From positions 1-64,000 of the forward strand of contig NZ_AOIJ01000049.1 in NCBI RefSeq assembly GCF_000337175.1: 64,000 bases of DNA, written 5' to 3'. Made by a program: the position numbers and the translations under genes. The notes under the pieces are model-generated. The model was not told the DNA's origin, ran no database searches, and saw nothing but the letters and a program-made list of their open reading frames with translations. This document shows, one piece after another, positions 1 to 64,000 of this stretch. This DNA comes from Natrinema gari JCM 14663 (GTDB taxonomy: Archaea; Halobacteriota; Halobacteria; Halobacteriales; Natrialbaceae). Within the stretch, counting starts at the first letter, position 1, and the number at the start of each line of letters is the position of its first letter.

Positions 1-400
1 CGTCGGGGGTGCGCTGTTCCGTCTCCACCGGGTCGAACGCGTAATAGGTCCCGTTCTCCTCGACGAAGTCGACGCCGTCGGTTCGCTCGAGGCTTCGAGC
101 GACGGACGACCCCGACTGGGCGCTTGCCGCCTCGGGAACCTCGACGGCGAAGTAGCCGAGCGTCTCGTTTCGGTGGACGATGCTTGCGTCCGCGGGAAGT
201 TGATTCGTGACGGTGCGCTGTACGGAGACCGTACTCGTCGTCGGTGCCGTACTGACCAGCAATTCGTTCGGTTTCGGTCCCGGATCGCGTCCGGGCTGTG
301 CGGCCGTCAGACCGCCGAGCGCTGTGATACTGCCGATCGCTCCGAGACTCCGAAGGACGTCCCGTCTTCCGGGACTGTCTCGGCCGTTGTTATTTGTCAT
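1..400 (-). CDS. Halolysin-like subtilisin (S8) protease, N-terminal part only
   Basis: The gene runs off the left edge, so only about 133 N-terminal residues are visible. The start ATG (398-400, read on the minus strand) opens a twin-arginine signal, RRDVLRSLG at residues 12-20, then a hydrophobic stretch ending near ALGGLTAAQ. What follows looks like the I9-type inhibitory propeptide of haloarchaeal halolysins: PNELLV, then LGYFAVEVPEAA, then VDFVEENGTYYAF just before the expected start of the mature enzyme. The catalytic domain lies outside the window, so the S8 assignment rests on the propeptide alone. The product should be an exported, self-maturing serine protease. It lies just downstream of the chitinases on the same strand but has its own AT-rich promoter. 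Confidence 0.72.
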   Translation of the reverse strand, partial: MTNNNGRDSPGRRDVLRSLGAIGSITALGGLTAAQPGRDPGPKPNELLVSTAPTTSTVSVQRTVTNQLPADASIVHRNETLGYFAVEVPEAASAQSGSSVARSLERTDGVDFVEENGTYYAFDPVETEQRTPD

Positions 401-480
401 TCTGCAACTGGATATAATTACCTTTTGCACTTATATTTTATTAATAGATGGTATACCAGTACTAATTTACATAATTTGAA
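401..480 (-). promoter_or_regulatory. AT-rich promoter region of the protease gene
   Basis: This is a strongly AT-rich tract in otherwise GC-rich DNA, directly upstream of the protease start. TATA-like stretches lie at about 409-417 (gatataatt) and 430-443 (cttatattttatta). The second is far enough from the ATG to leave a short leader. The rest of the gap up to 671 shows nothing else. Confidence 0.5.
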
Positions 481-671
481 GAAAATTGTGGGCGATAGAC
501 CCAGTCAACGAACGCCGACCGCTCGAGGACGGCGCTCCGGTCTCTCGGCTGCTCGGCCGCGACGCTGACGGCCACGTTGGCCGCTGATCGCGACTCGAGC
601 GGGACGACGGGAGCCGCTGCGTCACTGCACACCCGAGCGCCGGCTGCTGTGCGATCGGTGTGTGGCTCGAT

Positions 672-2042
672 TCAGTCGGAGTGAGCGGTCGATCCGCTCT
701 CGAAGTCGCTGTAGATCTTCGAGAACGTTCCGTCGGGATCGTTGTACAGCGCCCAGTAGGACACCAGTCCCATTCCGCGGTCCGCCGCGAAATCGACGAT
801 GTCACGGGCGACATCGGGCGTGATCGACTGCTCGCCGATGTCCGGCGTGTTCCCGAGCATCGCCCAGCACTCCGCCGTCGACTTGTCGGGATACGTCTCG
901 TCGAGGAACGCGACGGTGCCTTCACATGCCGACACGATCTTGTCGTACGTCGTCGGGCCCATCACCATCGTCATAATGTTGACGTACGTGAGGTCGACGC
1001 CTTTCTCAACGGCGTCGCGGACCCACGTTCGCGCCTGTGCGTGGCTCGAGTTCGCGATCCCGTTCTCGTCCGCCGGGACGGTATAGCCCACCGTGACCTC
1101 GGGGCGCTCGTCCTGTAACAGCGCGAGGGCTTCGTTGCGCAGTTCGTAGACGGGCTGGTCGCGCCGATGGGCGTTCTCGTCGTCGATGTCGATGTGCGTG
1201 CTCCCGAACGTATCGAGGAGGTCCGCGTAGGCGTCTTTCAGTTCCGTCGCCGACTCCGCATCGCGGGCGACGGTGCGGCCTTCCCAGCCACCGATCGAGA
1301 GCCACACTTCGATACCCTCGTCCTGCAGCGTCTGAATCTCGGAGTCGTACCTCGAGAGGGGCTGTTGATCGCACGAGCCCTGATTACAGCCCGTCAGCCA
1401 TCCGGGATTGATGTCGCCGTCGGCGGTCGCATCGCCGAGGAACGAGACGACGACGCGATCGGTGTCGGCCGAGAGCGTCCCGTCGACGAGATCGCCCCAG
1501 GTGCCCTGGTACGGCGCGAACGCGCCGTCGACGGTGATCCCGTCCCGGCCGCCGACGTGGATCGTCGTCGTGGTCGAATCCGAGTCACCGTCGGCGGTCT
1601 CGACGGTCAGCGTCACCTCGTACTCGCCGTCGTCGTCGTAGGCGTGTGTCACGACGCCGCCTTCGGCGGTCGTTCCGTCGCCGAGGTCCCAGGCGTAGGA
1701 GGCAATCTCGCCGTCCGAGTCGGTGCCGTCGAACTGAACGTCCGCACCCGGATCGGGGGTGGCGTCGCTGACGGCGATCGACGCAGTCGGACCGGGATCG
1801 TACGATTCGATCTCGTCCCACGGCCCCCACTCGCCGCCTTCGCCCGGTTCGTTGCCGCGGGTCCACCAGTTCGCCTCCCAGACGGAGCCGTCGTGGACGA
1901 CGCGGTCGCCGCTCGTGTACACCGCGTCGGGCTCCCACTCGGGATACTCCTGTGTGGCCGCAGCGGTGCCGACCCCAACGCCCGCGACGATGGCGGACAG
2001 TGTCGATGCAGTACGCAGTACGTTTCGTCGTGATCGTTTCAT
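672..2042 (-). CDS. Secreted GH18 chitinase with unusual active site (third of three)
   Basis: A 456-residue exported glycoside hydrolase. Order: Tat signal (MKRSRRNVLR, processed near TAAAT 26-30), a chitin-binding CBM5/12-like module (about 33-76; YTSGDRVVHDG, WEANWWTRG, WGPW), a PKD domain (about 84-163; WDLGDGTTAEG), then a short GH18 barrel (about 168-450) with LSIGGW at 248-253. The DxxDxDxE signature is partial: HIDIDDEN gives D285, D287 and the proton donor E289, but the first Asp is absent. The later strand reads NIMTMVMG (355-362), where relatives of the small bacterial chitinase type usually have an Asp-Tyr pair after the second Met. It starts 9 bases after the preceding chitinase, so it is the last gene of that operon. 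It may be a chitinase of altered specificity or a weakly active chitin-binding protein. Confidence 0.88.
   Translation of the reverse strand: MKRSRRNVLRTASTLSAIVAGVGVGTAAATQEYPEWEPDAVYTSGDRVVHDGSVWEANWWTRGNEPGEGGEWGPWDEIESYDPGPTASIAVSDATPDPGADVQFDGTDSDGEIASYAWDLGDGTTAEGGVVTHAYDDDGEYEVTLTVETADGDSDSTTTTIHVGGRDGITVDGAFAPYQGTWGDLVDGTLSADTDRVVVSFLGDATADGDINPGWLTGCNQGSCDQQPLSRYDSEIQTLQDEGIEVWLSIGGWEGRTVARDAESATELKDAYADLLDTFGSTHIDIDDENAHRRDQPVYELRNEALALLQDERPEVTVGYTVPADENGIANSSHAQARTWVRDAVEKGVDLTYVNIMTMVMGPTTYDKIVSACEGTVAFLDETYPDKSTAECWAMLGNTPDIGEQSITPDVARDIVDFAADRGMGLVSYWALYNDPDGTFSKIYSDFESGSTAHSD
1803..2042 (-). repeat. Duplicated 5' segment shared by the three chitinase genes
   Basis: The first 75-80 codons (Tat signal plus chitin-binding module) are repeated at 3548-3788 and about 5455-5682. 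The outermost 27 bases (2016-2042 and 3762-3788) are identical between the last two genes, and the binding-module DNA around 1860-1910 nearly matches 3606-3656. The first chitinase (3880-5682) is more diverged. The catalytic domains are not comparably similar, so the secretion and binding cassette appears to have been duplicated or converted separately. Confidence 0.8.
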
Positions 2043-2051
2043 TGTCGGCGG

Positions 2052-3788
2052 TTAGATCGTCCGGAGAATCGTATCCAGCAGCGTTTCGTTCCAGTCCTGA
2101 GAGAGCTCCCAGAACATCACGCCACCCATGCCGCGTTCCTTGGCGAACTCGACTTTCGCCTCGATGGCCTGCTCGTCGTCGTAACTGATGAAGATTCCCT
2201 CGTCGTCGTTGACGAGGTACGGGACTTCACCCATGTCGTGACGGTCGACTTCCCACTCGGATTCGTCCCGTAGGTTCTCCTCGATATCGCCGAAGTCGAA
2301 CGAGCCGGTCGGGTCCGCGCCGTCCTCGAGGAGGTGGTGCCAGGTTCCCTCGGGCAGTCCCGAGTACCGCGAGCCGAGTTCGGGCGACTGCCACTCGCCG
2401 ACGGTAAAGCCGCGGCCGTAGAACGGCATTCCGAGTACGAGTTCGCCGTACTCGGCGGGATCGGCGGGCGGATACTGCCACTGGTTCGGCCAGTAGCCCT
2501 CCTCGCCGTGATCGCCGGCCCACAGCTTGTCGATGGAGTACTCCGCCCAGTACTGTTCGCCGTCGGGGTAGACATCGCGGTCGTTCGTCGGATGCGTGTC
2601 GGGACCGTACAGCGGCGCGTTCAGACCGATCGTGGTCATCCACTTGCCGGTGAAGTCGTAGGCCATGACGTACACCGAGTCACAGATCTCGCCGATCCGA
2701 TCGTGGCGAAGCCCACCGGCGTTCCAGTCGGAGCCGCCGTTGGCGACCGACAGGTAGTAGTGCTGGCCGTCCTCCTCACCCGCCTGATCGAGGTGTGTGC
2801 GCAGTTCCTCGAGCAACAGGACGTGGTTCTCGTAGTCGTCGTCGTTGCCACACTGGCACTGCCCCTGTTGGGGACCGGGATGTTCCCAGTCGATGTCGAT
2901 CCCGTCGAAGTTGTACTGCCGCATTAACTCGACGCAGTTCTCTGCAAAGGTCGTCCGCAGGTCGGGATCGGCCGCAACGACGTGGAAGTTGTCCGAGAGC
3001 GTCCAGCCCCCGATCGAGAGGTGGAACCGACAGTCGGCCTCGTCCGCCAACTCGGCGAACTGCTCGAGGTTTTCCTCGTGTGTCTGGCGCGGCACGTCGA
3101 ACTCCGTCTCGTCGTTTTTCGGCGGGAAGACGTTCCCGTTCTCGTCGACTGCGATGAACGCGTACAGCATGTCGGTCACCTTGTCGAAGGGAACGTCGCT
3201 CGGGTAGTAGTCCTGCTCAGCGTTTGCCTTCCAGCCCGGGTAGTAGCCGACGACTTTGAACTCGTCGTCCGGCCCCTCGACCTCGTCCTGGACGGTGACG
3301 TCCAGACGAGCGGTGTCGGTTTTGCCGTCGGCATCGGTGACGGTCAGCTCGACGGTGTAGTCGCCCGTCTCGTCGAACGTGTGCGTGACAACCTCGCCGG
3401 TGGCTTCGGTCCCGTCGCCGAACGCCCACGCGTAGGCGTCGATCGTACCCGTCGACTCGCCCCCATCGAACTCGACGGTCTCGCCGATCTCGATGCGGGA
3501 CGCGCTTGCGGTAATGCGTGCGGACAGGGCCGGCGGCTCGGGCCCGGACGAGTCGACCTCGTCCCACGGCCCCCATTCGCCGCCGTCGCCCGGCTCGTCG
3601 CCGCGGGTCCACCAGTTCGCCTCCCAGACGGCACCGTCGTGGACGACGCGGTCACCGTCCGTGTAGGCGGTGTCCGGGTCCCACTCCGGATACTCCTGGG
3701 CCGTCGCCACCGACCCCGCTCCGAGGCCGGCCAGCAGGGCGGATATTTTCGATGCGGTGCTCAGTACGTTTCGTCGTGATCGTTTCAT
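2052..3788 (-). CDS. Secreted GH18 chitinase (second of three)
   Basis: A 578-residue endo- or processive chitinase acting outside the cell. The start at MKRSRRNVLS (ATG 3786-3788) is chosen because it gives a clean Tat signal; an upstream in-frame ATG would add 28 low-complexity residues. Order: Tat signal 1-30, CBM5/12-like module about 33-76, PKD domain about 87-166 (WAFGDGTEATGE), GH18 catalytic domain about 176-578. The GH18 hallmarks are intact: LSIGGW (257-262), FDGIDIDWE (294-302) with E302 as proton donor, MAYDF, MPFYGRGF, and a C-terminal MFWELSQDW. The MPFYGRGF segment is typical of chitinases with an inserted alpha/beta domain, which deepens the cleft. It lies between the other two chitinases on one strand, with gaps of 91 and 9 bases. 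Confidence 0.95.
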   Translation of the reverse strand: MKRSRRNVLSTASKISALLAGLGAGSVATAQEYPEWDPDTAYTDGDRVVHDGAVWEANWWTRGDEPGDGGEWGPWDEVDSSGPEPPALSARITASASRIEIGETVEFDGGESTGTIDAYAWAFGDGTEATGEVVTHTFDETGDYTVELTVTDADGKTDTARLDVTVQDEVEGPDDEFKVVGYYPGWKANAEQDYYPSDVPFDKVTDMLYAFIAVDENGNVFPPKNDETEFDVPRQTHEENLEQFAELADEADCRFHLSIGGWTLSDNFHVVAADPDLRTTFAENCVELMRQYNFDGIDIDWEHPGPQQGQCQCGNDDDYENHVLLLEELRTHLDQAGEEDGQHYYLSVANGGSDWNAGGLRHDRIGEICDSVYVMAYDFTGKWMTTIGLNAPLYGPDTHPTNDRDVYPDGEQYWAEYSIDKLWAGDHGEEGYWPNQWQYPPADPAEYGELVLGMPFYGRGFTVGEWQSPELGSRYSGLPEGTWHHLLEDGADPTGSFDFGDIEENLRDESEWEVDRHDMGEVPYLVNDDEGIFISYDDEQAIEAKVEFAKERGMGGVMFWELSQDWNETLLDTILRTI

Positions 3789-3879
3789 CGGTTGTGGGTA
3801 TGCGTGTCGTTTGATCGTCGGTGCTGCTGCTGCTCGAGCGGCTCCCCGACCGTCGCCGGCGCGGGCCCGCAACCGTCGG

Positions 3880-5682
3880 TTAGCCGTTGAGCGTCGTCCA
3901 GAGCGTCGTGATGAGATCGCCCTCGTAGGTGTCGCCGCTGATGGCCCACAGCATCGTCCCGCCGTAGGGTGAGTCCCTGAGCCAGTCCATCTTCGCTTCC
4001 ATCGACTGCTCGGTTTCGTGGGAGATCATCAGCCGCTTCTCGTCGTTCCAGCTCCAGGCGGCGACCGCGTCCTCGTCGAAGTACGTCTCCCAACCGGGGC
4101 CGTCGAGATCGACCGGGTTGCTCCCGCCCCGGCCGTCGGAGCCGAGGTCGAACCACTCCCAAACGCCCGCATAGCTGGTCCCCATTGACGGGTCCCAGCT
4201 CGGGTACGATCCCTCGCCGCTGGCGTCGCGACCGTCGCCCTTGTACTTCTGGAAGAGACCGTCGTCCGCCCCGGTGCCGAAGTCACCCTCTGGCGGCTGG
4301 ACATCGGTCCAGCTTCGTCCATAGAACGGGACCGCCATGTTGAGCTGGCCGGGGTCCCAGCCCTGCTCGGCCCAGTACTCGAGGGCGGACTGAGCGTTCC
4401 AGATGTCCGAGTCCGCGTACGGGTCGTCGGGGTTCTCCTTCAGCGGCGCGTGATGGCCGGTCGTTTCGCTCCAGATGCCCCGATAATCGAAGGTCATCAC
4501 CTGGGCGAAATCGAGGATGTCCGAGAGTTCGTCGTGCTCGAGGCCGTCGTTGCCCGCGGTCTTCCCCTCGACGATTTCGGGGTTGGGGCTGACGGCGGCG
4601 GAGAGCTCGTAGGGCTCGTCGCGCTCGGGATCGGCCTCCGCGGCCGCGTCGAGTTGCTCGCGGACTTCCCGACACAGGAGCGTAAAGCGTTCCTGGTCGC
4701 CTTCGCGGACGGCGTTGTCGACGTCACAGACGGGATCGTCCGCGGTACAGCCGCCGCCGCCGGGGAACTCCCAATCGATATCGATCCCGTCGAGGTTCGC
4801 TTTCTCGACGAGATCGACGCAGTTGCTGGCGAAGCGCTCTCGCTTTTCCTGGGTGAGCGCAGCGTCGGAGAAGTTCTCCGAGTCGCCCCAGCCGCCGATC
4901 GAGAGGACGAACTTGGTGTCGTCCCGTTCGGCGGCGTATCCCGCGAACGTCTTGCCGCGGTCCGGCCCTTGCCAGTCCTTCTCGGCATAGAACATCTGTT
5001 GCCCGTAGCTGTCGCCCACGAGGTTGATGGAGCCGTCCGCCTCGGGCCGGGCGAACGCGTACTGGACATGTGTGACCTTGTCGAAGGGGATGTCGCCCGG
5101 GACGTAGTCCCGGTCGTACTGGGCCCACTGCCGGTAGTACGCGATGACCCGGTTCTCGTGTGCGGACGGGCGGCCGGCGGTAATCGTGATCGTGTGCGTG
5201 TCGGTCTTCCCGTCGGCGGTTTCGACCGTCAGCGTCACGTCGTACTGTCCCGTGTCGAACGCACGGGTGACGGTTTCCCCTGACGCGGTCGTGCCGTCGC
5301 CGAACGCCCACTCGTAGGACTCGATTTTCCCCTCCGAATCGCTGGCGTCGAACGTGACTTCGGCGCCCGGATCGGGGAACTGCGTGCTGACGGAGAACTG
5401 CGCGGTTGGTCCGCTCTCGCCGCCGTCCCCGTTGTCCCCGTCGTTTTCCTCGATCTGGTCCCACGGGCCCCACTCGTCGGCCCCGGGTTCGTCGCCCCGT
5501 GTCCACCACTGGGCCTCCCAGACGTAGCCGTCGTAAACGACCCGATCGCCGCTCGTGTAGACGGTCTCGGGGTCCCATTCGGGATGTTCTTGTGCCGCCG
5601 CTGCCGTGCTCGCACCGATGCTCGCCAGCAACGCGGACAGTTTCGTCGCGTTCTTGAGTACGGTTCGTCGTGTTCGTTTCAT
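3880..5682 (-). CDS. Secreted GH18 chitinase (first of three)
   Basis: A 600-residue secreted chitinase and the first gene of the chitinase operon. The start (MKRTRRTVLK, ATG 5680-5682) gives a twin-arginine signal ending near AAAAQ (27-31); the longer reading frame upstream crosses the AT-rich promoter and is rejected. Order: CBM5/12-like module about 33-76 (WEAQWWTRG, WGPW), a Gly/Asp-rich linker (81-90), PKD domain about 91-169, GH18 catalytic domain about 175-600. Seen motifs are SIGGWGDSENF (261-271), LDGIDIDWE with E305 as proton donor, MTFDYRGIW, VPFYGRSW and a terminal GTMLWAISGD. The cysteine-bearing loop after the catalytic Glu (GGGGCTADDPVCDV) is unusual for a halophilic protein and may be disulfide bonded. 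Confidence 0.95.
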   Translation of the reverse strand: MKRTRRTVLKNATKLSALLASIGASTAAAAQEHPEWDPETVYTSGDRVVYDGYVWEAQWWTRGDEPGADEWGPWDQIEENDGDNGDGGESGPTAQFSVSTQFPDPGAEVTFDASDSEGKIESYEWAFGDGTTASGETVTRAFDTGQYDVTLTVETADGKTDTHTITITAGRPSAHENRVIAYYRQWAQYDRDYVPGDIPFDKVTHVQYAFARPEADGSINLVGDSYGQQMFYAEKDWQGPDRGKTFAGYAAERDDTKFVLSIGGWGDSENFSDAALTQEKRERFASNCVDLVEKANLDGIDIDWEFPGGGGCTADDPVCDVDNAVREGDQERFTLLCREVREQLDAAAEADPERDEPYELSAAVSPNPEIVEGKTAGNDGLEHDELSDILDFAQVMTFDYRGIWSETTGHHAPLKENPDDPYADSDIWNAQSALEYWAEQGWDPGQLNMAVPFYGRSWTDVQPPEGDFGTGADDGLFQKYKGDGRDASGEGSYPSWDPSMGTSYAGVWEWFDLGSDGRGGSNPVDLDGPGWETYFDEDAVAAWSWNDEKRLMISHETEQSMEAKMDWLRDSPYGGTMLWAISGDTYEGDLITTLWTTLNG

Positions 5683-5716
5683 TGGTTTGGATTTCGATGT
5701 GGTCGTCGGACGCTGC

Positions 5717-5745
5717 AGTCGGTCGCGATCCGTCGCGACCCGACT
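5717..5745 (-). promoter_or_regulatory. Hairpin at the predicted 5' end of the chitinase mRNA
   Basis: A perfect 8-bp stem, GGTCGCGA (5721-5728) and TCGCGACC (5733-5740), closes a 4-base loop. Four more pairs flank it (5717-5720 with 5742-5745), with one bulged base. Counting 25-27 bases from the TATA element at 5763-5770 puts the transcription start at about 5740. The hairpin would then be the first structure of the mRNA, some 35-58 bases before the start codon. It could protect the 5' end or control translation. Confidence 0.5.
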
Positions 5746-5787
5746 AGTATTCTTTACTCGGCATATAAAATAATATCTTAATACTAG
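5744..5787 (-). promoter_or_regulatory. Chitinase promoter: TATA element inside an inverted repeat
   Basis: The 8-base arms CTAGTATT (5744-5751) and AATACTAG (5780-5787) are perfect inverted repeats around a 28-base spacer. The spacer contains the TATA element (atataaaa, 5763-5770; TTTTATAT on the coding strand). No TATA occurs 26 bases before the ATG, so the leader is probably about 58 bases. A regulator bound at both arms could block or loop the promoter. Confidence 0.55.
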
Positions 5788-6043
5788 AGATAATATTCGC
5801 CCATTCACATTTTATATTTATATATAGTTTCCAGAGTCGGACCGATCACGGGCCCGGTGGGGACTACGACCGGTCGAATCACCGCACCGGTGGACGCGTT
5901 GTATCGTTTCGACCGTCGCTCCCCGTGAGCGATCCGTAAACGACGCACTCGTTTGAAATCGTGTTATTACTCTTGTAGTAAAAGTTCATCGAACGGGCTG
6001 GCCCCGCCCCGGTGGCCACACGTCTCCCCGCTAGTACCGGCGG

Positions 6044-7210
6044 CTACGCCGTCTCGACGTGGCTGTCGGCTTCGGGGAGCGAACTCGAGTCGATCGGTGC
6101 CTCGCTGTGCTTGATGGCCCGCCCGGATTCCGCGTCGAAGAGGTGCATCTTCGACGCTGGCACGTGCATATGGAGTTGCCCGCCGGGATCGACGCCGACG
6201 TGGCCGTCGACGGTAACCGTAATCGTCTCGCCACCGACGTCCAGATAGACGTTCGTGACGTCCCCCATCGGTTCGGTGACGGTCACGTCCGTCTCGATCA
6301 GCCGGTTCGGTTCCGGGTGGGTCCCGGGGGAGTCGGTAAGCGACACGTGCTCCGGTCTGATACCGACCACGAGATCGGTACTGTCGAGTTCGTCGACCAG
6401 CGAGTCCGACAGCGGCAGCGTAAAGACCGGATGGTCGAGCGTGCCGTCCTCGAGATCGGCGTCGACTTCGAGGAAGTTCATCGGTGGGGAGCCGATGAAT
6501 CCCGCGACGAACTGGTTCGCCGGCCGGTGATAGCACTCGAGCGGGGTTCCAACCTGTTGTAACCGGCCGTCGTTGAGGATGACGATCCGATCGCCCATCG
6601 TCATCGCCTCCGTCTGATCGTGCGTGACGTACACCGTCGTCACGCCCAACTCCGTTTGCAGTTGCTGGAGTTCCGTCCGCATCTGTGCACGCAGTTTCGC
6701 GTCGAGGTTCGAGAGCGGTTCGTCCATCAAGAAGAGTTCCGGATCGCGGACGATCGCCCGCCCGAGCGCGACTCGCTGTTGTTGTCCGCCGGAGAGTTCG
6801 CCGGGTTTGTCGTCGAGGAGGTCGACGATATCCATCATTTCAGCGGCGGTTTCGACCTGGTCGTCGATCTCGGCGGCCGAGAGATCCGTCGACATCTTCA
6901 GCCCGAACGCGATGTTCTCCCGGGCGGTCATATGCGGATAGAGCGCGTAGTTCTGGAACACCATCGCGATATCCCTGTCTTTTGGCTTTTCGTCCGTTAC
7001 GGCGGTTTCGTCGAACCGGATCGAGCCGCTCGTGACGGTCTCGAGGCCGGCGATACAGCGGAGCGTCGTCGACTTGCCACAGCCGGACGGCCCCACGAAG
7101 ACGACGAACTCGCCGTCCTCGAGTTGGAGATCGAGCGACTCGACGGCTTGGATCGGTCCGTTCGGCGTACGGTACTCTTTGGTCAGACCATCTATGTCAA
7201 TCCGGCCCAT
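6044..7210 (-). CDS. Sugar ABC transporter ATPase (MalK/UgpC/MsmX type)
   Basis: The 388-residue cytoplasmic ATPase that should power the CUT1-type importer encoded at 8988-12205. Nucleotide-binding motifs are complete: Walker [10 protein letters not shown] (40-48), Q-loop near Q86, signature LSGGQQQR (139-146), Walker B LFLMDEP (159-165) with catalytic E164, D-loop SNLDAKL, and switch H197 in YVTHDQT. The C-terminal 150 residues are the OB-like regulatory domain of this subfamily ([24 protein letters not shown]). It is separated from its permeases by the GH3 gene on the opposite strand. Its start lies 126 bases from the GH3 start, across a shared divergent control region. Such ATPases often serve several sugar importers, so a wider role is possible. 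Confidence 0.95.
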
Positions 7211-7257
7211 TCGTTACGAATGCTATCGGCGAGGCATATATACTTACCTGCAGTCGA

Positions 7258-7309
7258 TAGTTCTACGCACGACACGCTAGAACTAACGCCGATCGCGACA
7301 GTAGAACTA
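7258..7309. promoter_or_regulatory. Three copies of an 8-base operator-like site between divergent genes
   Basis: In the 126-base gap between the ABC ATPase and GH3 genes, TAGTTCTA occurs at 7258-7265 and its reverse complement TAGAACTA at 7278-7285 and 7302-7309. Centre-to-centre spacings are 20 and 24 bases, close to two helical turns. The core GAACTAA of the middle copy recurs upstream of the binding-protein gene (12219-12225) and the SelA-like operon (15610-15616). The sites look like binding sites of a dimeric regulator. The IclR protein of this island is the obvious candidate, by inference only. Confidence 0.5.
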
Positions 7310-7336
7310 CATACGGGACCGACTAACTGACTGACG

Positions 7337-8914
7337 ATGCTGACAGCAGACGGACGCGAGTTGACTCTCGCGACGAAAGTCGGCCAACTGTTCGTCGTCG
7401 GGTTCGACGGGACGGCCCCGACCGACGACCTTCGAACGTTGATCACCGACCGACAGTGTGGCAACGTCGTCTACTTCAGTCGGAATATCGAGACCCCCGA
7501 CCAGGTCGCGACGCTAACCGACCGCCTACGGCGACTGATACTCGAAGAGACTGGGACCCCGCCGTTCGTGATGGCCGACCAGGAAGGCGGGGTGGTCTCT
7601 CGCCTCGGCTGGGGGACGGCACTGCCGAGTCAGATGTGTCTCGGTGCAAGCGCCGACCCCGACCTCGCGCGTGCCGGCGGCGAGGCCGTCGCCGCCGAAC
7701 TGGCAGCCCTCGGTATCAACGTCAATCTGGCTCCGGTACTCGACGTCAACAACAACCCACGGAATCCGGTGATCGGCGTCCGCTCGTTCGGCGAGGACCC
7801 CGACCTGGTGGGCGACCTCGGGGCCGAACTGGCGATGGGGATGCAATCCAACGGGGTCATCGCCTGCGGGAAACACTTCCCGGGCCACGGCGACACGAGT
7901 GCCGACTCCCATCACGAACTGCCGGTCGTCGAACACGACCGCGAGCGACTCGAGGCCGTGGAGTTCGCGCCGTTCCGGCGCGCGATCGATGCCGGTATCG
8001 ACGCGATTATGACGACACACGTGTCGTTCCCGGCGATCGCGGACTCCCCGTCGACCCCGGCGACGGTGTCGCCTGCCGTCCAACGGCGACTGCTCCGCGA
8101 CGAACTCGGCTTCGACGGGCTCATCGTGACCGACGGGATGGAAATGCGTGCTCTCGCGGAGACGGTCGGCACGGCGGAAGGCTGCGTCCGGGCGCTCGAG
8201 GTGGGCTGTGATCTACTGCTCGTCTGTCACACGCCCGAAACGCAGGCGGATGCGATCGACGCCGTGATCGACGCGGTCGAATCGGGTCGGCTCGACGAAG
8301 CGACGATCGACGCGGCCGTCGAGCGGATTCTTCGGTTCAAACGCCGCCGGCTGAGCGCCTCGAGTCCGCCGTCAGCCGCGCGCTGGGAGGAGACGGCCGA
8401 CCGGTCCCGCGAGGTCGGCAGGACGATCGCCGCCCGCGGGATCACGCTCGTCCGGGACCGAGACGACACGCTCCCGTTGACGACCGAGCGGCCGCTTCAG
8501 CTGGTCGGGTCGTCGGGGGGTCGGACGTCGCCGGCGGAGGACGACGACTTCGAGCCGACGCTGCTCGCCGACTCGCTCGCGGCCGCCGGGTTCGATGTCA
8601 CCTGCCACGAGGTCGCCGACCGGACCGAGCTGCCGTCGTTCGACGCTGGGACACAGGTGATCGCCACCGTCGACGGCGCGATGGCCGACGACTCGCGGGC
8701 GGCCGTGGTCCGGACGCTCGACGACCGCAGACGACGGTTCGCGGCGGTCGTCGTTCGCAACCCCTACGACCTGTCGGCAGTTCCCGATGTCTCGACCGCG
8801 GTGTCGACGTACGATTATACGCGGGCGACGCGCACTGCGCTCTGCGAGGTCCTGCTCGGCGAGGCGACGGCGACCGGTCGGCTGCCGGTCACCGTCCCCG
8901 AATTCGCGGACTGA
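7337..8914 (+). CDS. GH3 beta-N-acetylglucosaminidase (NagZ-like), cytoplasmic
   Basis: A 525-residue glycoside hydrolase family 3 protein. The N-terminal TIM barrel (about 10-340) has the NagZ-type motif KHFPGHGDTSADSHHE (179-194), whose His/Asp pair serves as general acid/base in N-acetylglucosaminidases. The nucleophile is D266 in IVTDGMEM, and substrate contacts lie in DQEGG (81-85). Residues from about 370 on form a second alpha/beta domain as in two-domain GH3 enzymes. There is no signal peptide, so it should cleave imported chitooligosaccharides to GlcNAc inside the cell. Some GH3 enzymes with this His/Asp motif are GlcNAc phosphorylases. That would yield GlcNAc-1-phosphate and cannot be excluded from sequence. 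It is divergent from the ABC ATPase gene and convergent with the permease genes. Confidence 0.92.
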   Translation: MLTADGRELTLATKVGQLFVVGFDGTAPTDDLRTLITDRQCGNVVYFSRNIETPDQVATLTDRLRRLILEETGTPPFVMADQEGGVVSRLGWGTALPSQMCLGASADPDLARAGGEAVAAELAALGINVNLAPVLDVNNNPRNPVIGVRSFGEDPDLVGDLGAELAMGMQSNGVIACGKHFPGHGDTSADSHHELPVVEHDRERLEAVEFAPFRRAIDAGIDAIMTTHVSFPAIADSPSTPATVSPAVQRRLLRDELGFDGLIVTDGMEMRALAETVGTAEGCVRALEVGCDLLLVCHTPETQADAIDAVIDAVESGRLDEATIDAAVERILRFKRRRLSASSPPSAARWEETADRSREVGRTIAARGITLVRDRDDTLPLTTERPLQLVGSSGGRTSPAEDDDFEPTLLADSLAAAGFDVTCHEVADRTELPSFDAGTQVIATVDGAMADDSRAAVVRTLDDRRRRFAAVVVRNPYDLSAVPDVSTAVSTYDYTRATRTALCEVLLGEATATGRLPVTVPEFAD

Positions 8915-8987
8915 CGGGAACCGAGTCCGTCGACGGCGTGGGCGGAACCGGACGCGACGGAATCGTCGGTGGATCGGTGGCGACCGG

Positions 8988-9863
8988 CTACTGTTTCACG
9001 CCGCCTTCCGTCAGCCCCTTGACGATCGGCTTCTGGAACAGCACGAACAGCAGCAGAATCGGGACCGTCGCGACCGTCGATGCGGCCATCATCTCGCCCC
9101 AGTAGTTCTGGTCGCGTTCCATGAACTGCTGGATCCCGATCGAGAGCGGCGTCACGTCGCCCCTCGCCATGACCGACGCGAACAACACCTCGTTGAACGC
9201 GACCAGGAACACGAACATCCCCGTCGCGGCGATGCCCGGCGCTGCAAGGGGTAAGACGATCCGGACCAACGCCTGAAACCGGGTACAGCCGTCGACGCGG
9301 GCCGCCTCCTCGAGCGAGGCGGGGATCGTGTCGAAAAAGCCCCGAAGCATCCAGATCGCGAACGGGACGGCGAACGTGGTGTAGACGAAGATGATCCCCT
9401 GATAGGTGTTGATAAGCTGGAGCCCGACGGTGTCGTGGAACGTCCGGAACAGCATGAACATCGGCAACAGGATCAGGATTCCGGGGATCAGCTGCGTCCC
9501 GATGAGCGATGCACCGACGTATCGCCGGCCCGGGAACCGATATCGTGAGAACGCGTACCCGCCGAGACAGGCGATACAGAGCGCGATGGCCGTCGTCACG
9601 CTCGCGATGATGAGGCTGTTCATGAAGTACTCGATCAGATCGACGCGAGACCACATGTCGATGTAGTTCTGATAGTGAAACGATATCTCGGTGAAGCTCG
9701 GATCGCCACCGACGATCTCGAACCGGGTTCGGAGGCTGTTGAACACCATCCAGTAAATGGGGAACAGCGCCCAGATCAGGATCGTCAGCAAGAGCCCCTT
9801 GGAAGCGAGCGCGAACAGTCGGTCCGTGGTCGCTTCGGAGAGCGCCCACTCGTCGGGCATCAT
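8988..9863 (-). CDS. Sugar ABC transporter permease (MalG/UgpE type)
   Basis: A 291-residue integral membrane subunit with six predicted spanning segments (e.g. LLLTILIWALFPIYWMVF near the N-terminus, TTAIALCIACLGGYAF, LIGTQLIPGILILLPMFMLF). The cytoplasmic EAA loop that docks the ATPase reads EEAARVDGCTRFQALVRIVL, with the invariant Gly, and is followed by LPLAAPG. It forms the channel with the permease encoded just upstream. The two genes overlap by four bases (ATGA, 9860-9863), which implies translational coupling. The family imports di- and oligosaccharides. The genomic setting suggests chitobiose or short chitooligosaccharides. Confidence 0.94.
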   Translation of the reverse strand: MMPDEWALSEATTDRLFALASKGLLLTILIWALFPIYWMVFNSLRTRFEIVGGDPSFTEISFHYQNYIDMWSRVDLIEYFMNSLIIASVTTAIALCIACLGGYAFSRYRFPGRRYVGASLIGTQLIPGILILLPMFMLFRTFHDTVGLQLINTYQGIIFVYTTFAVPFAIWMLRGFFDTIPASLEEAARVDGCTRFQALVRIVLPLAAPGIAATGMFVFLVAFNEVLFASVMARGDVTPLSIGIQQFMERDQNYWGEMMAASTVATVPILLLFVLFQKPIVKGLTEGGVKQ

Positions 9864-10846
9864 TGGTCGTCCTCCTCGAAATCGCTTCGAATGAATCGAC
9901 GGTAGTAGATCGTCGCGAGCACCATCGCGACGACGAACAGTCCGACGCTCATTGCGGCCCCGCGGCCGAACGCGAACGCCCTGAACGAGAAGTTATAGAT
10001 GTACACCATCGTCACCTCGACCGACGACGGTGGACTCCCGCCGAACATCACGTACGGCGTCGTAAAGTCGATCATCGTCCAGAGCAACATGAGCAGGACG
10101 ACCACCCCGGAAACGGGTTTGAGCTGTGGCAACGTCACGTACCGAAACTTGCCCCAGCGGCCGGCCCCGTCGATCGCAGCGGCCTCGTAGAGTTGCTGGG
10201 GAATGGACTGGAGGCCGGCATAGAGCATGATCATCACCCAGGGGAACTGCAGCCAGACGTGTGCGATGGTCATCGACCACAGTGCCCGATCGCCGAGTAA
10301 CCAGAACACGGGCTCGTCGAGGAGTCCGACGGACATGAGCGCGTGGTTGATGATGCCGGATTCCGAGAGGAACATCATTCGCCAGACGTTCAACGTCACG
10401 ATCGCCGGTGCGATCCACGGCAGCAACAACAGCGTTCGAACGAGGAACGATCCCTTGAACCCCTGATTGAGGATCAGTGCCGCCGTCAGTCCCAACACGT
10501 AGGTCCCGACAAGCACGCCGACCGACCAGAGCACGGTCCGCGAGATCGAGTACCAGTACCGACTGCCGATGGTCGTCGTGGGATCCATCACGAAGGCGTA
10601 GTGCTCGAGGCCGACGAACGGTGCACTCGTCCAATCGGCGATGTAATTCGAGTTGACCCCCATGACGCTGATCGTCGCTCCCCACACGACGGGGATGAAG
10701 TGAACGACGAACATCATCGCCAGCGCGGGAAACAGGAGTTTGTATGCGTATTGATGCTTCTCGTCGAGTCGACTGTACAACGGGAGATACCGTCCGAGCC
10801 CCCCGTCGCTCACTCGTTCGTGTAACCGGGTGAAAACGCGTGCCAT
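9860..10846 (-). CDS. Sugar ABC transporter permease (MalF/UgpA type)
   Basis: A 328-residue membrane subunit, the larger partner of the permease pair. The N-terminal 40 residues are cytoplasmic and charged. The first span is LLFPALAMMFVVHFIPVVWG, followed by about five more. The EAA loop is YEAAAIDGAGRWGKFRYVTL, then PQLKPV. It lies between the binding-protein gene (51 bases upstream) and the second permease (four-base overlap), so binding protein, MalF-like and MalG-like genes form one operon on the minus strand. Confidence 0.94.
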   Translation of the reverse strand: MARVFTRLHERVSDGGLGRYLPLYSRLDEKHQYAYKLLFPALAMMFVVHFIPVVWGATISVMGVNSNYIADWTSAPFVGLEHYAFVMDPTTTIGSRYWYSISRTVLWSVGVLVGTYVLGLTAALILNQGFKGSFLVRTLLLLPWIAPAIVTLNVWRMMFLSESGIINHALMSVGLLDEPVFWLLGDRALWSMTIAHVWLQFPWVMIMLYAGLQSIPQQLYEAAAIDGAGRWGKFRYVTLPQLKPVSGVVVLLMLLWTMIDFTTPYVMFGGSPPSSVEVTMVYIYNFSFRAFAFGRGAAMSVGLFVVAMVLATIYYRRFIRSDFEEDDQ

Positions 10847-10897
10847 AGTGTCGTAGGTTTGTAAAGCGTGATTATTCCGTCTCCCGACCTGCGGGTA

Positions 10898-12205
10898 TCA
10901 ACCCTGTTGTGCCTGGTCGACGAGATCCTGTGCGACGCCGGCAGCCTCATCGAGGAGTTCCGCGGAGCGTCCGTCCTCCCACTCGTCCGTGACGACCTCC
11001 TCGAGCCACGTCCCGATCGTATTGGCGAGTTCGCCCTCGACTTCGCTCAGTCCGGGGATCATCGGATAATGGCGCGCGTCGGGGAGCACGTCGTCGTGGA
11101 GCGTCTGACTGAGTTCGTCGTCGAACGCGGCGTGGTCGAACGACGCCTCGACCGTCGGCAAGAGCCCGATCCGATCGGCGAACGTCGCGTTGGCGTCCGG
11201 CCGTGAGAGCCACGAAATCCACGCGGCGGCCTCTTCCTGTTTGTCCGACCACGGCCGAATACCGAGTCCCTCCATGCCGAAGAACGTCGATCGGTCGCCG
11301 GACGGCCCGGCCGGGAGTCGGCCGATCGTAAAGTCGCTCCGATCCGCCCCACCCTGTTCGACGAACTGATCGACGGGACTCAAATCCTGCATGATCGCAC
11401 TGACGTCCTCGTTGATCAACGCCCCGTCGAACTCGTCGACCCCCCACTCGGCGATCTGGGTCGGCATGACGCCCTCCTCGAGAATGAGATCCTTCCAGAA
11501 GTTCAAGGCCTCGACGCCGGCGTCGGAATTGAACTGGATCTCGTTCGTGTCCTCGTCCGCTACCCGACCGCCGTTTTGCCAGAGAAACGTGATGAACGCA
11601 CGCGGGAGTTCCCAACTGACGCCCATCATCGCATAGAGGTGTTTGTCCGGAAACGCCTCGCGGAACGCCTGCCCCTGGGTGACGAGGTCGTCCCAGTCGT
11701 CGGGCTGGCCATCGATCCCCGCTTGCTCGATGAGCGGGTCGTACTCGAGATAGCCACGCGGTCCCCAGAACCACGGGATGCCGTGAATCTTCCCCTGGTA
11801 GTCCATGATGTCGGTGACCTGATCGAAAAACGCGTTCTGATCGGGGAGCGACGCGTCCAACTCCGAGAGATCGACCCAGCCACCGGCGTTTGCCTGTTGT
11901 GGCAGGAACGTCGACGCGATGTGGTCGACGTCCGGCCCGACGCCGGACTGAATATCAGTCACCTGCGAATCCGGCACGTCGGCCCACGTCAGGAACTCGT
12001 GTTCGACTTCGATTCCGGTCTCCGCTTCGAAAGCATCGGACTGCTCCTCGAGCCAGTCCGACTGGGATTCCTGACCGATATAGCGTGCCCGGACCGCATC
12101 TCCGGCACCACCGGAGCCGGTGAACCCGTCCAGACACCCCGCGAGTCCGAGTGTCGTCGTTGCGCCAGCAGACTGCAGTAGCTTGCGTCGGGAGCGGTCG
12201 TTCAT
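10898..12205 (-). CDS. Sugar-binding lipoprotein of the ABC importer (SBP family 1)
   Basis: A 435-residue extracellular solute-binding protein of the MalE/UgpB class. The start MNDRSRRKLLQ (ATG 12203-12205) is preferred over an ATG 27 bases upstream because the TATA element at 12241-12248 places the transcript start near 12218. The N-terminus is a Tat lipoprotein signal: SRRKLLQ, then LAGC with lipid-anchored C24, then a Gly-rich linker. The body has the alternating two-lobe pattern of the family (YIGQESQSDW, HEFLTWADVP, GIPWFWGPRG, EAAAWISWLS). It should capture chitin fragments released by the secreted chitinases and pass them to the two permeases encoded downstream. Confidence 0.93.
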   Translation of the reverse strand: MNDRSRRKLLQSAGATTTLGLAGCLDGFTGSGGAGDAVRARYIGQESQSDWLEEQSDAFEAETGIEVEHEFLTWADVPDSQVTDIQSGVGPDVDHIASTFLPQQANAGGWVDLSELDASLPDQNAFFDQVTDIMDYQGKIHGIPWFWGPRGYLEYDPLIEQAGIDGQPDDWDDLVTQGQAFREAFPDKHLYAMMGVSWELPRAFITFLWQNGGRVADEDTNEIQFNSDAGVEALNFWKDLILEEGVMPTQIAEWGVDEFDGALINEDVSAIMQDLSPVDQFVEQGGADRSDFTIGRLPAGPSGDRSTFFGMEGLGIRPWSDKQEEAAAWISWLSRPDANATFADRIGLLPTVEASFDHAAFDDELSQTLHDDVLPDARHYPMIPGLSEVEGELANTIGTWLEEVVTDEWEDGRSAELLDEAAGVAQDLVDQAQQG

Positions 12206-12218
12206 CTCATTCGTACCC

Positions 12219-12248
12219 GAACTAATATTCATGCTAATTGTATATATA
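12219..12248 (-). promoter_or_regulatory. Promoter of the importer operon with GAACTAA site
   Basis: TATATATA at 12241-12248 is the TATA element. The predicted start site is near 12218, leaving an 11-13-base leader. GAACTAA (12219-12225) lies between the TATA element and the start site. The same heptamer occurs in two other control regions of this island. Confidence 0.55.
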
Positions 12249-12450
12249 GCTTACTGTTGCCTGTAGTTGTGCTGGGGCGTCGTACCGAGAGCAACCGGTG
12301 TCGAAAGGACCGATCACGGCTGATCGCCGGCCGATCCGTCAGTTCGCCGTGCAAAACGGCGCGCAGGCACCCCACCTCCCGACGGCGACCGCACGATCGG
12401 CGCGCCGTCACCCAGTTCGGTGCCCGTCACGGTCGGCGGACGAGTCGAAC

Positions 12451-12458
12451 GTTTATTA
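12451..12458 (+). promoter_or_regulatory. TATA element of the enolase-superfamily gene
   Basis: GTTTATTA, with its centre about 27 bases before the ATG at 12481. This fits a leaderless transcript and supports that start over an upstream reading-frame extension to 12298. Confidence 0.6.
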
Positions 12459-12480
12459 CTGGCCGATTCGAACGGAACGT

Positions 12481-13632
12481 ATGAAACTGGTCGACTACGA
12501 ACTGTTCCAAGTGCCGCCCCGATGGCTTTTCCTGAAACTCGAGACGGCCGACGGATCGATCGGGTGGGGCGAACCGATCGTGGAAGGGCGAGCGAAGACC
12601 GTCCGAACCGCCGTCGACGAAATCATGGACAGCTACCTCCTCGGAACGGACCCACACCGGATCGAAGACCACTGGCAAGCGATGTATCGGGGCAGTTTCT
12701 ATCGCGGTGGGCCCGTATTGATGAGCGCCATCGCGGGCATCGATCAGGCGCTGTGGGATCTCAAAGGGCGAACGTTCGGAGCCCCGGTATACGAACTCCT
12801 GGGCGGGAAGTCACGTGACAGAATTCGGGTCTATCAGTGGATCGGTGGCGACCGAGTGGAGGAAATCGGTGCCGAAGCCGAGCAGTTGTGCGACGTCGGC
12901 TACACCGCGTTAAAGATGGATGCGGCGAACCAGATGCGACACCTCGAGCCACCGGCTGCGGTGGCCGAGGTCGTTTCGCGTGTCGAACACGTTCGTGAGA
13001 CTGTCGGTCAACACGTCGACATCGTCGTCGATTTCCGGGGGCGAATCTCCAAGTCGCTGGCGAAACGCATCGCGCCGAAACTCGAGCCGTTCGGCGTCAC
13101 GTTCATCGAGGAACCGGTGTTGCCGGAGAACCTCGAGCATTTGCCCACGCTCGCATCGCAGACGACGGTTCCGCTGGCGACGGGCGAGCGGCTCTATTCG
13201 CGGTGGGATTTCAAACCGCTGTTCGAACGGGGAGGGATCGATGTCGTGCAGCCGGACGTCTCCCATGCCGGCGGCATCTCCGAGATGGTTCGGATCGCGA
13301 ACATGGCCGAGGCACACGACGTGGCAGTGGCTCCGAACTGTCCGCTCGGACCGATCGCGCTTGCGGCCTCGTTGCAAGTGAGCGCGACCGTTCCGAACCT
13401 CTTATTTCAGGATCACGGATTCGATATCTATCCCGCCCCGAAGAGCGCGGCCGACGACTACCTCGACGACGCCTCCGTCTTCGAGTTCACCGACGGCTAT
13501 CTCGATCTGCTCGACGGCCCCGGGTTGGGTATCGAGATCGACGAGGACGCCGTCCGGGAGCGGTCCCAGCAGAACTTACACTGGCACAATCAGGTGTGGC
13601 GGCAGGCCGACGGGAGCATCACCGAGTGGTGA
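12481..13632 (+). CDS. Enolase-superfamily (DgoD-like) sugar-acid enzyme lacking both catalytic His
   Basis: A 383-residue protein of the mandelate racemase/galactonate dehydratase subgroup. The start MKLVDYELFQ is set by the TATA element 27 bases upstream. The alignment with E. coli D-galactonate dehydratase, as I remember that sequence, is close through the barrel: FIEEPVLPENLEHLPTLA, GERLYSRWDFK, QPDVSHAGGI and NCPLGPIALAA. The Mg ligands are kept (D184, E210, E236). The two residues that do acid/base chemistry in DgoD are changed: H185 of DFHGR is R186 here (DFRGR), and H285 of APHCPLGP is N286 (APNCPLGP). The fold and metal site argue for a sugar acid or amino-sugar acid substrate, but the reaction cannot be standard DgoD dehydration. 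Possible roles are an epimerisation or elimination in amino-sugar catabolism. It is convergent with the deacetylase gene. Confidence 0.82.
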   Translation: MKLVDYELFQVPPRWLFLKLETADGSIGWGEPIVEGRAKTVRTAVDEIMDSYLLGTDPHRIEDHWQAMYRGSFYRGGPVLMSAIAGIDQALWDLKGRTFGAPVYELLGGKSRDRIRVYQWIGGDRVEEIGAEAEQLCDVGYTALKMDAANQMRHLEPPAAVAEVVSRVEHVRETVGQHVDIVVDFRGRISKSLAKRIAPKLEPFGVTFIEEPVLPENLEHLPTLASQTTVPLATGERLYSRWDFKPLFERGGIDVVQPDVSHAGGISEMVRIANMAEAHDVAVAPNCPLGPIALAASLQVSATVPNLLFQDHGFDIYPAPKSAADDYLDDASVFEFTDGYLDLLDGPGLGIEIDEDAVRERSQQNLHWHNQVWRQADGSITEW

Positions 13633-13977
13633 CCCGACCGGTCTTGTTTCGCTGTCGGAAACAGCCGGTGACTGATCCGGGACTGTCGGGATGATCGCCC
13701 CGGTAGCGACCTCCCGGGAATTACGAGCATATGGATGTAATTCCTCAGTGATCCGCCGCTGTGAGAGGCCCGTATCGACGGGTAGCAGCACTTGTTTCGC
13801 ACCGCGAAACGAACCGGGACGGACCCGCGTCGGGCGAGACGGACCGCAGGGGCCGCGAGACGAGTGGCTCGAATCGGCTACCCCGAAGTCACAGTCGTCG
13901 TTCGTCGACAGCCCGATGCACCGCCGACCGGCACTCGAGCGGCGGCCCCGGTCTCGCTGTCGGTCACTCGAGTCGCC
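13633..13977. other. Convergent intergenic gap with two hairpins
   Basis: 345 bases between the 3' ends of the enolase-like and deacetylase genes. Two inverted repeats stand out: GGAATTAC (13717-13724) with GTAATTCC (13737-13744) around 12 bases, and GTTTCGC (13794-13800) with GCGAAAC (13804-13810) around 3 bases. Neither is followed by a T-run. They may end or protect transcripts from either side. I see no coding sequence. Confidence 0.45.
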
Positions 13978-14676
13978 TCACTCCAGATAAGCGCGCGTAG
14001 TCTCGTGGAACGGGCGGAACCCCTCGGCGCTGTCGACGCCGGTTTGGTTCCCGAGGACGGTGTTTTCGGCGGCGACGCCGTCCACGAGGTTGTCGAACTC
14101 CGCATCGATACCGCCGTGGGACTGGAGGAACTCCACCTGGGACTCGTGTTGTCTGATCGCGTCGGCCTTGACGTCCTCGTAGCCGGTAATATCGACGTAG
14201 ACCGACGGCTCGAATTCGGATGTCGGTTTCCCGAAGTAGTAGACGTTCTCCGGATCACAGGGGTCGGACGGCGTCTCGACGAGGGGCAACGACGCCATGT
14301 AGTAGGCGTCGGTGACCAGTCGCGACGTGACTCGGTGATCCGGGTGCATATCGTCCCGATAGTGCGTGAGGATGACATCCGGCGCGAACGTTCGAATCGT
14401 CTCGACGATCGAGAGTCGGTTCTCAAGGGAGTATTCGATGCGGCCGTCTTCGAACCCGAGGAACTCGACTTCGGCGGCACCGAGCGTCTCGCCCGACCGA
14501 CGCGCCTCGTCCTCGCGGACGGCGGCGATATCGGTCGCCGAATCGAGTGCGCCGTACTCGCCGCTGGTAAGGTGGGCGATCGTAACCGTGTCGCCTCGGT
14601 CGGCGTGTTTCGCGAGCGTCCCACCGCAAAAGATGTCGGCATCGTCCGGATGCGCAACGATGGCTAATAGCTTCAT
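13978..14676 (-). CDS. PIG-L/LmbE-family zinc deacetylase (probable GlcNAc deacetylase)
   Basis: A 232-residue cytoplasmic deacetylase. The start MKLLAIVAHPDD (ATG 14674-14676) puts the zinc motif at its usual N-terminal place; the longer frame upstream is not protein-like. The zinc site is formed by AHPDD (H9, D12) and HPDH (H111-H114, with H114 as third ligand), and D11 is the likely general base. IFCGGTL, HLTSGEYG and HYRDDMHPDHR are family hallmarks. Members remove the acetyl group from GlcNAc-containing substrates. In archaeal chitin pathways such enzymes deacetylate diacetylchitobiose or GlcNAc. Here it would turn GlcNAc into glucosamine plus acetate, which replaces NagA in a route with no sugar kinase. 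Its 5' side faces the IclR gene, 79 bases away on the same strand. Confidence 0.9.
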   Translation of the reverse strand: MKLLAIVAHPDDADIFCGGTLAKHADRGDTVTIAHLTSGEYGALDSATDIAAVREDEARRSGETLGAAEVEFLGFEDGRIEYSLENRLSIVETIRTFAPDVILTHYRDDMHPDHRVTSRLVTDAYYMASLPLVETPSDPCDPENVYYFGKPTSEFEPSVYVDITGYEDVKADAIRQHESQVEFLQSHGGIDAEFDNLVDGVAAENTVLGNQTGVDSAEGFRPFHETTRAYLE

Positions 14677-14755
14677 GGACGTGTCGACTGACGAATGGAA
14701 GCGCCATAATAATTCCGGCTCGATCGGACGCGGGTTAAATCGGGTGTCGTCGTCG

Positions 14756-15517
14756 CTACTGCTCGGCAGTCGGCTCGGCGGCGAGGTTCGACCGCAGTAA
14801 TCGGCTCGCACTGAAGAGAATCCCGGGGACGTTTTCCTCGAATCGCTTGCCGGAGAGTTCGTCGGCCCAGCCCGAGACGAAGATCGCGCCGGTCAGCGAG
14901 TCGGTCGAGAGACCGACGGCAACGCTGTTTACGCGCGAAAACTGTTCCTGTCGATCGAACGCGACTCCGCGATCGCGGATCCGATCCAATTCGGCGCGTA
15001 ACTCGGCGTCGCCCGTAATCGTGTACTCGGTCCGCGCCGGCCGCCGCTCCTCGAGCAGCGCCTCGAGCGCGTCAGCCGACTGCTCGGCGAGGATCGCCTT
15101 TCCGGCGGCACTACAGTGACGGAATCGCGTGTTGTACGCCGGGAACCCGTGCTCGGCGTGGGTCGTGGAGAGATAGACGTCGACGACCCGCCCGTCGTGT
15201 TCGATAGCGAGCCCGGCCACTTCGTTCGTCATCTCGGCGAGTTCGTCCACCGGACCGGCGGCTGCGTGGCGCAACTCCGTTAGGGACCCGGCACGAACCC
15301 CGTAGTCGAGGAACTGTACGGACGGCAGATAGCGTCCGTCGGAGCGGTCGACGTACCCGAGTTCGTGTAACGTCGACAGATGCTTGGAAACGGTGCTCTT
15401 GGTGAGCTCCGTCCGATCAGCGATGGCCGTCACACCGATCGGCTCCGGCGAGTCGGCAACGATCTCGAGGATCGTTACCGACCGAACGGTGGCGTCGATC
15501 GTGGTATCAGTCCGCAT
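14756..15517 (-). CDS. IclR-family transcriptional regulator of the chitin/glucosamine island
   Basis: A 253-residue regulator. The N-terminal winged helix-turn-helix (about 8-70) reads ATVRSVTILEIVAD, GVTAIADRTELTKSTVSKHL and LGYVDRSDGRYLP. The C-terminal effector domain (about 80-250) has CSAAGKAILAE, GVAFDRQEQ and NSVAVGL, typical of IclR ligand pockets. It sits between the deacetylase gene (same strand) and the SelA-like operon (divergent, 112 bases). It probably controls both, and perhaps the importer and chitinase promoters. In haloarchaea, IclR proteins such as XacR control sugar-acid catabolism, so a pathway intermediate such as glucosaminate or KDG is a sensible effector. That is inference. 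A TATA-like element (ctatatgg, 15539-15547 complement) lies 26 bases before its start. Confidence 0.92.
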   Translation of the reverse strand: MRTDTTIDATVRSVTILEIVADSPEPIGVTAIADRTELTKSTVSKHLSTLHELGYVDRSDGRYLPSVQFLDYGVRAGSLTELRHAAAGPVDELAEMTNEVAGLAIEHDGRVVDVYLSTTHAEHGFPAYNTRFRHCSAAGKAILAEQSADALEALLEERRPARTEYTITGDAELRAELDRIRDRGVAFDRQEQFSRVNSVAVGLSTDSLTGAIFVSGWADELSGKRFEENVPGILFSASRLLRSNLAAEPTAEQ

Positions 15518-15538
15518 AGGTATCGGTTAGTCTCGACT

Positions 15539-15547
15539 CCATATAGT
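15539..15547 (-). promoter_or_regulatory. TATA element of the IclR gene
   Basis: CTATATGG on the minus strand, about 26 bases before the ATG at 15517. This is consistent with a leaderless transcript divergent from the SelA-like operon. Confidence 0.5.
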
Positions 15548-15588
15548 CGTTTCCGTGTTCGAAACGTACGAAACTAATGATCAACGTA

Positions 15589-15622
15589 AATTACTTATAT
15601 GAAGTAATTGAACTAATTGAAC
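15589..15622 (+). promoter_or_regulatory. Palindromic operator over the TATA box plus tandem repeat, SelA-like operon
   Basis: AATTACTT (15589-15596) and AAGTAATT (15602-15609) form a perfect 8-bp inverted repeat around ATATG, so the palindrome contains the TATA sequence CTTATATG. It is followed by two abutting copies of TAATTGAAC (15605-15613 and 15614-15622), whose junction creates GAACTAA (15610-15616). The start codon is at 15630. Binding here would exclude TBP, so the arrangement suggests repression. Confidence 0.6.
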
Positions 15623-15629
15623 GCGATAG

Positions 15630-16844
15630 ATGAGTGACCAGACCGTATACGACGAGCTAGGAGTGCCACGTGTAGTCAACGCCGCCGGAACGAAAACACG
15701 GATCGGTGGCAGCCGGATCCGGCCGGAAGCCGTCGAGGCGATGGGACGAGCAGCGACCGAGTTCGTCAAACTCTCCGATCTCCAGGCGAAAGCGAGCGAG
15801 GTGATCGCCGACGCGACGGGAGCGGAGGCCGGCTACGTTACCTGCGGTGCGGATGCTGGACTGCTTCTCGCCGCGGCTGCGGCCCTGGCGGGCGACGATC
15901 CCGAAACGATGGACCGGTTACCGGACACCGACGGCATTCCGGACGAGATCATCATGCCCCGGACACACAGAACCGGCTACGATCACGCGTTCCGGACAGC
16001 CGGGGCAACGATCGTCGATGTCGGTACGAACGATCGCGTCCTCGGGACCGGGTCGACCGCGGTCGAGCCCTGGGAAATCGAAGCCGCCATCTCCGAGCGG
16101 ACGGCGGCGATCGGCTACGTCCAGAAACCGTACACCGAGCCCGCCCTTTCGACGGTCACGGAAATCGCGTCCACACACGACGTGCCGGTTATCGTCGACG
16201 CAGCCGCGGAGCTGCCGCCGACGGAGAACCTCTCGCGGTTCATCGAACAGGGGGCGGATATCGTGGTCTTCAGCGGTGGGAAGGCGATTCGCGGCCCGCA
16301 GACGACCGGTATCGTCGCCGGTCGGAGCGATCTCATCGAATCGATCGCGCTCCAACAGCTCGACATGCACGCTGCCGACGAGGTCTGGCAACCGCCGGCA
16401 TCGCTCGTCGACGGCGAGCGTCTCGACGGCGTCCCGCGACAGGGGATCGGTCGGCCGCTGAAAGTCGGCAAGGAGGAGCTCGTCGGTCTTCTCGTCGCCC
16501 TCGAGTCGTTCCTCGAAGCCGATCACGACGCCGCCCGGAACCGATGGCGGCGTGAGGCGGAGCGCATTACGGCCGCGCTCGAGTCCGTCGAGGGAATCGA
16601 CCTGACTCTCGATGACGACGGCGTTTCGGTCGCCCCGGAAGTCGTGATCCACGTCGATACGACCGCGGCGGCGTGCTCCGCGACGCACCTCGTTCGAACG
16701 CTCCGGACGGAATCGCCGCGAGTGTTCGTCGGGGCGGACCGCCTCGACGAAGACGTCGTCACGATCAACCCGATGTGTCTTACGGAGGCCGAACTGGACC
16801 ACGTGATCGCTCGCATCCGGTCGTCCCTGACCGCGACCCAGTAA
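15630..16844 (+). CDS. SelA-like PLP enzyme, probable D-glucosaminate ammonia-lyase
   Basis: A 404-residue fold-type I PLP enzyme of the SelA/DgaE group (PF03841-like). Seen features: an N-terminal VVNAAGTKTRIGG loop (15-27), YVTCGADAGLLLAAAA (70-84) at the phosphate site, VIVDAAAELPP with D190 for the pyridine nitrogen, and the Schiff-base lysine K218 in FSGGKAIRGPQ. It is shorter than true selenocysteine synthases and has no tRNA-binding extension. Characterised relatives include Salmonella DgaE, the D-glucosaminate-6-phosphate ammonia-lyase. In this kinase-free island the natural substrate would be unphosphorylated glucosaminate, giving 2-keto-3-deoxygluconate and ammonia. It is the first gene of an operon with RidA and a glucose-dehydrogenase-like enzyme, which supports that role. 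The substrate is inferred. Confidence 0.85.
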   Translation: MSDQTVYDELGVPRVVNAAGTKTRIGGSRIRPEAVEAMGRAATEFVKLSDLQAKASEVIADATGAEAGYVTCGADAGLLLAAAAALAGDDPETMDRLPDTDGIPDEIIMPRTHRTGYDHAFRTAGATIVDVGTNDRVLGTGSTAVEPWEIEAAISERTAAIGYVQKPYTEPALSTVTEIASTHDVPVIVDAAAELPPTENLSRFIEQGADIVVFSGGKAIRGPQTTGIVAGRSDLIESIALQQLDMHAADEVWQPPASLVDGERLDGVPRQGIGRPLKVGKEELVGLLVALESFLEADHDAARNRWRREAERITAALESVEGIDLTLDDDGVSVAPEVVIHVDTTAAACSATHLVRTLRTESPRVFVGADRLDEDVVTINPMCLTEAELDHVIARIRSSLTATQ

Positions 16845-16902
16845 CTATGATACTCGTGACCGAAACACATATGGTGGCCGTTAGACGTTATCGGAGTGGA
16901 CG

Positions 16903-17283
16903 ATGAACGAAATTGCAACCGACGAGGCACCCGCAAGTATCGGTCCGTTTTCCCAGGCGATCCGCGACGGCGACCGGCTGTACGTCTCCGGACAGGGACC
17001 GGTCGATCCCGAATCGGGAGCGATCGTCGCCGACGACATCGAGACACAGACGCATGCCGTCATGGAGAACCTCGGGACCGTTCTCGAGGCCGGACACAGC
17101 TCCCTCGAGAACATCGTCAAATCGACGGTGTTCGTCACCGACATGGACGACTACGAGGCCATCAACGCGGTGTACGAGCAGTACGTGACCGAACCGTACC
17201 CCGCCCGGAGCGCCGTTGAGGTATCGGAGTTGCCGATCGATATCGGCGTCGAAATCGAAGTGATCGCACGGGTCAACGCATGA
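16903..17283 (+). CDS. ridA: RidA/YjgF-family enamine/imine deaminase
   Basis: A 126-residue RidA protein that should form trimers with active sites at subunit interfaces. The catalytic arginine is R102 in YPARSAVEV, and the SIGPFSQAI (12-20) and YVSGQGPVD (27-35) segments are typical. The C-terminus VEIEVIARV is the last strand. RidA hydrolyses reactive enamine/imine intermediates released by PLP lyases. Its position after a SelA-like ammonia-lyase suggests it speeds release of ammonia from an amino-deoxy-sugar-acid intermediate. It starts 58 bases after the PLP enzyme gene, and its stop overlaps the next start by four bases (ATGA, 17280-17283). Confidence 0.95.
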   Translation: MNEIATDEAPASIGPFSQAIRDGDRLYVSGQGPVDPESGAIVADDIETQTHAVMENLGTVLEAGHSSLENIVKSTVFVTDMDDYEAINAVYEQYVTEPYPARSAVEVSELPIDIGVEIEVIARVNA

Positions 17284-18341
17284 AAGCGATCGCCGTCGAA
17301 CGCGGCGATTCCCGGCCGCGTCTGATAGACAAACCACGTCCCGACCCCGACCCCGGCGACGCACTGGTCCGAACGCTCAGGGTCGGGATCGACGGCACCG
17401 ATCTCGAGGTGATCGAAGGGACACACGGCGGGTTCCCCGCCGGGAGCGACCACCAGGTCCTCGGCCACGAAGCCGTCGGCGTCGTCGAAGACCCGAACGG
17501 AACCGCTCTCGAGGCGGGGCAACTCGTCGTCCCGACCGTTCGCCGTCCCCCGGGCGACGCGACCGAGTACTTCCGGCGCGGGGAGCCCGATATGGCACCG
17601 CCGGAGGAGTGCCTCGAGCGGGGGATCGATGGCGCACACGGGTACATGGCCGAGTACTTCACGAGCCCGGCGACGTACCTGGTTCCGGTTCCCGACGCGT
17701 TCGCAACGACCGGCGTCCTGATCGAACCGATGAGCAATACCGAAAAGGCACTCGAGCATGCCTACGCATCGCGCTCGGCGTTCGAGTGGCAGCGCGACGC
17801 AGCACTCGTGCTGGGGAACGGGCCACTCGGCCTGTTAACGCTGGCCAGACTGCAATCGGAGTTCGAGCGGACGTACTGTCTCGGCCGGCGCGACCGACCC
17901 GATCCGACGATCGATCTCATCGAACGATTAGGTGCGACCTACGTGGACTCGCGTGAGACTCCCGTGGCCGACGTTCCGGCGGTGTACGAGCCGATGGATC
18001 TCGTCTACGAGGCAACCGGATACGCGAGACACGCCTTCGACACGATCGACGCGCTCGATCAAAACGGCGTTGGCGTGTTGCTCGGGCTCCCGGGAGACGA
18101 CGAGTTCGACGTTGCGGGCGGTCGGCTCCACCGCAGGCTCGTACTGGGGAACAGAGCGATCATCGGCAGCGTCAACTCCCACATCGACCACTTCGACGCC
18201 GCCTGTGAGTCGCTTGCAGCGCTCCCCGACTGGTTCAGTGACGAACTGATTACGGACACCTTCGAACCGGCCGCGGTCGACGACGCGTTCTCGACGGCTC
18301 CGGATCGGATCAAGACCGTCATCGAGTTCGATTCGCGCTGA
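17280..18341 (+). CDS. gdh: Glucose-dehydrogenase-type MDR oxidoreductase (probable glucosamine dehydrogenase)
   Basis: A 353-residue zinc-dependent medium-chain dehydrogenase. It resembles Haloferax mediterranei glucose dehydrogenase closely, from memory of that sequence: MKAIAVERGD, VRTLRVGIDGTDLEV, LGHEAVGVVEDPN, VPTVRRPPGD, EKALEHAYASRSAFEW, CLGRRDRPDPTID and SVNSHIDHFDAA. The zinc site follows that enzyme (D38, H63, and E149 in LIEPMS), and the nucleotide site is VLGNGPLGLL. Haloarchaeal glucose dehydrogenases oxidise C1 of aldoses to aldonolactones with NADP. In an operon with a SelA-like lyase and RidA, the substrate is more likely glucosamine, giving glucosaminate for the lyase. Translation is coupled to RidA by a four-base overlap. 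Glucose as the true substrate cannot be excluded. Confidence 0.88.
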   Translation: MKAIAVERGDSRPRLIDKPRPDPDPGDALVRTLRVGIDGTDLEVIEGTHGGFPAGSDHQVLGHEAVGVVEDPNGTALEAGQLVVPTVRRPPGDATEYFRRGEPDMAPPEECLERGIDGAHGYMAEYFTSPATYLVPVPDAFATTGVLIEPMSNTEKALEHAYASRSAFEWQRDAALVLGNGPLGLLTLARLQSEFERTYCLGRRDRPDPTIDLIERLGATYVDSRETPVADVPAVYEPMDLVYEATGYARHAFDTIDALDQNGVGVLLGLPGDDEFDVAGGRLHRRLVLGNRAIIGSVNSHIDHFDAACESLAALPDWFSDELITDTFEPAAVDDAFSTAPDRIKTVIEFDSR

Positions 18342-19007
18342 CCGACCCCGATCGGAGATCGAGGGGCGGTCACCCAGCGGCGCGATCACACCCACGCTCG
18401 AGCAGACGGGACGTGCATACCCAACAGTGCAGTCACGATAGCGGGGACTGTGATTACTGCCACCGACGAAGACGAGAGCGTTGTATATACACTTCCCTAA
18501 GATAGGGTAATATCCCATACTATTTCCTCACCACAAGGTTTTTACACAATATGCAATACTAGAAACTCGAGTCACGTTCTCAATAGTGACGGCCTACGAT
18601 CGGAGGAAGCCGACATACAATCCCAAATATGTACTTATTTGATCAAACACATGAGTCTTAGCCACAGATCTTGCCAATCCCAACATTGTCTCCCGTCCAG
18701 GTGTTATATTACTCTCGCAACTATATAACCGGTTCGACAGTCCGTTTTACAACCTTATTCCTTGGAAAACGGGAGGGGCTGCTGTCGGATTCACGGTCCA
18801 GCCGTCAGTACATCTCTCGCACAGTATTGTCCTATATAAAATATACTATATAGGTAATATATTGTCGTTGGTGGGATGATGTCCAGAGTTTTCATTTCTC
18901 ATCGTCCGTCTCCTCGATCAGTGTGCGCGATCGGTGTACGATAGGACGGGTTCCGCGCGTCGATTTCGTACTGCCTGTGGGCAGCTCCCGCCGTAACGTG
19001 TTCTTGT
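18342..19007. other. AT-rich 666-base segment without a recognisable gene
   Basis: From about 18480 to 18900 the DNA is far more AT-rich than its surroundings. It contains several dyads: GGGTAATATCCC (18507-18518) and a perfect repeat CCTATATA (18831-18838) / TATATAGG (18847-18854) around 8 bases. A 60-codon open frame at 18671-18853 lacks the acidic composition of haloarchaeal proteins and is not called. The segment marks the right end of the chitin island and may be a remnant of mobile DNA, a replication- or chromatin-related element, or a promoter-rich spacer. Confidence 0.5.
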
Positions 19008-19751
19008 TCAGTCCGGGTTTTCCAACGGCGGAACGCCGGCGATGCCCGTATCACAGACGGTGCAGGCGGGGAGGCCGTGTGCCGTCGTAAACCGGTCGAA
19101 CAATGCGGAGAGGCGCACGTCGTGACTCGCCAGGACCCCGCCGGGCGAAATCCGCGGCAGCGCCGTCTCGTACTCGAATCGCATCTGCGGGAGTCGGTGG
19201 TCCGAGTCGTGGAGGAACAGGTCGACGGGGCCGACGGCCGCGAGCAGTTCCGGCAAAACCTCGCGTGCGTCACCCAGCTGTAGTTCCCACCGGTCGCGAC
19301 ACCGATCCGGGATCAGGTGACCGTATTCGAACGGCCCCGGCGGGCCGCCGGGCAGATCCAGCGAGTAGAGCGTGCCGCCACCGTTCTCGACCATCGCGGC
19401 GAGGACGTGCGCGTCGAACGAGCCGAACAGAACACCGGTCTCGACGGCGGTTTCGACCTCGAGGGCGCGACAGACGACGTACAGCGTCACCCCGTCGCGC
19501 CAGTGGGTCGTGTCGGTCGCGACGCCGGCCTCGTGAATCGCGTCAACGCGATCGGCGTAGCACTCGTGAAACCACTCGAGGTCGGCGTACTCGCGTTCGT
19601 ACGCCCGCAGTTCGGCGGCCGACGCCGGGAGTACCGCTGCCAGCCGGTCGGCCCGGGCTCGCGTTTCCCGGCCGTAATCGAGGCGGCGGCGCTCGAGTCG
19701 CAGTCGTGCCCTCCGCACGGCGTAGATCGCGTCGCGGAGCGCGCCCGTCAC
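19008..19751 (-). CDS. Class I SAM-dependent methyltransferase (Methyltransf_24-like)
   Basis: A 247-residue protein. The start is GTG 19749-19751 (VTGALRDAIYAVRRAR), which overlaps the stop of the upstream gene as GTGA. The longer open frame upstream only mirrors that neighbour. After an Arg-rich N-terminal helix come VETAVETGVLFGSFDAHVL (SAM-binding strand and loop), LYSLDLPGGPPG (acidic residue for SAM ribose), LQLGDAREVLPELL and VDLFLHDSDH. The last is typical of the family that includes cephalosporin-hydroxylase-like enzymes of sugar and lipid modification. C-terminal CTVCDTG is unusual. Coupling to a phosphatase/sulfatase-fold protein suggests a surface-glycan or lipid-head-group function, but the substrate is unknown. 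Confidence 0.82.
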   Translation of the reverse strand: MTGALRDAIYAVRRARLRLERRRLDYGRETRARADRLAAVLPASAAELRAYEREYADLEWFHECYADRVDAIHEAGVATDTTHWRDGVTLYVVCRALEVETAVETGVLFGSFDAHVLAAMVENGGGTLYSLDLPGGPPGPFEYGHLIPDRCRDRWELQLGDAREVLPELLAAVGPVDLFLHDSDHRLPQMRFEYETALPRISPGGVLASHDVRLSALFDRFTTAHGLPACTVCDTGIAGVPPLENPD

Positions 19752-20821
19752 CGGTAGCCCAGCGCCTCGAGGCGCGATTCGATGTCGCCGCCGTGAGGCT
19801 CCGCCCGCTCCGTGCCATCCGCCCCGCGCTGGCGAAGCCCCGTCGGAAGGGCGGGGTCGCACGTCCCACGATCCCGGCCCTCGCGGACTGCCCAGGGAAC
19901 CCGCCGGAGGGCGGGGACCGGCGTTCCGGGGGGATGCGACCAGACGCCGAACTCGCCGATCGCGTTGCCGTGGTCGCTGGTCATCGCGACCCGTCCGTCG
20001 CAGTTCGCGAGCAGGCGCGTGAGATCGTCGAGCACCCACTCGAGGTTGTCCCGGTAGGCCGCCCAGACCGCCTCGTAGGAGAGGTCGCCGTCGCGCAGTC
20101 GCAGCCAGGGATCGTTCATCGAGTCCGTCTCATCGGCATCGTCCTCGGCGTCGGCCAACGCCTCGAGCGCCTCGCGCTCCGCGGGATCGAGGGCCTCGAG
20201 ATCGACGTCATCGTCGTCGTCCCCGTCGGTGAATTGGCCCCAGTGTTCGATGTCGGCCGAGCCGAAGAACCAACCCGGCTGCGACCGGAACGGGGCGTGG
20301 GGCTGCATGTAGTGGACGACGATGCGGTCGATGTCCAGCTGCCGGCGATGCCGCCAGATCGCGATCGCGGCGTCGGTCAGCGGCTCGGGTGGGATCGTCG
20401 AGATGTCGTCGTCGACCCAGCCGTCGCGCCAGGCCTCGTGGAAGACGCCGAAATCGTCGGCCGTGAGCGGCAGGACATCGTCGGAGGTGACGAGAATGTG
20501 TTCGCAGGATTGGGACGAAAAGGGGTTCCCGGTCACGTAGGCGGTACGGGCCATCTCCTCCCGGTGCTCGGGGGCGAAGGTCCGATCCATCCACTCGGCC
20601 GATTGGGATCCGACCGACCACAGCGAGCCCACTGCATCGTGGCTGGGAAGCGTCTCATGGCCGGCGGCGGCCGCCTCGCGCATGAGATCGAGCCGGCAGC
20701 CGTCGAGCACACAACAGACGTCCCACTCGCGCTCCCAGATCGGCGTCGCGGGGACGAGCTGTGAGAGCGTGTCTCCGATGCGCCCGGTCGCGATCTTTGC
20801 GGATAACGTCGCGAAATCCAT
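19748..20821 (-). CDS. Alkaline-phosphatase/sulfatase-fold protein (haloarchaeal)
   Basis: A 357-residue protein. WDVCCVLDGCRLDLM (33-47) aligns with the first metal-binding strand of the alkaline phosphatase superfamily (D40 and the following polar residue), IVVHYMQPHAPF matches its His-bearing segment, and AMTSDHGNAIGEFGVWSHP gives the second DxxHG-like metal site. A very acidic insert (about 205-240) is a halophilic loop. No signal peptide or membrane span is visible, so it acts inside the cell. Such proteins are common in haloarchaeal clusters for surface polysaccharides and may transfer or remove phosphate or sulfate groups. It is coupled to the downstream methyltransferase by a GTGA overlap. 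Confidence 0.78.
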   Translation of the reverse strand: MDFATLSAKIATGRIGDTLSQLVPATPIWEREWDVCCVLDGCRLDLMREAAAAGHETLPSHDAVGSLWSVGSQSAEWMDRTFAPEHREEMARTAYVTGNPFSSQSCEHILVTSDDVLPLTADDFGVFHEAWRDGWVDDDISTIPPEPLTDAAIAIWRHRRQLDIDRIVVHYMQPHAPFRSQPGWFFGSADIEHWGQFTDGDDDDDVDLEALDPAEREALEALADAEDDADETDSMNDPWLRLRDGDLSYEAVWAAYRDNLEWVLDDLTRLLANCDGRVAMTSDHGNAIGEFGVWSHPPGTPVPALRRVPWAVREGRDRGTCDPALPTGLRQRGADGTERAEPHGGDIESRLEALGYR

Positions 20822-21042
20822 CAGCGTCGACTCCTGTGTGTGTCTCGGCGCGATTCTGTTAGTAGCTTTTGATCGGCGAACTGACTGTCAACAGCCGCGA
20901 CACGATCGGGTGAGCCAAGCGACCTGCCGCCGATCGGCATCGATCCGTCGAAGCAGCAACTATGCCAGGGTGTGACAAGGCTTATTATGACGGTGTTCGT
21001 AGCGTTGATTGAGGACCGACAATCCCGGTCCAGTCTGACGAA

Positions 21043-21360
21043 ATGAGCTCCTCACCACCGGATACCGAGACGTACGAAGTCACGCTCTCCAGAGACGAAC
21101 GGTGGGTCGTCCACCACGTCCTCGCGACCCGCCTCAACGAGGCACTCGACGCGGACGAACAGCCGCCGGAATGGGTACTCGAGGCGATCGACACGCTCGA
21201 GACCGACGGCGACACGGACCGGCTCACTGCCACCCAGGCCGATCGCATCTATGATACGCTCGCCGCGTACGTCGACCGCGAGGAGACGCCCGCCCGTGAC
21301 GTCGATCACGGCATGGCCGCCCTCGACCAACTCGAGGTCGGGCAGAACGCACAGGCGTAG
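21043..21360 (+). CDS. Small conserved haloarchaeal protein, function unknown
   Basis: A 105-residue acidic soluble protein with a mostly helical pattern (YEVTLSRDERWVVHHVLATRLNEAL, TATQADRIYDTLAAYV). I recognise the type from haloarchaeal genomes but no function. No metal-binding or catalytic motif is visible. It stands alone, convergent with the small membrane-protein gene at 21428-21712. Confidence 0.75.
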   Translation: MSSSPPDTETYEVTLSRDERWVVHHVLATRLNEALDADEQPPEWVLEAIDTLETDGDTDRLTATQADRIYDTLAAYVDREETPARDVDHGMAALDQLEVGQNAQA

Positions 21361-21427
21361 CCGACACACCGCTTACCGCTTCGTTTTCGCCGTCCGCATC
21401 TCGGCTCAGCCTCGCCGTCAGCCGCGT

Positions 21428-21712
21428 TCAGGGTCGCGTCGTCGCCCAGACGGCGGTGATCGCGAGCAGGAGTGCGGGCGCAAGCGGGAGAATCAACAGC
21501 GCGAAGCGATACCCGTCCGCACCCGGCGGGACGAGATGGATGGCCGCCGGAGCGACGAGGAAGGCAACACACAGGACGCCGACGAGAACCCAGCCGCGCC
21601 AGTCGAACTCGCGGTCGACCGTCGCGGGGTGGGGCGGTTCGTCCCCCTCGTCGGCATCGGTATCGAACGCCGCTGGATCGTAGACGTAGCCGCCGTCGTC
21701 GCTCGAGTTCAT
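21428..21712 (-). CDS. Small two-span membrane protein, function unknown
   Basis: 94 residues: an acidic N-terminal cytoplasmic segment (residues 1-38, with YVYDPAAFD), then two hydrophobic spans, WVLVGVLCVAFLVAPAAI and FALLILPLAPALLLAITAVW. The composition is typical of haloarchaeal small membrane proteins. No partner is evident from its neighbours. Confidence 0.72.
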   Translation of the reverse strand: MNSSDDGGYVYDPAAFDTDADEGDEPPHPATVDREFDWRGWVLVGVLCVAFLVAPAAIHLVPPGADGYRFALLILPLAPALLLAITAVWATTRP

Positions 21713-21817
21713 ATCGGATCGTTCGACCGCATCGTCAAAGCCCTCACGGTTTGCCGACCTGACAGATCCGTTCGCGAGCGCTGCGAGCGGGACGCGGACG
21801 CGTTCGCGCGGCCGCGG

Positions 21818-22843
21818 TTACAGTTCGCTGTCCGGGCGGACGACGACCTTGCCGAACCCGTCCCGGTTCTGGATGATCTCGTGGGCGCGTGCGGTCTCGC
21901 TCATTGGCAACTCCTCGCGGATCGCGGGCTCGAACGTCCCGTCCCAGACGAGTTCCATCACGTCATCGACCTGATCGGGCGTCGCCATCGTCGAGCCGAT
22001 GATCTGGAGCTGGTTCCAAAAGATACGCGGGATGTCCGTCTCGGGATTGCCGCCGCCGGTGCCGCCGCAGGTGACAAGTCGGCCACCCTTGGTCAGGCTC
22101 TTCAAGGAGTTCTGCCAGGTGGGCGCGCCGACGTGTTCGACGACGACGTCCACGCCCCGGCCGTCCGTCTCCTCGCGCACCCAGTCCGCGAAGTCCTCCT
22201 CCTCGTAGTTACAGACGTGGTCCGCGCCGTGGGCCTCGGCGTACTCGAGTTTTTCCTCGGTGCTGCCGGTCGCGTAGACCTCCGCGCCCGCGTAGTCGGC
22301 GATCTGCAGGGCGGCGTGGCCGACCCCGCCGCTTGCGCCGAGCACGAGGACCGTCTCGCCGGCCTCGAGGTCGGCGCGCTCGATGAGCATCCGCCAGGCG
22401 GTCTGAAAGACCAGACAGCTCGAGCCGGCGACGTCCCAGTCGACGTGCTCGGGGACGGGGATCAGGTTGTCCTCGGGGATCGCCGCGTACTCGGAGTGAA
22501 CGCCGGTGACGTGTTCGCCGATGATATGGTATCGCGGATCGAGCGTCGGGTCGTCCATTCGGAGGTCGCCACAGCCGGCCGAGAGCGCGACGCGATCGCC
22601 CGTCTCGAAGCGCGTGACGTCCGCGCCGACGTCCGTCACGACGCCGGCCCCGTCGCTGCCCGGAACATGGGGCATCTCGAGGTCGATCCCTGGCATCCCC
22701 CGCCGGGTCCAGATGTCCAGGTGGTTGAGTGCGGCCGCTTTGATGTCGACCAGCACCTCGTCCCGGCCGATCTCGGGGTCGGGGTACTCCCCGTACTCGA
22801 TCACGTCGGTGTCGCCGTGCTCCGTGAATTGGACTGCCTGCAT
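21818..22843 (-). CDS. Quinone-oxidoreductase-like zinc-type MDR dehydrogenase
   Basis: A 341-residue medium-chain dehydrogenase/reductase. The GroES-like N-terminal domain reads ALNHLDIWTRRG, VPGSDGAGVVTDVG and FETGDRVAL. The Rossmann domain holds the nucleotide motif VLGASGGVGHAALQ, and GRGVDVVVEHVG is typical. A structural-zinc cysteine cluster is missing and the catalytic Cys/His/Cys set is incomplete, so NADPH-dependent quinone or enone reductase activity is more likely than alcohol oxidation. It is monocistronic, with a TATA-like element near 22870. Confidence 0.88.
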   Translation of the reverse strand: MQAVQFTEHGDTDVIEYGEYPDPEIGRDEVLVDIKAAALNHLDIWTRRGMPGIDLEMPHVPGSDGAGVVTDVGADVTRFETGDRVALSAGCGDLRMDDPTLDPRYHIIGEHVTGVHSEYAAIPEDNLIPVPEHVDWDVAGSSCLVFQTAWRMLIERADLEAGETVLVLGASGGVGHAALQIADYAGAEVYATGSTEEKLEYAEAHGADHVCNYEEEDFADWVREETDGRGVDVVVEHVGAPTWQNSLKSLTKGGRLVTCGGTGGGNPETDIPRIFWNQLQIIGSTMATPDQVDDVMELVWDGTFEPAIREELPMSETARAHEIIQNRDGFGKVVVRPDSEL

Positions 22844-23045
22844 ATACGCAGGCCAACGGAAACGCCGTCCATAACAGTTTGGCTACCAGCATTCGGCGGT
22901 CGCCGCCCGTGGCCGTCCGACGCAGCCGGACGGTGGGTCACGAACTCCGCCGCTCTCGTTTGGTTACCACGACCGAGGCGTCGGCGACGAACGTCGCCGA
23001 TCCGCGATGGGCCGAGCGCTCTCCGAAGCGCAGCCGCGTGTGCGT

Positions 23046-23053
23046 AGTTTTTA
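23046..23053 (+). promoter_or_regulatory. TATA element of moaB
   Basis: AGTTTTTA is centred about 28 bases before the ATG at 23078, typical of haloarchaeal leaderless promoters. Confidence 0.5.
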
Positions 23054-23077
23054 CCCGCCGGCTTTCGAAGGCGACGT

Positions 23078-23641
23078 ATGAACGAGACGACCACCAGCGA
23101 CGCCGCCCCCGACGACGGGACGCTCTGTACCGGCGTCGTCACGGTCTCCGCGAGACGGAGCCTCGCTACCGACGGGGCCGGCGAGGCGATCACCACGGCG
23201 CTCGAGGACGACGGCAACGAAGTCACGGTCCGAGAGCACGTTGGCGCGGACCACGACAAGGTCCAGTCGATCGTCTCGCGACTGATCGATCGCAACGATG
23301 TCGACATCGTGATCACCGCCGGCGCGACCAGCGTCGAACCGACCGACGTCACGCTCGACGCCGTCGAGCCGCTCCTCGAGAAGGAGCTGCCCACGTTCAG
23401 CGAACTGTTTACGTTCCTGGCGTACGACCGGGTCGGAACGAAAACCGTCGCCGTGCGGACCCTCGCGGGCGTCGCCGACGGAACGCCGGTCTTCTGTCTC
23501 CCTGGTAACGCCGACGCGGTCCGGCTCGCGCTCGAGGAGATCATCCTGTCGGAAGCGTCCGTGCTCGTCGAACTCGCACGCGAGGAGCCGGCCGAGGACG
23601 ACGATTCGACCGACGGGGATGCGGCCGACGGAGGTGCCTGA
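23078..23641 (+). CDS. moaB: Molybdenum cofactor biosynthesis protein MoaB/MogA
   Basis: A 187-residue MoaB-type protein that adenylylates molybdopterin before metal insertion. The core (about 17-165) shows TGVVTVSARRSLATDGAG, DIVITAGATSVEPTDVTLDAV (the TGGTG-type loop with Ala and Ser variants) and VFCLPGNADAVRLAL. About 25 acidic residues extend the C-terminus, as is usual for halophiles. It is followed at once by the cyclo-ligase-like gene, whose GTG start lies 2 bases after this stop. Confidence 0.92.
   Translation: MNETTTSDAAPDDGTLCTGVVTVSARRSLATDGAGEAITTALEDDGNEVTVREHVGADHDKVQSIVSRLIDRNDVDIVITAGATSVEPTDVTLDAVEPLLEKELPTFSELFTFLAYDRVGTKTVAVRTLAGVADGTPVFCLPGNADAVRLALEEIILSEASVLVELAREEPAEDDDSTDGDAADGGA
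23630..23636 (+). promoter_or_regulatory. Strong Shine-Dalgarno site setting a GTG start
   Basis: GGAGGTG lies 6 bases before the GTG at 23643, inside the 3' end of moaB. It favours that GTG over the in-frame ATG at 23619, which lies upstream of the site. Confidence 0.6.
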
Positions 23642-23642
23642 C

Positions 23643-24386
23643 GTGGGCGCTGCCGACCGCGATGGGGACGCGACCGACCGACTCGACAAGGACGCCGTCC
23701 GCGACCGCGTCTGGGACGACCTGGAGGAACGCGGCGAAGCCCGCTTTCCGTTCCCACCCCACGGCCGCATTCCGAACTTCGCCGGGGCGAGCGAGGCCGC
23801 CGACCGACTGGCCGACCAACCCGAGTGGACCGAGGCGACGACGATCAAAGCGAACCCCGACGCACCGCAACTCCCCGTCCGCCGGCGTGCGCTGCGCGAG
23901 GGAAAGACGGTCTACATGGCGGTTCCCCGCCTTCGCGACGAGAAGTGTTTCCTGAAACTCGACCCCGACAACCTCGCGGACTACGACGCGGCGACGACGG
24001 TCTCGGGCTCGGCGGAACACGGCGAACAGATCGGTCCGGACGAGATCGACCGCGTCGATCTGATCGTCTCCGGGAGCGTCGCAATCACCGCGGAGGGCGG
24101 CCGGGTCGGAAAGGGGGAGGGCTACAGCGACCTCGAGTACGCCGTTCTCCGGGAGCTCGGCCTCGTCGACGACGCGACGCCGGTCGCGACCACCGTCCAC
24201 GAGCGACAGCTGATCGCGGAGTCGGTCGCGATCGAGGCCCACGACGTCGCGATGGATCTCGTCGTCACGCCCGAGCGCGTGTGCCGTCCGGAGAGGAGTG
24301 CGCAGCCGACCGGCATCGACTGGGACCTGCTGACGGCCGACCGACTCGCGGAGATTCCGGTTCTGGAACGGCTTCGAACCTCGTAG
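23643..24386 (+). CDS. 5-formyltetrahydrofolate cyclo-ligase-like protein
   Basis: A 247-residue protein of the 5-FTHF cyclo-ligase fold. The GTG start follows a strong ribosome-binding site; an ATG 24 bases upstream is an alternative. Seen features are RFPFPPHGRIPNFAGA near the N-terminus, ATTIKANPDAPQLPVRR, and GSVAITAEGGRVGKGEGYSDLEYA. The last contains the GKGxGYxD motif that binds ATP and folate phosphate in the family. A C-terminal VATTVHERQL segment also fits. Members make 5,10-methenyl-THF from 5-formyl-THF. The archaeal and eukaryotic MTHFSD-type relatives are less certain in function. Co-transcription with moaB is likely. Confidence 0.82.
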   Translation: MGAADRDGDATDRLDKDAVRDRVWDDLEERGEARFPFPPHGRIPNFAGASEAADRLADQPEWTEATTIKANPDAPQLPVRRRALREGKTVYMAVPRLRDEKCFLKLDPDNLADYDAATTVSGSAEHGEQIGPDEIDRVDLIVSGSVAITAEGGRVGKGEGYSDLEYAVLRELGLVDDATPVATTVHERQLIAESVAIEAHDVAMDLVVTPERVCRPERSAQPTGIDWDLLTADRLAEIPVLERLRTS

Positions 24387-24874
24387 CGCGATCCGGGTGA
24401 CCGCGAGGCGGTCGCTGGTGATCGATCGACTGGCGCGGCGGCGGCGACAGAAGGGAGTCCATCCCCGGGACGCGACGGAACCCGCCGCGTCCCGATGCCA
24501 GAATCGCAGGGTGTGACGCGGGCCGGTGGGGTGGGCCCGCGGCAACGAAACCGGTTGGCAGTGGTGGGTGGAAGGGTGCTGTGGTGGGGTTGCTGGAAGT
24601 CGCGGGAGCAGTGGTGGGTGCCATCGGTGAGGCCTGCCCGTTGACCTCCATCCCGACGTAGCGGCGACGATCACTTGAACGGCGGTGATGGTACACCGAT
24701 TTTACGCCGAGTTCTGCCGAGTTCAATTCGATTTCATTCGGTCGAAATCGCCGGTGAGAAAGTTTATACTGCTGAGACAGTCGTTCGGAAAACGGACGGG
24801 CCGAAACGACGATGCCGGCGACCGGATCGGTCCCCCAACCGTCGGCCCGGCCTCGGCGGTCGGGGCCGAAAGCG
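24387..24874. other. Structured 488-base gap, candidate non-coding RNA
   Basis: No convincing reading frame. Three stable hairpins lie close together: GACCGC/GCGGTC (24399-24413), CGGGACGCG/CGCGTCCCG (24466-24494, with a further 3-bp inner stem) and CGCGGGCC/GGCCCGCG (24517-24541). A G-rich tract follows, with GCAGTGGTGGGTG repeated at 24558-24570 and 24608-24620. A TATA element (24762-24768) with a flanking dyad CGATTTC/GAAATCG (24729-24750), plus a tandem GCCGAGTTC repeat (24706-24724), could start a minus-strand transcript of about 350 bases through this region. I could not match it to RNase P RNA or SRP RNA. Confidence 0.4.
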
Positions 24875-25207
24875 TCACTCGACGAGTTCGTCAGCGACGA
24901 CGCTCGCGTCCATCAACTGCGGATCGATCGCGATGTCGAGTTGCCCCTTGACGAACTCGGGGACGGTCCGGTGGGCGTAGACGACGGTCCGGACCTCGTC
25001 GTTCAGATCGCAGACGATCGGGATCGTCGTCGCCTGTCCGACATCGGTCAGGACGTACAGGTCGGCCGTGACGACGCCCGCTTCCTCGAGTTGGGGGCGG
25101 GAGATGACGCCATCGAGTCGGCTCACCGCGACGCCTTCGCTCTCGAGTGCCGTCCCAATGTCGTCCTCGTCGGGACCGGCGACGACGGCGGTCGTCGCGG
25201 AACTCAT
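24875..25207 (-). CDS. Small Rossmann-like conserved haloarchaeal protein downstream of guaAB
   Basis: A 110-residue protein starting [16 protein letters not shown]. The pattern of alternating strands and helices ([53 protein letters not shown]) resembles a half-size TrkA-N or Rossmann module, but the glycine motif is weak. I believe relatives are catalogued as DUF7126 and are sometimes labelled CTP synthetase from their neighbourhood alone. It has none of the catalytic parts of that enzyme. It overlaps the guaAB stop by four bases (ATGA), so it is the last gene of the pyrG-guaAB operon and may tune nucleotide synthesis. Confidence 0.82.
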
Positions 25208-26121
25208 TCGTACTCGATCGTCGCGGGCGGTTTGTGGGTCACGTCGTAGACGACGCGGGCGACGTTCTCGTGGGAGCCCGTGATCCGGGATTGAATCCGC
25301 TGGAGCGTCTCCCAATCGATCTCCTGGGCACGGGCGGTCATCCCGTCGCGTGACTCGACCGAGCGGACGGAAACGACCCAGCCGTGGACGCGGTTGTCAC
25401 CCTTGACGCCCGTCGCCTTGCCAATGACGGCCGCCAGCGCCTGCCATGGCTCGTACTCCTCGAGTTCCTCCTCGACGACGTGGTTGGCCTCGCGGGCGAC
25501 CTCGAGTTTCTCCGCGGTGATCTCGCCGATGATCCGCACGGCGAGGCCGGGACCGGGGAACGGCATGCGCTCGGAGATGATCTCCTCGAGGCCGAGCTCG
25601 CGTGCGACCTCGCGGACCTCGTCCTTGTAGAGATCGCGCATGGGTTCGACGATGCCCTCGAAGTCGACGACTTCGGGGAGGCCGCCGACGTTGTGGTGGG
25701 ACTTGATCGTCCCCTCGCTCTCGATGCGATCGGGGTAGATCGTCCCCTGCACGAGGTAGTCGGCGTCGACATTCGTGGCGACCGTTTCGAACTCCCGGAT
25801 GAACTGCTCGCCGATGATGTGGCGTTTCTCCTCGGGATCGGTGACGCCTTCCAGTGCGTCGAGGAACCGGTCCTGTGCCTCCACGATCCGGAGACTGTCC
25901 ATGTAGCCGAAGGTTTCGCGGATCTCCTCGGTTTCGCCTTTCCGCATCAATCCGGTGTCGACGTAGACCGGCGTGAGCTGGTCGCCGATCGCCTCGTAGG
26001 CCAGCGCGGCGGCCGTCGAGGAGTCGACGCCGCCCGACAGCGCGATGACGGCGTTCGCGTCGCCGATTTGCTCGTCGATCTCTGCGACTGCGTCTGGAAC
26101 GAACGTGTCGGTGTCTACCAT
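25204..26121 (-). CDS. guaAB: GMP synthase subunit B (ATP pyrophosphatase)
   Basis: A 305-residue archaeal GMP synthase ATP-pyrophosphatase subunit, which aminates XMP to GMP using ammonia from a separate amidotransferase subunit (not in this window). The PP-loop is [14 protein letters not shown] (about 28-41). The C-terminal dimerisation domain shows [16 protein letters not shown] and ends [19 protein letters not shown], as expected of GuaA. The length fits the split archaeal form. It begins one base inside the pyrG stop (TGATG) and overlaps the next gene by four bases. Confidence 0.96.
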
Positions 26122-27806
26122 CAGTGGGTTACCTCGGTTTCCGCGTCGGTGTCGGTAGCTTCGGGGTCGGTGTCGTCATCATCATCGGATTCCTCGATGA
26201 CAGCCTCGACCAGCCCCAGGAACGGCGGGCTCGGCTGGCCGGGTCGGGACGTGTACTCGGGGTGGAACTGCGTCCCGACGAAGAACGGGTGCTCCTCGAG
26301 TTCGAGGATCTCCATCCGGTTGCCCGCGGTACCCGAGAAGACGAGCGGTTCGTCTTCGAACGCGTCGAAGTACTCGGGGTTGACCTCGTAGCGGTGGCGG
26401 TGTCGCTCCGAACAGGAGGTGTCGCCGTACAGGTCGTAGGCCAACGTTTCAGGTTCGATAACGGTCGTATGCTCGCCGAGTCGCATCGTCCCGCCCATGT
26501 CCTCGACCTCGTACTGTTCGGGCAGGATGTCGATGACCGGGTGGGGCGTGTCTTCCTCCATCTCGGCGGAGTGAGCGCCCTCGAAGCCCAGCACGTTCCG
26601 GGCGTACTCGACGACCGCCATCTGGAAGCCCAGACAGAGCCCGAGGAACGGAACGTCGTTCTCGCGGGCGTACTGGACCGCACGGATCTTGCCCTCGGAG
26701 CCGCGCATCCCGAACCCGCCGGGGACGATGACCCCGTCCATCCCCTCGAGTTGGCCGTCGTGGCCCTCGCTCAACTCGTCGGCTGCGACCCAGTGGACGG
26801 TCACGTCGACGCCGATCTCGAAGCCGGCGTGTTTCAGCGACTCGTGGATCGACATGTACGCGTCCTCGAGGTCGTACTTGCCGACCAGCGCGATGTCGAT
26901 CTCGCCGTCTTTCTCGGTGGTGACGATCTCGCGCCAGTCGTTCGCCCGTTCGCCCTCCGGCAGGGCCTCGTCGGCCAGCCCGAAGTGCTCGAGGACGTAC
27001 TGGTCCAATCCCTCGTCTTCGACCATCAGCGGGACGTGATAGACATCCTCGACGTCGGGGTTCGAGAACACCGCCTCCGTGGGAATGTCACAGAACAGCG
27101 CGATCTTCTCCTTGGTCTCGGGATCGAGCCGATCTTCACAGCGGCCGACGATCACGTCCGGCTGGAGGCCGATCGAACGGACCTCCTTGACCGAGTGCTG
27201 GGTCGGCTTGGTCTTTTGCTCGCCGTTCTTCGAGTACGGGACGAGGGTCACGTGGGTAAAGAGGACGTTCTCCTCGGGTTCCTCGTGGGCGAACTGGCGC
27301 AGGGCCTCGAGGTAGGGCATTCCCTCGATGTCCCCGACTGTGCCGCCGACTTCGATGATACAGACATCGGTGCCTTTGGCGGCCTCGCGGATGCGCCGCT
27401 TGATGTCGTCGGTGATATGGGGGATGATCTGGACCGTCTTGCCCAGGTAGTCCCCCGCGCGTTCCTTCTCGATGACGTGCTGGTAGGTCTTGCCCGTCGT
27501 GATGTTGTGGTCCGAGGTCATGTCGATATCGAGGAACCGCTCGTAGTTCCCCAGATCGAGGTCGACCTCGCCGCCGTCCTCCAAGACGTAGACCTCCCCG
27601 TGCTGGTAGGGGTTCATCGTCCCCGCGTCGACGTTCAGGTACGGGTCGATCTTCACTGCGGTGACGTCGAACCCGGCGTTTTTGAGGAGTCGGCCGGTGC
27701 TCGCGGCCGTAATCCCCTTGCCGAGTCCCGACATGACGCCGCCGGTGACGAAGATGAACTTGTTCCCCAGCGAGGGGTCATAATGAGTGTCCGATTCCGT
27801 CGGCAT
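26121..27806 (-). CDS. pyrG: CTP synthase
   Basis: A 561-residue CTP synthase, converting UTP to CTP with ATP and glutamine. The start [12 protein letters not shown] (ATG 27804-27806) is favoured over an ATG 45 bases upstream, because a TATA-like element lies about 26 bases before it. The N-terminal synthetase domain has [17 protein letters not shown] and [13 protein letters not shown]. The C-terminal class I glutamine amidotransferase has the nucleophile in [10 protein letters not shown] and the His/Glu pair in GTQFHPEY. The acidic C-terminal tail ([18 protein letters not shown]) is a halophilic addition. It is first in the pyrG-guaAB operon. Confidence 0.97.
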
Positions 27807-27895
27807 ACCGAGTGTGCGCGCGACCGCTTGAAAACGATTTCGGGACCGCACCGCCTCCGACAGAGGTTGTCACTCCCGGCCGGCGGAGCCACCGG

Positions 27896-28111
27896 TCACT
27901 CGGCCGTCGATTCCCCTGGAGTCTCGTCTCGCACGGCGACGATCTCGGCCTGCTGGAGGGATTCGATGCCGCACTCCATCCGCACCTGGATCGTCCGTCC
28001 GGGGAGGGCCGGGTCGCCCTCGTCGATCGGGTCCTGTGGTACCGAGACAGTCCGGGTATCGGGAGAGTTGTTGACGACCATCGGTGCGACGACACCGACG
28101 GAGATGTGCAC
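27896..28111 (-). CDS. Small hypothetical protein between infB and pyrG
   Basis: A 71-residue candidate starting at GTG (VHISVGVVAPMVVNNSPDT). It reads like a compact beta-rich domain (RTVSVPQDPIDEGDPALPG, TIQVRMECGIESLQQAEIVAVRD). The codon pattern is haloarchaeal on this strand, whereas the opposite-strand frame over the same bases is arginine-rich. I do not recognise a family. A longer ATG-initiated version to 28183 is possible. Confidence 0.5.
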   Translation of the reverse strand: MHISVGVVAPMVVNNSPDTRTVSVPQDPIDEGDPALPGRTIQVRMECGIESLQQAEIVAVRDETPGESTAE

Positions 28112-28193
28112 CCTCAGCGGAGTTTCCGATGGGAAAGCGGTTACCCAGTCCCCTCCGTACGCGAGACCAAAACAACGACTCACCGATAGGTCA

Positions 28194-29993
28194 TTATTTG
28201 CCCCAGAAGGGGTCCCGACTGCGCTGCTTGTCGAGGTACATGTTCAGCGCCTCGAGTTCGTCGCCGGGGATCTCGCTGGCCAGTTCCTGTTCGAGGATCT
28301 TCGCGTGTTTCTCGGGGATCTCGGCCCAGAGTTCGTCGTCTTCCTCGATTCCGCGGCCGACGGTGGGGCCGTCGATGGCGACCGAGACGCGATTTCCGGC
28401 GCGGGCCTCGTCGACGTCCTCGCCCTGTTCCTGAATGCCTTTGATCTGGCCGACGCGCTCGGGCTCGTTGCCCTCGAACTTGACGACGTTGGCGTTGGTC
28501 TGGATCGTTCCCGCGTTCACCTCGACGCCGACGACCGCGGGATCGTTCTGGCGGAAAGTGTGGTCCGGCAGGATCCGGAATCGGGCGGGCCGGGTGATGT
28601 TCTCGAGGATGGTGTCCTGTTGGGCCTGCTCGATCCCCTCGACGTACTCCTCGTACTCTTCGATGAGCTGATAGATGACCTCGTCGGTGAAGATCGTCAC
28701 GTTCTCGATCTCCGCGCGCTGGTCGGCGTCGTCGAGGACGTCGACGTTGAAACCGAGAATGGCCTTCTGCTTGCCGTCCTCGGCCGTCGAGGCGACCGAG
28801 ACGTCCCGCGGCGCGACGTCGCCGACCTCCGCGCGGACGATCGGCACCTCCGCGTCGTCCAAGGCGTCGGCCATCGCCTCGAGGCTGCCCAGCGTGTCCG
28901 CCTTGACGACGACGCCTTCCTCGGCGGTGTCGACGGCGATGTCCGCGAGTTCGGCCTGGACTTCGTCGATGACCGCGTCGAGATCGCGGTCGCGGACGAC
29001 CCGAACCGGCGCGCCGGCCATCGCGTCCGCGAGTTCGGGCGCGGCGACCTTGATCCCGGACGCGGCCGACACCTCGTCTACCTTTTCGAACCGGCTCTCG
29101 GTCCGGATCTCCGCGAGCGGCCGCGGCTGGAGCAACGCGCGGACGTCGGTGACGATCGGTTCGTTCTGCCCGCCGACGACGATCCGATCGTCCGACCGGA
29201 TCGTCCCGTCGTACAGTACTGTATCGACCGTCGTCCCGAACCCTTTCTCCTCTTTGACCTCGAGAACGGTGCCGACGCCGGGGCCGGCGACGTCGATCTC
29301 CATCTCCTCTTTCATGTAGCGCTGGGAGAGGCCCATCATGACCGTCAGGAGGTCCGGGACCCCCTCGCCGGTCATCGCCGAGACGGGGACGACGCCGACG
29401 TTGCGCTGGAAGTTCTGGACGCGCCAGTAGAGGTCCGCGGAGAACCCCTCGTCGGAGAGGTTGCCGATGATCTCGTAGAGACTCTCGTCGAGTCGTCCGC
29501 GTACGCGATCGGACTGGGCCTCGTAGGTGTCGTTGATCGGCGAATCCTCGTTTGCGTTCCAGCCCGGAACGGTGTCGATCTTGTTCGCCGCGACGATGAA
29601 CGGGGTTTCCGACCGCCGGAGGATATCCAGGGCCTCGAGCGTCTGGGGCTGGAAGCCGTCGTTGACGTCGACGACGAGGATGGCGATGTCAGCCAGCGCC
29701 CCCCCGCGAGAGCGCAGCGTGGTAAAGGAGTGATGACCCGGGGTGTCGATGAAGAGGAGGCCGGGGAGGTCGAAGTCGTCCGGGTCGACGAGTTCGCCCG
29801 CGATCGTGGAGATGATGTCCAGCGGAACGGCGGTCGCGCCGATGTGCTGGGTAATCGCGCCTGCTTCGCCCTCGATGACCGCGGAGCCGCGGATCTTATC
29901 GAGGAGACTTGTCTTGCCGTGATCGACGTGTCCGAGGACGGCGACGATCGGCGTTCTGAGAGATGTGGGGTCGCGTGTATCCGTGTCCGACAT
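28194..29993 (-). CDS. infB: Translation initiation factor IF-2 (aIF5B)
   Basis: A 599-residue archaeal/eukaryal-type IF2/eIF5B GTPase that promotes subunit joining. The G domain begins at once: GHVDHGKT (21-28), DTPGH (83-87), NKID (137-140). Domains II-IV follow: KEEKGFGTTVDTVLYDGTI, VVVKADTLGSLEAMADAL and ARFRILPDHTFRQNDPAVVGVEVNAG. No bacterial N-terminal extension and no intein is present. A TATA-like element (30016-30023 complement) about 27 bases upstream suggests a leaderless mRNA. Confidence 0.97.
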   Translation of the reverse strand: MSDTDTRDPTSLRTPIVAVLGHVDHGKTSLLDKIRGSAVIEGEAGAITQHIGATAVPLDIISTIAGELVDPDDFDLPGLLFIDTPGHHSFTTLRSRGGALADIAILVVDVNDGFQPQTLEALDILRRSETPFIVAANKIDTVPGWNANEDSPINDTYEAQSDRVRGRLDESLYEIIGNLSDEGFSADLYWRVQNFQRNVGVVPVSAMTGEGVPDLLTVMMGLSQRYMKEEMEIDVAGPGVGTVLEVKEEKGFGTTVDTVLYDGTIRSDDRIVVGGQNEPIVTDVRALLQPRPLAEIRTESRFEKVDEVSAASGIKVAAPELADAMAGAPVRVVRDRDLDAVIDEVQAELADIAVDTAEEGVVVKADTLGSLEAMADALDDAEVPIVRAEVGDVAPRDVSVASTAEDGKQKAILGFNVDVLDDADQRAEIENVTIFTDEVIYQLIEEYEEYVEGIEQAQQDTILENITRPARFRILPDHTFRQNDPAVVGVEVNAGTIQTNANVVKFEGNEPERVGQIKGIQEQGEDVDEARAGNRVSVAIDGPTVGRGIEEDDELWAEIPEKHAKILEQELASEIPGDELEALNMYLDKQRSRDPFWGK

Positions 29994-30210
29994 GATGAAC
30001 CACCCGAGAAGGTCTTACCTAAAACCTCCGTAGCACCGTAGTTAAACCCATCGTCATCGACGGTCCGCCGAGCACGTCCGCACGCGGTTTCCTCATCCTT
30101 GCTGAGTGGACGGCCACCGTTGGCAGTTCGGTCGACTGCGATCCCGATCACCGAGACGGTACACGCTCGCCCCGGCCGGTGTCTGCCGCTCGTATGCCGG
30201 ACCCCGTGGT

Positions 30211-30217
30211 CTTTAAT
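30211..30217 (+). promoter_or_regulatory. TATA element of the PRC-barrel/nob1 operon
   Basis: TTTAATA is centred about 28 bases before the ATG at 30242. Confidence 0.55.
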
Positions 30218-30241
30218 ACCGATTAGTAAGTACGGGCATGC

Positions 30242-30487
30242 ATGAGCGATATACTCGCTGAAAACCTCTCGGGGAAGTCCGTCATGGGGTCCGACGGCAC
30301 CGAGCTCGGACTGCTCTACAACATCACGATGGATCTGAAATCCGGCAAACTTCACGATCTCGTCATCGAGCCCGACGAGGAACTGTCCCGGCGCGCCGTC
30401 GATTTCGACAACGACGACGCCGGCCGCTTTCTCGTTCCCGTCAACCGCGTCCAAGCGGTGAAAGACTACATCGTCGTCCAGCGCTAA
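30242..30487 (+). CDS. PRC-barrel domain protein
   Basis: An 81-residue single PRC-barrel (ENLSGKSVMGSDGTELGLLYNITMD, LHDLVIEPDE, RFLVPVNRVQAVKDYIVV). These small barrels bind RNA or protein partners; in archaea they are often encoded beside RNA-processing genes. Here nob1 follows after 4 bases, so a role in rRNA maturation or ribosome assembly is likely by association. Confidence 0.9.
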   Translation: MSDILAENLSGKSVMGSDGTELGLLYNITMDLKSGKLHDLVIEPDEELSRRAVDFDNDDAGRFLVPVNRVQAVKDYIVVQR

Positions 30488-30491
30488 CGGT

Positions 30492-30950
30492 ATGTACGTT
30501 CTCGACTCCTCCGCTTTTATCCACGACTTTCACACGACAGAACAGACTGCAACGATCCCGCTCGTCCGCGAGGAACTCGAGGACGAGAGCGCCTATCGCT
30601 ACGATGCGATGGAAGGCTCCGGGATGCACATTCACATTCCCAACGACGACACCACCGAGAAGGTCGAACGCGCGGCACGCGAGTCCGGCGACCTCGAGGT
30701 CCTCTCGAACACCGACGTTCGGCTCGTCGCGGCGAGTTTCGAACTCGATGCGACCCTGGTGACCGACGACTACGCGATGCAAAACGTCGCGGAGAAACTC
30801 AACGTCGCGGTCGAAGTGATCGCCCGGGAGGGAATCGACGAACAGCGCCAGTGGCTGTACCAGTGTCAAGGCTGTGGCCGCGAGTTCGACGAGGAGAAAG
30901 ACCGGTGTCCGATCTGCGGGTCCGAACTGGCCCGGAAGAACCCGTCGTAG
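30492..30950 (+). CDS. nob1: Endoribonuclease Nob1
   Basis: A 152-residue Nob1: an N-terminal PIN nuclease domain and a C-terminal zinc ribbon. PIN acidic residues are D5 (YVLDSSAFI), D75 (NTDVRL) and D92/D93 (TDDYAM). The ribbon ligands are C125, C128, C139 and C142 (YQCQGCG, RCPICGS). Nob1 cuts the 3' end of 16S rRNA in late small-subunit maturation. Full length for archaeal Nob1. Confidence 0.95.
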   Translation: MYVLDSSAFIHDFHTTEQTATIPLVREELEDESAYRYDAMEGSGMHIHIPNDDTTEKVERAARESGDLEVLSNTDVRLVAASFELDATLVTDDYAMQNVAEKLNVAVEVIAREGIDEQRQWLYQCQGCGREFDEEKDRCPICGSELARKNPS

Positions 30951-31010
30951 CTCGCTCCCCTCTGCTGTCGAATCGGCCGCCCGGGAGCCCCGCCGAGACC
31001 GCGCGCTCGA

Positions 31011-32132
31011 TCAGCCGTAGGTGAAATAGAGGTTCGCGAAGAGCAACGCGTTGTAGACCCCGTGGATCAGCGCCGGGACGAGGAGGTTGTCGGTCCGCTC
31101 GTAGATCGTTCCGAGCACGATTGCGAGCCCGAAGATCGTCCCGAGGCTGGCGATCACCGCACCCAGTCCGGCGGTGGCGTACGCGAGCACGTGTACCGCC
31201 GCGAAGATGACGCTGGCCACGGCGACCGCGCCGGCCCGCGAGAACGAGTCGTACAGCGACTTCTGGATGATGTTCCGATAGAGCAGTTCCTCGAACGGGC
31301 CGATAATCAGGACGGCGAACGGCACCAACACGAGCATGAGTTGGGGGTTCTCCTGGGCCCGCTGGGTCGTCGAGTGATCGGCGCTTTCTACGCCGGCTGA
31401 CTGCATGACCACGGAAATCACGAAAAGCGCCCCGAAGAGGACGACCAGTCCCCCGACGGTCCAGCCGATGTCTCGCAACGTCGGCCGCCGAAGATCGATA
31501 AACGACAGGTCCCGGTCGGTCAACGCGAGGTATCCGCCCGCCACGAGCGTCGTTCCGATGGCCATGCAGACCTGGGTGAAAACCGTGTCTTCGACCCCTG
31601 AAACCGGCTCGAGAAGCGCGAACACCGGCAGGGAGAGGGTGGCGTAAACCAGCGGCGTCACGAGGAGGCCCGCGATACCGACGCCGGAGAGGACGACCAC
31701 CTGTCGGCTCCGACGCATGAGCCCCTGCCCGTTGATTCCATAGTAATCCGCGACCCCGGCGGCGGCGGTGAGCCCGCCGGTGACGAAGGCGACGAACACG
31801 ATCGGGACCGACACCGAACTCGTCGGCAGCGTAGCCGGCGCGGTGACGCCCTGATTCAACGCGTAACCGGCGAGCATGACGACAGCCACGCTCGAGACGG
31901 CGGCGATCGGACCGGCGATTCGCCCCTCGAGACCGCCGTGACGCTGGGCCAGAAACGCGAGGACGGCAGCGAGGGCGAACCCGGCCCCGGCCAGGACGGT
32001 CGGATCGTCGACGCCGCTGCGAACGGGGACGAGCATGGCGACCATCGTGACCGCCGAGAGGACGGTTCCGATGCCGGGGACCACGTCGGACGCGATCGGG
32101 CCGGCGTCGTCGGCCCGTGCAGTCTGGCTCAT
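31011..32132 (-). CDS. CPBP/CAAX-type intramembrane protease
   Basis: A 373-residue polytopic membrane protein with about nine spans. The C-terminal third holds the CPBP glutamic-protease motifs: GPFEELLYRNII (E281, E282, R286), FAAVHVLAY (H314) and IHGVYNALLF (H357). The start MSQTARADDAG follows a conserved cytoplasmic leader; an ATG 39 bases upstream is less likely. The family cleaves prenylated or signal-like membrane substrates. The substrate in haloarchaea is unknown. Confidence 0.9.
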   Translation of the reverse strand: MSQTARADDAGPIASDVVPGIGTVLSAVTMVAMLVPVRSGVDDPTVLAGAGFALAAVLAFLAQRHGGLEGRIAGPIAAVSSVAVVMLAGYALNQGVTAPATLPTSSVSVPIVFVAFVTGGLTAAAGVADYYGINGQGLMRRSRQVVVLSGVGIAGLLVTPLVYATLSLPVFALLEPVSGVEDTVFTQVCMAIGTTLVAGGYLALTDRDLSFIDLRRPTLRDIGWTVGGLVVLFGALFVISVVMQSAGVESADHSTTQRAQENPQLMLVLVPFAVLIIGPFEELLYRNIIQKSLYDSFSRAGAVAVASVIFAAVHVLAYATAGLGAVIASLGTIFGLAIVLGTIYERTDNLLVPALIHGVYNALLFANLYFTYG

Positions 32133-32234
32133 AGTAGAGTATTCGTGTCCGGACTCATAGGCACACCGCAACCGAACGGGGCGACCGGTCCGACCGCACC
32201 GACTCGAGTCGACGGTCGGGGAACGGACGCCGGG

Positions 32235-33530
32235 CTACCGCTCGACGCGAAGTTCGGTCTTCTCGGCGACGGCCGCGGCCTCCGCGAAGTCACCGCCGCC
32301 GAGCAGGCCGCGGGTCGCCTTCTTCGCCCACTCGACGGCAGGCTGTTCGAACGTGTTCACGCCGTAGAGTTCGCCCGCAAGGACGCAGGCGGCTTCCATC
32401 CCGTAGAGCAGCCCGCCGAGTTCGTACTCGTCGATGTGCTCGAGTTCGACGCGGACGTTCGGTCGGCCGGTGGCCGCGAGGCTCGCTTCCGTGGCCTCGA
32501 ACTCCGCTGTACGCAGTTCGCCGAGCGTCGCGTCGCCGAGGTACGCCAGATCCTCGACGTCGGTGGTGGGAATCGGGCGGTCAGCACTCTCCTCGGTCGT
32601 GACGAAGGTGACGAGCTTGTCCCGCGGGCCCGCGCGGTAAAGCTGTAGTTGCGAGTGCTGGTCGGTGACGCCGAGGGCTCGCACCGGCGTCTGTCCGAGG
32701 TCGTCCTTCCCGAGGCTCTCGGCCCACAACTGGGCGAACCACTCCGCGGACGTCTCGAGGGATTCGGCGTAGGGCATGATCGCGTTGATCCCGGCACCCC
32801 GCTGATCCAGCGCGTACGTCGTCGCGCCGTAGGCGTAGGCCGGACAGTCGAACAGCGACCCTGATAGCGTCTCGCGCTCGGCGGCCGCGCCCGCGAGCAG
32901 CGCCTCGAGATCGTGGCCGCAGACGGCCGCGGCGACCATGCCAACCGCCGACAGCGCCGAGAAGCGACCCGGAACGCCGTCGGGAACCAGCAGCGACGGC
33001 AGCCCGTGTCGCTCCGCGAGGTCCCGGAGCGGGCCCGAGTCACCGGTCGTGACGATGGTTCGCTCGGTCCAGTCGACGCCGGCCGACTCGAACGCCTCGC
33101 GGACGACGAGGAAATTCGCCAGCGTCTCCGCCGTCGTCCCCGAACGCGAAACCACGTTGATTGCCGTCTCCGCGAGCGGGAGTCGCTCGAGGTGGCTCGA
33201 GACCCACTCGGGGTCGACGTTGTCGAGGAACACCGTCTCGGTGTCCGACTCGAGGGCGTTCGTGATCGTCGCCGCACCGAGGGAGCTGCCGCCGATCCCG
33301 ATGGTGAGCAGCGCCTCGGCGTCGATGACCGGGTCGACCGCTGTACGGATCTCGTCCGGATCGGTCCGCTCGGGCAGGTTCAGCGCCTCGTACCCGTGTT
33401 CTTCGTTCGCCATTCCCGTCTCGATCCGTTCGTGGGCGGTCGCTACTTGCTCGTCCAAGCGCTCGAGGGACTCCCGCGAGACGCCCGGCGACGCGACCGA
33501 CGAAAGCGCGTTTCCGATGTCGACGTTCAT
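32235..33530 (-). CDS. pgi: Glucose-6-phosphate isomerase
   Basis: A 431-residue PGI of the SIS-fold (PGI superfamily) type. It interconverts glucose-6-P and fructose-6-P, mainly for gluconeogenesis in haloarchaea. Seen motifs: LTIGIGGSSLGAATITNAL, NVVSRSGTTAETLANF, VPDGVPGRFSALSAVG, and the C-terminal ELYGVNTFEQPAVEWAKK with the catalytic Lys. A TATA-like CTTTAG lies about 26 bases upstream. It is not part of the chitin island. Confidence 0.96.
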   Translation of the reverse strand: MNVDIGNALSSVASPGVSRESLERLDEQVATAHERIETGMANEEHGYEALNLPERTDPDEIRTAVDPVIDAEALLTIGIGGSSLGAATITNALESDTETVFLDNVDPEWVSSHLERLPLAETAINVVSRSGTTAETLANFLVVREAFESAGVDWTERTIVTTGDSGPLRDLAERHGLPSLLVPDGVPGRFSALSAVGMVAAAVCGHDLEALLAGAAAERETLSGSLFDCPAYAYGATTYALDQRGAGINAIMPYAESLETSAEWFAQLWAESLGKDDLGQTPVRALGVTDQHSQLQLYRAGPRDKLVTFVTTEESADRPIPTTDVEDLAYLGDATLGELRTAEFEATEASLAATGRPNVRVELEHIDEYELGGLLYGMEAACVLAGELYGVNTFEQPAVEWAKKATRGLLGGGDFAEAAAVAEKTELRVER

Positions 33531-33680
33531 GTCTCAGTACGCGACCGCCCGGGCTAAAGACGTTCCGTGACGCGAGCGCGAGGGCGACTCACTCCCGAGC
33601 GACGAGTCCGCTCGACACTCGCGTTCGGACGACGAGCGAAACCCGAAACCGGGAAACCGACCCGTCCGCTACGACCGTTC

Positions 33681-34154
33681 ATGACCGAGAAAACCGGCAC
33701 CTTCGTCGTCACACACGCCGAGCCCGATTCGGCGGTCGTCCGCGATGTCGAGACCGCACAGGTCCACACCCTCGGATCGAACCCCGACCTCGAGGTCCAC
33801 GACGTGCTCGAGGCGACCGTCGCGCCCGAGCCGCCGCTGGACGTCACCTGGGAACTGGTCGACATCGCGGACCGACGCGCGATCGAACTGGTCGACAGCG
33901 ACCTCGAGCCGACCACGTACGAGAAGGAGTTGGCGGCCGAGGCTGAGATCGGCGACCTGGTCCAGGAAGAACGAGCCGGGACTGGAGAAATCCACGTCTT
34001 CAGCGTACCCGAGGACGAGGTCGAACCCGCAGCGCAAGACGTGCTCGCGGACGAGGAAACGATCTCGCGGGCGGCCCGGCTCGAGGCGGTTCGCGTGGAG
34101 GTTCGTCGGTCGGTCGACGACGGCGTCTTGAGCGTGCGATACTTGCCCGACTGA
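33681..34154 (+). CDS. Conserved haloarchaeal protein (DUF5812-like)
   Basis: 157 residues, starting MTEKTGTFVVTHAEPDSAVVRDV. The N-terminal half is a beta-rich segment (VRDVETAQVHTLGSNPDLEVHDVLEA) and the C-terminal half is acidic and helical. I believe this is the DUF5812 family, for which no function is known. The ATG at 33681 is preferred over a frame extension rich in arginine. Confidence 0.82.
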   Translation: MTEKTGTFVVTHAEPDSAVVRDVETAQVHTLGSNPDLEVHDVLEATVAPEPPLDVTWELVDIADRRAIELVDSDLEPTTYEKELAAEAEIGDLVQEERAGTGEIHVFSVPEDEVEPAAQDVLADEETISRAARLEAVRVEVRRSVDDGVLSVRYLPD

Positions 34155-34301
34155 CCGGTCACGGGTCACACCGGCGAGTCGTATCGATACCGGCGACGGA
34201 ACCGGCCACCGTTCCCTTGTGGTAGATGATCGCGTGACCGTGGGGATGGACTGTCGGAATTGAGAAGGCTTACTTCGGGGGGGATACCAGTAGACGGATA
34301 T

Positions 34302-35174
34302 ATGGCGTATTTCGACGTACCGGAGATCGACTACACCCGGTACAGTAACCGCCAACTCGTGGCGGTCCCGCTTGCGGTCCTCGCAGTGGCACTGCTCGTC
34401 CTCGTCGGGTCGTTTCTCGTCTTGGGCTCGCCGGTCCCGATGGGAATGGACTTCGCCGGCGGGACGGAACTGACGGTGCAGACGTCGACGCCCCAGGATG
34501 ATATCGCCGGGGCGTTCGACCAAGATGCAAACGTGAGAAGCACGGGAACCGACAACCAGTACGTCGTGCAGTTCTCCGAGTCCGACTCGGAGTCGCTCCG
34601 GACGCAGGCCGAGTCCGAGCTCGAACAGGACGGGAGCGCCGATATCGTCCAGTCCGCCTCGTCGATGGGCGCGACGTTCGGGCAGCAAAACCAGCAGACG
34701 GCGTTGCTCGGCATCATCGTCGCGTTCGTCGGCATGAGCGCGATCGCGTTCATTCTCTTTCGAACGTTCGTCCCGTCGATCGCGATCGTCATTTCGGCGT
34801 TCTCCGATCTCATGATCCCGCTCGCGTTCATGCGGCTGACCGGGATCCCGCTCTCGCTGGGGACGGTCGCCGGGCTGTTGATGCTGATCGGGTATTCGGT
34901 GGACTCCGATATCCTGTTAAACAATCACATCCTGCGGCGGGGCGGTGATTTCTACGACAGCACCTATCGCGCGATGCGGACCGGTATCACGATGACCGTC
35001 ACGTCGATGGCCGCGATGCTCGTGATGGGTGTCGTGGCGTTCGTACTCGGCATCGATCTCCTGGCATCGATCGGAATCATCCTGTTCGTCGGCCTCGCAG
35101 CCGACCTGATGAACACGTACATGCTGAACCTAAGCTTGCTTCGCTGGTACAAGTTCGAGGGGGTCCGCTCATGA
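34302..35174 (+). CDS. secF: Preprotein translocase subunit SecF
   Basis: A 290-residue SecF with six spans that pairs with SecD to pull exported proteins from SecYE. The first periplasmic-side motif is GMDFAGGTEL. TM4-5 carry GYSVDSDILLNNHILRR, the counterpart of the conserved SecF ion-path segment. The start MAYFDVPEIDYTRY is preferred over an ATG 42 bases upstream. It overlaps secD by four bases (ATGA, 35171-35174). Confidence 0.96.
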   Translation: MAYFDVPEIDYTRYSNRQLVAVPLAVLAVALLVLVGSFLVLGSPVPMGMDFAGGTELTVQTSTPQDDIAGAFDQDANVRSTGTDNQYVVQFSESDSESLRTQAESELEQDGSADIVQSASSMGATFGQQNQQTALLGIIVAFVGMSAIAFILFRTFVPSIAIVISAFSDLMIPLAFMRLTGIPLSLGTVAGLLMLIGYSVDSDILLNNHILRRGGDFYDSTYRAMRTGITMTVTSMAAMLVMGVVAFVLGIDLLASIGIILFVGLAADLMNTYMLNLSLLRWYKFEGVRS

Positions 35175-36811
35175 ATCCGATAGACGGCGTCAAGCAAAAC
35201 TGGCGGGTCCTCCTGCTCGTGGTGTTTCTCACCTTTTCGGTCATCGCGTTGTTCGTTCCCGGCGGCATCGTCGCCGACAGCAGCGTCGCAAACGACAGCG
35301 TCGAGAGCGGCCCGACGAACCTCGAGTTCGGACTCGATCTCGAGGGTGGCACCCGCGTCAGGGCACCGGTCACTGGGATGACCGCCGCCGACATCGATGC
35401 CGGCGTCGTCAGCGACAGCGGGCAAGTCGATGGGGACCGGATCGAGGAGATCGAGTCGACGCTGTATACGGATCTCGAACTGGATCGGGCCGATGCCAAA
35501 GTTACCGTCGCCGACGACGGGTCCGTCTCCGCGGAGGTGTTTACCGACAACGTGACGCACGCGGAGTTCGCCGGAGCACTGCAGTCGGCGAACGTCGACG
35601 CGTCCGAGGAGGACATTCACGACGGCGTCACCGAGCAAACCCGTAACGAGATCATTAGTACGCTGCGTACGAAGATCAACGAGGCGGGTCTCTCCGGAGG
35701 CTCGGTCTCCGAGCAGACGATGCAGGGTACGAACTACATCGTCGTCGAAGTGCCGAACATGGACTCCGATGAACTCCGGAAGCTACTCTCCGAGCGCGGG
35801 GTCGTCGAAGTCGTGGCCTACTTCCCGGACGAAACCGGAAATCAGACCAACGAGACGGTGTTGACCCAGGAACAGATCGCCAACGTCGACCCGCCTCAGC
35901 AGCCACCGGGGCCACAAGGGCAATCTCGCGGATACGTCGTCCCCGTGCAGGTCAAGGATGGTGAAGCCGCCGAGCAGTTCCAACGGGATATGGAGCGATA
36001 CGGCTTCCTCGACGAGGGGTATACGCCACAGGGAGCGTGTGACCTCCCCGAGGAGAACGGCTCCATCAGCTTCGATCACGAGGGAGAGCAGTACTGTCTG
36101 CTGACGATTTCGGACGGGGAAGTCGTCGACGCCCACTCGATGGGCGGTCTCGCCGACGGAATGATCGCCGGCAACTGGGTGAACGATCCGAGTTTCCAGA
36201 TGGGCGCACCGAGCCAACAGGAGGCCCAGTCACTTTCGGTCAACCTCCGCGCCGGGAGCCTGCGTGCGCCGCTGGACCTGAGCCCCGAAAACGCCCAGAT
36301 CTACTCGATTACGCCGACCCACGCCGATCAGTTCAAGCAGTACTCCCTACTGATCGGACTGCTCTCGGTGGTCACGGTCAGTGGCGTCGTCTACACCCGA
36401 TACACGGACACGCGCATCGCCCTCCCGATGATCGTCACGGCGCTGTCGGAGGTCGTGATCCTGCTCGGATTCGCGGCGATGATACGCATGCCGCTTGATC
36501 TCTCCCACGTCGCCGGGTTCATCGCCGTCGTCGGGACCGGGGTCGACGACCTCGTGATCATCGCCGACGAGGTGTTGGACGAAGGCGACGTTAGCTCGGC
36601 GCGGGTCTTCCAGTCGCGGTTCCGGAAGGCGTTCTGGGTCATCGGTGCCGCCGCGGCGACGACCATCATCGCCCTCTCGCCGCTTGCGGTCCTGAGCCTC
36701 GGCGATCTGAAAGGCTTCGCTATCATCACCATCCTGGGCGTGCTCATCGGGGTACTCATCACCCGGCCCGCCTACGGTGATATCCTGCGTCGGCTGCTGA
36801 CCGATCGCTAA
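35171..36811 (+). CDS. secD: Preprotein translocase subunit SecD
   Basis: A 546-residue SecD. TM1 is LLLVVFLTFSVIALFVPGG, followed by GLDLEGGTRV (the D1 motif) and a large extracellular domain (about 60-400). Five more spans contain GTGVDDLVIIADEVLDE. Haloarchaea export many proteins by Tat, so SecDF should serve membrane-protein insertion and the smaller Sec secretome. Co-transcribed with secF. Confidence 0.96.
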   Translation: MNPIDGVKQNWRVLLLVVFLTFSVIALFVPGGIVADSSVANDSVESGPTNLEFGLDLEGGTRVRAPVTGMTAADIDAGVVSDSGQVDGDRIEEIESTLYTDLELDRADAKVTVADDGSVSAEVFTDNVTHAEFAGALQSANVDASEEDIHDGVTEQTRNEIISTLRTKINEAGLSGGSVSEQTMQGTNYIVVEVPNMDSDELRKLLSERGVVEVVAYFPDETGNQTNETVLTQEQIANVDPPQQPPGPQGQSRGYVVPVQVKDGEAAEQFQRDMERYGFLDEGYTPQGACDLPEENGSISFDHEGEQYCLLTISDGEVVDAHSMGGLADGMIAGNWVNDPSFQMGAPSQQEAQSLSVNLRAGSLRAPLDLSPENAQIYSITPTHADQFKQYSLLIGLLSVVTVSGVVYTRYTDTRIALPMIVTALSEVVILLGFAAMIRMPLDLSHVAGFIAVVGTGVDDLVIIADEVLDEGDVSSARVFQSRFRKAFWVIGAAAATTIIALSPLAVLSLGDLKGFAIITILGVLIGVLITRPAYGDILRRLLTDR

Positions 36812-36870
36812 CGCTTCGATCCCGTTCTTTCGCTCCGTCAATTCCACCGCTCCACTCTCCCGCCGCCGTG

Positions 36871-36978
36871 TCAGCGTGCAGTGTGACAGCGTGGACACCA
36901 GTCGACGGTTCCGTCATCTCCGTACACGCGTGCAAAATCGTACGAGACGGGACGCTCGCAGGTCGTACAGACCGGCAT
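36871..36978 (-). CDS. 35-residue zinc-finger microprotein
   Basis: Translation from ATG 36976-36978 gives MPVCTTCERPVSYDFARVYG, then DDGTVDWCPRCHTAR. Two CxxC pairs (C4/C7 and C28/C31) are spaced as in a single zinc knuckle. Small one-domain zinc-finger proteins are abundant in haloarchaea and some affect motility or biofilm formation. It is antisense-adjacent to the secD 3' end (60 bases away). Confidence 0.72.
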   Translation of the reverse strand: MPVCTTCERPVSYDFARVYGDDGTVDWCPRCHTAR

Positions 36979-37122
36979 CGAATCACCAATCTACGACACC
37001 GGTGGGACGAGTAATAACAGTGAGCCTGCGATTGCAACGGGCGCTTGAGACCGGACTTCCGTCGCCGAGACGCGGTGAATCGCGGTTCCGAGGGCGATCG
37101 CAGAACCGCCGCCGTCGACGTG

Positions 37123-38019
37123 TTATGGCTGGGTCAGGTCGCGCTGGAACTCGTCGAAGACCTCGAGGTCCGCGGGGAGGTCGTACGCGAGGTGGCGCTC
37201 GTCCTGCCGGTTGGTGCCGGCGTCGTCGATCGGTGTGGCGACGTCCTCCCAGCCGGGTTTGATCTTGACGCTTGTGGCGGGCATCCCGATCGCGATGTGG
37301 TGGGCGGGGATGTCGTGTTGGACGATGCCGCGCGCGCCGACGATTGCGTTTTCGCCGACTTTGCAGCCGGCACGGACCATCGCGTCGTAGGTGAGGCGGA
37401 CATCGTCTTCGACGATCGTGTGATAGTTGCGGACCTCGGTCTGGTCGACAACGTCGTGGTCGTGACTGTAGATGTGGACGCCGTCGGAGACCGAGACGCG
37501 GTCGCCGATGGTGAGTTTCCCGCGGTCGTCCAGATGGACATCGTCGTGGACGACCGTGTTGTCTCCGATCGTGATGTTGTGGCCGTAGGTGAACGTGATC
37601 CCTTTGAAGAACCGACAGTCGTCGCCACACTCCTCGAAGAGGTGATCGGCGAGCATCCGCCGGAACCGCAGGGCGAACTCGACGTTGTCCGCGATCGGCA
37701 GGCTGTCGAACTGTCGCCAGAGCCACTGGAGGTGTTTGGACCGCCGAAACTGCGCTTCGTCCTTCTCCGCGTAGTACTCGCTCTCGAGGGTCGTGTTACA
37801 GGGATCGTAGCTCTGCAGGCGGACCCGTTCGGCCGCCGAGACGGACGCGCCGTTCTGCCAGCGCTCGTAGGCCTCGCGGTCGCCTGAGAGATCGATCAGC
37901 ACGTCCTCGACGACCGAGCAGGTGTCCTCGTCGCTCGAGAGTCGCCGATCGACCGTATCGATAAACTCGCGCATCCCCGTGTCCGCCTCCTCGGGGAGCG
38001 ACACGTACCGCTTTGTCAT
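37123..38019 (-). CDS. Left-handed beta-helix acyltransferase (hexapeptide repeat)
   Basis: A 298-residue protein. An N-terminal helical region (1-120; ERWQNGASVSAAERVRLQSYDPCNTT) precedes hexapeptide repeats (about 125-235): ITIGDNTVVHDDVHLDDRG, LTIGDRVSVSDGVHIYSHDHDV, IVGARGIVQHDIPAHHIAIGMPA. The His pair in YSHDH matches the catalytic base of maltose/galactoside acetyltransferases. It should transfer an acetyl or acyl group to a sugar or nucleotide-sugar hydroxyl. The acceptor is unknown. Confidence 0.88.
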   Translation of the reverse strand: MTKRYVSLPEEADTGMREFIDTVDRRLSSDEDTCSVVEDVLIDLSGDREAYERWQNGASVSAAERVRLQSYDPCNTTLESEYYAEKDEAQFRRSKHLQWLWRQFDSLPIADNVEFALRFRRMLADHLFEECGDDCRFFKGITFTYGHNITIGDNTVVHDDVHLDDRGKLTIGDRVSVSDGVHIYSHDHDVVDQTEVRNYHTIVEDDVRLTYDAMVRAGCKVGENAIVGARGIVQHDIPAHHIAIGMPATSVKIKPGWEDVATPIDDAGTNRQDERHLAYDLPADLEVFDEFQRDLTQP

Positions 38020-38142
38020 ACCCCGAGGTATTGCCCGCCGAGTTCATAGGGGTTCGGTTGTGCGGACCGGGTTGCCGGACCCGCCGGTACGGATGGTTTG
38101 GTGCGGGCGAGAAACATGGCCCGTACCCGGGTGTCGGCGGGG

Positions 38143-38358
38143 TCACTCCCGGCTGGACTGCCACTCCGAGAGCAGCAACGCGGGCAGTGCGAGTGCGCCG
38201 ATAAGCAACAACCCGCCGCCGACGACCGCGCCGACCGTGACCCGATCCCCGGGGAGTTCGAGATACCGCACGACGGCGAGTCCGAGCGGGACGAGAGCGA
38301 GGAGGATCGCCAGCAGGAGCCGGCTGGAAACCCGGGCCCGAGTGCGGGAGTCATCCAT
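38143..38358 (-). CDS. Small two-span membrane protein, function unknown
   Basis: 71 residues from MDDSRTRARVSSR, with two hydrophobic segments, LLLAILLALVPLGLAVVRYLEL and VTVGAVVGGGLLLIGALALPALL. The positively charged N-terminus suggests both ends are cytoplasmic. No recognised family. Confidence 0.7.
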   Translation of the reverse strand: MDDSRTRARVSSRLLLAILLALVPLGLAVVRYLELPGDRVTVGAVVGGGLLLIGALALPALLLSEWQSSRE

Positions 38359-38482
38359 ACCCCTATTTGTCAATCACAGGGCAAGAATGGTTCGACTCGA
38401 GGGGCCGGCGACCCGAACCCGTTCGGACGTGCTACTCGGGCGTTCCGTTCACCATAAGTTCCCCCGCTACGAAGGGCCGAAC

Positions 38483-39538
38483 ATGCACTACAGCGAACTG
38501 GGCGACTCGGGCGTCGAGGTCAGCGAAGTCGGGTTCGGCGCGTGGACCGTCGGCACCGACTGGTGGGGTGACCGATCGGACGACGACGCGATCGAGATGC
38601 TCCAGTACGCCGTCGAGCAGGGGATCACCTACTTCGACACGGGCGACGTTTACGGCCACGGCAACAGCGAGGAGTTGGTTGGCGAGGCGCTCGCCGGGGT
38701 CCGCGACGAGGTCACGATCGCGACGAAAGTCGGCTACGACTTCTACAACAACCCGCAGGCCGGCCACGGCGAACTCCCCAAGGAGATGGAGCCGTCGTAC
38801 CTTCGGGACGCCGTCGACAAGAGCCTCGAGCGCCTCGGCCTCGACTCCGTCGACGTCCTCCAACTCCACAACGCGGATGTCGACGAGATCACGCCCGACG
38901 TGCTCGAACTGCTCGACGAACTCGAGGAGGAGGGTCTGATCGACGCCACCGGCCTCGCGCTCGGCCCCTCGATCGGCTGGCTCGCGGAAGGCGACCTCGC
39001 GATCGAGGAGGAGTTCGACTCCGTCCAGTTGGTCTGGAACGTCCTCGAGCAGGAGGTCGGGAACCACTTCCTCGAGACGATCGAGCGGACCGGCTCGTCG
39101 ACGAGCCTGATCCCCCGCGTGCCCCACTCCTCGGGGATCTTAAACGAGCAAGTCACTCCCGAGACTGAACTCGACGAGGGTGATCACCGTGGGTTCCGCC
39201 CCGACGAGTGGTACGAGACCGGCTGGGAGAAACTCGAGCAACTGCGCTTCCTGGAACGCGACGGCGAGCGGACGATGGGCCAGGCGTCGATCGCGTGGCT
39301 CCTCAGTCACGAGCCGGTCGCGACCGTGACGCCGACGTTCCGCACGAAGGCGGACATCGACGAGTGGACGGCCGCCAGCGACGTGCCGAAGCTCACCGAC
39401 GAGGAGATGACCCGCGTTGCGGAGCTGTACGAGACCGACTTCGACATCGACCGCGACGACGGCATGGACGCGCTGCGCTCTTCGGTCGACGGCGCGGACA
39501 TCGAGTCGGCCGGCCTGGACAAACTCGCGGCCGACTGA
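38483..39538 (+). CDS. Aldo/keto reductase
   Basis: A 351-residue NADPH-dependent oxidoreductase of the AKR superfamily. The catalytic tetrad is visible: D52 and Y57 (FDTGDVYGHG), K82 (IATKVGYD) and H129 (LQLHN). The start MHYSELGDSGVEV is typical of the AKR11-13 type and has a TATA-like element (cataag, about 38452-38457) 28 bases upstream. A much longer frame upstream runs through the neighbouring small membrane-protein gene and is not real. The substrate is unknown. Confidence 0.93.
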   Translation: MHYSELGDSGVEVSEVGFGAWTVGTDWWGDRSDDDAIEMLQYAVEQGITYFDTGDVYGHGNSEELVGEALAGVRDEVTIATKVGYDFYNNPQAGHGELPKEMEPSYLRDAVDKSLERLGLDSVDVLQLHNADVDEITPDVLELLDELEEEGLIDATGLALGPSIGWLAEGDLAIEEEFDSVQLVWNVLEQEVGNHFLETIERTGSSTSLIPRVPHSSGILNEQVTPETELDEGDHRGFRPDEWYETGWEKLEQLRFLERDGERTMGQASIAWLLSHEPVATVTPTFRTKADIDEWTAASDVPKLTDEEMTRVAELYETDFDIDRDDGMDALRSSVDGADIESAGLDKLAAD

Positions 39539-39572
39539 GCGCCCGCCTCGAGCGGGGGCCGGCTGCCTCGAT

Positions 39573-39842
39573 CTAGTCGGTCGTCGATTCCGAGAGCCTG
39601 AATTCGAACTCCAGCGTCCCGTCCGTTTTGACGTTCACGCCTCCGAGTCGGTCCGAGAGTTGCGCTCGCGCCTGCGAACTCGGTTCGACCGTGACGGAGA
39701 CGCTGTTGCTGTTGGCGTTGTACGTGATATTGCCGACCGTGACGGCGAACTCGAAGAGTTCCGGCACGTCCTCCCTGACCCGGGTTCGCACGTCGTCGAC
39801 CTCCGACCGAACGTCGGACATCTCCTCGTTTAACGTGCTCAT
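39573..39842 (-). CDS. Small conserved haloarchaeal protein, function unknown
   Basis: 89 residues from MSTLNEEMSDVRSEVDDVRTR: an N-terminal amphipathic helix, then a beta-rich domain (FEFAVTVGNITYNANSNSV, SVTVEPSSQARAQL, GTLEFEFRLSE). The start is set by a TATA element 26 bases upstream. Longer readings with an upstream ATG would start before the predicted transcript. No signal peptide results from this start. Confidence 0.75.
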   Translation of the reverse strand: MSTLNEEMSDVRSEVDDVRTRVREDVPELFEFAVTVGNITYNANSNSVSVTVEPSSQARAQLSDRLGGVNVKTDGTLEFEFRLSESTTD

Positions 39843-39863
39843 TAACACTGCTAGCACTCCCCA

Positions 39864-39873
39864 CAATATAACC
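39864..39873 (-). promoter_or_regulatory. TATA element deciding the start of the 89-residue protein
   Basis: GGTTATATTG on the minus strand is centred 26 bases before the ATG at 39842. This implies a leaderless mRNA and excludes the ATG at 39875. Confidence 0.6.
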
Positions 39874-40118
39874 ATGGAGCCTGTTTGTGACGAGTCCCGA
39901 GCGTCGCAACGAGGGTCGCGTACGCCGGCGAACGTCGCGGGCGTCTGTTGTGTTCGGGAGGACAATGTCGGTTCGAGGGGCGACCGCGGTCCGGTGGTCG
40001 GGACGCGACAAGCGAGCGAGGGCGTCGGCGTCCCGCGTATATACGGCCCTCTATATCTGGGTCAGCATCCTATCCGAACACGGACCGACCATCTAGTCGA
40101 CGAACACCATCCAGACCC

Positions 40119-40265
40119 ATGACACCGTACGAATTCACCTGTCCCGACTGTCATCGGGAGATTCCGGTGACCGATCCGATGCGCGAGGCGACGCTAGCGA
40201 ACGGCTGTCCGGTTTGCGGGCGGGCGGTAGCCGAAGACAACTTTGGGACCGGGTCCCGTTGTTAG
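40119..40265 (+). CDS. 48-residue zinc-ribbon microprotein
   Basis: From ATG 40119: MTPYEFTCPDCHREIPVTDP, then MREATLANGCPVCGRAVAED. The CPxC pairs at C8/C11 and C30/C33 make a rubredoxin-like zinc knuckle. It belongs to the small zinc-ribbon proteins common in haloarchaea. The 276-base gap before it holds a TATA-like tract at about 40047-40060. Confidence 0.78.
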   Translation: MTPYEFTCPDCHREIPVTDPMREATLANGCPVCGRAVAEDNFGTGSRC

Positions 40266-40442
40266 GACGGACACCACGCGGTTCCGTACTCGCCGTTCGA
40301 ACACTCACCGTTCTTCCGTCGCTCACCGCTCGGACACCCGTTCGCGTGGAGCGAAGCGGAGGTGAGTGCACGTTGAAGTCGTTGTATTGATGAGTGATAC
40401 TAACAGACGGCTGAGTATGTCTCACATTGTGGTGACGGTCGC

Positions 40443-41432
40443 ATGACCGTACAGCGATCGGTAGAACGGATCGGCGCGGTGACGAGCAAGTACTTCCTCG
40501 TCTGGGTCCTGGTCGTCTCCCCGCTGGCACTGTACTCGCCCGAGACGTTCACCTGGATCGAACCCTATATCACGCCGCTGCTGGGCATCATCATGCTCGG
40601 GATGGGGCTGACGCTGACTCCCGATGACTTCCGTCGCATCCTCGAGCGTCCGCGGGATGTATTCATCGGGGCACTGGGGCAGTGGATTCTGATGCCGACG
40701 ATCGCCTACGCCCTCGTCGCCGTGCTGGAGTTGCCGGCGGAGATCGGTCTCGGATTGATCCTCGTCGGCGCAGCGCCGGGCGGAACCGCGTCGAACGTGA
40801 TGACCTATCTCGGTCGCGGCGATGTCGCGCTCTCGGTGTCGATCACGTCGGTGACGACGATCGCCGCGCCGCTCGTGATGCCGGCGTGGATCGTCCTGCT
40901 CGCGGGTGAGTCGATTACCGTCACGTTCGGCGCGATGGCGACCTCGATCGGACAGGTCGTTTTGCTCCCGGTCGTCGCCGGTCTCGTCGTGCGCCATCTG
41001 CTCGACGCGTACGCGCCGGCGGTCGCGCAGGCGGGGCTGTCGATCTTTCCTGCGATCAGCGTGATCGCGATCGTCGCCATCGTCGCGGCCGTTGTGGGAC
41101 TCAGCGTCGAGACGATTCTCGGCGCGAGCGCCCTCGTCTTCCTCGCAGTCGTCGTCCACAACGGGCTCGGTCTGGGGGCTGGCTACGCCGTCGGGCACGC
41201 GGCGAACATGGCCGAAGACCGGGCACGGGCGTGTGCGTTCGAGGTCGGCCTCCAGAACAGCGGGCTCGCCGTCGCGCTGGCGACGACCTATTTCAGTCCG
41301 AGCGCCGCGCTGATCCCGGCGCTCTTTAGCGTCTGGCACAACGTTTCCGGGCCGGCGCTCGCGACCCTGTTTACTCAACTCGACGGCGACGCGCCCGCTG
41401 GGGACGAGGAACCGGCCGTCGCCTCCGACTGA
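40443..41432 (+). CDS. Bile acid:sodium symporter (BASS) family transporter
   Basis: A 329-residue membrane protein with about ten spans. GLILVGAAPGGTASNVMTYL (107-126) is the crossover motif that binds sodium in BASS transporters, and FEVGLQNSGLAVALAT is the second one. Family members move organic acids (bile acids, pyruvate, pantoate) with sodium. The substrate here is unknown. Monocistronic. Confidence 0.93.
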   Translation: MTVQRSVERIGAVTSKYFLVWVLVVSPLALYSPETFTWIEPYITPLLGIIMLGMGLTLTPDDFRRILERPRDVFIGALGQWILMPTIAYALVAVLELPAEIGLGLILVGAAPGGTASNVMTYLGRGDVALSVSITSVTTIAAPLVMPAWIVLLAGESITVTFGAMATSIGQVVLLPVVAGLVVRHLLDAYAPAVAQAGLSIFPAISVIAIVAIVAAVVGLSVETILGASALVFLAVVVHNGLGLGAGYAVGHAANMAEDRARACAFEVGLQNSGLAVALATTYFSPSAALIPALFSVWHNVSGPALATLFTQLDGDAPAGDEEPAVASD

Positions 41433-41567
41433 CCCGCTCGAGAACGCGGACTCGACTGCCTCGCTTGCGAGCCGGCGGGTGACCGACCCGACCACGCAAT
41501 TCCCTTATACTCATTCAATCACCTCTATGACAGCGTTTTACCGTGGAACAGTGTGGTACTGAATAGC

Positions 41568-42032
41568 ATGTGCGACGTAACGTACGTCCGGAAAGCGTGT
41601 GCGTACATCACTCGCGGAACGGGCGAGCTACTGGTTTTCGAGGGGCCGGAACACGACGGGCTGCAGATCCCGAAGGGAACGCTCGAGACGGGCGAATCAC
41701 CGCGGGACGCGCTGTTCAGGGAGGTCCGCGAGGAGAGCGGCCTCGGAACGTTGAACGGGACGCGACACCTGACGACGGATATCTGGACGCGCCGCGAGGA
41801 GCCACCAAAGCGGTACGTGCGCCACTTCTTCCACGCGACAGTGTACGAACCGCGCGACAACTGGAGTCACAGCGTCACTGACGGCGGCGAGGAACACGGT
41901 GCCGAGTTCGAGTTCCGCTGGCGGCAGCCGACGGCCGTCGAGGACGCCGAGTTCGCACTCGACCTCGACGAGTACGTCGGTCTGCTCCCGTCCGCACCCG
42001 ATCCCGACGCGGTCGCGAGCGCTGCTGACTGA
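41568..42032 (+). CDS. NUDIX hydrolase
   Basis: 154 residues from MCDVTYVRKACAYI. The Nudix box fits exactly: G37, E43, R51-E52, E55-E56, G58 within GTLETGESPRDALFREVREE. These metal-binding glutamates hydrolyse nucleoside diphosphate derivatives. The substrate is unknown. A TATA-like GTTTTACC lies about 29 bases before the ATG. It is convergent with the FAU-1-type gene. Confidence 0.92.
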   Translation: MCDVTYVRKACAYITRGTGELLVFEGPEHDGLQIPKGTLETGESPRDALFREVREESGLGTLNGTRHLTTDIWTRREEPPKRYVRHFFHATVYEPRDNWSHSVTDGGEEHGAEFEFRWRQPTAVEDAEFALDLDEYVGLLPSAPDPDAVASAAD

Positions 42033-42085
42033 CCGCGGTTGGCTCTCGCGACGTTCCGAACGGGCGGACGTGCCGGCGGGGTATC

Positions 42086-43525
42086 CTATTTCGAGAGCGC
42101 GCGCTCGACGGCCGCCGCTACGTCCATCGCTTTCTCGGCCAGGTCCTCGGCAACCAGTTCGTCGCCGACCGCGGCCTCGAGTTCGTCGGCGTCGACGATC
42201 TCCACTGTCCCATCGCTCCGCCGGATGACGTCGATATAGAGATCGACGTACCGCACGGTATCGGGGAAGAGTTCGATCGGCGTACAGACGTTGACGTAGG
42301 TCCCCTTCGGCGTGCCGTCGGCGGCCTTGTACGTCGTCGGATACCACCAGCGACCCTCGCGGAACTTCGTCACGGCCACGTCGCCCGCCTCCTTCGGCAC
42401 GCCGAGCGCGTCGTAGCTGCCGCCGGCGCGCATGGAGCGCTCGAGGGTCACCTTCCCTTCGGGGTCCCAGTCGGTGACCTCGCCGCGGCCCAGCGAGACG
42501 AGTCGCCCGTCGGGTTTGCCGTGGCCGATCTCGAGGTGGTCGCCCCTGGTCGGGCCGAACTGACGAGCGACCGCGGCGAAGGGGAACGCGTCGCCCTCGA
42601 CGCCGGTGTCGTCCCCGAGGGAGCCACAGACGGCCTCGGCGAAGTCGACCGCCGCGCTCGCGGCCCGATCGGCCGCCTTCGTCCGGTGGTGGCCCGGCAT
42701 AGTCGCCGCCACCTGCCGTCGAGCGCCGTCCAGCGCGAATCGAGCGTCGCGGCCGAACCAGCACCACGCCGTCGTCCGGGGTGCGGCGAGCAGCCCAGGC
42801 TCGCCCGACTCGGCCGGTGTGTCGGCGAGGGCGTCCTCGAGCGCCCGCGCTCGCGTCGCCGCGGCCTCGAGGGCAGTGCCCATCGCCTCGAGATCCGCGT
42901 CGGCGGCGGCGCGTTGCCAGCGCAGGCCCCATCCGTCCGGAACGTCGGCGGACAGGAGGTCGGTCATGCCGACGAGTTCCTCCGCGCGGTCGCCGCCCAT
43001 CGCCGCCAAGACGCCGGTCCGGTCCCGGGACAGGGTACAGAGCCCGCCTCCGACCTCGAGGGTCGGCCGCACGAGCGGGCGGTCGTCGTCCCACGGCGGT
43101 GCGGGCTCGTGAACCTGAACGCGATACCGGTCGCCGCCGTCGACGTACCCGTCGGCGTCGTCGTAGTTGAGGTAGCCACGGCGGCCGTCGCCGAGGTCGA
43201 CGACCGCGCCGCTACCGCCGCTGGCCTCGAGCACCGCCGCGTCGAAGACCGCCCCGCGGGGTGTCTCGTCGTCCCAACGGAAGGTGTCGATGGCGAGTGC
43301 CGCGAGTTCGCCCGCGACCGTCTCGACCGCGTCTGGGTCGCCCGAGACCTCGACGCCCAGCCGATCGCGGGTCGTCTCGACCGAGACGGCAGCCGGCGCG
43401 GCGTCGAACGATTGCTCGAACCGCTCCCGGATCGGCTCGGAGGCCTGGACGACCTCGCAGCCGGCCTCGCTCAGGAGGTGGGTGACTGCCGTCGTGTAGA
43501 TGCCGCGGACTCGAGCCGTCGTCAT
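42086..43525 (-). CDS. FAU-1-type ribonuclease (RNase E/G-like, DUF402 domain)
   Basis: 479 residues from MTTARVRGIYTTAVTHLL. The N-terminal part (1-200) has an S1-like insert (GAVVDLGDGRRGYLNYDDADG) as in the RNase E/G family, where FAU-1 was defined as an AU-rich RNA-binding nuclease in Pyrococcus. The C-terminal DUF402 domain (about 300-470) carries SMRAGGSYDALGVPKEAGD, WWYPTTYKAADG, YVNVCTPIELFP and VRYVDLYIDVI. The family acts in RNA turnover or rRNA processing in archaea. The DUF7532-like gene lies upstream on the same strand. Confidence 0.9.
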   Translation of the reverse strand: MTTARVRGIYTTAVTHLLSEAGCEVVQASEPIRERFEQSFDAAPAAVSVETTRDRLGVEVSGDPDAVETVAGELAALAIDTFRWDDETPRGAVFDAAVLEASGGSGAVVDLGDGRRGYLNYDDADGYVDGGDRYRVQVHEPAPPWDDDRPLVRPTLEVGGGLCTLSRDRTGVLAAMGGDRAEELVGMTDLLSADVPDGWGLRWQRAAADADLEAMGTALEAAATRARALEDALADTPAESGEPGLLAAPRTTAWCWFGRDARFALDGARRQVAATMPGHHRTKAADRAASAAVDFAEAVCGSLGDDTGVEGDAFPFAAVARQFGPTRGDHLEIGHGKPDGRLVSLGRGEVTDWDPEGKVTLERSMRAGGSYDALGVPKEAGDVAVTKFREGRWWYPTTYKAADGTPKGTYVNVCTPIELFPDTVRYVDLYIDVIRRSDGTVEIVDADELEAAVGDELVAEDLAEKAMDVAAAVERALSK

Positions 43526-43607
43526 CGATCCCTCCCCGCGGGTGTACACGCCGGCCGTCGGTGCAGAGCCCGCTCGAGTGCGCCGCGTCCTCGTTCACGC
43601 ATGGGAC

Positions 43608-43985
43608 TCACCGCAGTGTTTCGCGGTCGGTCGCGAACCGAACGCGGTCGTTGATCGTCGGCCCGAGCGAGAGTTCGACGTAGTCCGCCTCCAAGATGCG
43701 ACCGTCCTCGATGGGCACGCCCCACGTCTCGAATCGGAGCCAGCCGCGCATCTCGTCGGCGTGGGTCGTGATGTCGGCGTAGTCGACCTCGTGTTCGGGG
43801 TACGCCGCACTCGAATGTGCCAGCTCCATGTCGGAGTAGACGATATCGTGCTCGTCGAAGAAGGCCTCGAGCGCCGCTGCGTCCTCGGCGACGGCGTCGA
43901 CGACCGCCTCGGAGGCGGCCCGGAGGTCGTCGGTCTCGAGGCCGACATCGCGAAGCGCCTGCTGAGTTCGCTGGTCGAAGTGCAT
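43608..43985 (-). CDS. Conserved haloarchaeal protein (DUF7532-like)
   Basis: 125 residues from MHFDQRTQQALRDVGL. It is mostly alpha-helical at first (RAASEAVVDAVAEDAAALEAFF), then beta (IVYSDMELAHSSAAYPEHE, WGVPIEDGRILEADYVELSLG). I believe it is the DUF7532 family; function unknown. It sits 82 bases upstream of the FAU-1-type gene on the same strand, so the two may be co-transcribed. Confidence 0.82.
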   Translation of the reverse strand: MHFDQRTQQALRDVGLETDDLRAASEAVVDAVAEDAAALEAFFDEHDIVYSDMELAHSSAAYPEHEVDYADITTHADEMRGWLRFETWGVPIEDGRILEADYVELSLGPTINDRVRFATDRETLR

Positions 43986-44188
43986 GTCCGCCGGTTGGGC
44001 CGGGAGGCCTTTGATGATTCCGAGTCCGCGTCGAGTCCCGCAGTCGCCGTCCACGGCGGACGGCGTCTCGGGCAGGTCGATCAGCCGATCCGCGGTCGCG
44101 CGCTGTCGGCCGTCCGACCGAGACGTGCCATCCCGCTCGCGTCGCCGGTTGCCGAACCTATACCGGGCCAGCGGCTCTACACACGGCC

Positions 44189-45202
44189 ATGCAGCGAAGG
44201 CGTGACCCGGTCGAACGAGCCGAGGAGCGACGCGCAGGCGGGTCGATGGACCTCTATGATATCTCCACGTGGGAACCGCGATCGATACCGGATCTACTCG
44301 CGTACACGCTTTACACCGCGGTCAGCTACGGGTTTCGGGCGATCGTCCTGTTGATCGCGGTCGCGATCACGCTCTCCCTGCTCGTCTCCCCCGCCGCGAT
44401 CATTCTCGAGGACCCGTTCATCGGACTCTTCTTTGCGCTGTCCGTCGTCCCCGCGGGGCTGCTCGCAGCGTACATCTGGTACGCCGATATCACGACGAGC
44501 GAACCGCTCCCGTTGCTCGTCGCGACCTTTCTGCTCGGCGTGCTCTTCGCGACGTTCGCCGCCGTCGTCAACTCGCTCAGTCAAGCGGCGCTCGGCATCG
44601 GCAGCGGCGTCCTCTTTTTCTACCTGATCGTCGGTCCGATCGAGGAGACGGTCAAGCTGCTCGCCGTCCAGGTGTTCGCCTACCGAAGCACCAGCTTCAA
44701 CGCGGTCATCGACGGGGCGGTCTACGGTGCCGTCGCGGGACTTGGCTTTGCGGCCATCGAGAACGCGATCTACATCGGCCGCGTCGTCGGCGAGGCCGAT
44801 CCGGAGGCGGGCGTGTTCGTCACTGCCGGCGGCATCGCGACGGTGCGTGCGCTGGCCGGCCCCGGCCACGTCATCTATTCCGCGATCGCGGGCTACTACC
44901 TCGGGCTGGCGAAGTTCAACCGCGACTACTTCTGGCCGATCGTCCTCAAGGGACTGCTCGTCGCCGCCTTCGTCCACGGGACGTACAACGTCACGGTCGG
45001 CATCGTGCCCGACATCCTCACCGGGTTCCTCCCGCTGGGCTACGGACTGGCGTTCGTGAGCTACGTGGTGCTCTACGACCTCACGTTCGGCTACTATCTC
45101 TACCGCAAACTCGCTCGCTACCGCCGGACCTATCAGACGGTTACGAGCGACGCCGATGGCATGCGACCGGAACTGACCGAGTTCGAGCCGCCACAGCGCT
45201 GA
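44189..45202 (+). CDS. PrsW-like intramembrane metalloprotease
   Basis: A 337-residue polytopic membrane protein with about eight spans. The PrsW motifs are present: VGPIEETVKLL (E152, E153, K156), AAIENAIYIG (E191), GHVIYSAIAG (H227) and FVHGTYN (H263). PrsW in Bacillus cuts anti-sigma factors; haloarchaeal homologues may act in membrane stress signalling. The ATG at 44189 has a TATA-like CCTATACC 30 bases upstream. An alternative ATG lies at 44246. Confidence 0.9.
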   Translation: MQRRRDPVERAEERRAGGSMDLYDISTWEPRSIPDLLAYTLYTAVSYGFRAIVLLIAVAITLSLLVSPAAIILEDPFIGLFFALSVVPAGLLAAYIWYADITTSEPLPLLVATFLLGVLFATFAAVVNSLSQAALGIGSGVLFFYLIVGPIEETVKLLAVQVFAYRSTSFNAVIDGAVYGAVAGLGFAAIENAIYIGRVVGEADPEAGVFVTAGGIATVRALAGPGHVIYSAIAGYYLGLAKFNRDYFWPIVLKGLLVAAFVHGTYNVTVGIVPDILTGFLPLGYGLAFVSYVVLYDLTFGYYLYRKLARYRRTYQTVTSDADGMRPELTEFEPPQR

Positions 45203-45310
45203 CCGGGCTCCCACGTCCCGTTCCGATCTCGACTCGAGGCCGATGCGGGGACGCCGATCCACCGGTCGGTGACGACTCACGAGCCGACCATCGCGATGGC
45301 GAGCCAGCCG

Positions 45311-45916
45311 TCAGTCGAAGCGGGTCTCGAGCAGCCGTTCGACGTACTTCGCGAGCACATCGACCTCGAGGTGGACCGGATCGCCGGGCTCCGTGTCGGC
45401 CAGCGTCGTCCGTTCGTAGGTCGTCGGAATGATGGCGACGGTGACCCGGCCGCGCTCCTCGTCCAGTTCCGCGACGGTCAGGCTGATCCCGTCGAGCGTG
45501 ATCGAGCCCTTCTCGACGACGTACCGGTCGTACGTCGCGGGCAACTCGAACTCGAAGAACCAGTCTTCCGCGACCGATTCGACGTTCGTCACGGTGGCGA
45601 CCGCGTCGACGTGGCCCTGCACGACGTGGCCGTCGAACCGGCCGTCGGCCGGCATCGCCCGCTCGAGGTTAACCGACGCACCCGTGTCGAGGTCGCCCAG
45701 ATAGGTCCGCTCGACGGTCTCCGTCGCGAGGAATACCTCGAACCACTCGCCCTCGGCGAACTGCTCGACCGTGAGACACGCGCCGCTGACGCTGATACTC
45801 TGTCCGTGTGCGAGCCCCGTCGCGACCTCGTCGGCCCCGATCCGCAGCCGGAGGCCGTCATCGGCTCGCTCTCGAGCGACGATCTCGCCGGTCTCTTCGA
45901 CGATCCCCGTGAACAT
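45311..45916 (-). CDS. ribE: Riboflavin synthase (alpha chain type)
   Basis: 201 residues from MFTGIVEETGEIVAR, the hallmark N-terminus. Two lumazine-binding repeats are visible: 1-95 (GQSISVSGACLTV, MPADGRFDGHVVQGHVD) and 96-190 (KGSITLDGISLTVAEL). It dismutates two 6,7-dimethyl-8-ribityllumazine into riboflavin. This bacterial-type enzyme occurs in haloarchaea rather than the archaeal RibC type. A longer upstream frame is not coding. Confidence 0.95.
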   Translation of the reverse strand: MFTGIVEETGEIVARERADDGLRLRIGADEVATGLAHGQSISVSGACLTVEQFAEGEWFEVFLATETVERTYLGDLDTGASVNLERAMPADGRFDGHVVQGHVDAVATVTNVESVAEDWFFEFELPATYDRYVVEKGSITLDGISLTVAELDEERGRVTVAIIPTTYERTTLADTEPGDPVHLEVDVLAKYVERLLETRFD

Positions 45917-46030
45917 ATCCGAACCTGACGCGCGACGAGGCAAAGCCGTTCCGGGTCCGGTCTCGGCGTCGGCTCGCTCGCGGCCGACACGCCGCCGCGT
46001 TTTTAGCGATCGCCGCGCTATTTCGGTCCG

Positions 46031-46285
46031 ATGGCCGGTATTATCGATACGATCAAACTCGCGGGCACCCTCGTTCTCGCGCTTCCCGCGGCGATCGCCG
46101 GACTCGAACTCGCGCTCGTTCGCGGGCAGACGGCGTTCGGCGTGGCGCTCGTCGCCCTCGCGATCGGACTCGTCGTTATCCAGCACACACTGACCATGCC
46201 CACCGACGTTCCCGAACTCCTGGCAAAACGGGTCGTCGGCACGGTCGCGAAAGAGCCGGAGTCAGAGCCGGACGACGACGGATAG
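46031..46285 (+). CDS. Small membrane protein (DUF7533-like)
   Basis: 84 residues: TIKLAGTLVLALPAAIAGLELAL and AFGVALVALAIGLVVIQHTL form two spans. TMPTDVPELLAKRVVGTVAKEPE is a cytoplasmic tail. A haloarchaeal conserved family (I believe DUF7533), function unknown. A TATA-like GTTTTTAG lies 28 bases before the start. Confidence 0.82.
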   Translation: MAGIIDTIKLAGTLVLALPAAIAGLELALVRGQTAFGVALVALAIGLVVIQHTLTMPTDVPELLAKRVVGTVAKEPESEPDDDG

Positions 46286-46290
46286 CGCCG

Positions 46291-47439
46291 TTAGTCGAGC
46301 AATGCGGTCGGCTCGAGCGATTGCGACGGCGCGGCGAGCCAGTCGGGGCGTTCGCCGGCCTCGTGGACCGCCAGTACGTCGGCGATCCGGACCCGAACGT
46401 TCGCGTCGACCTGCCCGGCCACGTCGAGTCGCACCACGGTCCCGGGGCCGACATCGCTGCCGCCCGCGAGCGGCCGCTCGCGGGGCTCGAGCCCGACGCC
46501 CGAGACGTCGGTCTCGATCGCATCACCTTCGGCGAAGCCGAACGAGCGGACCTCCGCCTCGAGATCGGCCGCGACGGCGGTCACCGACTCCGTCCCGGCG
46601 GTCAGCATCGATCGCGCCGACCGGAACGACTGGGTGACCGCGACGTGGACCCGCCGTTCGCGGCCGCCGTCGCTGTCGACGACGAGCGTCCGAACGAGGC
46701 CGCCGTAGTAGCCCGCTGGGTCGCGAGGGGCGGCCTCGAGAACGATTGGCTCGCCCGGTTGGAGGGGGGCATCCGTCCCTGCATCGGACCCAGGATCGAC
46801 AGCGGTGTTACCGGCCGGAAACGCACCCGAACCGACGATCGCCTCGTCGATGGCGGTCCGAAGCCGGGCGGGCGTCAGCGGCTCGCTCCCGGTTCCGTCC
46901 CCATCGGCAATCACGAGCCGTCCGTCGACGACCGTCGCGTCGGCGAGCAGCGACGCCGCTCTCCGAATCCCGGCACTCGCCGCCCGCTGGGCGGCCGCGA
47001 TCCGCGCCCGTTCGCCGTCCGTCTTCGTCGCTCGCGCCCGCTCGAGGGCGTCCGTCGACGCGAGGTCGAACCCCGCTCCTTCGAGATAGAGCGCGGCGTC
47101 GTGTGGGACCCGCGGCGGGGTCAACACCGTGCCCTCGAGTCCGCGGTCGGCGAGTGCCGATGCGAGTCGCTCGGCGGGGTGCCCGCTCGCGTCGTTGGCC
47201 GCCGAGCGGACGAGCCACTCGTTTTCGACCCCGTCGTACGCGATCGCGGTGGGGCCGCTCGTCGGTGTCGGGAGAGCGTATCGAATCCCCGGATCGCGGT
47301 CGGCCCCGGCGTGGACGAACGCGATCGCATCGCGGTCCGCGAGGGCGGCCGACACGACGCCGGCTGCGCGATCGCGTCGCTCACGCGCGGCCGGTCCATC
47401 GCCGGACCGGTCGATATCGACGCCGTTCACACCAGTCAC
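46291..47439 (-). CDS. M24 (pita-bread) family protein with degenerate metal site
   Basis: A 382-residue protein with the two-domain layout of Xaa-Pro peptidases: a creatinase-like N-terminal domain (about 25-140) and an M24 pita-bread domain (about 145-370; RIAAAQRAASAGIRRAASLL, GAFPAGNTAVDPGSDAG). The five metal ligands appear replaced. The GYxxDxTRT segment reads GYYGGLVRTL, the GHGIGLxxHE segment reads VSGVGLEPRERP, and the final RxEDxV segment reads VRIADVL. A hydrolase role is therefore unlikely. It may be a binding or chaperone-like pseudopeptidase. Its start overlaps the helicase stop by four bases. Confidence 0.82.
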   Translation of the reverse strand: MTGVNGVDIDRSGDGPAARERRDRAAGVVSAALADRDAIAFVHAGADRDPGIRYALPTPTSGPTAIAYDGVENEWLVRSAANDASGHPAERLASALADRGLEGTVLTPPRVPHDAALYLEGAGFDLASTDALERARATKTDGERARIAAAQRAASAGIRRAASLLADATVVDGRLVIADGDGTGSEPLTPARLRTAIDEAIVGSGAFPAGNTAVDPGSDAGTDAPLQPGEPIVLEAAPRDPAGYYGGLVRTLVVDSDGGRERRVHVAVTQSFRSARSMLTAGTESVTAVAADLEAEVRSFGFAEGDAIETDVSGVGLEPRERPLAGGSDVGPGTVVRLDVAGQVDANVRVRIADVLAVHEAGERPDWLAAPSQSLEPTALLD

Positions 47440-49313
47440 GGCGCTTCGGCTTCGGGCTCGACCTCGTCTGCATCCGCGTCGGGGACGGGTTCCTGGGCCT
47501 GCTCGATCAGTTCCTCGAGCGTCGAGTCGGTCAACTGGTTCCTGAGCAGGACATCGATCGGCAGCGTCGGCGCACCGTCAACGAGGTTCTCGAGCAAGAC
47601 GAGTCGTTCGCGCGCCCGGGACATGCCGACGTAGAACACCCGGCGTTCGTTGTCGGTCAACACCGGCACCGGCGAGGTGGTCTTGGTGAACTCCTCGCAG
47701 CCGGGAACGTCCTCGGGGTCGTCGACGGTAGCGACCATCTGCTCGACGACCTTCTCGGTGAGATCCGTCCCGACGAGGACGTGGTCGGCTTCGCGACCCT
47801 TCGCGGAGTGGATCGTGCCGACGCGGACACGGTCGGTGTCCATCCCCTGATACTCGCCGATGGCGAAGTACGACCGGACGCTTTTCTTCTGGAAATTGGT
47901 GACCTTCCGAAGCATGTCGGCCGCCGAATCGGGGCCGGGCATGAACGGGGCGTGGTCCTCGACGACCTCGGCGGGGACCATGAGGTCCTCGAGGTCCTCG
48001 ATGCCCGCGTCCTCCTGCCGCTCGTCGATCTCGTCGAAGAGGTCGTCGCGTTCCTGGGTCCCGAAGGCCGACTCCTGAAGCATGTCGGCGAGTCGGCGGG
48101 CCTGCAGGCCGGTGACGTCATCGCCGGCGTCGATGGCCTCGACCGCGCGGACGTACTGCGTGAGTCGGTCGGTCCACATCCGCTGGTCGGTCAGCGACGT
48201 GAACGGAACGCCCTCGGTGATGAACTCGTCGATGAACTGGAACATCTGGTATCGGGCCCGGAACAACACCATCACGGTGCCGTCGCCCTCGACGAGGGTA
48301 CGCCGGACCATCCGGACCACGTCCAGCATCGATCCGTTCGTACGAGCCTCGACGGAGCCGCCTTCGGTGCGGGGCTTGAGGTCCTTGTCCTGCCGCTGGT
48401 CGATGTGGCGGATTTCCTTGTTGACCGCGTTGAGGACGTTCGACGGAAGTCGATAGGAGTTCGGCAGGATGATATCCTCGTCGACTTCCTCGTCGAGGAG
48501 CAGCGCCGGGTCGGCACCTTGCCAGGAGTAGACGACCTGGTCGTCGTCGCCGGCGATCAGGACCTGCTCCATGTGGGGTTTCCACTCCTCGTAGACGTCG
48601 TACTGGAGCGTGGTGATGTCCTGAAACTCGTCGATCACCAGGTAGTCGACGTTCGGGAGCAGCGAGCGCTGTTCGACCCGCTCGAGCATGTCCGCGAAGC
48701 CGATCTTGCCGTGCTCGCCCTTGTAGGAACGCCACGCACGGATGGCTTCGGGGACATCGATCCGGTCGTCGTCGCTGGGCCAGGTCGGCGTGTACTTGTT
48801 GCCTTCCTGGGCGTTAGGGTCGATTTCCGGCGGGAGACGGACCTCCTCTTCGTCCCACTGGAAGGGAACGTCGTACCAGTCCGACACATCGCGGCTGGTC
48901 CGCTGAAGCCACTGGCTCGTCGCGATGACCTTGTTACCGATGGTCGTCGATCGGGCGGTTCGGCGGCCAGCACCCGAGTACTCGTCCTCGTACTCGATGC
49001 CGTACTCCTCGCAGAACTCCTCTTTGTCCGACTCGCCGATGACGTCGCTACGAGAGAGATCAAGCAGTTCGTAGGCCTTCGCGTGCATCGTACAGACGTT
49101 GCCCTGCAACGCACGCGGGCTTTCGTCGAGTCGTTCGGCGAGGCGTTCCCGCACCTCCTGGGCCGCCGCTCGCGTATACGAGACGACGAGAATATCCCGA
49201 AAGGTGACGCCGTCCTGCTCGAGGATTTCCTCGACGTGATCCAGGAGGGCAGTCGTCTTGCCGCTTCCCGGACCACCGAACAGGCGGGTAACCGTCGTGT
49301 CCGTCGTAGTCAT
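47436..49313 (-). CDS. UvrD/Rep-family (superfamily 1) DNA helicase
   Basis: 625 residues from MTTTDTTVTRLFGGPGSGKT (Walker A 13-20). Other motifs: VVSYTRAAAQEVRERL (Ia), YLVIDEFQDITTLQYDV (II, DEFQD), LIAGDDDQVVYSWQGADP (III), LPNSYRLPSNV (IV), GTIHSAKGREADHVLVG (V) and RRVFYVGMSRARERLVLL (VI). It translocates 3' to 5' on single-stranded DNA for repair or fork restart. The M24-like gene is coupled downstream. The start has a TATA-like ATAAGT about 28 bases upstream and is preferred over an ATG 24 bases further out. Confidence 0.94.
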   Translation of the reverse strand: MTTTDTTVTRLFGGPGSGKTTALLDHVEEILEQDGVTFRDILVVSYTRAAAQEVRERLAERLDESPRALQGNVCTMHAKAYELLDLSRSDVIGESDKEEFCEEYGIEYEDEYSGAGRRTARSTTIGNKVIATSQWLQRTSRDVSDWYDVPFQWDEEEVRLPPEIDPNAQEGNKYTPTWPSDDDRIDVPEAIRAWRSYKGEHGKIGFADMLERVEQRSLLPNVDYLVIDEFQDITTLQYDVYEEWKPHMEQVLIAGDDDQVVYSWQGADPALLLDEEVDEDIILPNSYRLPSNVLNAVNKEIRHIDQRQDKDLKPRTEGGSVEARTNGSMLDVVRMVRRTLVEGDGTVMVLFRARYQMFQFIDEFITEGVPFTSLTDQRMWTDRLTQYVRAVEAIDAGDDVTGLQARRLADMLQESAFGTQERDDLFDEIDERQEDAGIEDLEDLMVPAEVVEDHAPFMPGPDSAADMLRKVTNFQKKSVRSYFAIGEYQGMDTDRVRVGTIHSAKGREADHVLVGTDLTEKVVEQMVATVDDPEDVPGCEEFTKTTSPVPVLTDNERRVFYVGMSRARERLVLLENLVDGAPTLPIDVLLRNQLTDSTLEELIEQAQEPVPDADADEVEPEAEAP

Positions 49314-49376
49314 TGTAGCTGAACAGGAGCGCGACACCCATAAGTGACGTGGGTTTTCGTCGACAGAAACCAGTGG

Positions 49377-49535
49377 TCAGGGATCGCGTGGAGAGCGGGC
49401 GTCTCTGATGTTTGCGCCGTCGCGAATCTTGTCCTGGCAGTCCGGACAGACGCGTGGTTCGTCGACATCGCGGGGGGTAAAGACCCGAGCGTACGCGTCC
49501 GTCACGAACGCGCCGCAGTTCTGGCATTCCGGCAT
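49377..49535 (-). CDS. 52-residue zinc-finger protein (DUF7563-like)
   Basis: Translation gives MPECQNCGAFVTDAYARVFT, a middle PRDVDEPRVCPDCQDKIRDG and a basic tail. The zinc ligands are C4/C7 and C30/C33. It is a typical haloarchaeal single-zinc-finger protein, possibly DUF7563. It lies 63 bases upstream of the helicase gene on the same strand. Confidence 0.8.
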   Translation of the reverse strand: MPECQNCGAFVTDAYARVFTPRDVDEPRVCPDCQDKIRDGANIRDARSPRDP

Positions 49536-49682
49536 CGTTCTTCTCAGTCGGATATGGTCAGTAATGCATTATAATTGTGTCGGATCAAGAACGATAATAC
49601 CCGCTCGAGGGCACTGAAAAATCGTCCAACGCGGAACGGAAAACGGGTTTTCGGCGGCCGAGAGGAGCGTGGTCGGTGCCAG

Positions 49683-49868
49683 TCAGGGCGCTGGCTCCCA
49701 CCCGCAGACGGTACAGGAACTGGCCGACGTGTCGTGGAGACCGCCGCAATCGGGGCACTGCTTCTTGTTATACTCCTGCTCCCACCCTACTCGTTCGACC
49801 GAGTGACCGCGATCGGACAGGAATTGATCGATGACGTCGTCACCGGCATCCGTGGGTGAGGTTGCCAT
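49683..49868 (-). CDS. HVO_0416-type zinc-finger protein
   Basis: 61 residues from MATSPTDAGDDVIDQFLSDR. The C-terminal zinc ribbon reads KKQCPDCGGLHDTSASSCTV and then CGWEP, with ligands C42, C45, C54 and C57. It resembles the Haloferax HVO_0416 family as I recall it. The start codon lies inside a 20-bp palindrome (49861-49880), and a TATA-like TTTAATA is at about 49890-49896. Expression is probably controlled at this palindrome. Confidence 0.8.
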   Translation of the reverse strand: MATSPTDAGDDVIDQFLSDRGHSVERVGWEQEYNKKQCPDCGGLHDTSASSCTVCGWEPAP

Positions 49869-49880
49869 ATGTATGGCAAC
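49861..49880. promoter_or_regulatory. Perfect 20-bp palindrome over the zinc-finger start codon
   Basis: Arms GTTGCCATA (49861-49869) and TATGGCAAC (49872-49880) flank a 2-base centre. The ATG of the zinc-finger gene is read from the first arm. On the other side lie the ubaA promoter and start (50050). The site fits a dimeric repressor, possibly autoregulatory, or an mRNA-end hairpin. Confidence 0.55.
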
Positions 49881-50049
49881 ACGGACCACAGTATTAAATC
49901 GTTGGGTCGGTGAAGATCCTGCCTCCTTTCCGCACTCACGTGTCGGTCCGACGGCCACGGAACCGTTCTGCCGCCGTGTTGCCCCGGCGAGCCCGTCCGC
50001 CGGCGGTTCGACCCGCGGACTTTTCTCGCTCTCGCGCAAACGGGACGGT

Positions 50050-50886
50050 ATGAGCGACCTGCGCCTGAACGCGACCCAACTCGACCGCTACTCGAGACAC
50101 GTCATCATGGACGAGATCGGGCCGGACGGCCAGCAACGGCTGCTCGAGAGCGCCGTCCTGGTTGTTGGCGCGGGTGGCCTCGGCTCGCCAGCGATCCAGT
50201 ATCTCGCCGCGGCCGGCGTCGGTCGACTGGGAATCGTCGACGACGACGTCGTGGAGCGTTCGAACCTGCAACGACAGATCGTTCACGGCGACGCCGATGT
50301 CGGCCGGCCGAAAGTCGAGAGCGCGGCCGACTACGTCGCGACCCTGAACCCGGACATCGATGTCGACACACACGAAACCCGTGTTACGGCCGCTACCGTC
50401 GACGACCTCGTCGCCGAGTACGATATCGTCCTCGACGCCAGCGACAACTTCGCCACCCGCTACCTGCTCAACGACCACTGCGTCCTCACCGAAACGCCGC
50501 TATTCCACGGCGCGATCTACCGCTTCGAGGGACAACTGACTTCGTTTACGAACGAGCGCGGTGGTGACGAGCCACGGCCGTGTTACCGGTGTCTCTTCCC
50601 CGAAGCGCCCGAGCCCGGCACCGTCCCCGACTGCGCGACGACGGGCGTGCTTGGCGTCCTCCCCGGCACCGTCGGCTGTATCCAGGCCACGGAGGCAGTC
50701 AAGTACCTGCTCGGGAAAGGCGACCTGCTCGAGGGGCGACTCCTCATGTACGACGCGATGGACATGACCTTCGAAGAGGTTCCCATACGGCCGAATCCGG
50801 CGTGTCCGGTGTGTGGTGACGACCCCGAGATCGAGTCGGTCTCGGACGTGACCTACGAGGGGACCTGCGAGATCGCGGCCGACTGA
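50050..50886 (+). CDS. ubaA: E1-like SAMP-activating enzyme UbaA (ThiF/MoeB family)
   Basis: A 278-residue adenylyltransferase. The nucleotide loop is GAGGLGSPA (40-48), with DDDVVERSNLQRQIVHG following. Zinc ligands are C178/C181 (PCYRC) and C252/C255 (CPVC). The catalytic cysteine is C195 in VPDCATTG, the equivalent of C188 in Haloferax UbaA. UbaA activates ubiquitin-like SAMPs for protein conjugation, tRNA thiolation and molybdopterin synthesis. The start is supported by a TATA-like ACTTTTC about 29 bases upstream. The longer upstream frame is non-coding. Confidence 0.94.
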   Translation: MSDLRLNATQLDRYSRHVIMDEIGPDGQQRLLESAVLVVGAGGLGSPAIQYLAAAGVGRLGIVDDDVVERSNLQRQIVHGDADVGRPKVESAADYVATLNPDIDVDTHETRVTAATVDDLVAEYDIVLDASDNFATRYLLNDHCVLTETPLFHGAIYRFEGQLTSFTNERGGDEPRPCYRCLFPEAPEPGTVPDCATTGVLGVLPGTVGCIQATEAVKYLLGKGDLLEGRLLMYDAMDMTFEEVPIRPNPACPVCGDDPEIESVSDVTYEGTCEIAAD

Positions 50887-50921
50887 CCGACGGCGGGACG
50901 ATCGGTCCGAAACGCCGCCGA

Positions 50922-51818
50922 TTACGCGGCGCTTCCGTGCCGACGGCGGTGATCGAGATAGGCACCCGACGAGATCCAAAGGGCGATCAAGAAGGCGTAG
51001 ACGCCGACCCCCGACGGGTTCGTCGACTGGACGACCCGTGCCGCTACGTACGCGACCGCGTAGGTCCCGAGCGGCGCACCGACGTACACCCGGTAGTTGG
51101 GCATCCAGCCTCGGCCCGCCTCGACGTGGGTGATGGCGTCCTTGAACAGCGCAACGGTGACGGAAACGGCGAACGGAACCAGTGCGAACAGCGACAGCAG
51201 CGCGACCAAGAGCCCGACATCACTGTCCGGACTTACGCCGAACACGTACAGTAACACCACTGGCGCGAAGACGACATACGCGGCGATCAGCCACCACCAG
51301 CGGGACCCGTTGCCGTCCGCATTCGACCCTGCCCGCGACGCCTTGTCTCGAGCCCGATCGATCCGCGCGGCCAGCCAGTCCCCGACGGCCGCGCCGATTC
51401 CGCCCGACAGGGCAAAGAACACGACGAGAACCGAGCCAACGACCGGGAACAGGGCAACGATGGCCACTCCCTGTATACCCCAGGACCATGCGAGTTCGAG
51501 CCCGGACGCGGCGTTCCAGCCGACTAGCGGCACGGAGCCGGCGACGCCGACGACGATTCCGGCCCGGCGGCTCACAGCCGGTCGCTTGCCGTAGCAAAGA
51601 CTCTCGAGCAGCCCGACGTCGTCGTTCCCCGCCGATCGGTCGGCGTAGTGCAAACCGGCGAGCAGCCCGGCGGCGAGGACGGCGGTCACCGAAAACGACG
51701 TCGGCGCGGAGTCCCACGAGAGGGCGACGGTACACGGAATCGACGCGAGTCCGAGGAGGGCCGCCGTTCGAAACCGCTCGTCGGTCAGGTCCGAGAGGGT
51801 AACTCGAAGCAGGGGCAT
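50922..51818 (-). CDS. Multi-span membrane protein, function unknown
   Basis: 298 residues with seven to eight hydrophobic segments (e.g. AALLGLASIPCTVALSW, IVVGVAGSVPLVGW, VAIVALFPVVGSVLVVFFAL, WWLIAAYVVFAPVVLLYVFG, LLVALLSLFALVPFAVSVTV). A charged cytoplasmic loop (ARIDRARDKASRAGSNADG) splits the protein in the middle. I do not recognise the family. It is followed on the same strand by nothing nearby, and is convergent with ubaA. Confidence 0.75.
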   Translation of the reverse strand: MPLLRVTLSDLTDERFRTAALLGLASIPCTVALSWDSAPTSFSVTAVLAAGLLAGLHYADRSAGNDDVGLLESLCYGKRPAVSRRAGIVVGVAGSVPLVGWNAASGLELAWSWGIQGVAIVALFPVVGSVLVVFFALSGGIGAAVGDWLAARIDRARDKASRAGSNADGNGSRWWWLIAAYVVFAPVVLLYVFGVSPDSDVGLLVALLSLFALVPFAVSVTVALFKDAITHVEAGRGWMPNYRVYVGAPLGTYAVAYVAARVVQSTNPSGVGVYAFLIALWISSGAYLDHRRRHGSAA

Positions 51819-51948
51819 TGTTGTTTGTTTGTTGTCACTACCGAGTCAGTATTGAAAGCTGCACCGATCGGTGGCTCGAGCGCTCGCGGGCCAGCGGGGC
51901 TACTACGCTCGAGGTCTCTCCGGAAACGACCGCGATGGGAGCCGGCGG

Positions 51949-53034
51949 TCAACGGTCTGGGGGGACGTAGCGGCCCCTCGAGCGGACGACAGCATGCAGT
52001 TCCTGCGCGCCGGCGACGGCGAGACAGGAGACGAACGCGGTCGTGCCGAGTTTGCCACCAGCGCCGGCGAGTGCAGGCGAGACAGCGAGAAAAACGACGC
52101 CACAGAGGAGCCCAGCACCCGCGACGTGCCCTGTGCTTGCTAACCGCTCGCCGCTCGACATCCCGACGAACGACGCGCAGAATGCGACTGTGGCCAGCGT
52201 CGCCCCCAGTTCCGGGAGAAGCGACGGAAACGCGACGCCGGCGACGACCCCGACCGTCGCGGAGGCGACGACCGAACTCATCCCGCCGTGGGTGCGGAGT
52301 ACGATCGTCGCGACCGCAGCGACGACGGCGACGGCGACGATCACCGGGGCGAGCCGCCACGCGAGCGATCCTCCGCTGGCGTAGTCGACGTCAGTCAGCG
52401 ATGCCGTCGCGATGCAGCCGAAAAGCGCGATCGTCCCGTACTTTCCGCCGAAGCCGCCGAACGATTCCGCCGTCGCGACGAACGCGAGGCCGGCGAGTAG
52501 CCCCGCCAGCGCGACCCACTCGAGCGACGGGAACAGCGCCGGCGAGGCCATGCCGACGAACGAGCCACAGTAGGCCGCGCCGTCGACGTGCCGAGCCGTG
52601 AGGCCGACCGTCAGCCCGACGACCGCGGAAGCCAGTATCGGGCCGAGGCCGACCGAAACGCTCAGCCAATACGTGCCGACCGCAGCGGCGGCGACCGCAA
52701 GCGCGTCGACGGCGTCCGTCCGATCGAAGCCGACTGCCTCGAACTCCCGGAGACGCCTGCGTTCCGTCGCAGCGACGACGGTCCCCGCGAGAACGACCCC
52801 GAACTGGACGCTCATCAGCCCGGACGGGAGATCGGACGGCGCACGAACGGCACCGAGGAGCAACACGGCGGGCGTCACCAGCAACGCGAGATAGCCGGTA
52901 AGCTGAACCGAACCGTACACACCCGAACTCGTCCGAGGGGGACCGAGAATATTTCGATTCGAAATCGGAGCTAGCCGCTCGATCGGAGTGCTGACAGCGG
53001 CGCGAGCAGCGACTGAGACGACGGCTGCGGTCAC
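51949..53034 (-). CDS. Membrane protein with internal duplication, function unknown
   Basis: 361 residues, about nine hydrophobic segments. Two halves share a pattern: CGSFVGMASPALFP (first half) against CASFVGMSSGERLA (second half). Each is followed about 30 residues later by a glycine motif, FGGFGGKYGTIALFG against LAGAGGKLGTTAFVS. The SFVGM and GGKxGT elements probably line a symmetric cavity or pore. No family is recognised. The first 35 residues are not hydrophobic and the true start may be later (e.g. near VYGSVQLTGYL). It lies 32 bases after the SDR gene on the same strand. Confidence 0.75.
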   Translation of the reverse strand: MTAAVVSVAARAAVSTPIERLAPISNRNILGPPRTSSGVYGSVQLTGYLALLVTPAVLLLGAVRAPSDLPSGLMSVQFGVVLAGTVVAATERRRLREFEAVGFDRTDAVDALAVAAAAVGTYWLSVSVGLGPILASAVVGLTVGLTARHVDGAAYCGSFVGMASPALFPSLEWVALAGLLAGLAFVATAESFGGFGGKYGTIALFGCIATASLTDVDYASGGSLAWRLAPVIVAVAVVAAVATIVLRTHGGMSSVVASATVGVVAGVAFPSLLPELGATLATVAFCASFVGMSSGERLASTGHVAGAGLLCGVVFLAVSPALAGAGGKLGTTAFVSCLAVAGAQELHAVVRSRGRYVPPDR

Positions 53035-53066
53035 AGCGCCCGTCCACGGTCACCGCTACGATCGGA

Positions 53067-53852
53067 TCAACTCCGCAACAACCCGCCGTCGATCGGAATC
53101 TCGGTCCCGGTAACGAAACTCGCGTGCGGACTCGAGAGGAAGGCAACGACGTCGCCGACCTCTCGGGGGTCGCCGATGCGGTCCATCGGAATGTCGTCGG
53201 CCATCGCCGTCAGTCCCTCCTCGTAGTCGTCGTAGGTCCCGCGCTCGACGCCAGCCTCGATGAGTTCCTCGATTCGGGGCGTCTCGATCGTCCCCGGAAG
53301 GACGGTGTTGGCTCGGATTTCAGGCGCGAACTCGCGCGAAACCGTCTTGACGAGACCGATCACGCACCGGCGCACGGCGTTCGAGAGGAGCAGGCCGTCA
53401 GCGACTTCCCGAACGGTGCGAGAGGTGATACAGGTGACCGTCCCCGACTCCGAGTCGAGTAGGTGCTCGTAACTCTCCTCGAGCGTCCAGACGACGCTCA
53501 TTACCAGCAGGTCGTAGGCCCGGTACCAGTCCCGTTCGTCGGTCTCGAGGAACGTGGTACTCGGCGGGCCGCCCGAGGAGGTGACCAGGTGGTCGAGTCC
53601 GCCGAACGCGTCGACGGTTGCGCTAACGAGATGGGAGACATCGTCTGGGTCTGTGAGGTCGGTTTGGACGGCGAGCACGTCGCCCGTCGCCGTCGCTTCG
53701 AGGGCATCGCGGGCGTCCGCGAGTCGCGTCGCATCGCGGCCACAGATCGCGACGTTCGCGCCCTCCTCGGCGAGGGCCTGTGCGCTCGCGAACCCGAGGC
53801 CGCTCGAGGAGGCAGTGACCAGTGCGCTGGTACCGGCGAGTTCGAGGTCCAT
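53067..53852 (-). CDS. SDR-family oxidoreductase without the YxxxK motif
   Basis: A 261-residue Rossmann protein. The cofactor loop is TASSSGLGFASA (13-24), and ANVAICGRDATRL favours NADP through R38. LVTSSGGPPSTTF replaces the usual NNAG. At the catalytic site, where most SDRs have YxxxK, it reads LLLSNAVRRCVIGLVK, with Asn and Arg in place of Tyr and Lys. A known subgroup of FabG-like SDRs shares this SNxxR pattern, so the change is a subfamily trait and activity is uncertain. The C-terminus VTGTEIPIDGGLLRS is standard. Confidence 0.9.
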   Translation of the reverse strand: MDLELAGTSALVTASSSGLGFASAQALAEEGANVAICGRDATRLADARDALEATATGDVLAVQTDLTDPDDVSHLVSATVDAFGGLDHLVTSSGGPPSTTFLETDERDWYRAYDLLVMSVVWTLEESYEHLLDSESGTVTCITSRTVREVADGLLLSNAVRRCVIGLVKTVSREFAPEIRANTVLPGTIETPRIEELIEAGVERGTYDDYEEGLTAMADDIPMDRIGDPREVGDVVAFLSSPHASFVTGTEIPIDGGLLRS

Positions 53853-53999
53853 ACTCGGAGCGACGGTGGCGGCCTACAAATCACTCGGGGAACCGGAGCG
53901 CGATCCAGGTCGGATCGCCGATCGACTCTCGCCGTCGTAGTCGTCGTGGGGCCGTTCGAAATCGCGTTGGACTGACGTCGTCTTCCGGGTGTGCCCTGC

Positions 54000-54458
54000 T
54001 CAGTCCTGATGTCGAACCCGAACGATGCCCGCCGAGGTCACGCCGACGATCAGCGGCGTCGACACCTGTCGGCCGGTGACCGCCGATCCCGCGGCGTCGC
54101 TGACGATCTTCATCAGGTCCGGCGCGGTGTGATCGACCTTGACTCCCGCCTCGTCACAGGCGTCGTAGACCATCTGGGGAACGTCGTAGAGATCGGTGCC
54201 GGCCGGGACGCGAACCCGGACTGGTGCGCGCAGCGCCTCCGCGAACGCGACCGTCTCGCGGGCCTTCGAGACGTTCTCGCGAGCGCTGGATTCGATCGAG
54301 GAGACGTTCGCCCGCGAAGTACCGAGCGCGTCGGCAATATCGGCCTGGGAGACATCGCGCTCGCGCAAGGCGAGTACCTCCGCCTGGCGGTAGGTCAACA
54401 CGCTCGTCTCCGGATCGAAGCCGATCTCTTCGAGGAGTGCCTCAACGTCGTCGATCAC
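54000..54458 (-). CDS. Tfx-family DNA-binding protein
   Basis: A 152-residue Tfx-like regulator. The start at GTG 54456-54458 (VIDDVEALLEEIGFDPETSV) is chosen because a GGGAGG site lies about 9 bases upstream and a 14-codon leader ends on it. An ATG at 54536 would add 26 basic residues. The helix-turn-helix is LTYRQAEVLALRERDVSQAD followed by IADALGTSRANVSSIESSA. The C-terminal domain (about 80-150; VRVPAGTDLYDVPQMVYDAC) is the Tfx dimer or ligand part. In methanogens Tfx activates a formylmethanofuran dehydrogenase (molybdenum enzyme) operon. The target in haloarchaea is unknown. Confidence 0.85.
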   Translation of the reverse strand: MIDDVEALLEEIGFDPETSVLTYRQAEVLALRERDVSQADIADALGTSRANVSSIESSARENVSKARETVAFAEALRAPVRVRVPAGTDLYDVPQMVYDACDEAGVKVDHTAPDLMKIVSDAAGSAVTGRQVSTPLIVGVTSAGIVRVRHQD

Positions 54459-54499
54459 GGCGACCCGCCTCCCACGACTCCGCAGGCTCGCGTGTCCAT
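54455..54499 (-). CDS. Possible 14-residue leader peptide coupled to tfx
   Basis: ATG (54497-54499) opens MDTRACGVVGGGSP and stops at TGA, which overlaps the tfx GTG start as GTGA. The last codons contain the ribosome-binding site of tfx. The overlap would let ribosomes pass from the leader to tfx. It could also be chance, since there is no strong promoter motif 26 bases before the ATG. Confidence 0.35.
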   Translation of the reverse strand: MDTRACGVVGGGSP

Positions 54500-54577
54500 A
54501 GCGAGAACTAGCTTTCGGCGGGATCAAAGCTTCCATGGTCTCGGCACTCTCGGTCCACGTCCTCGACGCGCAGCAAC

Positions 54578-54931
54578 TCAGTCGGCCGACTGGCTCGGTG
54601 CGACGGACTCGGCGTCGGTCGGCGTCCCGATCACGGACCGGTGTACCCGTCGGCCCAGCGAACGTGCGAAGCGAACGGCGTTCGCGGGGCCGTCGTGGGG
54701 GCCGGGCGAGCGGTAAGAAACGATCAGCGTCCACATCGTCGCGACGCCGAGAGAGCCAAGCGCCGAGAACCGCATTCCCATCGTCGCATAGGTCAGCGCG
54801 TAGATCGCGCCGATCGTCATCGACGGGACGCTCGAGCCGAGGGGAACGTTCGCCGTCGCGTCGCGGACCGTCGGGGCGAGGAACACGATCGAGAGGACGC
54901 TACCGGCGAGGAATATCAGGTCTTGCCACAT
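54578..54931 (-). CDS. Small three-span membrane protein, function unknown
   Basis: 117 residues from MWQDLIFLAGSVLSIVFLAP, with further spans SMTIGAIYALTYATMGM and ALGSLGVATMWTLIVSYRS. The C-terminal 40 residues are cytoplasmic (ARSLGRRVHRSVIGTPTDAE). The TATA element 29 bases before this ATG supports the start. A haloarchaeal type I recognise only as conserved hypothetical. Confidence 0.78.
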   Translation of the reverse strand: MWQDLIFLAGSVLSIVFLAPTVRDATANVPLGSSVPSMTIGAIYALTYATMGMRFSALGSLGVATMWTLIVSYRSPGPHDGPANAVRFARSLGRRVHRSVIGTPTDAESVAPSQSAD

Positions 54932-54957
54932 CGTGGCCGTTCTAACTTGGAGCCGAG

Positions 54958-54963
54958 TAAATA
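54958..54963 (-). promoter_or_regulatory. TATA element of the three-span membrane protein gene
   Basis: TATTTA on the minus strand, centred about 29 bases before the ATG at 54931. It lies within the GC-rich gap to the MBL-fold gene. Confidence 0.5.
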
Positions 54964-55040
54964 CTTCTCGGTATCGGCTCGTCTCACGAGAGTGATCGGA
55001 CCGCGACCTGGAGCGACCGGTCGGGGCGACGCGACGTCGT

Positions 55041-56033
55041 TCAGTACTCGAGGTCCCAGCGTTCCTCGTCGGTCGCGGCCAGTTCCGCCGCAACGCCGTC
55101 GGCGAGTCGATACTCGGTGCCCTCGCGAACGACGGTCCCCGCTCGCTCGAGGTGTTCCAGATGCGCGTAGGACTCGCCGGGCCCGTGGAGGACGTGAATC
55201 CCGTCGAGTTCGCCGAACAGATCGGCGCTGACCGTCCAGGTGTCGCAGGGTCCGTTCCGATCGAGGGCGTCGAGGACCCGCCAGGAGCGTTCCCTGTGGT
55301 GATCGATGATATGCTGGGCACGGTCGGCGGGATCGTCGATCGGATCGCGATGTCCCGGCCACGCACGGGCGTAGTCGGCGTCGACGATCCGCTGAAGCGC
55401 GCGGAGGTACTTGCCGAGCGGCCGCTCGACACGCACGTCCGCCCCGCCGACGTTGGGCGTGTAGACGGGCAACAACGCGTCGCCGGAGAAGACCACCCGT
55501 TCGCCGTCGCGGTCCGCCTCGAACATGCTGAGGCCGGCGGCGTGGCCGGATGTATGAACGACCTCGAGTTCGGTGTCACCGACCGAGAACGTGTCGCCGT
55601 CCTCGAACGCCGTCACGGTCGGCGTCTCGACCGTCGTCTCGCCGTCGGCCATGTACTCGAGCAGGGCCGCTTGCCGATCCTCGGGGATTCCCCACTCCGC
55701 GAAGGACTGCTTCTGGCGCTCGTCCATCGCATCCCAGGCGTCGTCGTCGCCGCCAACGAGCGGCGCGTCGGCGGCGTGCGCGAACACCTCGGCACCGCTT
55801 TCGGCCTGAATCTCGCCGGCCAGTCCGCAGTGGTCGTGGTGCCAGTGGGTCAGAAAGATCCGATCGATGTCGGCGAGCTCGAGACCGCGGTCGGATAGGG
55901 CTGCCTCGAGTTGTTCGCGGGTCGTCGCCATCCAGTCACCGGTATCGATCAGTACCGTCTCCGAACCGTCGTCGAAGAGGTAGGCGTTGTTATCGCCTTC
56001 GAACGCCGAATTCGAGAGCGGAATGCGTTCCAT
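55041..56033 (-). CDS. Metallo-beta-lactamase-fold hydrolase with C-terminal winged helix
   Basis: 330 residues from MERIPLSNSAFEGDNNAYLF. Metal ligands: H63, H65, D67 and H68 (THWHHDHCG), then VVHTSGHAAGLSMF, VFSGDALLP and a final His in RAWPGHRDPI. The C-terminal 80 residues (ERSWRVLDAL, HLEHLERAGTVVREGTEYRL) look like the winged-helix tail of LACTB2-like hydrolases. These cut thioesters, lactones or RNA; the substrate is unknown here. It has a TATA-like element near 56056-56064. Confidence 0.92.
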   Translation of the reverse strand: MERIPLSNSAFEGDNNAYLFDDGSETVLIDTGDWMATTREQLEAALSDRGLELADIDRIFLTHWHHDHCGLAGEIQAESGAEVFAHAADAPLVGGDDDAWDAMDERQKQSFAEWGIPEDRQAALLEYMADGETTVETPTVTAFEDGDTFSVGDTELEVVHTSGHAAGLSMFEADRDGERVVFSGDALLPVYTPNVGGADVRVERPLGKYLRALQRIVDADYARAWPGHRDPIDDPADRAQHIIDHHRERSWRVLDALDRNGPCDTWTVSADLFGELDGIHVLHGPGESYAHLEHLERAGTVVREGTEYRLADGVAAELAATDEERWDLEY

Positions 56034-56155
56034 GCACCCACGTCTCACTGGAATCGAGAAAACGTTGTGTAAAGCGGCACGCTGGAAACCCGGGACGGTC
56101 CGTCACCGCCGAAAATGGTCGCAAGGGCGCGCGGGCTGTCCACTCGGGGGCCGCG

Positions 56156-56632
56156 TTACGAGCCCCAGAAATTATCCCGACTGCCGAGTCGCTCGCGCTC
56201 GGGGCCGTCGTCGCCGTCGTTCGATTGGTCTTCGGCGACGGCATCGCCGTCAGCGTTCGCGTCGGCGTCTCCGTCCGCCTCTTCACCGTCGTCGGGCTCC
56301 ATCGGCAGGAGTTCCAGTTCCTCGGCGCGTGCGTGATTGCTGTGGACCCGCGTGATCTCGACTCGTGCACGGGCCTCCGGCAGGACGCCGTCGACCATGA
56401 CGATAAAACCGTCCTCGGTGCGGCCGACGCCGGCCCCGCTCTCGTGCATGTCGACGACGTCAATGATGACTTCCTCGCCGGACTTGACCGGCTGTGTCTT
56501 GAGGTCCTCGATCGGCTGGCCGTAGTGGTTACACCACTCCTTGCCACCCCGATCACCGTAGTGCTGACAACCCATGCCCGAGATCCGTTCGGAGAACTCC
56601 GGGCAGTCGTCGGCGAGTGGACAGTCTGCCAT
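56156..56632 (-). CDS. TRAM-domain protein with N-terminal cysteine motif
   Basis: 158 residues from MADCPLADDCPEFSERISGM. The N-terminal Cys set (C4, C10, GCQHYG, EWCNHYG) may bind zinc. A TRAM domain follows (about 52-112; SGEEVIIDVVDMHESGAGVG, FIVMVDGVLPEARARVEIT), an RNA-binding beta-barrel. The C-terminal 40 residues are an acidic disordered tail. Archaeal TRAM proteins can act as RNA chaperones like bacterial cold-shock proteins. Confidence 0.88.
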   Translation of the reverse strand: MADCPLADDCPEFSERISGMGCQHYGDRGGKEWCNHYGQPIEDLKTQPVKSGEEVIIDVVDMHESGAGVGRTEDGFIVMVDGVLPEARARVEITRVHSNHARAEELELLPMEPDDGEEADGDADANADGDAVAEDQSNDGDDGPERERLGSRDNFWGS

Positions 56633-56838
56633 GCTCGCCACTACCAGCGGTGGCGTTAAACCGTTTCCGTCTTGGGGATCGAGGCCACGATCGAACGAAA
56701 CGGTGGTAGCAGACGGGGAGGAAGCGGACAGCAAATATAACGGGATCGATAGAATGTATGAAAGCTGGAAACTGAACGGCTTCCACGCGACGGGCGGTTT
56801 CGAAAAGATTTACGGTATGGGCGTAGCAGTGACAGACG

Positions 56839-57630
56839 ATGAAAATTCTCGTTACGGTCAAAGAGGTGGCGACCGTCGAAGACGAGTTCGAAATCGAGGG
56901 AACCGAAATCGCCGATCAGTACCTTGGTGCCGATCTCAACGAGTGGGACGACTACGCGATCGAAGAGGCAGTGCAGCTTCAGGAAGACGGTATCGCCGAC
57001 GAAGTCGTAACGGTCACCATCGGTCCGGAGGACTGCGAGCAGACCGTCCGGCAGGCCCTCGCGAAAGGTGCGGACCGTGCCGTTCGCGTCTGGGACGACG
57101 CCCTCGAGGACGTCGACCTGCTCGACGTCAACGCCAAGACGGAGATCCTCAGTGCCGTCATCGAGGCGGAAGACCCTGACCTCGTGCTCTCCGGCGTGCA
57201 GGCCGGCGACGACAGCTTCGGCGCGACCGGCGTCTCGGTCGCCGAGAACCTCGGTTTCCAGTGGGGGGCCGTCGTCAACCACCTCGAGCACGATCTCGAG
57301 GACGGTCTCGCCTCGGTGCGACGCGAACTCGAGGGCGGCGTCGAGGAACTGACCGACATCGAGCTGCCGGCCGTCCTGACGATCCAGACGGGGATCAACG
57401 AACCGCGCTACGCCAGCCTCCGTGGCATCCGGCAGGCACAACAGAAACCCCTGGACGTCCAGACGCTGGCCGACATCGGCGTCGACGAGAGCGCCATCGA
57501 GACCGAACTCGAGCTCACGGACATGTACGAGCCCGAAAGCGAGAGCGACGCGACCTTCTGGGAGGGCAGCCCCGACGAAACCGCCTCGGAGTTGGGTGAA
57601 CTGCTCCGCGACAAGGGGGTGGCACAATGA
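56839..57630 (+). CDS. etfB: Electron transfer flavoprotein beta subunit
   Basis: 263 residues. MKILVTVKEVA, YAIEEAVQLQEDG, TVTIGPEDCEQTVRQALAKGADRAVRV and ALIxG-like VLSGVQAGDDSFGATGVSVAENLG are standard EtfB features. RYASLRGIRQAQQKPL is the conserved recognition-loop region. It pairs with EtfA to carry electrons from acyl-CoA or other dehydrogenases to quinone. The TATA-like GATTTAC lies about 30 bases upstream. It overlaps etfA by four bases. Confidence 0.96.
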   Translation: MKILVTVKEVATVEDEFEIEGTEIADQYLGADLNEWDDYAIEEAVQLQEDGIADEVVTVTIGPEDCEQTVRQALAKGADRAVRVWDDALEDVDLLDVNAKTEILSAVIEAEDPDLVLSGVQAGDDSFGATGVSVAENLGFQWGAVVNHLEHDLEDGLASVRRELEGGVEELTDIELPAVLTIQTGINEPRYASLRGIRQAQQKPLDVQTLADIGVDESAIETELELTDMYEPESESDATFWEGSPDETASELGELLRDKGVAQ

Positions 57631-58583
57631 CGGATGTCCTCGCGGTCGCGGACCACCGACGCGGCGAACTGCGCGACGTCAGCTACGAGAGCATCACGGC
57701 CGGCCGTGAACTCGCCGACGAAACCGGCGGCGACCTCCACATCGCGGTCATCAGCGGCACCGTCGACGACTTCGCCGACAAACTCAACCGCGACGGCGTC
57801 GACGCGATCCACACCGTCTCCCACGGTGAGGAGTTCAACCACGATATCTACAGCCAGGCGATCACACAGCTCTACGACGAGCTCGCACCGCAATACGTGT
57901 TGACGCCGAACAGCGTCAACGGGCTCGATTACGCACCCGCGATCGCCAACGAACTCGATCTGCCGGTCGTCACAGACACGGTCGACCTCGACAACGACGG
58001 CGAGACGCTCGTCGCGACGCGGGAAATGTACGGCGGGAAAGTCGAGACGACGACCGAACTCGAGGGCGACGCTGTGATCACGATCCGCGGTGCCGAGTGG
58101 CCCGCCGCGGAGGGGACCGGCGACGCCACGATCGAGGCCTTCGACGCGGACATCGACGAAGACGCGATCGGCTCGACCGTCAACGGCTTCGAGGAAGTCG
58201 GCGGCGGCGACGTCGACATCAGCGAGGCCGACCTGCTCGTCTCGGTCGGCCGCGGGATCGAGGAGGAGGAGAATCTCGATCTGATCCGCGATCTGGCGGA
58301 CGCGCTCGGCGCGACGCTGTCCTCGTCCCGTCCGATCGTCGACAACGGCTGGCTGCCCAAGAACCGGCAGGTCGGCCAGTCCGGGAAAGTCGTCACGCCC
58401 GATGTCTACATCGCGATCGGGATCTCCGGCGCGGTCCAGCACGTCGCCGGCATGAAAGGCTCCGATACGATCGTCGCGATCAACACGGACCCCAACGCGC
58501 CGATCATGGACATCGCCGACTACGCGATCGTCGACGACCTCTTCGACGTCGTGCCGGAACTCATCGACGAGTTCGACGGATAA
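57627..58583 (+). CDS. etfA: Electron transfer flavoprotein alpha subunit
   Basis: 318 residues. The N-terminal domain (1-185) ends before the C-terminal FAD-binding domain, which shows [39 protein letters not shown] and [20 protein letters not shown]. Together these bind FAD. The gene ends [11 protein letters not shown], and a hairpin plus T-run follows as terminator. A diverged copy of its last codons occurs 132 bases downstream. Confidence 0.96.
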
Positions 58584-58590
58584 GCGGGCG

Positions 58591-58626
58591 AACCGCGATC
58601 GAACGGCGTGAGCGAGCGGTTTTTTT
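58591..58626 (+). terminator. Hairpin plus T-run terminator of etfBA
   Basis: AACCGC (58591-58596) pairs with GCGGTT (58616-58621), and seven T lie at 58620-58626. Archaeal polymerases stop at such T-runs. This is one of the clearest terminators in the window. Confidence 0.6.
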
Positions 58627-58974
58627 ATCCGGATGTCTGCGCGAGCGGTCGCGACTCGAGCGGAAACAGGTGGTCGCACGTCGTGCCGGCAGTCGCCGAC
58701 GAGTTCGACGGGGAAGCGATAGCAGCCCGGCCGAACGGACTCACGGCGCTGCGCGCCGTGGTGAACCGAGCGGTCGTTGGGTCGGGATCGCGGTTGCGGT
58801 GTCGCGTGCCCGCTTTCTGCAACAGCGTTCTCGGTGTCGGGTGGGTCACGACACACGAGTAGGTCCCGTTCGGGAGTTCACCACCGACGACTGGCGACGA
58901 TCCCGGTTACTCAACCGGTGATATCGCCGTTCTATTGATAGTCAGCTAACTGTTCAGGTTTAGCAGACAGTACA

Positions 58975-58981
58975 GTTATAT
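58975..58981 (+). promoter_or_regulatory. TATA element of the binding-protein/transducer operon
   Basis: GTTATAT is centred 26 bases before the ATG at 59004 and implies a leaderless mRNA. Confidence 0.6.
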
Positions 58982-59003
58982 GCTATGAGTTGGATGCGGA
59001 GGT

Positions 59004-60275
59004 ATGCCCAGTCGATCGAACCGACGAACACTACTGTCTGGTCTCTGTACCGCTGGTCTCGGCGGCCTTGCCGGCTGCCTCAGTTCGGTACCCGGACTCG
59101 ACTCGAACGATGCCGAGTCCGGAACCGGCGTTGGCGGTACCGACCGGACGCTCAAACTCGGGATCATGCAACCGCTAAGCGGCAGGCTCGAGTCGCTCGG
59201 GAAACCGATTCGAGACGCCGCAGAACTCCCGGCCAAACAAGTACGAGACGACGTATCGCTCGACATCGACTACAACGTCGTCGACACGGGAACGTCCCCG
59301 TCCAAAGGCGTTCAAAGCGCTTTCAAACTCGTCACCGAGGGCGAGTACCCGATGGTCAACGGTCCGGCGGCGGCCGACGTGACGCTGCAGGCGACCCAGC
59401 AGGTGCTCATTCCGTACCGGACCGTCTGCTGTTCGCCCAGCGCGACGTCGCCGACGATCACGTCGCTCAACGATGCCGGCCTCGTCTTCCGGACCGCACT
59501 GTCGGACCGGCTGCAGGCGCTTGTCCTGGCCCAGAAGGCGGCGAACGACCTCGGCCACGACAGCGCCGGAATCCTCTACGAGAACAACGACTACGGGTGG
59601 CAGTTGGCCCAGGCGTTCACGCGGTCGTTCCAGCGTACACACGGCGGCACAGTCACGTCGCAGGTCCCGCTGAAAGGCGACTCGAGTTCCTACGACGCGG
59701 CCATCGAGCGAGCCAGAACGGACGATCCAGACCTGTTGCTCGTGATCGGCTATCCGGGGACCGGCGGCCAGGTACTCGCTGACCTCGGTGCCGACGCCCC
59801 GGAGGATATCCTCGTTACCGACGGGATGCAAGACAAGAGCCTCCACGACCAAGTCGACTACTCGCTCGACGGCATCCGCGGTACTGCACCGCTGGTCAAC
59901 GGGCCCGGTAACCAGAGGTTCACGAAGCTATTCAAAAACGAGTACGACACCGAACCGGGCATCTTCACGCCCCACTCGTACGACGCAAGCGCCGTCTTGC
60001 TCCTCGCGAACGCTTACGCTGGGCAAAACGACGGCCAAGCGATCGGCAGCGCCATGCCGGTTGTCACGACCGGAGACGGGAAAGAGATCACCCCGGACAA
60101 TCTCGCAGAGGGAATCGAACTCGCGGCCCAGGGCGAGGCCGTCACGTATCGGGGGGCGTCCAGTCCGGTTAATTTCGACGAGAACGGCGACGTGACCGAC
60201 GGCGTCATCCAGTACTGGGAGTTCGACGAAAGCGCTTCCAGCGGAATCGCCGAAATAGAACGGGTGAGTCCATAA
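59004..60275 (+). CDS. Substrate-binding lipoprotein (Leu/Ile/Val-type) paired with a transducer
   Basis: A 423-residue periplasmic-binding protein of the branched-chain amino acid/urea class (type I fold). The Tat lipoprotein signal reads NRRTLLSGL, then GGLAGC with the lipid-anchored Cys near residue 25. The ligand domain has LKLGIMQPLSGRLESLGKP, MVNGPAAADVTLQATQQVLI and SAGILYENNDYGWQLAQAF. No permease or ATPase gene is nearby. The next gene is a chemotaxis transducer whose ATG overlaps this stop (TAATG). The layout is like Halobacterium BasB-BasT and CosB-CosT, where the binding protein serves taxis and not transport. The ligand is unknown. Confidence 0.9.
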   Translation: MPSRSNRRTLLSGLCTAGLGGLAGCLSSVPGLDSNDAESGTGVGGTDRTLKLGIMQPLSGRLESLGKPIRDAAELPAKQVRDDVSLDIDYNVVDTGTSPSKGVQSAFKLVTEGEYPMVNGPAAADVTLQATQQVLIPYRTVCCSPSATSPTITSLNDAGLVFRTALSDRLQALVLAQKAANDLGHDSAGILYENNDYGWQLAQAFTRSFQRTHGGTVTSQVPLKGDSSSYDAAIERARTDDPDLLLVIGYPGTGGQVLADLGADAPEDILVTDGMQDKSLHDQVDYSLDGIRGTAPLVNGPGNQRFTKLFKNEYDTEPGIFTPHSYDASAVLLLANAYAGQNDGQAIGSAMPVVTTGDGKEITPDNLAEGIELAAQGEAVTYRGASSPVNFDENGDVTDGVIQYWEFDESASSGIAEIERVSP

Positions 60276-62824
60276 TGGTGTCGCCCGCATCGCTGGTTCC
60301 GTCGTTTATCAGGCGGCGATACCTCCTGAAGTTCGTGGTCTCGATCCTGGCGGTCGTGCTCGTGATCGGGAGCGTCGGGGCAGTCAGCTACGTCCAGATC
60401 AACGACACGGTCCGGACGGACTCGGATGAACAGCTCGAGTCGACCGCCGAAACGCACGCGGATACGATCAGTAACTGGGTCGAGTCGATGCGCGTCCAGA
60501 CCCGAACGGCGTCCGATTCGTCGGTCCTTCAGGAGGGCGATCCGCAGGCGGTCCAGGGCAAACTCGTCGAAGAGCAGGCCCGGATGGACGTCGACGTCCG
60601 TGCCATCCACTACGTCGACACCGAGAACAACGAGATCGTCACGAGCACGGACGCGTCCTACCGCGGCAAATCGTTCGCCGATATGGCGGAACCGTGGGCC
60701 ACGGACGGCTTCGAGGACAACCTCGGACTCGACGAGTCCGTCTGGCACTCCCAGTCGGCCTACAAGTCGCCGACGCTCAAGGACAAAGTGATGGCGTTCG
60801 CCAGTCCGGTCACCGACCGCGACGACCGGGCCGTCGTCATCGTCGGCGCCCTCGAGTATCAGGTCAACCAGCTCCACGAGGAGAACACGTCCGCCTCGAC
60901 AGCCATCATCGGCGGCGACGGTGCAACCGTCTTCAAGGCCGAATCGGCGTCGTTCGACGCCGACGTGGTCGACAGTGGGGCGATCGAGGCTGCCCTCGGC
61001 GGTCGAATGACGCTCAACCGGGACGATGATGTCGTCCGATCGTACGTCCCCGTGGGCAACACCCAGTGGGTCGCCGTCACGAGCGTCCCGGCGGAGCAAG
61101 CCTACGGCGTCGCGAACGACGTCAAGATAAATGTCATAACGATGATACTTGCGAGTCTCATCGCGCTCGGTGCCGTCGGCGTCGTCCTCGGGCGACAGAC
61201 CGTCGGCCCGCTGGCTCGGCTCCGCGACCGGACGGCCGAGATGGAAGAGGGCAACCTCGACGTGGATCTCGAGACGAACCGCGTCGACGAGATCGGCCGG
61301 CTGTACGACGGGTTCGACAGCATGCGCACCTCGTTGCGAAACCAGATCGAGGCGGCCGAGGTCGCCCGCAGGGAAGCGGAAGCGGCCCGCGACGAGACCG
61401 AATCGATGAACCGCCACCTCGAGACGAAAGCCGAGGAGTTCAGCAGCGTGATGGACGAGTGTGCTGACGGCGATCTGACCCAGCGGCTCGACCCCGAGAG
61501 CGAAAGCGATGCGATGACCGACATCGCGGTCGCGTTCAACGAGATGCTCGAGGAACTCGAGGAGACGACGGCCAACGTCAAGGCCTTCGCCGACGAGGTG
61601 GCGGCGGCCAGCGAACAGGTGACTGCCAGCTCCGAGGAGGTTCGCTCGGCGTCACAGCAGGTTTCCGACTCGATTCAGTCGATCTCGGACGGTGCGGACC
61701 GCCAGAACCAGAACCTGCAGTCGGTCAACCAGGAGATGAGCGACCTGTCAACGACAACGGAAGAGATCGCGGCCTCCTCGAACAACGTCGCCGATCTTGC
61801 AGAGCAGACGGCCGAAACTGGACGCCTCGGTCGCCAAGCGGCACAGGAGGCGATCGACGGGATGCACGTGATCGAATCGGAGTCGACCGATGCCGTCGAT
61901 GCGATCCAGGACCTCGAAGAGGAGATGGCACAGGTCGACGAACTCGTCGAGTTCATCTCCGACGTCGCCCGCGAGACGAACATGCTCGCCCTGAACGCGA
62001 ACATCGAAGCGTCGCGGGGCGACAGCGGCGAGGACGGCTCCGGGTTCGGTGCCGTCGCCACGCAGGTCAAGGAGTTAGCCGCGGACACGAAATCGACAGC
62101 TGAGGACATCGAAAAGCGGTTAGAGCGGATCGACGAACAGACGAGCGAAACGGCGACCGAGGTCCAGCGCACCGCAGAGCGGATCTCGGAGCACGTCGGC
62201 TCCGTCGAAAACGCCGCGGAGGCGCTCGACGAGATCGCCCACTACGCCGATCGGACCAACGACGGCGTACAGGAGATTTCCGCGGCGACCGAGGAACAGG
62301 CGGCCTCGACGCAGGAGGTCGTCGCCATGGTCTCGTCGGCGACGAATATCTCCGAATCGACCGCGGCCGAATCCCAGCGCGTTGCGGCGGCTGCCGAAGA
62401 GCAGACTTCCGCCCTCTCGGAAGTGTCGGAGAGCGCGAGTTCGCTCGCCGATCAGGCGGCACACCTGAGCGAGACGCTCGATCACTTCGAAACCGACCGA
62501 GCGGAAGACGTCTCGATCGACGAGTACGAATCCGACCACGAGATGTCCTTCGAGTTCGAGGAGTCGGACATCGACGGCGACGACATGGTCGAGCACAGTG
62601 ACGGGACTCCCGACACGGTAGCCGAGACTGCAACCGAGTCCGAGCCCGACACCCAAGCATCGACGGAGGCCACGCGGGGCGTGACCGACGCGGGAGACGG
62701 AAGCGATGGCGGCGACGACGGAGCGGACGAGACGGAGACCGGGTCCGAGTCGGACGCCGACGACACGGACGCTGACGGATCGTCGGACGACGAGTTCACC
62801 TTCACTCGATTCGACGACGAGTAA
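60275..62824 (+). CDS. Methyl-accepting chemotaxis transducer paired with a binding lipoprotein
   Basis: 849 residues. TM1 at about 19-41, an extracellular Cache-like domain (42-285; SNWVESMRVQTRTASDSSVL, YVPVGNTQWVAVTSVP), TM2 at about 286-307, a HAMP domain (308-360; LARLRDRTAEMEEGNLDVDL), then a long coiled-coil signalling domain. The hairpin tip that binds CheA/CheW reads DVARETNMLALNANIEASRG (563-582). The C-terminus (about 765-849) is an acidic tail. It probably reads the ligand-loaded lipoprotein encoded just upstream and steers the archaellum. Confidence 0.93.
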   Translation: MVSPASLVPSFIRRRYLLKFVVSILAVVLVIGSVGAVSYVQINDTVRTDSDEQLESTAETHADTISNWVESMRVQTRTASDSSVLQEGDPQAVQGKLVEEQARMDVDVRAIHYVDTENNEIVTSTDASYRGKSFADMAEPWATDGFEDNLGLDESVWHSQSAYKSPTLKDKVMAFASPVTDRDDRAVVIVGALEYQVNQLHEENTSASTAIIGGDGATVFKAESASFDADVVDSGAIEAALGGRMTLNRDDDVVRSYVPVGNTQWVAVTSVPAEQAYGVANDVKINVITMILASLIALGAVGVVLGRQTVGPLARLRDRTAEMEEGNLDVDLETNRVDEIGRLYDGFDSMRTSLRNQIEAAEVARREAEAARDETESMNRHLETKAEEFSSVMDECADGDLTQRLDPESESDAMTDIAVAFNEMLEELEETTANVKAFADEVAAASEQVTASSEEVRSASQQVSDSIQSISDGADRQNQNLQSVNQEMSDLSTTTEEIAASSNNVADLAEQTAETGRLGRQAAQEAIDGMHVIESESTDAVDAIQDLEEEMAQVDELVEFISDVARETNMLALNANIEASRGDSGEDGSGFGAVATQVKELAADTKSTAEDIEKRLERIDEQTSETATEVQRTAERISEHVGSVENAAEALDEIAHYADRTNDGVQEISAATEEQAASTQEVVAMVSSATNISESTAAESQRVAAAAEEQTSALSEVSESASSLADQAAHLSETLDHFETDRAEDVSIDEYESDHEMSFEFEESDIDGDDMVEHSDGTPDTVAETATESEPDTQASTEATRGVTDAGDGSDGGDDGADETETGSESDADDTDADGSSDDEFTFTRFDDE

Positions 62825-62881
62825 GTCCGAATCGACGGTCGAACCGTCACGTACTTTTCACCGCCGTCCTAAGCGCGGGTG

Positions 62882-63724
62882 ATGGAACTGCTGGAGCGCC
62901 GACGGGCGCTGATCGAGGAGCGTCTCGTCGAGGTCGTCGAGGGGGTCGAACCCGAGACGCTCAGCGACGAACTGCGCCACGTTGCGCTCTCGGGCGGCAA
63001 GCGCGTCCGACCGATGGTAACGCTACTGGCCTGTGAGACGGTCGGCGGGCGAGCCGAGGACGCCGTCGAGTTCGGCGTCGGTATCGAACTCGTCCACAGC
63101 GCCTCGCTCGTCGTCGACGACATTATCGATCGCTCGGAACTGCGACGCGGAACGACCAGCGCCTGGGCCGAGTTCGGCCACGGGCCGGCGATCATTACAA
63201 GCGACGGGCTGTTAGGCGAAGCGTTCGCCCTCTTTTCTGCGAATCCGGACGCGACGCGTGTCGTCGCCGAAGCGATGGTCGAACTCGGTGTCGGCGAGGC
63301 AACCGAACTGTCGGCCGAGCCCACCAACGAAGACGAGTACATGACGTTAGCCCGTCGAAAAACCGGTGCGCTGTTCCGGGCTGCGGCCGAACTCGGGGCG
63401 ATCGCCGCCGACTCCGATCCCGTCACCGTCGAGGCGCTCGGCGAGTACGCCGAGCGGGTCGGGGTCGCTTTCCAGATCAGGGATGACGTCTTGGATGCCG
63501 TCGCCGATCCCGACGAACTCGGCAAGCCGACCGGCCACGACGCCGCCTTGGAGCGCCCGTCGGTCGTTCAGGTGACGGATCTCACGCCCGACGAAGCGAA
63601 CGCCCACGCCCGACAGGAAGCCGACCGGGCGATCGACGCCCTTGATCGGGTCGAGGTCGCCGACCCCGACGCACGACAATACCTCCTCGAGCTCGCCGAA
63701 TTCGTCGTCGAGCGGGAACGATAG
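62882..63724 (+). CDS. Polyprenyl diphosphate synthase (GGPP/FGPP type)
   Basis: 280 residues from ATG 62882 (a GTG at 62879 is an alternative). The first aspartate-rich motif is VVDDIID (D79, D80, D83) and the second is IRDDVLD (D201, D202, D205). LSGGKRVRPM (37-46) binds the diphosphate of IPP. It extends allylic diphosphates with IPP for lipid or quinone side chains. It is shorter than the usual 330-350-residue IdsA synthases, so its chain length is uncertain. A TATA-like ACTTTTCA lies about 27 bases upstream. Confidence 0.92.
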   Translation: MELLERRRALIEERLVEVVEGVEPETLSDELRHVALSGGKRVRPMVTLLACETVGGRAEDAVEFGVGIELVHSASLVVDDIIDRSELRRGTTSAWAEFGHGPAIITSDGLLGEAFALFSANPDATRVVAEAMVELGVGEATELSAEPTNEDEYMTLARRKTGALFRAAAELGAIAADSDPVTVEALGEYAERVGVAFQIRDDVLDAVADPDELGKPTGHDAALERPSVVQVTDLTPDEANAHARQEADRAIDALDRVEVADPDARQYLLELAEFVVERER

Positions 63725-63769
63725 CCGGTGTGACGACGCCGAGCGGCAGCGTCTCGAGCCACCAACGGG

Positions 63770-64000
63770 TCAGACGCGTTCGGCCCCGCGCCGTCCGTCG
63801 TCCCGACCGTCCGAGAACCGCGACTCCGCGACGGCGAACGTGAGCGTACTCACGATCCCGAGCAGTGTCCCCGCGGTCAGGGCCGCCGCGAGATACGTGA
63901 TCCCGACTCGCTCGAGGAAGAACGCGCTCACCGCGTGGAGGACGACCGCGATAGAGAGCACGTAAAACGGCGCGTTCAGATAGCGCCACTCGAGCGAGTC
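63770..64000 (-). CDS. Membrane protein, C-terminal part (cut by window edge)
   Basis: The frame is open to the right edge (76 residues visible), starting DSLEWRYLNAPFYVLSIAVV. Two hydrophobic segments, FYVLSIAVVLHAVSAFFL and AALTAGTLLGIVSTLTFAV, precede a charged tail (ESRFSDGRDDGRRG). The N-terminus is outside the window, so no family can be named. It is convergent with the prenyl synthase gene, 45 bases away. Confidence 0.7.
   Translation of the reverse strand, partial: DSLEWRYLNAPFYVLSIAVVLHAVSAFFLERVGITYLAAALTAGTLLGIVSTLTFAVAESRFSDGRDDGRRGAERV

Follow-up and report, generated by a model that had tools for sequence, protein, structure and literature searches.

The window analysed here is the 64,000-nucleotide stretch from positions 1 to 64,000 of contig NZ_AOIJ01000049.1 of Natrinema gari JCM 14663 (assembly GCF_000337175.1). 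It carries on the plus strand a co-directional unit of three genes, which encode a SelA/DgaE-like PLP enzyme (DGA), a small RidA protein and a glucose-1-dehydrogenase paralogue (GDH2). The features of the locus are listed in the Table. The RidA and GDH2 genes overlap in an ATGA at 17280-17283, and a gap of 58 bp separates DGA from RidA, with no overlap. A preliminary description had read a SelA-like PLP enzyme, RidA and a glucose-dehydrogenase-type gene, together with this overlap, from positions 15630-18341, and the open reading frames and the profile and structure matches confirm it. Together with the genes upstream, the operon belongs to a chitin-use locus of this Natrinema. The product of 672-2042 is chitinase-like and carries CBM5/12 and PKD domains; its GH18 match is weak (32.8 bits). 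Judging from its family, the PIG-L/CE14-type protein is likely a deacetylase of GlcNAc, diacetylchitobiose or the acid derived from GlcNAc. The Natrinema genome holds one copy of DGA.

Table. Features of the chitin-use locus in the window
Feature	Positions	Strand	Evidence or remarks
Three GH18 proteins with CBM5/12 and PKD domains	672-5682	-	
ABC transporter ATPase, MalK/MsmX type	6044-7210	-	
GH3 glycosidase, likely beta-N-acetylglucosaminidase	7337-8914	+	Pfam GH3, 326 bits
Sugar ABC transporter: binding protein and two permeases	8988-12232	-	
GAD, enolase-superfamily galactonate/gluconate dehydratase-like	12484-13632	+	PRK14017, 567 bits (cut-off 311)
GTTTC-N7-GAAAC palindrome, GAD/PIG-L intergenic	13646-13662		
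GTTTC-N7-GAAAC palindrome, GAD/PIG-L intergenic	13794-13810		
PIG-L/CE14-type deacetylase	13978-14676	-	Pfam PF02585, 117 bits
IclR-family regulator, divergent from DGA	14756-15517	-	Pfam IclR_C, HTH_IclR
GTTTC-N7-GAAAC palindrome, IclR/DGA intergenic, predicted operator	15549-15565		
DGA, SelA/DgaE-like PLP enzyme	15630-16844	+	404 aa, ORF
RidA, TIGR00004 subfamily	16903-17283	+	126 aa, ORF
GDH2, glucose-1-dehydrogenase paralogue	17280-18341	+	353 aa, ORF

We predict that DGA is a non-phosphorylated D-glucosaminate (2-amino-2-deoxyaldonate) ammonia-lyase. The protein matches Pfam SelA and is homologous over its whole length to DGL (7lc0; E 1.8e-47), so that the same elimination chemistry is expected. 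The catalytic lysine, which is Lys213 in the chain numbering of DGL and Lys-217 in PMC9529869, is Lys218 in DGA, as the preliminary description had it, and is kept in 98 of 98 haloarchaeal sequences (the window and 97 others). DGA scores 217 bits against the DgaE subfamily model TIGR01437 (cut-off 385) and 205 bits against the DgaE equivalog model (cut-off 600); it is therefore DgaE-like and lies outside the curated family.

In DGL, the phosphate of the substrate is held by Arg301, Arg332 and Arg346 (PMC9529869). DGA has Glu337, Gly368 and Met382, respectively, in these columns. The loss extends to the haloarchaeal family, in which Arg332 is replaced by Gly (97/98), Arg346 by Met (86/98) and Arg301 mostly by Glu. 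Conversely, the three true DgaE sequences compared (7lc0, Klebsiella and Lacticaseibacillus) keep all three arginines as well as the His162-His163 pair. The free acid is thus the likelier substrate of DGA. Operon partners differ too: DgaE is accompanied by a PTS and KDPG aldolase, the latter adjoining the Klebsiella and Lacticaseibacillus genes with no RidA listed, whereas the partners of DGA are RidA and GDH.

The same residues bear on a phosphorylated route, which has been predicted for Natrarchaeobius (PMC12343721) and agrees with the overall homology of DGA to DGL. An unidentified kinase would form glucosaminate-6-phosphate, and DGA would convert it directly to KDPG, like Salmonella DgaE. 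Besides the missing phosphate site, the absence of any sugar kinase gene from the locus counts against this route, and a GlcNAc-kinase-type BadF protein was not found above the cut-off in the Natrinema genome. The genome does encode a haloarchaeal KDG kinase (its gene ends at the contig end), which could phosphorylate after deamination, and a KDPG aldolase. We consider the phosphorylated route quite improbable. A DHDPS-family match, considered as a KDG aldolase, was rejected, as it looks like DapA and adjoins a DapB-like open reading frame.

A second difference from DGL concerns the His162-His163 loop. His163 of DGL is a proton donor thought to prevent release of the enamine, and the His163Ala variant accumulates and releases it (PMC9529869). 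In the alignment, the histidine pair is absent from the window DGA and from all 97 haloarchaeal homologues, and the loop of DGA is about five residues shorter and contains no His. By analogy with the His163Ala variant, the His-less DGA may need RidA. Near the His163 column most homologues have Tyr (83/97) or Phe (12/97), with the column assignment uncertain because of the gap of about five residues; subject to that uncertainty, the Tyr could serve as a substitute acid. The identity of this residue shows no clear association with RidA linkage (8 of 12 Phe and 34 of 83 Tyr sequences are RidA-linked). An AlphaFold model of DGA built with eight close sequences had a mean pLDDT of 47 and was set aside.

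Loss of His163 as the sole cause of a RidA requirement was rejected after examination of bacterial relatives. In four loci on rhizobial and roseobacter plasmids, a DgaE-like PLP gene adjoins a gene for a RidA of 145-170 aa, and the enzymes encoded beside RidA retain His162-His163. Three of these four loci also have an amidohydrolase/deacetylase and an ABC transporter, and two have an IclR regulator. A Mesorhizobium homologue (41% identity) resembles the haloarchaeal clade more closely than it does DgaE; close to the Tyr168 position it has the motif TPHN. DGA-like domain proteins occur in Sinorhizobium clusters, one of which contains phosphoenolpyruvate mutase, cytidylyltransferase and CDP-alcohol transferase genes and looks like a putative cluster for phosphonate or modified lipid biosynthesis.

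The RidA of the window scores 152.8 bits against TIGR00004 (cut-off 106.25) and 70.4 bits against the RutC model TIGR03610 (cut-off 169.1). It keeps Asn88, Glu117 and Arg102, the equivalent of the deaminase arginine Arg105 of E. coli RidA. Arg102, already noted in the preliminary description, is present in all 43 DGA-linked copies. The Natrarchaeobius homologue has been labelled a RutC repressor (PMC12343721), and the small protein would then be a RutC-type or YabJ-type regulator instead of an enzyme; given the model scores and the invariant arginine, we regard this as barely credible.

The DGA-linked RidA proteins share 69% mutual identity, compared with 44% to the other TIGR00004 protein of the Natrinema genome. 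All 43 have Phe16 at the position of Tyr17 in E. coli RidA, and the other two RidA-like proteins of the Natrinema genome (44% and 37% identity) have Tyr. Phe16 was rejected as a DGA-specific mark because it is also found in several haloarchaeal copies away from DGA. Close relatives with this Phe lie in sugar clusters of Haloferax mediterranei pHME505, Haloarcula and Halostagnicola. Each of these clusters encodes an MR/MLE (enolase-superfamily) enzyme, two also encode an SDR, and none has an annotated PLP lyase. RidA may therefore have a wider role in haloarchaeal sugar-acid catabolism. It could even be that RidA serves another sugar-acid step, such as one acting on GAD products, with its adjacency to DGA being secondary; a GAD gene does lie in the window locus. 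However, no GAD match was found in the fetched stretch of 17 of the 43 RidA-positive DGA loci, and the rhizobial and roseobacter DgaE-like genes pair with RidA with no GAD listed. This explanation appears unlikely.

GDH2 has its best match by far in the Haloferax mediterranei glucose dehydrogenase (2b5v; E 7e-143), and it scores 288 bits against Glu_dehyd_C (PF16912). Both proteins have Asp38, His63 and Glu150, which we take to be the active-site residues of the Haloferax enzyme. GDH2 differs from 2b5v by I154N, L59Q and other clade-specific changes, and it is accompanied in the Natrinema genome by a second GDH with 63% identity. All 47 DGA-linked GDH sequences fall into a separate clade (support 0.78). 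Asn154, four residues from Glu150, is present in 31 of 31 linked GDHs, whereas Asn is absent there from the 35 unlinked GDHs, drawn from genomes with and without DGA, whose residue is Ile, Val or Leu. Gln occupies the Leu59 position in 30 of the 31 linked sequences. Sixteen of the genomes compared bear DGA and were picked because they have a linked GDH; the comparison is accordingly not an independent genome-level test of co-occurrence. The separate Asn154 clade supports a dedicated substrate for GDH2. A literature search for glucosamine as a substrate of the Haloferax mediterranei GDH gave nothing usable.

The substitution near the catalytic Glu could also fit a 2-acetamido group, which would be compatible with a different order of steps: GDH2 would oxidize GlcNAc to N-acetylglucosaminate, the PIG-L enzyme would deacetylate this acid, and DGA and RidA would follow. 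The usual substrates of PIG-L/CE14 enzymes, however, are sugars or chitobiose. Oxidation before deacetylation is the step order of the Pseudoalteromonas Ong pathway (PMC9537276), but its deacetylase OngB is an unrelated D-aminoacylase-type enzyme. We find oxidation first doubtful, though it deserves to be kept in mind.

The association of the three genes was followed across haloarchaea. Of 391 Halobacteria genomes, 89 encode homologues of DGA (59-97% identity), and 97 haloarchaeal DGA loci were fetched, mostly with about 6 kb on either side. RidA is nearby in 43 of these loci, GDH in 30, and all three genes occur together in 25, which span five families. RidA lies near DGA more often than by chance, for which we estimate about 1%, given 2-3 RidA genes in 4 Mb. 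The preliminary description had suggested co-occurrence across haloarchaeal genomes as a check on its three-protein module, which would be refuted if the genes were seldom found together; their recurrence, in several gene orders, agrees with the module. RidA can be downstream and co-directional, downstream and convergent, or upstream, or it can be separated by an intervening GDH or deacetylase gene. The arrangements fall into some nine classes. On the DGA tree they require 12 changes by parsimony, compared with 33 in shuffles; the linkage is thus clustered by descent yet has been rebuilt repeatedly. In 17 further co-directional loci of several types, RidA and GDH likewise overlap by ATGA, and Natrarchaeobius chitinivorans has DGA, RidA and GDH in the same order as the window. 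A scan of genome contigs returned only seven close relatives.

Frequent as it is, this linkage does not hold everywhere. In 49 of the 97 loci, DGA has neither RidA nor GDH in its neighbourhood, and 54 are without a nearby RidA, among them some nine clusters of the chitin type that have CE14, GH3 and ABC genes. Together with the RidA relatives found away from annotated PLP lyases and the bacterial homologues that have both the His pair and RidA, these loci count against a strict pairing of DGA with RidA. On one plasmid, RidA and an Asn154-containing GDH2 adjoin a heparinase II/III gene, and DGA lies at a distance of 72 kb. The genomic context suggests that the module may also serve glycosaminoglycan-type or other amino-sugar polymers. 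In some other loci, DGA homologues themselves adjoin heparinase II/III and PL8 lyase genes. Natrarchaeobius and two genomes of the same genus have a second DGA that is nearer to the window DGA than their own operon copy is; these second copies have two palindromes upstream and no RidA or GDH nearby.

The window contains three copies of the palindrome GTTTC-N7-GAAAC, compared with 0.03 expected, and all of them are within the chitin locus. In the other operons of the same type, it lies at -73 to -84 relative to DGA, and the stretch that separates the dehydratase gene from the deacetylase gene mostly holds two or three copies. The simplest reading is that this palindrome is the putative operator of the IclR regulator, which would govern the unit through it.

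We infer the following unphosphorylated route from glucosamine through glucosaminate to 2-keto-3-deoxygluconate (KDG), in which the operon would supply the final, intracellular part of chitin use. Chitinases and the GH3 enzyme would yield GlcNAc units, which the ABC transporter would import, and the PIG-L enzyme would strip the acetate. GDH2 would then oxidize glucosamine at C1 to D-glucosaminate (or its lactone). On the PLP of DGA, abstraction of the alpha proton and elimination of the C3 hydroxyl would follow on the unphosphorylated acid, and the product would be released as the 2-amino-2,3-unsaturated enamine or its tautomerized imine. RidA would hasten hydrolysis of this imine or enamine to KDG and ammonia, and could shield other PLP enzymes. 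KDG would finally enter the semi-phosphorylative Entner-Doudoroff pathway through the KDG kinase and KDPG aldolase, whose genes lie outside the locus. C1 oxidation of glucosamine followed by PLP elimination had been put forward in the preliminary description, and it is supported by the chitin context, by the absence of a PF01182 NagB-type deaminase from the Natrinema genome and by the loss of the phosphate pocket. We judge this route to be probably correct, if only narrowly so. A more specific reading, which we offer tentatively as a possibility well short of probable, is that a SelA-like clade without the His loop and the phosphate site passes the enamine of free glucosaminate to a dedicated RidA, and that an Asn154 glucosamine dehydrogenase has co-evolved with it; deamination would then be split over two proteins, DGA and RidA.

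Much of this is already known from two systems. In Natrarchaeobius, a chitin cluster and a route through CE14, GDH, a kinase and DGA were predicted in 2025, and its clusters likewise contain chitinases, an ABC transporter, CE14, IclR, DGA, GDH, galactonate dehydratase and the "RutC" protein (PMC12343721). That work invoked an unidentified kinase, KDPG and a RidA acting as repressor; the residues analysed here instead reveal a lost phosphate pocket and point to a RidA that is probably a deaminase, and GDH stands apart as a separate clade. In the Pseudoalteromonas pathway, described in 2022, a PLP enzyme converts unphosphorylated glucosaminate to KDG, and the RidA-family protein OngD is essential in vivo for N-acetylglucosaminate use, its role having been left open (PMC9537276). 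However, OngC is of fold type III (PMC9537276), and the Natrinema lyase belongs to the SelA/DgaE family. The Ong pathway further differs in its D-aminoacylase-like deacetylase in place of PIG-L, its SSS-type transporter in place of an ABC transporter, and the origin of the acid from LPMO attack in place of GDH. Given OngD (PMC9537276) and the Natrarchaeobius cluster (PMC12343721), the earlier suggestion of a new role for RidA in amino-sugar breakdown was overstated. The new elements, drawn from sequence comparison, are the loss of the phosphate site and the His loop, the separate clade of GDH2, the wide and varied occurrence of the linkage, the link to RidA that DgaE-like operons of rhizobia and roseobacters share, and the predicted operator.

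For archaeal chitin users, these results outline how glucosamine could plausibly be taken all the way into central metabolism with no sugar-6-phosphate before deamination, and they correct the published guess of a kinase and a RutC repressor for the haloarchaeal cluster. The locus also provides a tractable system for the part played by OngD in the catabolism of oxidized amino sugars. If RidA is the obligate second half of the deamination, it would be a pathway enzyme and not a general detoxifier.
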